Shown: positions 1-33,535 of the stretch, piece by piece
How the letters are laid out: every line of letters starts with the position of its first letter
Position numbering within the stretch: position 1 is the first letter of the stretch
Made by a program: the position numbers and the translations under genes
Notes under the pieces: generated by a model
The model's database searches: none
Seen by the model: only the letters and a program-made list of their open reading frames with translations
Told to the model about the DNA's origin: nothing
NCBI GenBank assembly: GCA_947455165.1
Contig: CANGMP010000014.1
Span: forward strand, 1-33,535
Reading direction: 5' to 3'
Source: Acidimicrobiaceae bacterium
GTDB lineage: Bacteria; Actinomycetota; Acidimicrobiia; Acidimicrobiales; RAAP-2
DNA length: 33,535 nt

Positions 1-15
1 CGAAACCTCTGACAT
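1..15 (-). CDS. Possible N-terminus of parA (partial, runs off the left edge)
   Basis: On the minus strand an ATG at 15-13 starts the peptide MSEVS before the window ends. A GAGGAA and a GAGGAAC stretch lie just upstream (about 18-30), in good position for a ribosome binding site. In actinobacterial origin regions parA-parB usually follow rsmG on the same strand, and the parS array beside this start fits that. Only five codons are visible, so the parA name rests on context alone. Confidence 0.3.
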
Positions 16-125
16 GTTCCTCATTCCTCGTCGCGTGATCGCAACCCGAGCCGACACTTCGCAGGGTTCATTCTGGTCGGTTTCCCGCCTGCCGTCAAGT
101 CTTTCTTTTCTGAGCTTCAGTCGTA

Positions 126-505
126 TGTTTCACGTGGAACATATTTCGCGATGTTTATCGTTTCCGGTCCATGTTTCACGTGGAACATGCCCAATGCAGG
201 CGGCTCGGGGGAGTGCCTGTGTTTCACGTGGAACATAACTAACGTCCCTGGCGACTGTGCAGTTGGTGGCATTGGTACTCCCATCGACATGTTTCACGTG
301 AAACACGGAGAGCCCAGACAGCTTCACTCCGAGCTGCGGAGCGAACCTCGGGACGCGCACACTCCAAACTGTTCCACGTGGAACATAGGGGAGTCCATCC
401 GCAAGGTCAGCGGCATTACCCCTATGGGGCAGACGGATGTTTCACGTGAAACATTCTCGGGTATTGCGGAGTGGCACATCGGTGCCGGATGTTCCACGTG
501 GAACA
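126..505. other. parS: parS array: seven ParB-binding centromere sites
   Basis: Seven 16-bp palindromic sites start at 126, 172, 220, 290, 370, 438 and 490. Three read TGTTTCACGTGGAACA (126, 172, 220). Two read TGTTTCACGTGAAACA, the classical parS consensus (290, 438). Two read TGTTCCACGTGGAACA (370, 490). All share the CACGTG core, and start-to-start spacing is 46-80 bp. The last site ends one base before the rsmG stop codon, and no convincing gene lies between the sites. ParB should load here and spread, and ParA or SMC would act on the complex to segregate the origin. The array lies about 5 kb from the proposed oriC. Confidence 0.95.
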
Positions 506-506
506 T

Positions 507-1127
507 CTACTGCCAGAGGAGCTTCTTCGTCGGGATGCCGTTGGCGCGTGGATAGATACTTGCGGTCTCGCCAGTCTTCTCCAGCACCACAAACCGGTGT
601 TGCTTCTCCACGAAGCCAACCAGGCGGAGCTTGAGCTTGGCCAGGCCTGATTCATCCCAGCGGGTCGTCGATGCCGGATCTGGTGGTTCTGAGACAATTA
701 TGAGGCCGCCCACCTGGACGAAGCGAACTGCGCATTCGGCGGCGGCGGCTGGCGGACCAAAAGAACGCATGGTGAGAAGTTCAAACCGACCTTCGAGAGA
801 TCTGGCCAGCTCCTCAGCACGCCCGCAAACTACAGAGGCCCCCTTGGGGGCTCCCGGATAGGTCAGGTACTCCTCTAAGGAGCGGCAGCGCTTCTCCATG
901 GAGTCCAGAAGCGTCGTGGGGCATCCCCACAGTTCGGCCAGAACCAGGCCGGGGATTCCCCCTCCCGAACCCAGGTCAATGAGCGAGGCTGGGGGAGTGT
1001 TGCGAAATGTCTGCCAGGCGTCGCGAAAGCCCAGGCTGTGTTCAATTTGGGGGGCCACCAAACCGGGCCCTAAAAAGCCTCGCGCCCTCGATTGCTCGAG
1101 GGCGCGAGGTAGCCATTCAGTTGTCAC
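507..1127 (-). CDS. rsmG: 16S rRNA (guanine-527-N7) methyltransferase RsmG
   Basis: RsmG (GidB) uses S-adenosylmethionine to methylate G527 (E. coli numbering) of 16S rRNA. The 206-residue product has the SAM-binding motif LIDLGSGGGIPG at residues 49-60, an acidic residue after the next strand (D75 in LLDSMEKR) and RSFGPPAA near 121-128, all as in the family. The GTG start at 1127 lies 7 bp after the jag stop and has no obvious Shine-Dalgarno. A strong hairpin with a T-tract falls inside codons 6-19 (see terminator), so a start further in, such as GTG at 1058, cannot be excluded. However, the RGFLGPG stretch looks like genuine family N-terminus. It is the last gene of the leftward operon; parS sites follow directly. 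Confidence 0.93.
   Translation of the reverse strand: MTTEWLPRALEQSRARGFLGPGLVAPQIEHSLGFRDAWQTFRNTPPASLIDLGSGGGIPGLVLAELWGCPTTLLDSMEKRCRSLEEYLTYPGAPKGASVVCGRAEELARSLEGRFELLTMRSFGPPAAAAECAVRFVQVGGLIIVSEPPDPASTTRWDESGLAKLKLRLVGFVEKQHRFVVLEKTGETASIYPRANGIPTKKLLWQ
1071..1109 (-). terminator. Rho-independent-type hairpin overlapping the start of rsmG
   Basis: A perfect 14-bp stem (1078-1091 with 1096-1109) closes a 4-base loop. On the minus strand it is followed by CTTTTTA. This is a textbook intrinsic terminator for the rpmH-to-jag transcript, yet it lies inside the first codons of rsmG. It could end most transcripts after jag or attenuate rsmG. The structure is plain in the sequence; termination activity is inferred. 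Confidence 0.7.
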
Positions 1128-1134
1128 GGAACAA

Positions 1135-1974
1135 TTATGCCGGAGCGATCACCACAAAACGGCGAGGCTCTTCGCCTTCGGACCGCGTGACGATTCCTTC
1201 AACGCCGGTAAGGCCGTCGTGGATGGCCTTACGGTCGGCGGGAGACATCGGCTCCAGAGCGCGCTCTTCGCCAGTCTCGATGACTTCTTGAGCAACCTGC
1301 TGACCGAAGCGACCGAGGGCGGCAATACGGCGCTCACGGTACTGGGCAACGTCGACGAGGATGCGGTCGGTGCGACCCGGGCTCTTAGCCTGAACAACGG
1401 TGCGGGTGACCTCCTGGAGGGCCTGCAGGGTCGTGCCACGCGGTCCGACCAAGATGCCCAGCTCGCTGGCCGGCTCGGCGTTGATCGCCAGCTCAATCGT
1501 CTCAGCGTCAATCTCACGGATTGAGACTTCGGCGGTCAACTCCATTGCCTGGAGCAGTCCCGTGAGGAACGTCTTTGCAATGTCAGCCTGTTCAGCCAGG
1601 GTGATTCCTTCTGCCATGGTGTCCTCCTTCGAGGGCTTGTTTGAGGTACGGGGCTGTGCCTCCTTAGGGGCACGCTGTTCATTCTTTGGTGCGCGAGGCT
1701 TCTCGCTTCGCTCACCACTCTTCGGTCCACGCTCTGATCGCTCAGAACGCTGACGGCCTTCGCCGCCACCCTTACGGCCCGAACGCTTTGGTCGGGGAGT
1801 ATTAGGACGGACGCGTGCGCGGACGCGGGCTTCGCCCTTCACTCGACCAAAGAGGCCGGACTTGGGCTCTTCGAGGATTTCTACATCTGCGTCACTTGAG
1901 CCCACACCGAGGTGCTGCAATGCACGCTTGGTGGCCTCTTCGACGGTCTTTCCAGTGGTTTCTACCCAATCCAT
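1135..1974 (-). CDS. jag: Jag/KhpB (EloR) RNA-binding protein, Jag_N-KH-R3H
   Basis: Jag/KhpB proteins bind RNA and in Gram-positive bacteria are tied to YidC function and control of cell elongation. The 279-residue product has a Jag_N domain (about 1-50, with SGLFG), a long basic Ser/Arg/Lys/Pro-rich linker (about 55-119), a KH domain (about 125-205, with GPRG at 177-180) and an R3H domain (about 210-277, with the RxxxH signature at R248/H252). It starts 3 bases after the yidC stop, so it is co-transcribed and probably translationally coupled. An internal ATG at codon 120 carries a far better Shine-Dalgarno than the first start (separate entry), so a short KH-R3H form may also be made. Confidence 0.93.
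   Translation of the reverse strand: MDWVETTGKTVEEATKRALQHLGVGSSDADVEILEEPKSGLFGRVKGEARVRARVRPNTPRPKRSGRKGGGEGRQRSERSERGPKSGERSEKPRAPKNEQRAPKEAQPRTSNKPSKEDTMAEGITLAEQADIAKTFLTGLLQAMELTAEVSIREIDAETIELAINAEPASELGILVGPRGTTLQALQEVTRTVVQAKSPGRTDRILVDVAQYRERRIAALGRFGQQVAQEVIETGEERALEPMSPADRKAIHDGLTGVEGIVTRSEGEEPRRFVVIAPA
1615..1628 (-). promoter_or_regulatory. Strong internal ribosome binding site and ATG within jag
   Basis: On the minus strand AAGGAGG is followed by ACACC and an in-frame ATG (1617-1615, codon 120 of jag), a nearly perfect Shine-Dalgarno with 5-base spacing. Translation from here would give a 160-residue KH-R3H protein lacking Jag_N and the basic linker. The main start at 1974 has only a weak GAAAGG 11 bases upstream. 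Confidence 0.5.
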
Positions 1975-1977
1975 GGG

Positions 1978-2904
1978 TTATCGTGCCTTTCGTTGCCGCT
2001 TCGACTTGGAGCGGTTTGCTTGAGACTTGAGGGTTGTGGCCTCAGCTTCCTTTGATTCACTCTGGTCCTTCGATGCTGCGCGAGCAGGAATCTGACGCTC
2101 CTTAGCCTTCGAAGGGTCTGACACGCCTACGCGGAACATGATGTCCTGAGTAGCGATACGGATCAGGGTTGACACAACCATGTAGAGCACCACGGCTGCG
2201 GGAATGATGAAATAGAAGTAGGCGAAGAGGATCGGGAAGAACTTCTGGATGCGGGCCTGAGCCGAGGGCATCTCCTGTCCCGTCTTCTTGTTGCGGTTGT
2301 TGATCTGGGCCATCTGGAAGTACTGCAGACCAACGGCCAATGCCACCATAACAAAGAACGGAATTGCAGCATAAAGCGAACCATGTGCATCAAGCGGCTT
2401 CAAGGACATATCCATGCCAAAAACGTTGATTTGTCCATGTGATGCAACCAAATCCGCGTGCATACGCGAGTCCACTGGGATGTACTTCGGGGCGGCTACT
2501 CCGCCCACGATCTCCGACAGACCCTTAATTACTTGATACAGAATGAAGAGGAAGGGCGCCTGGGCCAGCACTGGAAAGCAGCTGCTGAGCGGGTTGGTGC
2601 CGTGCACCTTGTAAAGCTCCATCATCTCCTGGTTGAGGATGGCGCGGTTCTCGGGGCCCTTGTACTTCTGCTGGAGCTTCTTGAGCTCCGGCTGGAGGGC
2701 CTGCATCGCCACCATCGACTTGGTGCTCTTGACGGTCAGGGGTGTCAAAACGCCCATGATCAGCACGGTTAGCAGGGTGATGGCTACGGCGTAGTTGGGA
2801 ATCAGGGCGTACGCCTGGGCCAAAATCCAGCCGAAAAAGGCGAAAATAGGGTGAAAAAACGTCGAAATGCTGTGGCCGAAGCCTGATGAAGCGGCGGTAA
2901 TCAC
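1978..2904 (-). CDS. yidC: YidC/Oxa1-family membrane protein insertase
   Basis: YidC inserts and folds proteins in the cytoplasmic membrane, alone or with SecYEG. The 308-residue product has the family core: a first transmembrane stretch (about 38-56), the amphipathic [18 protein letters not shown] region (67-84), [17 protein letters not shown] (104-120), later membrane segments (about 172-192 and 222-247) and a basic C-terminal tail of Lys, Arg and Ser. It starts with GTG whose last bases overlap the yidD stop (GTGA), so coupling is likely. The Arg usually present in the first core helix appears to be Met50 (see findings). Confidence 0.95.
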
Positions 2905-3131
2905 TTGACTACGCTCCTTTTACTTAGGGGTACCAGGTCCACGCCGTGCGGGCCCAGTGGGTTACAACGAAGAATTCGGCGGATCGCGAGGTAGGTTCCC
3001 CGTCCGGCGCCGTGGACTTCCAGGGCCTCAACGGCGTACTGCGAACAGGTGGGGTAGAACCGGCAGGGACTGGGTCGACCACCCATCAGGGATTGGTAGC
3101 CCCGAACTCCGGCGCGCAGCCAGCGGGCCAT
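2901..3131 (-). CDS. yidD: Membrane protein insertion efficiency factor YidD
   Basis: YidD is a small membrane-associated helper of YidC-dependent insertion. The product has the diagnostic [11 protein letters not shown] and [14 protein letters not shown] motifs. I place the start at ATG 3131 (MARWLRAG, 76 residues), which is the usual family length and begins 10 bases after the rnpA stop. The frame is open further upstream, to 3224, but that would overlap rnpA and add a non-family extension. No clear Shine-Dalgarno precedes 3131. It overlaps yidC by GTGA. Confidence 0.9.
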
Positions 3132-3141
3132 CCGGCTGGAT

Positions 3142-3462
3142 TCAGCCTTTGGCGAGTCCACTGAGAGCTCGGTTGAGATGTGTTCGGAGATCGTCATACG
3201 AGAGTTGATCCGTTCCAATACCACACTTGATCAGGTATGTTCCATGCGCCAGTGGCTCACTACGTTCTTGGACAATCGCACGAAGGCGGCGTCGAATCTT
3301 GTTTCGAACTACCGCATTTCCAACGTGACGACCAATGGCGTAGGCCACTGCAGCCGGATGGTCGCTAGCTACGAAGGACAGCCTTAGAGGTCCGCTTTTA
3401 CCCCGATAATCAGGGTTTTTGAGGGCCGAAAACTGCCGACGGAGACTAACCCGCTCCGGCAC
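3142..3462 (-). CDS. rnpA: Ribonuclease P protein component
   Basis: RnpA is the protein subunit of RNase P, which with its RNA trims the 5' leader of precursor tRNAs. The 106-residue product carries the basic RNR signature [14 protein letters not shown] at residues 48-61. It starts with GTG at 3462, 7 bases after the rpmH stop, the conserved rpmH-rnpA order. The length is near the family norm of about 110-120. Confidence 0.95.
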
Positions 3463-3469
3463 GCCAGGA

Positions 3470-3604
3470 CTAAACCGTGATCGAGTGGCGGCCCTTGTCG
3501 CGGCGGGCCTTCAAAATGGCACGACCGGCGCGGGTGCTCATACGGGCACGGAAACCGTGCGTACGCTGGCGCTTGCGCTTATTTGGTTGGTAAGTACGCT
3601 TCAC
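3470..3604 (-). CDS. rpmH: 50S ribosomal protein L34
   Basis: L34 is a small basic protein of the large ribosomal subunit. The 44-residue product begins [20 protein letters not shown] after the initiator and contains [13 protein letters not shown], both diagnostic. I chose GTG at 3604 because L34 proteins begin at this KRT(Y/F)QPN sequence and GAGGA lies 4 bases upstream. A longer open frame to 3679 is not supported. It is the first gene of the leftward operon and diverges from dnaA. Confidence 0.96.
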
Positions 3605-3678
3605 AAAATCCTCGATTCGATCCTGGGCTGACGATGCCACCATGACCCCGGGGGTCGGGCGTCGAAGCCACGGCCACA

Positions 3679-3684
3679 AGTCTA
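3679..3684 (-). promoter_or_regulatory. Possible -10 element for the rpmH operon
   Basis: TAGACT on the minus strand matches the TAnnnT form of an actinobacterial housekeeping -10 box, about 75 bases before the rpmH start. No good -35 hexamer is seen at the expected distance, so this is tentative. Confidence 0.3.
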
Positions 3685-3728
3685 GCCCAGCATCGGCCCC
3701 TCCTTGGGCGAGTGGTCACAAAGTGGTG

Positions 3729-3789
3729 TAGCGTGACTGCTCCCTGAGCGAATAATCGCTCGGCAACGGGCTTGCTGGCCTGTTGATAA
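3729..3789 (+). promoter_or_regulatory. dnaA control region: possible -10 box, inverted repeat and one DnaA box
   Basis: TAGCGT at 3729-3734 is a plausible -10 for dnaA. GAGCGA (3746-3751) and TCGCTC (3756-3761) form an inverted repeat with an ATAA loop. TGTTGATAA at 3781-3789 differs by one base from the DnaA-box consensus TGTGGATAA and lies 29 bases before the dnaA start, a position suited to autoregulation. Function is inferred from sequence only. Confidence 0.4.
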
Positions 3790-3817
3790 GTTTTTCAGCA
3801 CTTTGGTGGAGGAAGTG

Positions 3818-5179
3818 GTGTCAGAAGGTCTCGCGGTCTACCAACAATGGAGAAATGCCGTACAAAGTAAGTCCTCTGCTCCTGCCTGGAACGCAACCCT
3901 GAGCTCAACCACCTTTGTGGATTATTCAGATTTCGTCCTGTTAATTGGTGTTCCGAGCCAAGTCCAGGCCAATCAGATAAATAGTCGCCACCTTCCCCTG
4001 CTCGAGCAAGAACTTCGTCACATTGTGGGGGAGCAGGGCAGTATCAAGGTCAAGATCGACGACGGCTTTGACACAGTGGTCTCGACCGAGGTCGCGCCTG
4101 CGGTGGAGCGAGAAGTATCGGTGGCCCCGGTCGCTCCGGCGCCCAAGGGCCAGAGTCTCGACCCGCGAATGACTTTTTCGAGTTTCGTTACCGGAACTTC
4201 CAACCGCATGGCCAAGGCCGCGGCCGAATCGGCGGCGGAACGCCCGGGCCGGGACTACAACCCCTTGTTTATCTACGGAAAGTCTGGTCTCGGCAAGACC
4301 CACCTCCTGCACGCCATTGGCAACTACGTCCAGCACCACTGGCCCGAAAAGCAAGTTCTCTACGTCACCACCGAGACATTTCTGAACGATTTCATTCGAT
4401 CCGTCAGAGAACAGAGCCAGCTTTCGCTCCATGAGCGTTACCGGTCTGTCGACGTCCTTCTTATTGACGACATTCAATTCATGATTCCTCGAGGCGAGGG
4501 ATTCCACGAAAACGTCTTTCACACCTTTAACACCCTCCACGGCGCCGGAAAGCAGATCGTCTTAACTTCCGACCAGTCGCCACGTGACATGGACCGGCTC
4601 CAGGACCGGCTTCGCTCCCGTTTGCTCCAAGGGCTCATTGTCGAGGTGGGCCAGCCCGACCTCGAGACCCGAATCGCGATTTTGCAGACCAAGGCCGAGC
4701 GGGAAGGGGTTGAGATCCCAAACGACGTCATTGAGTACATCGCGAATCGCGTCCGGGACTCAATTCGTGAGCTCGAGGGCTCAATCACCATGCTGCGGGC
4801 CCATTCCCAGCTTCTCGAAGAGAAGATTGACCTGGAGTTCGCTAAGCGCCACCTGGGTGGCCTCGGTCGAGACCAGATGGTCCTCAAGCCCAGCCACATC
4901 ATCGACGCTGTCGCGGAACGGTTTGGCTTTAGCGCCACCGAGATTCGAGGACCCCGGCGGGTCCGGCCCTTGACCCACGCCCGCCACGTCGCGATGTACC
5001 TAGTGCGCGAGCTCTTGCCTCAATCGTCGTATCCCGTAATCGCCAAGGAATTCGGGGACCGCAATCACACGTCAGTTATCAGTGCGGTTGACAAGATAAG
5101 GGGCGAGATGAAGACCGATCGAGAGCTGGCACAGCACATCGTCGATCTCACTAACGACATCACTAACGGAATGTATTAA
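3818..5179 (+). CDS. dnaA: Chromosomal replication initiator DnaA
   Basis: DnaA binds origin boxes, forms an ATP-bound filament and melts oriC. I start it at GTG 3818 because GGAGG lies 5 bases upstream; the frame is open back to TTG 3803, but that would place this site inside the gene. The 453-residue product has an N-terminal domain (about 1-85), a short linker rich in Ala, Val and Pro, an AAA+ core with Walker A GKSGLGKT (154-161) and Walker B VLLIDDI (213-219), and a C-terminal DNA-binding domain with DRNHTSVISAVDKI (about 414-427). The linker is much shorter than in many actinobacteria. It is divergent from rpmH and followed by the proposed oriC. Confidence 0.97.
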   Translation: MSEGLAVYQQWRNAVQSKSSAPAWNATLSSTTFVDYSDFVLLIGVPSQVQANQINSRHLPLLEQELRHIVGEQGSIKVKIDDGFDTVVSTEVAPAVEREVSVAPVAPAPKGQSLDPRMTFSSFVTGTSNRMAKAAAESAAERPGRDYNPLFIYGKSGLGKTHLLHAIGNYVQHHWPEKQVLYVTTETFLNDFIRSVREQSQLSLHERYRSVDVLLIDDIQFMIPRGEGFHENVFHTFNTLHGAGKQIVLTSDQSPRDMDRLQDRLRSRLLQGLIVEVGQPDLETRIAILQTKAEREGVEIPNDVIEYIANRVRDSIRELEGSITMLRAHSQLLEEKIDLEFAKRHLGGLGRDQMVLKPSHIIDAVAERFGFSATEIRGPRRVRPLTHARHVAMYLVRELLPQSSYPVIAKEFGDRNHTSVISAVDKIRGEMKTDRELAQHIVDLTNDITNGMY

Positions 5180-5431
5180 GGAAAGAGGGACAAACGCTGC
5201 GGAGAACCTGTGGATGGCCTCTGGGAAACCAGATCGAAATCCACATCAAGTGAGACTTAGAAGTTGAGTCTTGAAAGAGTTGGGCACACCCCTGTCACTT
5301 TTGACGGTGATACTTGAACCCGCTCTATCAGGAGTATTGCGAAACAACCCGCAATCCACAGGGCTACTACTACTAAGTACTTCTTATTGAACAAAATCCC
5401 CATAGCCTCAGTCCCAACGAAGGGAACCACA
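5180..5431 (+). other. oriC: Probable origin of replication (oriC)
   Basis: This 252-bp gap between dnaA and dnaN has no gene and becomes AT-rich towards dnaN. Three sites carry the TCCACA core of a DnaA box: 5209-5217 (minus, CCATCCACA), 5237-5245 (AAATCCACA) and 5352-5360 (CAATCCACA), each two mismatches from TTATCCACA. Directly after the last come GGG (5361-5363) and four CTA triplets (5364-5375), then an AT-rich stretch. In Bacillus subtilis a DnaA box, a GC patch and triplets in this same order form the unwinding element. Location and motif support oriC; the boxes are weak and few. Confidence 0.75.
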
Positions 5432-6529
5432 ATGAAGTTCAAATCAGAGAAGGATGTCTTTGTTGAAGCGCTCGCTACCGCGAGCCGCGTGGTGGGTCGT
5501 ACCTCTGGCGCCACCCAGGGCATCTTGCTGGCGCTCACGGGCAACCAGCTCACGGTGACCGGAACCGACCTTGACACCACCGCCCGAGTCAGCCTCGACG
5601 TCATTGGTCACGAAGACGGAGCTGTGGTCGTTCCCGCACGTTTGCTCGTTGATGCCGTCCGCCTCCTCGACGCTGGTGCGGTGACCGTGGAGTCCAAGGA
5701 TGAAAAGGTTGAGATCAAGTTGGGTAAGGCCAACTACTCACTTCGTACCTACGGCCTCGTTGACTTCCCGAAGCTCCCTCCCGTTCCCGCACCATCAGCA
5801 ACACTGGCAGCACTCGACTTCGTTGAGGGTCTCAGCCAGGTAGTTCGAGCTTCTTCGAACGACGACGCCCGCCCACTCCTGACTGGTGTGCTCTTTACGA
5901 GCGAGGGTGGCACGGTTCGCATGGTGGCGACCGACTCATATCGACTGGCCGTTCGTGACCTCATGAGCACTCAGAAGCTGCCCACCGATCAAGACCTCCT
6001 CATCCCCTCGCGCGCGCTCAGCGAACTCCAACGAGCCGCGTCGAACCTGCCAGTTGACAGCACCATTGGCGTGTCGGTCTCTGAGTCGGAGGTGACCTTC
6101 GTCGCTGGTAACACCAGTATCTCCACGCGACTGATCGATGGCAACTACCCCGACTACCGCCCACTGATTCCGCCGAGCTACCCCAACCAGTTGCGCGTCG
6201 GCAAGGACACACTGATGAGCTCACTCAAGCGCATGAAGGTTCTCGCGAAGGACCCAACGTCATCTGTTCGGCTCACTATGAACGAACGCTCGATTGACAT
6301 CACCACGCAAAGTGCCGATCAGGGCGTTGTTGTTGACAGTGTCGATGCCGACTACAACGGTGAAGAGATCACCATCGCCTTTAACCCCACGTACCTCATG
6401 GAGGGTGTCGAGGCCGTTCCGGGTGACGAAGTTGTTCTCGAGATGACCGACGCCAGTCGGGCTGCCATGCTCCACGGAGTAGAAGACAGCAACTTCCGCT
6501 ACCTACTCATGCCCGTTCGCGTCCAGTAA
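5432..6529 (+). CDS. dnaN: DNA polymerase III subunit beta (sliding clamp)
   Basis: The beta clamp is a ring dimer that tethers DNA polymerase to DNA. The 365-residue product starts MKFKSEKDVFVEAL and ends YLLMPVRVQ, the typical C-terminus that contributes to the partner-binding pocket. I chose ATG 5432 because AAGGGA lies a few bases upstream and the sequence then matches the family start; upstream in-frame codons would run into the AT-rich oriC segment. The length is normal for three clamp subdomains. It is followed 12 bases later by recF. Confidence 0.97.
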   Translation: MKFKSEKDVFVEALATASRVVGRTSGATQGILLALTGNQLTVTGTDLDTTARVSLDVIGHEDGAVVVPARLLVDAVRLLDAGAVTVESKDEKVEIKLGKANYSLRTYGLVDFPKLPPVPAPSATLAALDFVEGLSQVVRASSNDDARPLLTGVLFTSEGGTVRMVATDSYRLAVRDLMSTQKLPTDQDLLIPSRALSELQRAASNLPVDSTIGVSVSESEVTFVAGNTSISTRLIDGNYPDYRPLIPPSYPNQLRVGKDTLMSSLKRMKVLAKDPTSSVRLTMNERSIDITTQSADQGVVVDSVDADYNGEEITIAFNPTYLMEGVEAVPGDEVVLEMTDASRAAMLHGVEDSNFRYLLMPVRVQ

Positions 6530-6541
6530 TACACCGCCTCG

Positions 6542-7621
6542 GTGGGCCTGGTCGAACTTCAACTCCAAAACTTTCGAGTCTTCGAAAGTCGACACGTAAC
6601 CCCGCCGGCCGATGCCGTCACGGTCTTTTTGTCACCGAACGGCACGGGTAAAACCTCAATCCTCGAAGCAGTCTTTGCTCTCGCGACCGGCGGGTCGTTT
6701 CGCACCACTTCGGCCGGAGATCTACTGCGCACCGGCAGCGACAGCGCGTCGGTTTACGGGCTCGCCTTTAACGGCCCGCGCCGGCTCGAAATGAAGCTAG
6801 CTCTCAAGCGAGGTGCCCGCAACGTCACAAAGAAACTCACCATTAACGAGCAACGACCCAAAACCTACGCCGATATTTACGACGCTTTTCCCGTGACTAT
6901 CTTCACGCCCGAGGGTGTCGACATGGTCCGCCGCGAGCCGAGTGGCCGGCGGGATTTCCTCACTCGACTCATAGTGAATCTCGAACCACGAACCAGTGAC
7001 GTCGTTGAACGATTTGAGCGAGTCTTAAAACAGCGCAACGCCCTGCTGAAGTCGTTCGCTGGCGAACTCCCCACGTCGTCACAGCGAGACGAACTCGCCA
7101 TTTGGACGAGCGAGTTCACCGAAGCGAGTGAACTCGTCGTGGCCGCTCGCGAGCGGGTACTAGGACCCCTGACTGAATTAACCAACTCCTACTACGGAGA
7201 AATCGCCGGCGGGAAGGGTACGGTCACACTTCGCTACGAACAATCGTGGGACGGCGAGTTGGCGCGAGCGCTCGACGAGTGCGCTCGCGACGATCGATAC
7301 CGGGGTCACACGACGGTGGGTCCACATCGGGACGACATTCTGATTTCTCTCGACGGGCGAGACGCTCGTCGCCAAGCGAGCCAGGGGGAGCAGCGCAGCG
7401 TGGCGCTCGCGATGCTGTTGGCCGGCGATGCGCTGGTACGCAGCGAACGGTCGATTTCCCCGCTGCTCATGCTCGACGATGTCTTCAGCGAGCTCGACCC
7501 GGTTCGTTGCTCGCGCCTACTTCACCTTCTCCCACCAGGACAAACACTGGTTACCACCGCATCACCACTGCCCGAAGAGCTGCTCCCGGCAGTCATAATT
7601 GACTTGTCGAAGGGGGAGTAG
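6542..7621 (+). CDS. recF: DNA replication and repair protein RecF
   Basis: RecF is an SMC-like ATPase that works with RecO and RecR to load RecA at single-strand gaps. The 359-residue product begins LVELQLQNFRVFES and has a Walker A region SPNGTGKTS (31-39), an ABC-type signature QASQGEQRSVALAM (about 277-290) and Walker B LLMLDDVFSELD (308-319). The first Gly of Walker A is Ser31, which is unusual (see findings). GTG 6542 is the chosen start, 12 bases after dnaN. The stop TAG shares its last base with the next gene's GTG. Confidence 0.95.
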   Translation: MGLVELQLQNFRVFESRHVTPPADAVTVFLSPNGTGKTSILEAVFALATGGSFRTTSAGDLLRTGSDSASVYGLAFNGPRRLEMKLALKRGARNVTKKLTINEQRPKTYADIYDAFPVTIFTPEGVDMVRREPSGRRDFLTRLIVNLEPRTSDVVERFERVLKQRNALLKSFAGELPTSSQRDELAIWTSEFTEASELVVAARERVLGPLTELTNSYYGEIAGGKGTVTLRYEQSWDGELARALDECARDDRYRGHTTVGPHRDDILISLDGRDARRQASQGEQRSVALAMLLAGDALVRSERSISPLLMLDDVFSELDPVRCSRLLHLLPPGQTLVTTASPLPEELLPAVIIDLSKGE

Positions 7622-7923
7622 TGGCACGGCGATCTCCCGAACCAGAAAAGCTCGGCCAAACGCTGCGCGCGCTGATCGGCCGTTTCCAACACGTCGACCT
7701 TGACGTTATGCCGACCATTCTGGAGCGCTGGCCCGAACTCGTCGGGGGTGCGCTGGCCGATCGATGCCAACCCGAAGTTGTGCGCGCCGGGGTGCTCTTC
7801 GTGCGAGTTCCGACCGGTGCCTTCGCACAGAAAATCTCACTCGAGAGTGAACGAATTCTCGAAGGATTCGCCGACCTCGGCGAAGCTCGCCCGCAAAGCA
7901 TCACCGCCGTCGTCCGCGGCTGA
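7621..7923 (+). CDS. DciA/DUF721-family protein, likely replicative helicase loader
   Basis: This 100-residue protein lies between recF and gyrB, the usual place for the actinobacterial DUF721 gene. Members related to DciA help load the DnaB helicase where DnaC/DnaI are absent. Family-like features are the N-terminal helical part (LGQTLRALIGRF, about 11-22), W39 in the ERWPELVGG segment and the C-terminal LFVRVPTGAFAQKISLESERIL. The GTG start at 7621 overlaps the recF stop by one base and has GGGGGAG just upstream. Assignment is from length, motifs and position; helicase loading is inferred from the family. Confidence 0.8.
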   Translation: MARRSPEPEKLGQTLRALIGRFQHVDLDVMPTILERWPELVGGALADRCQPEVVRAGVLFVRVPTGAFAQKISLESERILEGFADLGEARPQSITAVVRG

Positions 7924-8025
7924 TTTTCTTTTCAAAATTCATTGAGAAGCGACCGTTAGGACCCCCGAATGTCGTACCTAAACCGGTAAGATTTAGGACA
8001 GTCAAAGCGCATCTACGCGCACTGA

Positions 8026-9993
<1,968 letters not shown>

Positions 9994-10009
9994 GAGCGGA
10001 GAAACGATC

Positions 10010-12484
10010 ATGGCCAAGAAAAAAGACGACGCCGCACCCCAGCCCGAAGAGGCAGTCTTCGGGTACATCGAACCCGTTGAAATCAACTTCGAGATGGAGC
10101 GCTCCTTCCTGGAGTACTCCATGTCGGTCATTGTTTCGCGGGCTCTCCCGGACGTCCGCGACGGCCTGAAGCCAGTTCACCGCCGCATCCTCTACTCCAT
10201 GTTCGACCAGGGTCTGCGCCCCGACCGTCCGCACACCAAGTGCGCCAAGGTTGTCGGTGAAGTCATGGGTACCTATCACCCCCACGGTGACAGCGCTATC
10301 TACGACGCCCTGGTTCGTATGGTGCAGGACTTCGCGATGCGCCACCCGCTCATCGATGGTCACGGCAACTTCGGTGGAACCGGACCAGACGAAGGCGCCG
10401 CCGCCATGCGCTACACCGAGTGTCGCCTCGCGCCGCTCGCCCTCGAGCTACTCGACTCAATCGACGAAGAGACCGTCGACTTTGAGCCCAACTACGACAA
10501 CACCTCGGCCCAGCCAACGGTGCTCCCGGCCCGCTACCCGAACCTGCTGGTCAACGGCTCACAGGGAATTGCCGTTGGCATGGCGACGCGTATTCCCCCG
10601 CACAACCTCGGCGAAGTAATTGACGCCGTCTTGCACGTCTTGGACAAGCCCGAGGCCACGCCGGACGACCTCATGGCCTACGTCAAAGGTCCGGATTTTC
10701 CGACCGGCGCCCAGATTCTCGGTCGCCAGGGCATCCTCGACGCGTACCGCACTGGTCGCGGTTCGATCAAGATGCGCGCCGTTGCCGAGATCGAAGAGAA
10801 CAAGGGTGACACCCGCATTGTGGTCACCGAGTTCCCGTACGAAGTCTCCGTCGAATCGGTCGAAGAGAAGATCTACGACCTCGTTAAGTCCGGCGACCTC
10901 GACGGCATCTCGGCCGTGCAGAACGACTCGGCGAGCCGCAAGTCTCGTCTCGTCATCCGATTGAAGCGTGACGCCAACGCCAACGTGGTGCTTAACAAGC
11001 TCTACAAGAACACGTCGCTGCAGACGACCTTTGCCGTCAACATGCTGGCCCTCGTCGACGGCGTGCCCCGCACCTTGACCTTGGCCCAGGCCATCTCGCA
11101 CTACGTCGATCACCAGATCGAAGTCATCACACGCCGCACGCAGTTCCGCTTGCGTAAGGCCCAGGCCCGTGCCCACATCGTCGAAGGTCTCTTGAAGGCC
11201 ATCGACATGTTGGACGCGGTCATCGCCGCCATTCGTGGCTCCGACGACCGTCCGGCGGCCCGTATTGCGTTGATGGCGGCCCCCTTTGAGTTCAGCGAAG
11301 AGCAGGCCAACCACATTCTCGACATGACCCTCGGTCGACTCACCCGTCTCGGACGTAGTGAGCTCGAAGAGGAGATGAAGAAGCTCCGCGAGACCATCAA
11401 GGAACTCGAGTCGATTCTCGGTAGCGACAAGAAGCTCCGCGGTGTTATCGCCGAAGAGATCTCGGCCATTCGCGCCAAGTATGCCAATGAGCGTCGCACC
11501 GCCATCGTGAACGACCCGGGTGAACTGGGCGTCGAGGACTTGATCGACGACGAAAACGTCGTGATCACCTTGACCAAGTCCGGCTACATCAAGTCGGTTT
11601 CGGCCGATGCCTTTAAGTCCCAGGGCCGCGGTGGCCGTGGTGTGACGGCGGCGAAGCTGAAGGACGAGGACTTCGTTGACCAGATCGTCAATACGACGAC
11701 GCACGCCTTTTTGCTGCTGTTCTCGAACCGCGGTCGAGTCTTCCGTCTGCGCGCCCACGAGATTCCGATGAAGGAACGTCAGGCCAAGGGCACGGCCATC
11801 GTGAACTTGCTCAACCTGCAGCCGAACGAAACCATCCAGGCGATTGTTTCGACGACGGACTTCCCCGAGGACGAGTACCTCTTGTTCGCGACGGCCGACG
11901 GCACGGTCAAGAAGACCTCGTTCTCCGAGTACGACAAGTCACGCCGTGAAGGTTGGATCGCCATCAAGCTGCGCGACACCGACGAAGTCGTTCGCGTTAT
12001 CTCCGTGAAGGAAGGTGACGAGGTCATGCTCGTGACCTACCGCGGTACCGCGATTCGCTTCCCAGCCGACGAGGCCCGCGCCATGGGCCGTGACTCGACC
12101 GGTGTGCGCGGTATCAAGCTGCGTGGCGATGACAAGGTGATTTCGCTCGACGTCGTTCGCGATGACTCGGACCTGTTCTGTGTCACCGACGCCGGCTACG
12201 GCAAGCGTGTCAAGGTGGAGCGTTTCACGACTCAGGGACGAGGCGGCATGGGCGTACGCGCCATCAAGCTCACCGCGGCCCGAGGTCACGTGGCCGCGGC
12301 ATTCATGGTCACCATCAAGGACGAGTTGCTGCTCGCCTCATCGGGCGGCGTCATGATTCGAACCCCCGCGCGAGAAGTTTCGTCGCAGGGTCGAGACGCC
12401 ACTGGTGTTCGCGTCATGAACCTGGACGACGGCCACACCGTCGCGACGGCCGCCGCCGTGCCGTTTGAAGAGGAAGAGGCCTAG
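10010..12484 (+). CDS. gyrA: DNA gyrase subunit A
   Basis: GyrA cuts and rejoins DNA through an active-site tyrosine and wraps DNA with its C-terminal beta-pinwheel. The 824-residue product has the catalytic tyrosine Y135 in RYTECRLAP and the quinolone region HPHGDSAIYDA with S95 and D99, the residues found in susceptible enzymes. A GyrA-box-like QGRGGRG lies at 538-544; the second residue is Gly, not the usual Arg. GGAG lies upstream of ATG 10010. The C-terminus is acidic (FEEEEA). Its stop codon overlaps the convergent DsbA-like gene by four bases inside a perfect palindrome. Confidence 0.98.
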   Translation: MAKKKDDAAPQPEEAVFGYIEPVEINFEMERSFLEYSMSVIVSRALPDVRDGLKPVHRRILYSMFDQGLRPDRPHTKCAKVVGEVMGTYHPHGDSAIYDALVRMVQDFAMRHPLIDGHGNFGGTGPDEGAAAMRYTECRLAPLALELLDSIDEETVDFEPNYDNTSAQPTVLPARYPNLLVNGSQGIAVGMATRIPPHNLGEVIDAVLHVLDKPEATPDDLMAYVKGPDFPTGAQILGRQGILDAYRTGRGSIKMRAVAEIEENKGDTRIVVTEFPYEVSVESVEEKIYDLVKSGDLDGISAVQNDSASRKSRLVIRLKRDANANVVLNKLYKNTSLQTTFAVNMLALVDGVPRTLTLAQAISHYVDHQIEVITRRTQFRLRKAQARAHIVEGLLKAIDMLDAVIAAIRGSDDRPAARIALMAAPFEFSEEQANHILDMTLGRLTRLGRSELEEEMKKLRETIKELESILGSDKKLRGVIAEEISAIRAKYANERRTAIVNDPGELGVEDLIDDENVVITLTKSGYIKSVSADAFKSQGRGGRGVTAAKLKDEDFVDQIVNTTTHAFLLLFSNRGRVFRLRAHEIPMKERQAKGTAIVNLLNLQPNETIQAIVSTTDFPEDEYLLFATADGTVKKTSFSEYDKSRREGWIAIKLRDTDEVVRVISVKEGDEVMLVTYRGTAIRFPADEARAMGRDSTGVRGIKLRGDDKVISLDVVRDDSDLFCVTDAGYGKRVKVERFTTQGRGGMGVRAIKLTAARGHVAAAFMVTIKDELLLASSGGVMIRTPAREVSSQGRDATGVRVMNLDDGHTVATAAAVPFEEEEA

Positions 12485-12494
12485 GCCTCTTCCT
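12471..12494. repeat. 24-bp perfect palindrome across the gyrA and dsbA-like stop codons
   Basis: The half-site AGGAAGAGGCCT is followed by its exact reverse complement, centred between 12482 and 12483. The central CTAG supplies TAG stops for both convergent genes. Each arm encodes the acidic C-terminal residues of one protein (EEEEA and KEEA). With a CTAG loop each transcript could form a 10-bp stem, but no T-tract follows on either side. Confidence 0.9.
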
Positions 12495-13137
12495 TCATTC
12501 GGCGGGCCCAGGCCCGCTCCAGAACGGAAAGAATCTCGTCGGCGCCCTGGGCGCCCATGACCATGAAGCGACCGTCGATCAAGATGCTTGGCACGCCCGT
12601 GATTCCGAGCTCCATGGCGATCTCTTCGTCCTCACGAACATTGGTGGCGTAACTATCACTCGCCAACACCTCGGCCGCCCCGGTGACTCCGAGTTCGCCC
12701 GCCAGCGCGAGGAGCTGGTCGTGATCGCCGGGACGCTGACCCTCGCAGAAGTAGGCCTGCAACAGTCGCTCCAGGAGTTCGGCCTCGAGTCCCTGCGTGG
12801 CGGCCAGTGCCAAGAGGCGGTGGGCATCAAAGGTGTTGCCCGGTTGGCAGCGCTCCATGTCCCAGGTCATGCCAAACGTGGCGGCCGTGTGGCTAAGGCG
12901 TGCGTTGTTGGCCTCGGCCTGCTCCACGCTCATCCCGTACTTCGTGGCGAGCAGCTCGGGCAACGTGCGGTTATAGCTCGCGGGGGCGTTGCGGTCGAGC
13001 TCAAAGGCTCGGTGATGGACCTCAACGGTGACCTCGGGGTCGAACTGTTCGAGGGCCGCTTCGAGCTGACGCTTGCCGAGATAACAGAAGGGGCAGACAA
13101 TGTCACCCCACACATCGATACGCAAAACCTTCTCCAT
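12481..13137 (-). CDS. DsbA-family (FrnE-like) thiol oxidoreductase
   Basis: FrnE-like DsbA-fold proteins are cytoplasmic disulfide oxidoreductases or isomerases. The 218-residue product starts MEKVLRIDVWGDIVCPFCYL, with the CxxC active site at C15-C18, an inserted helical domain (about 60-165) and the conserved cis-proline segment GVPSILIDG (P183) followed by VMGAQ. There is no signal peptide. I chose ATG 13137 because the family begins a few residues before the first beta strand; the frame runs further upstream but into the divergent gene. Its physiological substrate is unknown. Confidence 0.88.
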   Translation of the reverse strand: MEKVLRIDVWGDIVCPFCYLGKRQLEAALEQFDPEVTVEVHHRAFELDRNAPASYNRTLPELLATKYGMSVEQAEANNARLSHTAATFGMTWDMERCQPGNTFDAHRLLALAATQGLEAELLERLLQAYFCEGQRPGDHDQLLALAGELGVTGAAEVLASDSYATNVREDEEIAMELGITGVPSILIDGRFMVMGAQGADEILSVLERAWARRMKEEA

Positions 13138-13172
13138 GGAACCATCGTGACACAGCGACCGGCCAGGTCGGG

Positions 13173-13178
13173 CAGAAT
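13173..13178 (+). promoter_or_regulatory. Possible -10 box of a leaderless transcript (CoA-transferase)
   Basis: CAGAAT ends 6 bases before the ATG at 13185 and there is no Shine-Dalgarno. This spacing would start transcription at or next to the start codon, as in leaderless actinobacterial mRNAs. The first base departs from TAnnnT. Confidence 0.35.
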
Positions 13179-13184
13179 AGAGAG

Positions 13185-14483
13185 ATGGCAATGCGTGAAT
13201 TAACGGCAACCGAAGCAGTTCAGTTGCTGAACCCGACTGACACGGTCGGGCTCGGGCTCGGGCCGGCCAACCCCCACGGTCTTCTAAAGGCCATGTCGGC
13301 CCGCACGGACTGGGAACAGCTGACCGTCGGCGGAGCACTGATTCTCGGGCTCTTTGAACTCTTCACGCACCCCAATGTTTCCTATCGGGCCGGCTTCTTC
13401 GGGCCGGCCGAGCGCTACTACGCGAGTGTCAACACCAAGGTCGAACACGTGCCGGCCGGCTTTCGCCAGTTCGCCCCCATCCTGCGCCGGATGGCCCCGC
13501 GCGTGATGATGGTCCAGGCCACGCCGCCGGACCAACACGGCTTTTGCAGTCTCTCGCTGCACTGCGGCGCCACGCTCGATGAACTGAAGGCGGCCGGTGC
13601 TGATCCGAATCGCCTCCTCATCGTGGAGACGTCGCCCCACTTCCCGTGGACCTCGGGCGTACCGGGATTCGAGAACCGCCTCTCGGTTGACGAAATCGAC
13701 GTTCTCGTGGTCGGTGATGAGGTGCCCTTTGAGCTGCCGTCGGAAGCGGCCACTGAGGCCGACATGGCGATTGCGCAACAAACGCTGCCCTTCATCCACG
13801 AGCGCTCGACGCTCCAGACCGGTATTGGCGCCATCCCCAACATGGTGGCCCAGGCCCTCGCCGAGCGTCCGGGCGGCGACTACGGCATCCACTCTGAGAT
13901 GTTCACCGACGGGCTGTGGAAGCTTTCGGAAAGTGGCAAGGTCTCCAATGCCCACAAGGGCATCTACGAAGGTTTCTCGCTCACCACCTTCGCCCTCGGC
14001 TCGGCCGGCCTCTACGAGTGGCTGCACGAAAATCGCACGGTGCGCTTCGCGCCCGTCTCGGTCGTGAACGATCCAACCATCATTGGCCGCAACGAGAACT
14101 TCGTCTCCATCAACGGCGCCATCTCGGTTGACCTGTTTGGACAAGTAGTGGCCGACTCGGTCGCGGGTCGTCAGGTCTCTGGTGTGGGTGGTCACGAAGA
14201 CTTCGTGGCCGGTGCGGACTTGGCACTCGATGATGTGTCGTTAATCTGCTTACGCTCCACTATTGAAGTGAACGGTGAACTCGTGAGTCGCATTCCAGCC
14301 CAACTACCCCTTGGCTCGGTCGTCTCCACGCCCCGACACCACACCGGCGTGGTCGTCACCGAGTTTGGTGCGGCCGACCTGCGTGGCACGACCGTAACGG
14401 AACGAGCTCACCTCTTGGCCGATATTGCCCACCCCAACTTCCGCGAGGAACTCCACACCGCTGCTGAAACACTCGGTCGATAA
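13185..14483 (+). CDS. Acetyl-CoA hydrolase/transferase-family (4-hydroxybutyrate-type) CoA-transferase
   Basis: Enzymes of this family move CoA from an acyl-CoA to an acid through a glutamyl-CoA intermediate, or hydrolyse acetyl-CoA. The 432-residue product has the family motif GIGAIPNM (213-220), the segment GIHSEMFTDG with E238 at the place of the catalytic glutamate, and GVGGHEDF (333-340). The length fits 4-hydroxybutyrate CoA-transferase relatives. Start ATG 13185 has a second ATG two codons on. It diverges from the DsbA-like gene across 47 bases, and its stop TAA shares a base with the next gene's ATG, so the two are probably co-transcribed. The actual acid substrate cannot be read from the sequence. 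Confidence 0.88.
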   Translation: MAMRELTATEAVQLLNPTDTVGLGLGPANPHGLLKAMSARTDWEQLTVGGALILGLFELFTHPNVSYRAGFFGPAERYYASVNTKVEHVPAGFRQFAPILRRMAPRVMMVQATPPDQHGFCSLSLHCGATLDELKAAGADPNRLLIVETSPHFPWTSGVPGFENRLSVDEIDVLVVGDEVPFELPSEAATEADMAIAQQTLPFIHERSTLQTGIGAIPNMVAQALAERPGGDYGIHSEMFTDGLWKLSESGKVSNAHKGIYEGFSLTTFALGSAGLYEWLHENRTVRFAPVSVVNDPTIIGRNENFVSINGAISVDLFGQVVADSVAGRQVSGVGGHEDFVAGADLALDDVSLICLRSTIEVNGELVSRIPAQLPLGSVVSTPRHHTGVVVTEFGAADLRGTTVTERAHLLADIAHPNFREELHTAAETLGR

Positions 14484-16081
14484 TGCTCATTGTCCGCGAT
14501 CTCGCGATTGAAATCGGCACGCGCCGCATGCTGACCCCGACCCACTTGACGGTGGGAGAGGGCGAGAAGGTCGGCATCGTCGGCCGCAACGGTGCCGGCA
14601 AGTCGACCCTGCTCTCCGTACTGCTCGGCGAGGGCGGCGAACACCTCCGTGTGGAGGGCACCGTCCAGCGCTTCGGTCTGTGGGCCCACTTGCCCCAGGA
14701 GCCAGTGCCCGGCGGCCTGGGCGTCGAGCCCAACGGGCTCTCCCACGTCTTGTCGGCCCGTGGTCTGGACCGTCTCGACGCCGATATGCACGCCGCCCGC
14801 CAGGCCATGTCCGCCGACCCGTCGTCAGAGAACATTGAACGGTTCACCGAGATTGAAGAGAAGTTTCGCGACCTCGGTGGCTACGAGGCCGAGTCGGAAG
14901 TGGCCCGCCTCGCGGCCGGTCTCGGCCTGGACGAGGAGTATCTCCTTGAAGATTTGAACTCGCTCTCCGGTGGTCAACGACGTCGCATCGACCTCATGCG
15001 CGTTCTCTACGAACAACCCGAGACCATGGTGCTCGACGAACCGACGAACCACCTCGACAAGGCGGCCAAGCGCTGGCTCTTTGACGAACTCGAGAAGTTT
15101 CCTGGCACAATCCTCGTCATCAGCCACGACCTCCCCCTGCTCGACAAGGCCATTGACCGCGTCTTGTCGCTGCGCGAGGGTCGACTGCGCGAGTACAAGG
15201 GCAACTACACCAAGTTCTTGGAGCAAGAAGAGATTCAGATCGCCGGAGAAGAGAAGTTGGCCTCCCGCCAAGACGCCGACATCGAGCGACTGAGCCAACT
15301 CGCGAACTCGATGCGTGGTCAGACCGAAAAGCGCGCCCGACTGGCCAAGGTGCTCGACAACCGCGTTGACCGCCTGAAGGACTCGCGCGTGGAAGTCACG
15401 CAGCGCGAGCGCAAGGTCAAGTTCAAGCTGCCCGAGCCCCCACGAAGTGGCGACGTTCCGTTGACGGCTTCGGACATCGCCGTCTCCTACGGTTCGACCC
15501 AGATCTTGAAGCGGACCAGCTTTATTACTAAGCGCGGCGACCGCATTTTGATTGTCGGTCGCAACGGCGCCGGAAAGAGCTCCCTGCTGCGTTGTCTCGC
15601 CGAGGCGCAGACGCCAACGAGCGGGGGAGTCAAGCTTGGGGCCAACGTCGTTCGTGGTTACTTCGCCCAGGAGCACGAAAACCTCGATTCATCAAAGACA
15701 GTTCTCGCCCACCTCGATAACGCGACGGTGGAGACCGAGGTCCAACGTCGGGCCCTACTCGGCGCCTTCGGCCTCAAGGGCTCGGCGGCGCTGCAGACTC
15801 CCGACACCCTCTCGGGTGGTGAGCGGGCCAAGTTGGCCCTCGCCATGCTGGCCGCTTCCGAGGCCAACCTCTTGATCTTGGACGAACCGACGAACAACCT
15901 GGACCCTCGTTCGGTCGAAGCCGTTGGCGAGATGCTCCGCGGCTGGAGCGGCACCATCATCGCCGTCTCCCACGAACGGGCCTTCGTGGAGGCCCTCGAA
16001 CCGACCCACGCCGTCTTGCTGCCGGAGGAGTACTTCGACCTGTGGCGTGATGACTACATGGACATGGTCGAGCAGCGCTAG
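14483..16081 (+). CDS. ABC-F family ATPase (ribosome-associated type)
   Basis: ABC-F proteins have two ATPase domains and no membrane domain; known members act at the ribosomal E site in translation or antibiotic protection. The 532-residue product has Walker A GRNGAGKST (34-42) and signature LSGGQ (161-165) in the first half, a charged linker rich in Arg, Lys and Glu (about 250-320) and Walker A GRNGAGKSS (359-367) with LSGGE (443-447) in the second. Both Walker B regions read LDEPTN. The start overlaps the CoA-transferase stop by one base (TAATG). It lacks the features that would place it in a specific EttA or resistance subgroup. Confidence 0.92.
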   Translation: MLIVRDLAIEIGTRRMLTPTHLTVGEGEKVGIVGRNGAGKSTLLSVLLGEGGEHLRVEGTVQRFGLWAHLPQEPVPGGLGVEPNGLSHVLSARGLDRLDADMHAARQAMSADPSSENIERFTEIEEKFRDLGGYEAESEVARLAAGLGLDEEYLLEDLNSLSGGQRRRIDLMRVLYEQPETMVLDEPTNHLDKAAKRWLFDELEKFPGTILVISHDLPLLDKAIDRVLSLREGRLREYKGNYTKFLEQEEIQIAGEEKLASRQDADIERLSQLANSMRGQTEKRARLAKVLDNRVDRLKDSRVEVTQRERKVKFKLPEPPRSGDVPLTASDIAVSYGSTQILKRTSFITKRGDRILIVGRNGAGKSSLLRCLAEAQTPTSGGVKLGANVVRGYFAQEHENLDSSKTVLAHLDNATVETEVQRRALLGAFGLKGSAALQTPDTLSGGERAKLALAMLAASEANLLILDEPTNNLDPRSVEAVGEMLRGWSGTIIAVSHERAFVEALEPTHAVLLPEEYFDLWRDDYMDMVEQR

Positions 16082-16108
16082 TTCGCTTTCCCGTACAGTC
16101 GTAGTTCT

Positions 16109-17077
16109 ATGAAGATTCTCATTATCGGTGGTTCCTCCTTCGTTGGTCGCGGTATTGCATTGGCCGCTCACGAGCGTGGTCACGACGTCACGGTGTTCAA
16201 TCGCGGCACGACCCCGACCGACCTGCCCGAGTCAATTACTCGCCTCGTTGGTAATCGTCAAACCGACCTGTCGGCCCTGTCGAGCGGAACCTACGACGCC
16301 ACCATCGACGCGATCGCGTACCAGCGCCGAGACGTCGAACTGCTCCACGAAGCGCTGGGCGAACGGGCCGGGTACTACCTGCAGATCTCGTCGATCTCGG
16401 CCTACCAAGACCCGGCCGACGTCAATGCCGATGAATCAACGCCCCTCCTCGAGCTCGGTGACACTGACCCCAACGCCCCGGTGACCGGCGCCACGTACGG
16501 CATCTTGAAGGCCGAGTGCGAGCGGGCCGCCACTGAACTGTTCGGGACCAACATCGGCATCGTTCGGCCAACCTTCGTGGTCGGTGGCCACGACAAGACC
16601 TTCCGCTTCCCCTACTGGGTGGCTCGCATCGCCCGCGGCGGCCGCGTGGCCTTTCCCGGTCCGTCCACGAACGCTCTTCAGTGGATTGACGCGCGAGACC
16701 TTGGTGAGTTCTGTGTTCTGTTGACCGAAGGTCGTTACGCCGGGGCGGTGCACGCCCTCGGAACGTCTCCGGCGACGAGCTTCGGCGAGACGCTTAGCCG
16801 TATTGCGAGCCACGTGGCGCCCGAGGGCACGACCCTCGTAGAGATCGACCCCGCCCGTTTGACCGATGCCACGTGGTATTCGAAGTTTCCACTGTGGACG
16901 GGTGGTTCGAGCGAGACGGCGCTCTCGATGAGTAACGCCAAGGCGCTTTCGCTGGGCTTGACGCTGCGCACTCTCGAAGTGAGCGTTGATGACACGCTGG
17001 CCTGGTTTGGTGACCGGTCCTGGCCGGAGCACTGGCTGAGCGAAGCTGACGAGCAGAAACTCATCGACGAGGCGTAG
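16109..17077 (+). CDS. NAD-dependent epimerase/dehydratase (extended SDR) family protein
   Basis: The 322-residue product has a Rossmann-fold N-terminus ILIIGGSSFVGRG (3-15), a Ser-rich strand QISSIS (92-97) and the catalytic YxxxK pair Y130/K134 in TYGILKAE, followed by IVRPTFVVG. The GGSxFVGR form of the dinucleotide motif is typical of a group related to chloroplast CSP41-like and isoflavone reductase-like proteins. The substrate is unknown. TACAGT at 16094-16099 could be its -10 box, giving an almost leaderless mRNA. Confidence 0.85.
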   Translation: MKILIIGGSSFVGRGIALAAHERGHDVTVFNRGTTPTDLPESITRLVGNRQTDLSALSSGTYDATIDAIAYQRRDVELLHEALGERAGYYLQISSISAYQDPADVNADESTPLLELGDTDPNAPVTGATYGILKAECERAATELFGTNIGIVRPTFVVGGHDKTFRFPYWVARIARGGRVAFPGPSTNALQWIDARDLGEFCVLLTEGRYAGAVHALGTSPATSFGETLSRIASHVAPEGTTLVEIDPARLTDATWYSKFPLWTGGSSETALSMSNAKALSLGLTLRTLEVSVDDTLAWFGDRSWPEHWLSEADEQKLIDEA

Positions 17078-17369
17078 CCCCAGGCGAAAGTACAAAGTCG
17101 TCGGTATAAAGTTCAGCTCTGGCCTTTTCGCTTCGCGGACTTAGAACAGTCATTTATCCCACCCACGATCTCGGCGCCTCGAAGGCGTGGTGGGCTTTCT
17201 TTTCAATCCCAATTTCACCCTGGGTTAGAGCGTTTCAAAGTGAGTAGAACCTGAGACTTTTCGGCCTAAAGAAGACCATCCCGCTCTGCGCTTCTCGCCG
17301 GTTCTAGCCTCGCCGTTAGGTGAATCGTAGATAGTTACGGTTCGACTAATTCCTACTTAGGAGGCCTTC
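17078..17369. other. Non-coding interval with a terminator and a leader
   Basis: No gene is visible in these 292 bp. TATAAA at 17105-17110 looks like a -10 box without a matching -35. A good terminator hairpin ends at 17203. The remaining 165 bp up to the membrane protein start have no recognisable riboswitch and end with TTAGGAGG as a strong ribosome binding site. A short RNA from about 17118 to 17203 is possible but I could not match it to a known family. Confidence 0.4.
17158..17203 (+). terminator. Intrinsic terminator downstream of the epimerase gene
   Basis: CCCACC-C-ACG (17158-17167) pairs with CGTGGTGGG (17186-17194), leaving one bulged C, and is followed by CTTTCTTTT. The loop is 18 bases and may fold internally. 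Confidence 0.75.
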
Positions 17370-17732
17370 ATGCTGGCAATTGCGACCACCGGTTCATCAA
17401 CCTCGGTACTTGGAACCGCCGTGGTCACCTTGGCCATCGTGATCTTCTACCTTGTCTCGGAGTGGAAGGTCTTCGCCAAGGCTGGCCAACCAGGTATTGC
17501 CGCCATTGTTCCAATTTGGAACCTCTACGTCCTGTGCAAGATCGCCAAGCGACCCGGCTGGTGGACAATCCTCATGTTTGTTCCGTTTGTCAACATCGTG
17601 GTCTATTTCATTGTGGGCAATAACATCGCCAAGAATTTCGGCAAGGGAACGGGCTTTGGCCTTGGCCTGGTCTTGCTCCCAATCTTCTTCGTGCCGGCAC
17701 TTGGCTTCGGAGACGCCACGTACCGCCAGTAA
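17370..17732 (+). CDS. DUF5684-type small membrane protein
   Basis: This 120-residue protein has three hydrophobic segments (about 11-31, 64-85 and 92-112). The recognisable core is EWKVFAKAGQPGIAAIVPIW, then KRPGWWTILMFVPFVNIVV and KNFGKGTGFGLGLVLLP with a final LGFGDATY. These are the features of the DUF5684 family, sometimes found fused to signal peptidase I, but here it stands alone. Function is unknown. TAGGAGG lies 6 bases before the ATG. It has its own long leader and is preceded by a terminator, so it is probably transcribed alone. Confidence 0.8.
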   Translation: MLAIATTGSSTSVLGTAVVTLAIVIFYLVSEWKVFAKAGQPGIAAIVPIWNLYVLCKIAKRPGWWTILMFVPFVNIVVYFIVGNNIAKNFGKGTGFGLGLVLLPIFFVPALGFGDATYRQ

Positions 17733-17864
17733 GCACTGGGCCTTACAGCAATCGGCCGGATACGCCGAGCCTTGCGAACTCAATCTTGGAGTAGTTCAAA
17801 CCTCGATACCTTGCGGGTCGATTTGACCACCCGAAATCTGGCTCTCCTTGTGTCTCACGGGTGA

Positions 17865-17870
17865 TACATT
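17865..17870 (+). promoter_or_regulatory. -10 box of a probable leaderless vapB transcript
   Basis: TACATT matches TAnnnT and ends 6 bases before the ATG of the antitoxin gene, with no Shine-Dalgarno. Transcription would begin at about the start codon. Confidence 0.45.
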
Positions 17871-17876
17871 AACGAC

Positions 17877-18113
17877 ATGAGCGAAGTAACTATCCGAGAA
17901 CTACGTAATCACGGGGGGGATGTCGTGAAACGGGTGGTCGGGGGTGAGACGCTCATTCTTACCCGCGATGGTGAGCCCGTCGCTGAACTGCGGCCACTGC
18001 CACGACCCGGGTTGTCAGCCGAAAACCTGCTGAAGCGCTGGAAGTTCCTCCCCGAAGTTGATGCAGCGCTACTGCGCCGCGACATCGACGAAATTTTGGA
18101 CCCGACACTATGA
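17877..18113 (+). CDS. Antitoxin of the Phd/YefM-like (VapB) type
   Basis: This 78-residue protein starts MSEVTIRELRNHGGDVVKRV and continues GETLILTRDGEPVAELRPLP, the typical DNA-binding fold of Phd/YefM antitoxins. The C-terminal half (about 45-78, LLKRWKFLPEVDAALLRRDI) would wrap the toxin. It overlaps the PIN toxin gene by four bases (ATGA), the usual antitoxin-first arrangement. Such antitoxins bind their own promoter with the toxin and repress it, so autoregulation is expected. Confidence 0.88.
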   Translation: MSEVTIRELRNHGGDVVKRVVGGETLILTRDGEPVAELRPLPRPGLSAENLLKRWKFLPEVDAALLRRDIDEILDPTL

Positions 18114-18544
18114 GCGACAACCGAGCATGGAAGGGACTGCTCGATACCTCAACGGTCATTTTGCTGCCCAGAATTGCATCACCCGACTTCTTACCGGAAG
18201 TACCCCAGATTTCCGCGATCACTCTGGCGGAACTATCAGTAGGACCGCTAGCGACAGACGATCCGCAAATTCAAGCAGCGCGCCTCGCCCACCTACAGCA
18301 AGCCGAAGCCGACTTCGAACCACTGCCGTTTGATGCCGCAGCTGCTCGAGCCTTTGGACGCGTCGCAGCGTCACTGCGTCAACGAGGAAAAAAGCCAGCC
18401 GTTCGTGCTTATGACGCACTCATTGCGGCAACCGCAATTGGTAACGGGATTCCGCTCTATACGTGCAACCCGAAGGACTTTGAAGGCATCGACAATCTAA
18501 ACGTTGTCGCAGTACCTCATCCAGACCACCGAGGCATTTCATAA
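18110..18544 (+). CDS. PIN-domain ribonuclease toxin (VapC family)
   Basis: VapC toxins are magnesium-dependent RNases that often cut tRNA or 23S rRNA. The 144-residue product shows the acidic PIN residues: D12 in LLDTS, E41 in LAELSVG, D102 in AYDALIAATA and D123 in TCNPKDF. It is coupled to the antitoxin by ATGA overlap. The stop codon lies one base from the CCA end of the convergent tRNA-Leu, so the pair has been placed tightly against a tRNA gene. The RNA target cannot be deduced. Confidence 0.9.
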   Translation: MSDNRAWKGLLDTSTVILLPRIASPDFLPEVPQISAITLAELSVGPLATDDPQIQAARLAHLQQAEADFEPLPFDAAAARAFGRVAASLRQRGKKPAVRAYDALIAATAIGNGIPLYTCNPKDFEGIDNLNVVAVPHPDHRGIS

Positions 18545-18545
18545 C

Positions 18546-18631
18546 TGGTGGGCGAGGCGGGACTTGAACCCGCACAACCTTTCGATTACTGGCACCTGAA
18601 GCCAGCGCGTCTGCCATTTCGCCACTCGCCC
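18546..18631 (-). tRNA. tRNA-Leu (anticodon CAG), CCA encoded
   Basis: On the minus strand GGGCGAG pairs with CTCGCCC in the acceptor stem, followed by A and CCA. The anticodon loop TTCAGGT between CTGGC and GCCAG gives anticodon CAG. The long variable arm marks a class II tRNA. As I recall, a tRNA-Leu also sits beside and divergent from fhaA in Mycobacterium, so the gene is probably ancestral here and the TA pair is the newcomer. Confidence 0.96.
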
Positions 18632-18719
18632 GAATGGACTTCTTACTTTAGTTGCAATTGGCCGGGGCCAAAATTGCCGGCACGATTTCCCCCTATTTCA
18701 CCGGTACTCTGTACTGCGT

Positions 18720-19367
18720 ATGGCACTGAAGAACGTAGAGAGTCGGCTCGAGCGATTGTTTGATCGCACGCTTTCCAAGGGCCTCAAGTCCTACGTCCAG
18801 CCCATCGAAATCGCCCAGCGAATTGCTCGAGAGCTCGACCTCGCGGCCCGAATGGGTCCCCGCAGCACCGTGGCTCCAAACGAGATCAGGGTCTATCTCT
18901 CTTCCGAAGACACTCCGCGCTTTAGCGGATTTGAGCAGGCCACCATTGACGAACTGGCGGCCTCGGCTCGCGAACACGCCCTCCAGGAGGGCTATGACTT
19001 CGTTGGTCCGCTTTCGGTACAGATTTTCGAAGACGCTTCGTTGACACTCGGCCAGGTCGGTATTCGAGTCAACTTCGTCACTGGTCGCGCCCAACCCCGC
19101 CTGGTTTCGTCCACGGGCACGAGCTATCCCCTCACCGAGGCGGCCCAGCTCATCGGCCGGACCTCCGAGTGTGCCATCGTGGTGGCCGACTCCAACGTGT
19201 CGCGCCGTCACGCCGAGGTTTGGCTTACGCCCGACGGTGTAGCCATACGCGACCTTGGTTCGACGAACGGAACGATTGTCAACGGCCAGCGCATCGAGGC
19301 TGTCCTGCTTTCGCCACACGACGACATCGTGATTGGCAATCAGTCGTTCCGAATCGAAATGGCCTGA
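18720..19367 (+). CDS. fhaA: FhaA-type protein: DUF3662 plus FHA domain
   Basis: FhaA proteins bind phosphothreonine through a C-terminal FHA domain and connect Ser/Thr kinases with cell-wall synthesis. The 215-residue product begins with the DUF3662 domain (about 1-115, MALKNVESRLERLFDRTLSK), then a short linker and an FHA domain (about 130-213) with GRTSECAIVV, SNVSRRHAEV and DLGSTNGTIVNG. It is shorter than mycobacterial FhaA, which has a long proline/glutamine-rich linker. It opens the fhaA-fhaB-pstP-pbpA-pknB cluster and diverges from tRNA-Leu. Confidence 0.92.
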   Translation: MALKNVESRLERLFDRTLSKGLKSYVQPIEIAQRIARELDLAARMGPRSTVAPNEIRVYLSSEDTPRFSGFEQATIDELAASAREHALQEGYDFVGPLSVQIFEDASLTLGQVGIRVNFVTGRAQPRLVSSTGTSYPLTEAAQLIGRTSECAIVVADSNVSRRHAEVWLTPDGVAIRDLGSTNGTIVNGQRIEAVLLSPHDDIVIGNQSFRIEMA

Positions 19368-19368
19368 C

Positions 19369-19812
19369 TTGCTAATCGCCTCGTCGTCTTACGCCACCAT
19401 TATTCGGCCGCTCCAGGTCCTGGTGCTCCTCGGCATCGTGCTCTTCTTTGCCCGGGTGCTCAACGTGGCCACTCGAGAGATGCGTCCGGTCAAGGAGAAC
19501 GAAGGCCGCCGCGGCCGCCGTCGATCTCTGGCCCTTTCATTCATGGAGCCCGAAGCTCAGGCCGGCGAACGTATCGAAGTAAGCAATCCCGTCGTGCTTG
19601 GTCGGGGTGCTCCAAGCGACATCATCCTCGACGACACATTTCTCTCGACCCAACACGCCCGCTTCTCGGTTGACGAGGGTGACCTCTTCATTGAGGACAT
19701 GGGTTCTCGCAACGGCTCGTACGTAAACGCCGAGCCGGTCATTCACCGCACCCAGTTGTTGAAGGGTGACGTGATTCAGATCGGCAACGTCATTCTCGAG
19801 GTCGTTCGATGA
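19369..19812 (+). CDS. fhaB: FhaB/FipA-type membrane protein with FHA domain
   Basis: This protein has one N-terminal membrane helix (about 12-30 from the chosen start, RPLQVLVLLGIVLFFARVL), a basic stretch and a C-terminal FHA domain with VLGRG, DTFLSTQHARF and DMGSRNGSYVN. FhaB proteins recruit phosphorylated division and cell-wall partners. I chose TTG at 19369, one base after the fhaA stop (147 residues). No ATG exists in frame before the helix, and the frame is open upstream into fhaA. The end overlaps pstP by ATGA. Confidence 0.85.
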   Translation: MLIASSSYATIIRPLQVLVLLGIVLFFARVLNVATREMRPVKENEGRRGRRRSLALSFMEPEAQAGERIEVSNPVVLGRGAPSDIILDDTFLSTQHARFSVDEGDLFIEDMGSRNGSYVNAEPVIHRTQLLKGDVIQIGNVILEVVR

Positions 19813-20981
19813 CCACATGGCGCGCCGCTTCGGCGACCAACGTGGGTCTGGTTCGCGAAGCGAACGAAGACGCCCTGCTCGTGACGCCCACCATGGCCAT
19901 CGTGGCCGACGGCATGGGTGGACACGCCGCCGGTGAAGTGGCGTCGGAACTGGCCGTCTCGGTCTTCGCCCGTCTGCTCGTCGAGCAACCGTCGCTGGCT
20001 CGACTGAACGAAGGCCTCTTAGAAGCCAACGCCGCGATTCTCGCCGACGCGCAGGCCCACCCCGATCGCACCGGAATGGGCACCACGCTGACGGCCGTGA
20101 TGGGAGTCGAGTACGACACGGGTACGGCCCTGGCGTGGGTCAACATTGGTGACTCGCGTCTCTACCAACTCCGTGACGGGGCCATCAAGCAGATCACCGA
20201 CGATCACAGCGTGGCCGAGGAGTGGGTTCGCCAAGGGCGCCTCTCCAAGGAAGAAGCGGCCGTTCACCCCCGTCGACACCAGCTCACTCGTGTGTTGGGT
20301 ATGGAAGAAGCCAAAGATGGCGACACCGGCCTGCTCTCGGTTCAAGTTGGTGACCGCCTACTGCTCTGCAGCGATGGACTTTCGAATGAAGTAAGTGACG
20401 CCGAGCTGGCCGAGCTGGCTTCGGCCCCCCACGGTCTCGAGCAGGCCGTTGACGCGCTCGTGGCGCGCGCGCTCGCCAACGGTGGCCACGACAACATCAC
20501 TGTTGTTGTGCTGGAAGTCGAGTCAGTCTCCATTGAGGTGCCCGAGCAGTTTCGGGCCGAGGCGCCGTTATCGCGTGCGTCCTTCGCCCCGGCATCGGGC
20601 CCCAGCCAAGCGGCGCCAGTCGTCCGCCGCTCGCAGCGCCGCCGGCCCTGGTGGATGACGTGGCGCTCGGGAGCGTTCCTCGCGACACTCGGTGGTCTCG
20701 TTGCCGGTGTCTTCATGGTGCTGAGCTGGTACGCCCACTCGGCCTTCTACTTGGCTGACTACCAAGGTTCGGTAACTGTGTACCAAGGTCAACCGCACGG
20801 TTTTCTTTGGTATGAACCCAAGGTCGCACTCCAGACCGTCTTTAAGAGCAGCGAACTGTTGCCGGGCGACGCCACGCGTCTGAAGAACTACATCAGCGAG
20901 CCGTCACTCGCGGCCGCCATTCGACACGCCAGCAACATGCACACGTCGTGGGTCGTCTCAAGTCCCACCCCGGCCCAGTAG
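19809..20981 (+). CDS. PP2C-family Ser/Thr phosphatase (PstP-like)
   Basis: PstP removes phosphates placed by PknA/PknB-type kinases. The 390-residue product has the metal-binding and catalytic motifs EANEDA (E20/D21), VADGMGGHAAGE (D34/G35), GDSRLYQLRDG, CSDGLSNEV and GGHDNITVVV. A membrane helix at about 287-306 follows the catalytic domain, and an extracellular tail of about 85 residues contains YQGSVTVYQGQPHG and FLWYEP. It overlaps fhaB by four bases. The next gene begins 6 bases after its stop, so no rodA lies between them. Confidence 0.94.
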   Translation: MTTWRAASATNVGLVREANEDALLVTPTMAIVADGMGGHAAGEVASELAVSVFARLLVEQPSLARLNEGLLEANAAILADAQAHPDRTGMGTTLTAVMGVEYDTGTALAWVNIGDSRLYQLRDGAIKQITDDHSVAEEWVRQGRLSKEEAAVHPRRHQLTRVLGMEEAKDGDTGLLSVQVGDRLLLCSDGLSNEVSDAELAELASAPHGLEQAVDALVARALANGGHDNITVVVLEVESVSIEVPEQFRAEAPLSRASFAPASGPSQAAPVVRRSQRRRPWWMTWRSGAFLATLGGLVAGVFMVLSWYAHSAFYLADYQGSVTVYQGQPHGFLWYEPKVALQTVFKSSELLPGDATRLKNYISEPSLAAAIRHASNMHTSWVVSSPTPAQ

Positions 20982-20987
20982 TTACCC

Positions 20988-22487
20988 GTGACGCGACGCC
21001 TCGGCATCCTCGGTCTTGTTATCGGCATCCTCTTTGCGATCCTCGTCGGTCAGTCGGCCTACATTCAGTTTTTTCGCGCCGGCGCACTCAATACGTCGTC
21101 GCTCAACCAGCGGGTCTCGCACGCCGGGTTGACCTACGCCCGTGGCGACATCGTGGCGGCCGACGGAACGGTGTTGGCAACGTCGGTTCCCGACACGACC
21201 GGTGTCTACCCCTGGCGCCGTGAGTATCCACTGGGTTCGTTGACCTCGGGCGTCGTTGGCTTCTCCTCGTCGATCTACGGAACGTGGGCGCTCGAGTACT
21301 ACTACAACGCCGAGTTGACCTCGCACCCCCAGCCCCCGAAGTCTCTGTCGCAGGTGATTGCCCCCGAAAGCTCGCCCGACACGGTGACCTTGACCCTGCA
21401 GCCAGCGCTTCAGCGGGTAGCGCAAAAGGCTCTGGCCGGTCGGGCCGGTGCGGTCGTGGCGCTTAACCCCAAGACCGGCGCCGTACTGGCGATGTACTCA
21501 AATCCCAACTACGACCCGAAGCCGCTGACCTCAAATGACGCCAACGTGGCCATGGCGGCGTGGAAGCGCTACGTGAAGAAGGACGATCACGGGTTTGCCC
21601 CGTTGGGACTCATGGCGACTCAGGAGACCTTTGCGCCGGGCTCAACGTTCAAGGTGATGACCATGGCCGCCGCCACGGTTAGTCGTCCTGATCTCATGGT
21701 CAAGAAGTATCCAATGAAGGCCTTTACGACCTTGCCCCAGTCAAACCTCTTGCTGTGGAACTCCGGCCACACGCCGTGTGGTGGCACGCCGGCCGAAATG
21801 TTGCCGGGTTCGTGCGACCCCGGATTCGGTCTCTTGGGCCTCGACCTTGGTGGCGACGCACTGGCTTCGCTCGCCAACTCATTCGGTTTCAACCAGATTC
21901 CCCCAATCGACCTGCCGGGTGTCGTGAGTTCGTACTTCCCTGACGCCACGACCTTCCCGACCGACCAGCCCGGACTCGCCTACTCGGCCATTGGCCAAAA
22001 GGATGTACGGGCGACGGCTCTCCAAAATGCGCTCGACGCAGCCGGAATTGCCAATGGCGGCACCGTCATGACACCCCATCTCATGTCCCAGATCACCCGG
22101 TCCGATGGCTCAATTGTGACTCGCTACAAGATCCACGAGTGGCTCCACCCCATGACCTCGGTGCAGGCCCAGCAGCTGATTTCGCCAATGGTCAACGTGG
22201 CTCGATTCGGTACGGCAGCCGGCGTCTTTCGCGCCGCTGATCAAGTGGCCGCCAAGACCGGTACCGCGCAGACCGGTAACTCGGCCGAGAATACGCATGA
22301 CTGGATGATCGCCTTCGCCCCGGCCAACAACCCGGTGGTGGCCGTGGCCGTGGTGGTTCCCTTTCAGGCCAAGTCCGACACTGGAGCGGCGGTGGCCGGT
22401 CCGATTATGCGCTGCGTGATTCAAGGCGCGTTAGCACTCGCAAAGGGGCTCCCGGCTTCGGGAACTTCCTCCACCTGTCCGTCATAA
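20988..22487 (+). CDS. pbpA: Class B penicillin-binding protein (PbpA/FtsI-like transpeptidase)
   Basis: This enzyme should cross-link peptidoglycan outside the membrane. The 499-residue product has one N-terminal membrane anchor (about 4-27), a small dimerisation-type region with LTYARGDIVAADGTVLA and a transpeptidase domain with PGSTFKVMT (S219, K222), SCD (275-277) and KTG (423-425). The second motif is SxD where SxN is usual in this family. GTG 20988 is the chosen start. It lies in the kinase/phosphatase cluster; its usual SEDS glycosyltransferase partner (RodA/FtsW) is not adjacent. Confidence 0.93.
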   Translation: MTRRLGILGLVIGILFAILVGQSAYIQFFRAGALNTSSLNQRVSHAGLTYARGDIVAADGTVLATSVPDTTGVYPWRREYPLGSLTSGVVGFSSSIYGTWALEYYYNAELTSHPQPPKSLSQVIAPESSPDTVTLTLQPALQRVAQKALAGRAGAVVALNPKTGAVLAMYSNPNYDPKPLTSNDANVAMAAWKRYVKKDDHGFAPLGLMATQETFAPGSTFKVMTMAAATVSRPDLMVKKYPMKAFTTLPQSNLLLWNSGHTPCGGTPAEMLPGSCDPGFGLLGLDLGGDALASLANSFGFNQIPPIDLPGVVSSYFPDATTFPTDQPGLAYSAIGQKDVRATALQNALDAAGIANGGTVMTPHLMSQITRSDGSIVTRYKIHEWLHPMTSVQAQQLISPMVNVARFGTAAGVFRAADQVAAKTGTAQTGNSAENTHDWMIAFAPANNPVVAVAVVVPFQAKSDTGAAVAGPIMRCVIQGALALAKGLPASGTSSTCPS

Positions 22488-22521
22488 TTAATCAAAATAA
22501 AGGCGTAGGCTAAAAGCACTT

Positions 22522-24417
22522 ATGGAGCCAGTAACTGAGCAGCACGTGTACAAGGGTCGCTACCGCGTAACCCATCTCATCGCCCGAGGCGGCATGGCCC
22601 AAGTATTCCGTGCGACTGACCTCATGCTCAACCGCCCGGTCGCACTCAAGGTTCTCTATCCCGAACTCAGCATCGACCAGAACTTCGTCGAGCGATTCCG
22701 CCGAGAGGCTCAGGCCGCGGCCAACCTTTCGCACCCCAACATCGTTCCGGTTTTTGACTGGGGCGAGGAAGACAACACGTACTTCATTGTCATGGAGCTG
22801 GTCGAGGGTACGTCACTCGCCGGACTCTTGCGCGAACAGCGCACGATGTCTCCGGCCCGCGCGGCCTCAATCACCGCGCAAGTAGCCGCGGCGTTGGCCT
22901 TCGCTCACCGCGCCGGTGTTGTGCACCGTGACGTGAAGCCCGGAAACATTTTGATCACCGACGACAACATCGTGAAGGTGACGGACTTCGGAATTGCTCA
23001 AGCCATCTCCACCGAAGACCACTTGACTGCGGCCGGTTCGGTCATGGGAACCGCGACGTACTTCTCACCGGAGCAGGCTGAAGGCTCACTGGTCGATGGC
23101 CGCAGCGATGTCTACTCCCTCGGCGTGGTGCTCTTCGAACTCTTGGCCGGTCGACCACCGTTCGTTGGTGACTCACCGGTGGCCGTGGCCGGTATGCACG
23201 TGCGCGACAGCGCTCCGTCGCCTCGCCAATTCAACCCCGGTATTCCGTCAGACCTCGAAGCCGTGACCATGATGGCGCTGGCGAAGAATCCCGGCCAGCG
23301 CTATCAAACAGCTGAAGAGATGCGTTCGGATCTACTCCGCTTCTCCGAGGGTCGTCCCGTCCAGGCGGCTCAGAGCCGCGGTGGCGCCTTCGCCGGAAGC
23401 GACGCGACCCAGGCCGTGTCGGTGATTGCCGGTGAGCGAACCCAGGCCGTGCCGATTCAGGCTGGTCCACGTACCGACATTGTTCGCCGTCGTAAGTCCA
23501 ACACCCCGCTCGTCGCGGTGAGCACGGCACTCGCCGTCCTTCTCGTCGCCGTCGTGGGCTACTTCTTCTTGTCTGGCGGTTCGAGCGGGACGATGCCGAA
23601 CGTGGTGGGTTCCTCAATCACTGACGCCACGGCCACCATCACCGCCCAGGGCCTCGTTGTTGGCGCCACCCAGCAAGTCCAGTCGAACAAGCCGGCCGGA
23701 ACAGTGATTTCGACCGAGCCCAAGGCCGGAGCCAAGGTGACCAAGGGTCAGTCGGTGACGATCCGAGTCAGCCTCGGTATTTCGACCCAACCAGTGACGA
23801 TCCCCGACGTGACCAAACTCAGCTTGAGTGACGCCGAGAGCCAGCTCAACGATGCCGGTCTGACCTACAAGGTTGCCTTTACGTCAACGGCTCCCGATGG
23901 CGCGAGCCCCAACACCGTGCTCTCGCAGACTCCGGCTGGTGGCACTCAGGGTCGCACCGGTGATGAAGTCACAATCACCGTGTTGGCCCCCGGGTCGAGT
24001 TACCCCGTTCCCAATCTGACCAACAAGTCGCTGGCCGACGCCGCCGTATTGCTCGGCCAAGCCGGCTTGACGTTGGCTTCGACCCAGGGTGACGAGTGCA
24101 GCAACACGATCGACCAAGGTCTCGTCGTTGCCTCCGAACCAGCCTTCGGTCAACCGGTTACTTCGGGTACGGCTATCAAGTTGATTCTCTCCAGTGGTTA
24201 CTGCTCGGTCGTCGTGCCTAATGTTGTCGGCTTCTCGAAGGCGGCGGCGACAACGTCAATGCAGAACCAGGGACTGGTTGTCTCGGTGACCACGCTGTCG
24301 CTTGCCGATTCGAACTGCGACGGCAAGGCCGGTGAAGTCATCCGCCAGGACATCCAGCCCGGAGCATCGACGCTGTATGGTTCAGCAATCACGCTGACCT
24401 ACTGCCCGCCGTCTTAA
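22522..24417 (+). CDS. pknB: Transmembrane Ser/Thr protein kinase with PASTA repeats (PknB-like)
   Basis: PknB-type kinases sense muropeptides or lipid II through extracellular PASTA domains and phosphorylate division and cell-wall proteins. The 631-residue product has a kinase domain (about 14-280) with the glycine loop ARGGMAQVF, K43, the catalytic HRDVKPGN (135-142) and DFG (155-157), a membrane helix (about 328-350) and four PASTA repeats (about 355-631). The last two carry cysteine residues that could form disulfides. No second kinase (pknA) is adjacent. The stop TAA overlaps the pabA stop on the other strand (TTAA). Confidence 0.96.
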   Translation: MEPVTEQHVYKGRYRVTHLIARGGMAQVFRATDLMLNRPVALKVLYPELSIDQNFVERFRREAQAAANLSHPNIVPVFDWGEEDNTYFIVMELVEGTSLAGLLREQRTMSPARAASITAQVAAALAFAHRAGVVHRDVKPGNILITDDNIVKVTDFGIAQAISTEDHLTAAGSVMGTATYFSPEQAEGSLVDGRSDVYSLGVVLFELLAGRPPFVGDSPVAVAGMHVRDSAPSPRQFNPGIPSDLEAVTMMALAKNPGQRYQTAEEMRSDLLRFSEGRPVQAAQSRGGAFAGSDATQAVSVIAGERTQAVPIQAGPRTDIVRRRKSNTPLVAVSTALAVLLVAVVGYFFLSGGSSGTMPNVVGSSITDATATITAQGLVVGATQQVQSNKPAGTVISTEPKAGAKVTKGQSVTIRVSLGISTQPVTIPDVTKLSLSDAESQLNDAGLTYKVAFTSTAPDGASPNTVLSQTPAGGTQGRTGDEVTITVLAPGSSYPVPNLTNKSLADAAVLLGQAGLTLASTQGDECSNTIDQGLVVASEPAFGQPVTSGTAIKLILSSGYCSVVVPNVVGFSKAAATTSMQNQGLVVSVTTLSLADSNCDGKAGEVIRQDIQPGASTLYGSAITLTYCPPS

Positions 24418-24986
24418 GCGAGACGGTTCAAGAAGTTCTGAAGCATGGCGAGCCCATCTCGGGTGAGCACGCTTTCGGGGTGAAACTGAACACCCTCAAT
24501 CTCCTTGGCGCGGTGACGCACACCCATAATGATGTCGTCGGTCCACGCCGTCACGACGAGCTCGCTCGGCAGTGTGCTGGGGTCAATGACGAGGGAATGG
24601 TAACGCGTAGCGATAAGTGGTGAGGGGAGACCGGCGAAGACACCGGCGCCCTCGTGGGTGACTTCGCTCACCTTGCCGTGCATGATGGAGGGTGCTCGAA
24701 CGACGTGGCCACCAAAGACGTGGCCGATGGCTTGGTGGCCGAGACAGACCCCAAAGATCGGCAATTCACCACCGAGTTCGCGAAGAATGTCGCACGTGAT
24801 GCCGGCGTTTTCGGGGCGACCCGGACCGGGGCTGAGGACGATGCCGTCGGGCTTGAGTTCGCGAATGTCAGCCACGCTCAATGCGTCGTTTCGACGCACT
24901 TCGAGGGTGGCGCCAAGTTCGCCCATCTCTTGCACCAAGTTCCACGTAAAGGAGTCGTAGTTGTCAATGACGAGGACGTCGGCCAT
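24414..24986 (-). CDS. Type 1 glutamine amidotransferase of anthranilate/aminodeoxychorismate synthase (PabA/TrpG)
   Basis: This subunit hydrolyses glutamine and feeds ammonia to TrpE or PabB for tryptophan or folate synthesis. The 190-residue product begins DVLVIDNYDSFTWNLVQ and has the triad C81 (GVCLGHQ), H169 and E171 (GVQFHPES), plus LSPGPGRPEN. No synthase partner is next to it, so it may serve both pathways. Its convergent end overlaps pknB by the four bases TTAA. In mycobacteria a trpG-like gene lies in the same place near pknB. Confidence 0.93.
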   Translation of the reverse strand: MADVLVIDNYDSFTWNLVQEMGELGATLEVRRNDALSVADIRELKPDGIVLSPGPGRPENAGITCDILRELGGELPIFGVCLGHQAIGHVFGGHVVRAPSIMHGKVSEVTHEGAGVFAGLPSPLIATRYHSLVIDPSTLPSELVVTAWTDDIIMGVRHRAKEIEGVQFHPESVLTRDGLAMLQNFLNRLA

Positions 24987-25047
24987 AGTGGGGCAAGGTT
25001 ACCGTTCCGGCGCTCAGAAAGAAAAGGGCTTGGTATTGTTTGGCATT

Positions 25048-25356
25048 ATGTCCCTACTTAAGCGTCGTCCTAAGACTGAAACAACATCGGCCAAGCCGGT
25101 TCGTCACGACGGAAGTCGTACCGGACGGTACGTCTCACCAGTGGAGTCGGGCCGCGTAACGCCGAAGACCGCCAAGGAGAGCGACCCGAGCCCGAGCTGG
25201 TACGGGCCCATGATTTTGGCCCTGCTCATCCTCGGCGTCTTGCTCATCACCCTCAACTACTTGGCCGTGCTCCCGGGCTCCGTTTCACCCTGGTACTTGG
25301 TCGTGGGCCTCGGATTTATCTTCGGTGGCTTCACCTTCGCGACCCGATACAAATAG
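25048..25356 (+). CDS. crgA: Cell division protein CrgA
   Basis: CrgA is a small two-helix membrane protein of actinobacterial septum formation that interacts with FtsZ, FtsQ and penicillin-binding proteins. The 102-residue product has a basic N-terminal cytoplasmic part, then PSPSWYGPMILALLILGVLL (first helix) and SPWYLVVGLGFIFGGFTFAT with a final RYK, matching the family pattern. I chose ATG 25048; TATTGT at 25034-25039 could be its -10 with a near-leaderless start. It diverges from pabA and is followed by a strong terminator. Confidence 0.88.
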   Translation: MSLLKRRPKTETTSAKPVRHDGSRTGRYVSPVESGRVTPKTAKESDPSPSWYGPMILALLILGVLLITLNYLAVLPGSVSPWYLVVGLGFIFGGFTFATRYK

Positions 25357-25368
25357 TTCGCAGAGACG

Positions 25369-25406
25369 AAAAAAAGGGCCTCGCGGGTAACCGCGAGGCC
25401 CTTTTT
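25369..25406. terminator. Bidirectional intrinsic terminator between crgA and the thiolase gene
   Basis: GGGCCTCGCGG (25376-25386) and its exact complement (25391-25401) form an 11-bp stem with loop GTAA. Seven A bases precede and TTTTT follows, so both convergent transcripts gain a U-tract. Confidence 0.95.
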
Positions 25407-25416
25407 CTTGGTCGTA

Positions 25417-26592
25417 CTAGACGCGCTCGATGATGGTGGCGTTGGCCAAGCCGCCGCCTTCGCACATCGTGATGAGGCCGTACTTGCCGTCAGTGCGCTC
25501 GAGCTCGTTGAGCAGCGTTGCGCAGAGCTTGGCACCCGAGGCACCCAGCGGGTGACCGAGGGCGATAGCGCCACCGTTGACGTTGACCTTCGAGAGGTCG
25601 GCGTTCAGTTCCTTCTGCCAGGCCAAGACGACCGAAGCGAAGGCTTCGTTGATCTCGACGAGGTCGATCTGGTCGAGCGTGAGGCCCGAGCGCTCGAGGA
25701 TCTTCTGCGTGGCGGGGATGGGGCCAGTCAACATGGTGACGGGGTCAACGCCGGCGAGGGCGAAGCTGTGGAACTTGGCACGGATGGTGTAGCCGAGTTC
25801 CTTGGCCTTCTCTTCGCTCATGATGAGCACAGCCGAAGCACCGTCGGTGATCTGCGACGCGTTACCGGCCGTGACCTTGCCGCCCTCCTTGAAGGCGGGC
25901 TTGAGCTTGGCGAGGCTCTCGACGCTCGAGTCGGGGCGAATGCCTTCGTCGGCCGTCATGATTTCGCCAGTGAAGTTGCCCTCGGCGTCCTTGAGCTGAA
26001 TCGGAATGATTTCGTTCTCGAAGCGGCCTTCGGCGGTGGCGCGAGCGGCACGCTGGTGGCTCTCGGCTGAGAAGGCGTCGAGGTCTTCGCGGGAGATGCC
26101 CCACTTGTCGGCGATCATTTCGGCACCAATGCCCTGACCCTGGAGTCCACCCTGGGGCTCGTAGCGGTCACGGACGCGAGGTCCGAAGGGGAAGCCCGAG
26201 TCCTTACCAATGGATGAACCCATGGCGACGGTCGACATGACCTCGATACCGGCGGCGATCACGACGTCGTAGGCACCGGACATAACGCCCTGGGCTGCGA
26301 AGTGCAAAGCCTGCTGCGACGAACCACACTGGCGGTCAATCGTGGTTGAGGGAACCGACTCGGGCCAACCGGCGGCGAGCACAGCGCTACGGCCGACATT
26401 GAATGCCTGGCCACCAACCTGAGAAACACAACCCATGATGACGTCGTCAACGAGGGCCGGGTCGAGGTTGTTGCGCTCGGCAATCGCCTTGAGGGCCTCG
26501 GACGCGAGGTCCACGGGGTGCCACGTACTTAACTTGCCGTTGCGCTTACCACCAGGGGTACGAACGGCGTCCACAATGACCGCAGTAGGCAT
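25417..26592 (-). CDS. Thiolase family acetyl-CoA acyltransferase (FadA-like)
   Basis: Thiolases cleave 3-ketoacyl-CoA with CoA, or condense acyl-CoAs. The 391-residue product has the nucleophile C89 in DRQCGSSQQA, the INEAFA motif, H347 in ALGHPLGASG and C377 in CEGGGLANA, so the active site is complete. The C-terminal GGGLANATIIERV resembles the group containing long-chain and steroid thiolases. AAGGA lies 5 bases before ATG 26592. The next gene rightwards is divergent and encodes a hotdog thioesterase. Exact chain length or steroid specificity cannot be read. Confidence 0.94.
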   Translation of the reverse strand: MPTAVIVDAVRTPGGKRNGKLSTWHPVDLASEALKAIAERNNLDPALVDDVIMGCVSQVGGQAFNVGRSAVLAAGWPESVPSTTIDRQCGSSQQALHFAAQGVMSGAYDVVIAAGIEVMSTVAMGSSIGKDSGFPFGPRVRDRYEPQGGLQGQGIGAEMIADKWGISREDLDAFSAESHQRAARATAEGRFENEIIPIQLKDAEGNFTGEIMTADEGIRPDSSVESLAKLKPAFKEGGKVTAGNASQITDGASAVLIMSEEKAKELGYTIRAKFHSFALAGVDPVTMLTGPIPATQKILERSGLTLDQIDLVEINEAFASVVLAWQKELNADLSKVNVNGGAIALGHPLGASGAKLCATLLNELERTDGKYGLITMCEGGGLANATIIERV

Positions 26593-26654
26593 GGGATTCC
26601 TTCTCTCTATGTGGCGTTAGTGCCAACTGCGAAATCCTAGCCATCGCGGGAAAC

Positions 26655-26660
26655 TATCGT
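26655..26660 (+). promoter_or_regulatory. -10 box of a probable leaderless thioesterase transcript
   Basis: TATCGT fits TAnnnT and ends 7 bases before the GTG start at 26668, leaving no room for a leader. Confidence 0.4.
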
Positions 26661-26667
26661 CACGAGG

Positions 26668-27111
26668 GTGAGTACTGAACGTAAGAACATGGACCGCTGG
26701 CTCGGAAATGGCGGAATGGCCATTATTGACGCGGTGGGCGCCTCAATCACGTCCTACGGCGTCGACGGGGAAGACCTCGGTTGGGCCGAGGGAGAGCTGG
26801 ACGCGACCGACCTGGCTTGCAACCCCCACGGCGGCGTCCAGGGCGGCGTCCAGGCGATTTTGCTCGACGCCATTATCAACTTCGCCATCAACGCGGCGCT
26901 GTTTGGCAAGGACCGCACGAAGGCCACCATTGAGATGAAGACCGAGTTCATGCGTGGGGCCAAGCAGGGCCAGAAGTACACGTTCCGTGGCGAGGTGACT
27001 CGTATTGGTCGCCAGGTCGCCTACGGCGAGTCCTACATTCGCGATGCCGCCGGTGAGGTCATCAGTCGAGGAACGGCGACGTTCCTTCTCCACCGCGAAG
27101 CGGATCACTAA
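26668..27111 (+). CDS. PaaI-family hotdog thioesterase
   Basis: This 147-residue protein has the single hotdog fold of PaaI/YdiI acyl-CoA thioesterases: CNPHGGVQGGVQAILLDA (51-68) contains the conserved HGG and, on the following helix, D67. It is followed by the strand pattern KATIEMKTEFMRGAK and VAYGESYIRDAAGEVISRGT. The likely reaction is hydrolysis of an acyl- or aroyl-CoA. GTG 26668 is the first supported start. It ends directly against the convergent thioesterase gene, with the stops TAA and TAG adjacent. Confidence 0.88.
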   Translation: MSTERKNMDRWLGNGGMAIIDAVGASITSYGVDGEDLGWAEGELDATDLACNPHGGVQGGVQAILLDAIINFAINAALFGKDRTKATIEMKTEFMRGAKQGQKYTFRGEVTRIGRQVAYGESYIRDAAGEVISRGTATFLLHREADH

Positions 27112-27747
27112 CTAGCTCTGCTGGGCCAAAAACTTGGCCGGGTCCACTTCAATAAAGAGTGAACTGGCTTCGGCGATTGTCGTCTCGCCCGCGCGAACCT
27201 CGCAGCGCATGAACATCTTGCGTCCTTCGCGACGCTCCAACCACGACCGAGCAAAAAGCGTCTCGTTGATCGGCGTCGGCGCGAGGTAGGTGATGTCGAG
27301 CTGGACCGTAAAGGCCAATGCCTGGTGGATGGCCAACACGAGGCCCATCGTCTCGTCAATCAGGGCCGCGACGATGCCGCCGTGGGCCCGCTGTGGTGCA
27401 CCCTCGAAGGCCTTACCGAGGACCACTTCCATGACGGCCTGATCCCCGTCGCGCCACAGCCACGCGCCGAGGCCCATGGGGTTGGCTGAACCCGACACGA
27501 TGGAGTCGGCGAAGAGTTGACGCTTCTCGCCCTCACCAAAGCCCGGCACCGCCATCTTGAAGGCGCTGAAGGAGTTGGCCGGAATGCCGCGGGGGCGCGG
27601 GGGGAGTGACTGCACGGTTTTGAGTAGTTCGGCGTAAAGGCCACTCATCTTTTCGAGGGTGGCTTCGTCGAGGTCTCGGGCAATGAACTCGTGACCAAGG
27701 TCGCGCATGAGGCCGGCGACCTGCACGCGAAGTTCGTCGCGGGTCAC
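27112..27747 (-). CDS. Hotdog-fold thioesterase with N-terminal extension
   Basis: The 211-residue product has a helical N-terminal part (about 1-60) and a C-terminal hotdog domain with RAHGGIVAALIDETMG (120-135), where H122 and D131/E132 are the expected active-site region, then AFTVQLDITYLAPTPI. I chose GTG 27747 because it overlaps the aminotransferase stop (GTGA) and has GGGAG upstream; the frame runs further but within the aminotransferase gene. It is therefore the second gene of an aminotransferase-thioesterase operon. Substrate unknown. Confidence 0.86.
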   Translation of the reverse strand: MTRDELRVQVAGLMRDLGHEFIARDLDEATLEKMSGLYAELLKTVQSLPPRPRGIPANSFSAFKMAVPGFGEGEKRQLFADSIVSGSANPMGLGAWLWRDGDQAVMEVVLGKAFEGAPQRAHGGIVAALIDETMGLVLAIHQALAFTVQLDITYLAPTPINETLFARSWLERREGRKMFMRCEVRAGETTIAEASSLFIEVDPAKFLAQQS

Positions 27748-29090
27748 CTTGCTCCCTTGTAGTGACGGTCGGCGACGCGGAGCGCGCGGTCCAGTCGCGC
27801 GAGGCCGTCTCGGGCCTCCTCGACGCTGAGGGTGCAGGGCGGCACGACGTGGAGCCGGTGGTAGTTCGCAAAGATCAACAACTTCTCTTCGCGGCAAGCC
27901 GCAATCACTTCATTCATCGCCGGTGATGAACCGCCGTAGGGGGCCAGGGGTTCCTTGGTCGCTCGATCGGTGACGAGCTCGAGGGCGAACATCACGCCGA
28001 GGCCACGTACGTCGCCGACGCTTGGGTGACGTTGCTGCAGTTCGAGCAGTCCGGGTCCCAAGACGTCATCGCCTAGGGAGCGAGCGTGCTCAATCACGTT
28101 GGCCTCGGACATGAACTTCATCGAACCAACCGCCGCGGCACAGGCGAGGGGGTGGCCGCTATAGGTGAGACCACCGGGGTAGACGCGATCGGCGAAGGTA
28201 TTCGAAATGGCCTCGTTGATGATGACACCACCCAGGGGGACATAGCCCGAGTTCACACCTTTGGCAAAGGTCACGAGGTCGGGCGTTACGCCAAAGTTCT
28301 GGAAGGCAAACCAGGCGCCGGTTCGACCAAAACCGGCCATAACTTCGTCAGCGATGTAGACAATGCCGTACTTGTCACACAGGGCTCGCACACCCGGCAA
28401 GTAACCGGCCGGGGGCACCATGATGCCGGCCGTGCCGGGCACCGTCTCGAGAATGATGGCCGCGATCGTGTTCGGACCCTCGAACTGAATCGTGTGTTCG
28501 AGGTGCTCGAGCGCGCGCTGGCACTCTTGCTCCTCGGTCTCGGCGTGAAACTCACTGCGGTAGAGGAACGGTCCAAAGAAGTGCACGACGCCGGCGCTCG
28601 CCGTGTCGGTCGTCCAGCGACGGTGGTCCCCGGTCAGGTTGATCGACGTGGCCGTTGAGCCGTGGTAGCTGCGATAGGTGGCGAGCACTTTCGGTCGACC
28701 CGTGTGGAGACGGGCCATCCGTACCGCGTGCTCCACGGCCTCGGTTCCACCGTTAGTGAAAAAGACCTTGGCTGCACCGTCGAAAGAACGGTCGAGAATC
28801 ATTTCGGCCGCTTCGTAGCGAGAGACGTAACCGTGCTGTGGAGCAATGGTGGCGAGCTGCTGGGCCTGCGCGACGATGGCCTCGATTATGGCCGGGTGTT
28901 GGTGTCCCAAATTGGTGTTGACCAACTGTGAGGAAAAGTCGAGGTGGCGCTCGCCGTCTTCACCAATGACGTAGGAGCCCTCGGCTCCGGCGACCATGAA
29001 GGGAGTGATGGCGGCCTGCGCGGACCATGAATGGAAAACGCTGGCGCGCTCGCGTTCGTAAGAAGAGAGACTCTCTCGGTTGGTGGTCAC
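27744..29090 (-). CDS. Class III PLP-dependent aminotransferase (omega-amino acid:pyruvate type)
   Basis: The 448-residue product has the class III layout: FTNGGTEAVEHAVRMAR in the phosphate-binding region, YHGST, the cofactor aspartate D248 in YIADEVMAGFGRTG and the Schiff-base lysine K277 in FAKGVNSGYVPLGG. Enzymes of this kind use taurine, beta-alanine, 4-aminobutyrate or similar amines; the sequence does not decide which. GTG 29090 has AAAGGG about 7 bases upstream. It follows tRNA-Ile on the same strand, separated by a stem-loop, and is coupled to a thioesterase gene. Confidence 0.92.
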   Translation of the reverse strand: MTTNRESLSSYERERASVFHSWSAQAAITPFMVAGAEGSYVIGEDGERHLDFSSQLVNTNLGHQHPAIIEAIVAQAQQLATIAPQHGYVSRYEAAEMILDRSFDGAAKVFFTNGGTEAVEHAVRMARLHTGRPKVLATYRSYHGSTATSINLTGDHRRWTTDTASAGVVHFFGPFLYRSEFHAETEEQECQRALEHLEHTIQFEGPNTIAAIILETVPGTAGIMVPPAGYLPGVRALCDKYGIVYIADEVMAGFGRTGAWFAFQNFGVTPDLVTFAKGVNSGYVPLGGVIINEAISNTFADRVYPGGLTYSGHPLACAAAVGSMKFMSEANVIEHARSLGDDVLGPGLLELQQRHPSVGDVRGLGVMFALELVTDRATKEPLAPYGGSSPAMNEVIAACREEKLLIFANYHRLHVVPPCTLSVEEARDGLARLDRALRVADRHYKGAR

Positions 29091-29110
29091 GGCACCGCCC
29101 TTTCTTTCAA

Positions 29111-29149
29111 CCGTCGAAAGGGTCCGAAAGCGACCCTGCGGGTCGACGG
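29111..29149 (-). promoter_or_regulatory. Stem-loop between tRNA-Ile and the aminotransferase ribosome binding site
   Basis: CCGTCGA (29111-29117) pairs with TCGACGG (29143-29149). Inside, AGGGTC (29119-29124) pairs with GACCCT (29132-29137). Together they make a 13-bp interrupted stem ending just before the Shine-Dalgarno region. No T-tract follows on the minus strand, so it may be a tRNA trailer structure, a weak terminator or a leader element. Confidence 0.5.
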
Positions 29150-29151
29150 AC

Positions 29152-29228
29152 TGGTGGGGCTAGTAAGAATCGAACTTACGACCTCAGCATTATCAGTGCT
29201 GCGCTCTAACCGACTGAGCTATAGCCCC
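29152..29228 (-). tRNA. tRNA-Ile (anticodon GAT), CCA encoded
   Basis: On the minus strand GGGGCTA pairs with TAGCCCC, followed by A and CCA. D-arm AGCTCAGTCGGTTAGAGC, anticodon loop CTGATAA between CAGCA and TGCTG, and T-loop TTCGATT are all present. The anticodon is GAT. Confidence 0.97.
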
Positions 29229-29239
29229 GCGAAGTTGAA

Positions 29240-29248
29240 ATTCTACAA
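29240..29248 (-). promoter_or_regulatory. -10 element of the tRNA-Ile promoter
   Basis: TTGTAGAAT on the minus strand includes TAGAAT, which ends exactly 11 bases before the tRNA. The same nine bases with the same spacing precede tRNA-Ala. Confidence 0.5.
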
Positions 29249-29268
29249 CACGCCACGGGTGTCCCGTT

Positions 29269-30072
29269 CTAGCGGCTGGGACCATCCCAAATCTTGGCGG
29301 CAATGGTCTGGCTCGCCGTAGCGAGCAGGGTGCCGGTTTCGCTCCACAAAAAGGCCGTTCCCTGCCCGAAACCGCCGGAAAGAGCGTGCATCCGGATGTC
29401 GCAGAGGACCCACTCAGTCGGCTCCAGGGTGGCGATTCGAATGGTGTTGTCGAGGCTGCGGCCCATGGTGCGCTTGCCGAGTGGGTTGGCGACGCCACCC
29501 GAAACGTAGTCACCAAAGATGGCCAGGGTTCCGGCCGACGGCTCGAGGTGTCCGGGGACTCGGGCCCACAGGGCCGTGTTCGGAGAGCCAGGGGTTCCGT
29601 CCATCTGATCCATGGTGCGGCCGAGGGCCGTGCGGGTCTCGGTGCTGGTGAAGATGGACTGGCCGAACTCGCTCGGGATAATGCGGGGCGGGCACTCGCT
29701 TGGCGGCGCGACGGTCGGCATGACCGTCCACGGTTCGTCAGCGCTCAGGGTGCCGGTGCCGAGCGCGGCGTTGACCGTCAAGATCTCCTTACCGTCGACC
29801 ATGGCCGTGGCGCGAGCCTGGGTGACGTGGCCGCCAACGACGGCCAACGTCGTAAAGACGTCGACGGTGGCGTGGGTTGGGGCGTAGCTCAAGTAGTGGG
29901 CGGTGGCCCAGATGCAAGGGCGGCCGCTGTCTTCTTCGAGGGCAACGACACCGGCGGCCAGACCACAGCCACCAAAGAGAAACTGGCCCGGGGTGATTAG
30001 CCGCTCGTCAACCTCGAGACGCCAATGGCCTTTACCGACTTGTTGGATACCGAGAAACTGCTTTACGTCCAT
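29269..30072 (-). CDS. Acyl-CoA thioesterase, TesB-like double hotdog
   Basis: The 267-residue product looks like two hotdog halves: the N-terminal one with GQFLFGGCGLAAGVVALEE and ATAHYLSYAPTHATVDV (about residues 28-75), the C-terminal one with LAIFGDYVSGGVANPLG, SLDNTIRIATLEPT and EWVLCDIRMHALSGGFGQGT. This is the TesB/acyl-CoA thioesterase II layout, with likely hydrolysis of acyl-CoA. I chose ATG 30072. TAGCGT six bases upstream and absence of a Shine-Dalgarno suggest a leaderless mRNA. Confidence 0.82.
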   Translation of the reverse strand: MDVKQFLGIQQVGKGHWRLEVDERLITPGQFLFGGCGLAAGVVALEEDSGRPCIWATAHYLSYAPTHATVDVFTTLAVVGGHVTQARATAMVDGKEILTVNAALGTGTLSADEPWTVMPTVAPPSECPPRIIPSEFGQSIFTSTETRTALGRTMDQMDGTPGSPNTALWARVPGHLEPSAGTLAIFGDYVSGGVANPLGKRTMGRSLDNTIRIATLEPTEWVLCDIRMHALSGGFGQGTAFLWSETGTLLATASQTIAAKIWDGPSR

Positions 30073-30078
30073 TGCCAA

Positions 30079-30084
30079 ACGCTA
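30079..30084 (-). promoter_or_regulatory. -10 box of a probable leaderless TesB-like transcript
   Basis: TAGCGT on the minus strand ends 6 bases before the ATG at 30072-30070, the same spacing seen before vapB. Confidence 0.45.
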
Positions 30085-30127
30085 GTGGTTCGCCGAAATG
30101 CGGTCTTAGTGCGAGAGACTTACCAAC

Positions 30128-30736
30128 GTGCTTCCCTCCTGGATTGTCTTTGTCGGTGCCGGCATCTCGGTCCTCGGCGCCATCTCCTACATTCGCCTCG
30201 TGCTGGCCGGCGAGGCCCAGCCCAACCTCGTGACGTGGTCGATGTGGGCCATTGCGCCGCTTACGGCCTTCGTGATTGAACTGCAGGAGGGCGTCGGCGT
30301 TTCGTCGACGATGACGCTAATCATCGGTCTCATTCCCTGCGCCGTGCTGCTGGCCGGTTGGCACAGCAAGTCGATGATCTGGAAATTGGGGCCCTTCGAT
30401 CTCGCTTGTGGTTTTCTTTCGGTGGTGGGGCTCATCGTTTGGCTCGCGAGCGACCAAGCCACCCTCGGGCTCTTGGCTCAGGTCACGGCCGATACGGTGG
30501 CCGCCTTTCCGACGCTGCGAAAGTCCTTCTTCACGCCCGAGAGCGAGGGTCAGGGCCCCTATCTAACGGGCACCTTGAACGCTGGGTTGACCATGCTGAC
30601 CCTGCACCACTGGACGACGGCCGAAGTGGCCTTTCCACTGGCCATCTTCGTCGCGGACATCATCATCTGGCTCTTCATTTTGACCAAAGTCGGCACACGC
30701 TTCCGTGCCACGCCGGTCAATTCCGCCAACTTGTAG
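30128..30736 (+). CDS. Multi-pass membrane protein, possibly PQ-loop-like
   Basis: The 202-residue product has about seven hydrophobic segments (near 4-22, 35-51, 57-77, 88-107, 110-126, 147-163 and 165-186). Two places look like repeated half-units: GEAQPNLVTWSMWAIAPL (28-45) and DTVAAFPTLRKSFFTPESE (about 121-139). This weakly resembles SWEET/PQ-loop transporters, where a conserved proline lies in a paired bundle. No function can be assigned. GTG 30128 is the start. Its stop TAG forms part of the -10 box of tRNA-Ala. Confidence 0.7.
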   Translation: MLPSWIVFVGAGISVLGAISYIRLVLAGEAQPNLVTWSMWAIAPLTAFVIELQEGVGVSSTMTLIIGLIPCAVLLAGWHSKSMIWKLGPFDLACGFLSVVGLIVWLASDQATLGLLAQVTADTVAAFPTLRKSFFTPESEGQGPYLTGTLNAGLTMLTLHHWTTAEVAFPLAIFVADIIIWLFILTKVGTRFRATPVNSANL

Positions 30737-30739
30737 AAT
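30731..30739 (+). promoter_or_regulatory. -10 element of the tRNA-Ala promoter, overlapping a stop codon
   Basis: TTGTAGAAT includes TAGAAT (30734-30739), ending 11 bases before the tRNA. Its first three bases are the TAG stop of the preceding membrane protein gene. Confidence 0.5.
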
Positions 30740-30750
30740 AAAAAGACCAA

Positions 30751-30826
30751 GGGGATGTAGCTCAGTTGGTAGAGCGCGGGCTTTGCAAGCCTGAGGTCGT
30801 GGGTTCGAACCCCATCGTCTCCACCA
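30751..30826 (+). tRNA. tRNA-Ala (anticodon TGC), CCA encoded
   Basis: GGGGATG pairs with CGTCTCC (with G-U pairs), followed by A and CCA. AGCTCAGTTGGTAGAGC is the D-arm. TTTGCAA between CGGGC and GCCTG gives anticodon TGC; TTCGAAC is the T-loop. The 177 bp downstream of it (30827-31003) show no gene or clear signal. Confidence 0.97.
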
Positions 30827-31003
30827 AAATAGTGAGCCGTGCGATCCTCGATAATTGCGTCGCGACAATGCTGAGAAGCTTCTGGGCCCGCTCGCTTGAC
30901 GCCTCTCAAAGAAACTGCCACAAGTTCAGGGAACGTCAACTCACCCAAACGAAACTCAGAACAGCTTCATACCTCGTTTAGAAAGGCGAATGAATTCCAT
31001 CGA

Positions 31004-32680
31004 TCATTTGGAGACGGTAATTCTTGCCATCGAAGAGACCACTGTTGGAAATCCTCTCGTGGAGATTGATGCAGTGATCGTCCGCTTCCCGACCTTTTGC
31101 AGTGACCCACTCCAGACCCCAGATCCCGCCTTAACCGATACCGTACCCAGCAATATCCCATTGTCATACAACTTCACCGCTGTTACGCCAGGGTGTTGAA
31201 AGTTCACAAAACTCACCTTGATCGATACTTTCGCCCCTCGCTTTACTGCAGAGCTCGCTGTTGAGAGTGCAAGCCTGAAAAGAGCTTTTGACGCTATTCG
31301 AACCGGAACGACGGGATCCACCACGATCCCGTTGGCCAACCCGTCCGCATCGAGTACTCCACCATCGGTGACCGAAAGCGTGACTCGTTGACCGTCGAAG
31401 ACGCAATACGGCGCAAGGTCAACCCATGTCCCACCAATCTTCTTGAACAGTCCGTTAGTACCCGAAGATGATGAAGGAAGATAGAAACTGACATTCGTCG
31501 ATGCACCTATATCGAGGCCAGTGATGACATACGAAATTGCGCCGAGAGCCGTGGTCACCCCTGAGGGCAAGGTCGCAACAGATTGGCTCACAGACAGCCT
31601 CGTGATCGCCTTCCCAACCGTCGACACCACCGACAGAGTTCCAGCGGGAACGCTCGTCGAAGTAATTATGCCAGCATCGATCAATTGACTCTTGCGGCTC
31701 CCATCCCACAATGCCGTTCCGATCACCGCGCCACCAAGCGAGGCTGAAACCGTCAGCGTCAAGTTTCCTTGGGCAATGGCTGAACCAAAATCACTCGGCG
31801 CATCTAGCGAACAGGTGCCGGACGCATTGGTGGTGCAGGTTGAGGCTAAGTAGGGATCGTTGGTCAAGAAGCTCGCAAGTGATCCACTCAAAGCGAGCGA
31901 AACTAACGCTCCACTCACCAGATGGTGATTCGTGTCGTTCACCACAATGGTCAGACGAGTCGACAGAAAAGGTGACAGCACAATGTTGATAATTGCCGTG
32001 CGATTGAAACTTGGGGCGCTCACCCATTGCACTGACATTGGCCAAGTTGTCCTTGGGCCACCAGCGGTGACGTAGAACTGAGTCCCTGGAGTGACGTTCG
32101 TCAAGGTTGCGCTGTAGTTCCCATCCGCATCAGTCACCGCTTCAATAGAAAAAGATGAGGGGCTGGTAACCCACACAGAGAGTCCCGCGATGGGATCGCC
32201 ATTTGCTTGAGTGACGCGACCTTGAACAGTGGAGAGCGAGGCCGCAATCTCAGTCAAATTGACCACGACAGTTCCCGAGGAACCAATGCTCACCGAGCCC
32301 GCTGCGTTTTGCTCAAGCCAACCCTCATCACGGCCACCGAGTCCAAGCAACACCGTGCTTCCGATCTCAACTGAAGTAAGCACGAGTGAATAGTTTCCAT
32401 TGGCGTTTGTCGTCAACGAACCAAGCTCAACTCCACTTTGCTGAACCCTGGCAGACACGTGCACTCCTGGGAGGGGGGTTCCCATTGGTGAGAACACTGT
32501 TCCGGTCACCGTTACTGAAGTGGTCGATGCACCGGCTGGTTGAATTCCAGAAACTGTAAATACGCAAAGGAGAGAAAGCGCAATGATTTTTCTCAATAGA
32601 TTGCTCCACTTTGAGATATGCAATTGACTCTCCGTTTCCTCGGACGCTACCGTCGTGACCATCGCAAAGCTGGGGGCCAC
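31004..32680 (-). CDS. Secreted multi-domain surface-type protein
   Basis: The 558-residue product has a long N-terminal region, a signal peptide core (about 29-46, KIIALSLLCVFTVSG) and a likely cleavage site near A51 (PAGA). Two carboxypeptidase-regulatory-like beta domains follow (about 55-135 with GTPLPGVHVSA...NGNYSLVL, and 150-225 with GDPIAGLSVWV...DGNYSATL), then Ig-like or transthyretin-like regions (about 240-330), a choice-of-anchor-U-like domain (about 384-460, GGVLDADGLANGIVVDP) and a final Ig-like domain (470-558). No LPXTG motif or C-terminal membrane helix is visible. GTG 32680 has AGGAG 5 bases upstream. Base composition is more AT-rich by eye than the genes to the left. Confidence 0.8.
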   Translation of the reverse strand: MAPSFAMVTTVASEETESQLHISKWSNLLRKIIALSLLCVFTVSGIQPAGASTTSVTVTGTVFSPMGTPLPGVHVSARVQQSGVELGSLTTNANGNYSLVLTSVEIGSTVLLGLGGRDEGWLEQNAAGSVSIGSSGTVVVNLTEIAASLSTVQGRVTQANGDPIAGLSVWVTSPSSFSIEAVTDADGNYSATLTNVTPGTQFYVTAGGPRTTWPMSVQWVSAPSFNRTAIINIVLSPFLSTRLTIVVNDTNHHLVSGALVSLALSGSLASFLTNDPYLASTCTTNASGTCSLDAPSDFGSAIAQGNLTLTVSASLGGAVIGTALWDGSRKSQLIDAGIITSTSVPAGTLSVVSTVGKAITRLSVSQSVATLPSGVTTALGAISYVITGLDIGASTNVSFYLPSSSSGTNGLFKKIGGTWVDLAPYCVFDGQRVTLSVTDGGVLDADGLANGIVVDPVVPVRIASKALFRLALSTASSAVKRGAKVSIKVSFVNFQHPGVTAVKLYDNGILLGTVSVKAGSGVWSGSLQKVGKRTITASISTRGFPTVVSSMARITVSK

Positions 32681-32688
32681 GAGTGCTC

Positions 32689-32741
32689 CTGTTAGAACTC
32701 TTCTAAACAGGAATTAAGGCCTCTCGTGGTGGCCTTAATTC
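32689..32741 (-). promoter_or_regulatory. Two adjacent leader hairpins before the secreted-protein gene
   Basis: GAATTAAGGCC (32711-32721) and its exact complement (32731-32741) form an 11-bp stem with a 9-base loop. Directly next to it, CTGTTAGAA (32689-32697) pairs with TTCTAAACAG (32701-32710) with one bulged base and a 3-base loop; its lower edge touches the AGGAG ribosome binding site (32690-32686). No T-tract follows. The structures are seen; a role in translation control or as an operator is inferred. Confidence 0.6.
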
Positions 32742-32869
32742 AACCCTACTTGTATTTGTAAGGGATAATAACAAACTTCTAATCCGCTAGTAGATCCTTC
32801 GGGGTCTTTCCAAGGGTCGGTCTCTTAGAAACAGAAGGGCTCAGGTCGCCCAATTGCCTTGAACCGAAC

Positions 32870-33535
32870 TTAGAAGTCGATTGGGCCCGGCTCCCAACTA
32901 GGAATCTCTTCCAAGAAGTGCCGGCAAAGTGCCTCAAGGCCAATTCCAAAGAGTGTCCAGGACTCCCGACGCCCTTTGGTCCCGGTGGGGAGCTTGATGT
33001 CACGGATATCCGCAGAGCGCAGTCGGTCACGCAGGGCGCAGCCCTCGGCGAGCGCCGACACCGCAGTCGAAAGTTGCCTGGTGGTGAGAGGAGCCTTGAC
33101 CCTAAAGCCAAGCCAAGAAAGAGCCCATTCGAAGGCGAATTCGAAGTTGGTCGTGAGGCTGCCGTAACTTTTTGTCAAGGCGTCACGCACCAGATCGGGC
33201 TCGGTCGCATCGGGATGAGACATGGATACGGCCCAGATACTGACCCAGAGTGGCCAGGTGGGTGACTCCACTAGTTCGTTCAGATTCGATTCTCCGAGAT
33301 AGAGACAGAATCGATTGATGGTCTGCCAACGGCCATCCAGAGTCGTGCGGTCACTCTTGCGCAGGATGTTCAAAAAGCCCGCCACCGTGGCCTCTGATTC
33401 TGCCGTGCTCCCGTCGATGGACGCAATCGCGACGGCCACGTCACGTTGGAATTCGCTCAGATCCACCCAAATACGGCCCAATACCGAGGCGTAATGCAGA
33501 CGTATTCCCTGACTTTCCTGCAGGTAATCAAAGAC
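32870..33535 (-). CDS. Unidentified helical protein, C-terminal part (possibly TetR-like), N-terminus beyond the right edge
   Basis: The frame is open from the right edge to the TAA at 32872-32870, giving 221 visible residues without a start needed inside the window. The sequence is mostly helical, with Trp-rich stretches (PTWPLWVSIWAVS, EFAFEWALSWLG) and SALAEGCALRDRL, which recalls the ligand-binding half of TetR-type regulators. No helix-turn-helix is visible because that end is missing. I give no gene name; the regulator idea is a guess from pattern. Confidence 0.5.
   Translation of the reverse strand, partial: VFDYLQESQGIRLHYASVLGRIWVDLSEFQRDVAVAIASIDGSTAESEATVAGFLNILRKSDRTTLDGRWQTINRFCLYLGESNLNELVESPTWPLWVSIWAVSMSHPDATEPDLVRDALTKSYGSLTTNFEFAFEWALSWLGFRVKAPLTTRQLSTAVSALAEGCALRDRLRSADIRDIKLPTGTKGRRESWTLFGIGLEALCRHFLEEIPSWEPGPIDF

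Follow-up and report, generated by a model that had tools for sequence, protein, structure and literature searches.

The intergenic region between dnaA and dnaN of an Acidimicrobiaceae bacterium, probably uncultured and aquatic, is with high confidence predicted to be the origin of its chromosome (oriC), which a basal unwinding system (BUS) would open. The region spans 252 bp (positions 5180–5431, + strand) of the 33,535-nucleotide stretch of DNA that was analysed (the window), and holds a cluster of DnaA boxes and the unwinding module. This reading, which agrees with the original prediction of a Bacillus-type box/GGG/CTA unwinding element, fits the sequence because of the location of the module, the order of its parts, their strand polarity and spacing, the low stability of the duplex and the conservation of the whole. 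The parts, their register, their conservation, the duplex stability and the changed residues of DnaA are all direct observations. A BUS has been predicted in 85% of bacterial origins (PMC8287927). The module in itself is an unsurprising example of a widespread system; what is new is the set of clade-specific changes in DnaA and in its boxes. The idea of the BUS is thereby extended to an uncultured actinobacterial lineage.

The genes around the region form a classical origin neighbourhood. dnaA (3803–5179, + strand) encodes a protein of 458 amino acids, with a TTG start as called, that matches the Pfam families Bac_DnaA (3.9e-62) and Bac_DnaA_C (4.3e-22), and dnaN (5432–6529, + strand) encodes the Pfam DNA_pol3_beta domains. 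Beyond dnaN lie recF, a DciA-like gene, gyrB and gyrA; to the left of dnaA, in the opposite direction, lie rnpA, yidD, yidC, jag and rsmG. The DciA-like gene (7621–7923, between recF and gyrB) is a candidate helicase loader adjoining the origin. As is expected of an oriC, DnaA boxes are clustered in the non-coding DNA next to dnaA.

The core of the module consists of a downstream DnaA box, CAATCCACA (5352–5360, + strand; consensus order-wide at the same place), a GGG spacer (5361–5363, + strand), four perfect CTA repeats (5364–5375, + strand) and then an AT-rich run, and the letters and coordinates originally given for these parts were exact. The repeats are DnaA-trios, 5′-CTA-3′ on the strand of the box being 3′-GAT-5′ on the opposite strand. 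The original inventory correctly listed the downstream box but overlooked a degenerate one directly upstream of it, CAACCCGCA (5345–5353, + strand), whose tandem position is conserved in the genus and the order. The published search rule for a BUS, which finds this site, calls for a DnaA box with at most two mismatches within 16 bp of trios (PMC8287927); CAATCCACA has two mismatches and lies 3 nt from the trios. Further criteria are at least three trios of the form 3′-NAN-5′, with GAT preferred, and a second tandem box with at most four mismatches, which is common but not obligatory. The site has four perfect 3′-GAT-5′ trios of the right polarity, opposite the box strand, and CAACCCGCA just falls within the limit for the second box, with four mismatches to TTATCCACA. 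This upstream box is strong in relatives. Its bad degeneracy in the window counts against the BUS reading, for in B. subtilis scaffolds the upstream box was the one that could not be dispensed with (PMC8287927).

The composite is rare as well as complete. (CTA)4 has a single match in the window with up to one mismatch allowed (0.01 expected from shuffles), and TCCACA-N3-(CTA)4 has a single match even at three mismatches (0 in 100 shuffles). When the 1.54-Mb assembly was searched with CCACA-N(2-6)-(CTA)3, the oriC site was the sole match, an absence elsewhere that is not absolute because the assembly is about 90% complete and in 94 contigs.

The original prediction had looked to relatives for the joint conservation of the box, the spacer at the GGG position and the triplets, and this was found on aligning 35 dnaA–dnaN gaps of the genus (29 relatives, five more and the window; one of them, L058, is a near-repeat of another, L003). 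The gap is 247–259 bp long in nearly all members. The tandem-box position is present in all 35, and box, 3-nt spacer and triplets stand at one register in every one; one gap scores a 0-nt spacer, only because its spacer reads CTA. Of the 34 members counted, 32 have three or more perfect YTA triplets at this register. The background DNA 60–110 bp upstream is just 40% identical between genus members, and the register of box and trios must therefore be under strong constraint.

Ranking of duplex stability placed the least stable, AT-rich stretch, a candidate DNA unwinding element (DUE), at 5364–5397. The 30-mer from 5364 is the seventh least stable among 33,505 in the window, and the least stable 30-mer of the region 3001–8000 begins at 5368. 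Easily melted DNA therefore adjoins the trios, as the BUS criteria ask. The coincidence of the trios with this minimum is also what would be seen if DnaA opened the origin mainly as an AT-rich element, by box-driven bending or looping, with the CTA run giving flexibility or low stability and not serving as a trinucleotide-specific ligand; the altered trio-guanine contacts of the window DnaA, R202 and E228 (see below), point the same way. This explanation is nevertheless unlikely, as no genus member departs from the triplet sequence or from its register to the box, whereas the adjoining AT-rich DNA is variable. Moreover, position 1 of the triplet is strictly C and not the more weakly paired T, which is contrary to selection for low stability alone.

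The layout of tandem boxes and trios was also found outside the genus, both in the remaining families of the order and in several further classes of the phylum, typically as TTGTCCACAATCCACA-N4-YTAYTA, with a 4-nt spacer and usually two perfect triplets. Most members of the order, and most of the genus, have 11 nt from the upstream box to the first trio, a distance that is retained because a 7-bp tandem offset with a 4-nt spacer became an 8-bp offset with a 3-nt spacer. In the window and its subclade a 7-bp offset is combined with the 3-nt spacer, giving 10 nt. The distance from box to dnaN varies among families, from about 50 to 134 nt. It is this variation, together with the co-occurrence of tandem TCCACA boxes and trios across many families, that makes it very improbable that the conserved block chiefly serves dnaN, as its promoter or 5′ untranslated region, and resembles a BUS by accident. 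Such a role would suit the position of the block 57–87 nt upstream of dnaN, and closer to dnaN the genus also conserves CGTAACCTCAGTA and a GAAAGG stretch that resembles a ribosome site, but no −10 element was seen by eye at a suitable distance from the TTGACC-like starts.

GC skew failed as a local proof of the origin in this genus. The skew shift that the original prediction had looked for at this point was not seen in the genus: in one member (G269) skew stays flat for about 240 kb around the origin, and in the window it is weakly inverted on the dnaN side. There, on what is expected to be the leading-strand side, it is weakly negative over 5364–23500, the opposite of the usual sign. This flat or weakly inverted skew counts against the origin reading. 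In a complete 2.16-Mb genome from another family of the order (G139), the skew changes sign at dnaA, with positive values between dnaA and about 1.0 Mb and negative ones beyond (sampled at 20 points), and because of this the dnaA region is supported as the origin at the level of the order. That the true origin lies elsewhere and the dnaA–dnaN site is a relic, a reading that the uninformative skew of the genus would permit, is extremely improbable in view of the strict conservation in the genus, the single copy, the dnaA–dnaN context and the change of sign in the order relative.

Several other DnaA-box-like sites lie in the gap. TTCTCCGCA (5198–5206, − strand) has one mismatch to TTNTCCACA; CCATCCACA (5209–5217, − strand), the first box of the original prediction, has a genus-conserved position that reads (C/T)TGT(G/T)GAT; and AAATCCACA (5237–5245, + strand) stands where ATCCACAT is kept across the genus. 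Beyond the unwinding element is a weak box-like AAATCCCCA with C at position 7 (5394–5402, + strand), a site that reads (A)ATCCACAC or AACACAC in many relatives. Alignment and inspection of the sequences also gave an imperfect inverted CACA...TGTG element, CACACCCCTGTC (5285–5296), which is common to several other families of the order, where it reads ACACCCCTGTG. Just before dnaN, at 5402–5426, a genus-conserved CGTAACCTCAGTA-like stretch (CATAGCCTCAGTC in the window) and GAAAGG may form either a dnaN leader or a right-hand origin element.

No perfect TTNTCCACA box occurs in the 252-bp gap, so that the weakness of the boxes was rightly noted; their number was not, as six 9-mers differ from TTNTCCACA at no more than two positions (2.9 on average in shuffles, P about 0.05) where three TCCACA boxes had been counted. 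Nor are the boxes very few for an actinobacterial origin. Within two mismatches, the gaps of the genus hold 8.2 boxes on average and those of other order members 7.0, boxes are highly enriched in the gaps of most relatives, and the idea that there are too few was rejected, the count being ordinary for the group.

What does set the genus apart is how information is divided between boxes and trios. Column statistics were compared with those of 22 regular members of the order, seven irregular members being excluded. The downstream box holds 12.5 bits in the genus against 15.8 in the order, and the upstream box 5.1 bits overall (6.9 in members with the 8-bp offset) against 13.2, whereas the 12 trio columns hold 20.9 bits against 13.2. 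The bootstrap intervals of genus and order do not overlap for boxes or for trios. The trio figure of the genus could be raised by relatedness (background of 0.47 against 0.31 bits per column), but it would raise the box figures too, and these fall instead. In comparison with other members of the order, the genus has looser DnaA boxes and sharper trios.

The DnaA proteins of the genus are changed as well. Residues were placed by alignment to B. subtilis DnaA; D433 is numbered as in E. coli, and R202 as in B. subtilis. All 35 genus proteins carry D433N, H439S/A, R202H and K222R with a one-residue insertion, and another one-residue insertion before the helix-turn-helix. The window DnaA has N433, S439, H202 and R222, and also E228N, which is common to its own subclade. 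D433, which contacts position 7 of the box and is described as highly conserved in all bacterial classes (PMC8235120), is kept in every DnaA aligned from outside the genus, from 23 other members of the order and 27 further members of the phylum, the sister genus L064 included. A compensating change at box position 7 for D433N was looked for and not found, since each of the 35 genus members has A7 in its downstream box; despite the changes in DnaA, neither this base nor the trio guanine has changed or become less strict in the genus.

On the trio side, B. subtilis DnaA requires N187, I190 and the arginine finger R264 (PMC10721633, PMC8287927), and the window DnaA keeps all three; I193 is replaced by V. 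R202 and E228, which touch the trio guanine in the structure from B. subtilis (PMC10721633), are H and N in the window DnaA, a further point against the BUS reading. None of the trio-capturing residues N187, I190, I193, R202 and E228 is universally conserved (PMC10721633). The clade has altered DNA-reading residues of DnaA that are usually fixed, and has kept and sharpened the triplets. The genus is thus a natural experiment, in which residues for the box (D433, H439) and for the trio guanine (R202) have changed clade-wide and the trios have been retained. Because the boxes have loosened, the trios are regular and the residues that read both have changed, initiation in the genus probably depends on engagement of the trios to a greater degree than in the sister families. 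The original suggestion that this origin may rely mostly on the trio element thereby gains comparative support, short of proof, from lower box and higher trio information.

A further conserved element was found upstream of the boxes. It has the motif [AG][CTG]C[AT]G[GC], reading GATCAGG or GACCAGG in the genus and usually TGACCTGSG in the order, and is referred to here as GAYCWGS. The window copy is ATCAGG (5327–5332, + strand), whose C precedes the upstream box by 16 nt and the first trio by 35 nt. That C is generally 36 nt before the first trio, and 35 nt in the group of the window: of 22 order members, 19 have CWGS at 36 nt, and of 35 genus members, 34 have it at 35 or 36 nt, compared with about 0.2–0.5 per position anywhere else. 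Upstream of the boxes in the order, the best six columns hold 6.5 bits of information, whereas none of 2,000 circular-shift controls exceeded 2.6. The distance from GAYCWGS to the upstream box holds at 16 nt even when the box offset changes. By eye, similar copies were seen at 14–16 nt in other classes of the phylum.

GAYCWGS matches neither of the actinobacterial sites given in a review of origins, AdpA (TGGCSNGWWY) and MtrA (GTCACAGCG). It was also considered as a reverse-oriented DnaA box, which by eye fits some order members loosely and does not fit the genus copies, and as a −35 element, for which no −10 element was seen at a suitable distance. The open-access literature yielded no description of the element and no paper on Acidimicrobiia origins, an absence that is weak evidence. 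The element may be a docking site for another origin protein, or possibly a low-affinity DnaA site that helps to bring the first DnaA to the upstream box. The chances are even that GAYCWGS is a third, undescribed BUS module of actinobacterial origins and that the module of this genus has co-evolved with its altered DnaA, in which an otherwise fixed box-reading aspartate and a trio-guanine contact are changed. GAYCWGS suggests a conserved part of actinobacterial origins for which no assigned role was found in the literature.

A working order for the BUS may be proposed on the precedent of B. subtilis, from which binding, filament growth, base capture and opening are all drawn (PMC6669920, PMC8287927, PMC10721633). 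Domain IV of DnaA would bind the tandem boxes at 5345–5360, and a DnaA-ATP filament would then grow onto the opposite strand. The initiator-specific motif would capture the G-A pairs of the four 3′-GAT-5′ trios (5364–5375), and the least stable DNA would open toward dnaN, for helicase loading.

The closest precedent is the BUS of B. subtilis itself (incC DnaA-boxes 6/7 and DnaA-trios), which shares with the window the tandem co-oriented boxes, the short spacer, the 3′-GAT-5′ repeats opposite the box strand, the adjacent AT-rich DUE and the location between dnaA and dnaN. The window differs in its degenerate upstream box, its 3-nt spacer and its four identical trios, and in a DnaA with N433, S439, H202, N228 and R222 with an insertion. 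The BUS of other Acidimicrobiia and Actinomycetota (L032–L090) has the same tandem TCCACA pair, YTA triplets and upstream GAYCWGS, but mostly a 4-nt spacer, two perfect trios, strong boxes (TTGTCCACAATCCACA) and D433. In oriC2 of Clostridioides difficile (trio 5′-CACCTACTACTATTACTACTATGA-3′, PMC7561715), CTA/TTA triplets likewise stand directly before the DnaA-opened region in the dnaA–dnaN gap; that origin is bipartite, with many boxes, and its DnaA retains the equivalents of D433 and H439. The D433 position is naturally changed in Thermotoga maritima DnaA too (RSHPVV in the alignment), but its box, AAACCTACCACC, is wholly different (PMC4285127), whereas the box core in the window still ends in CACA.
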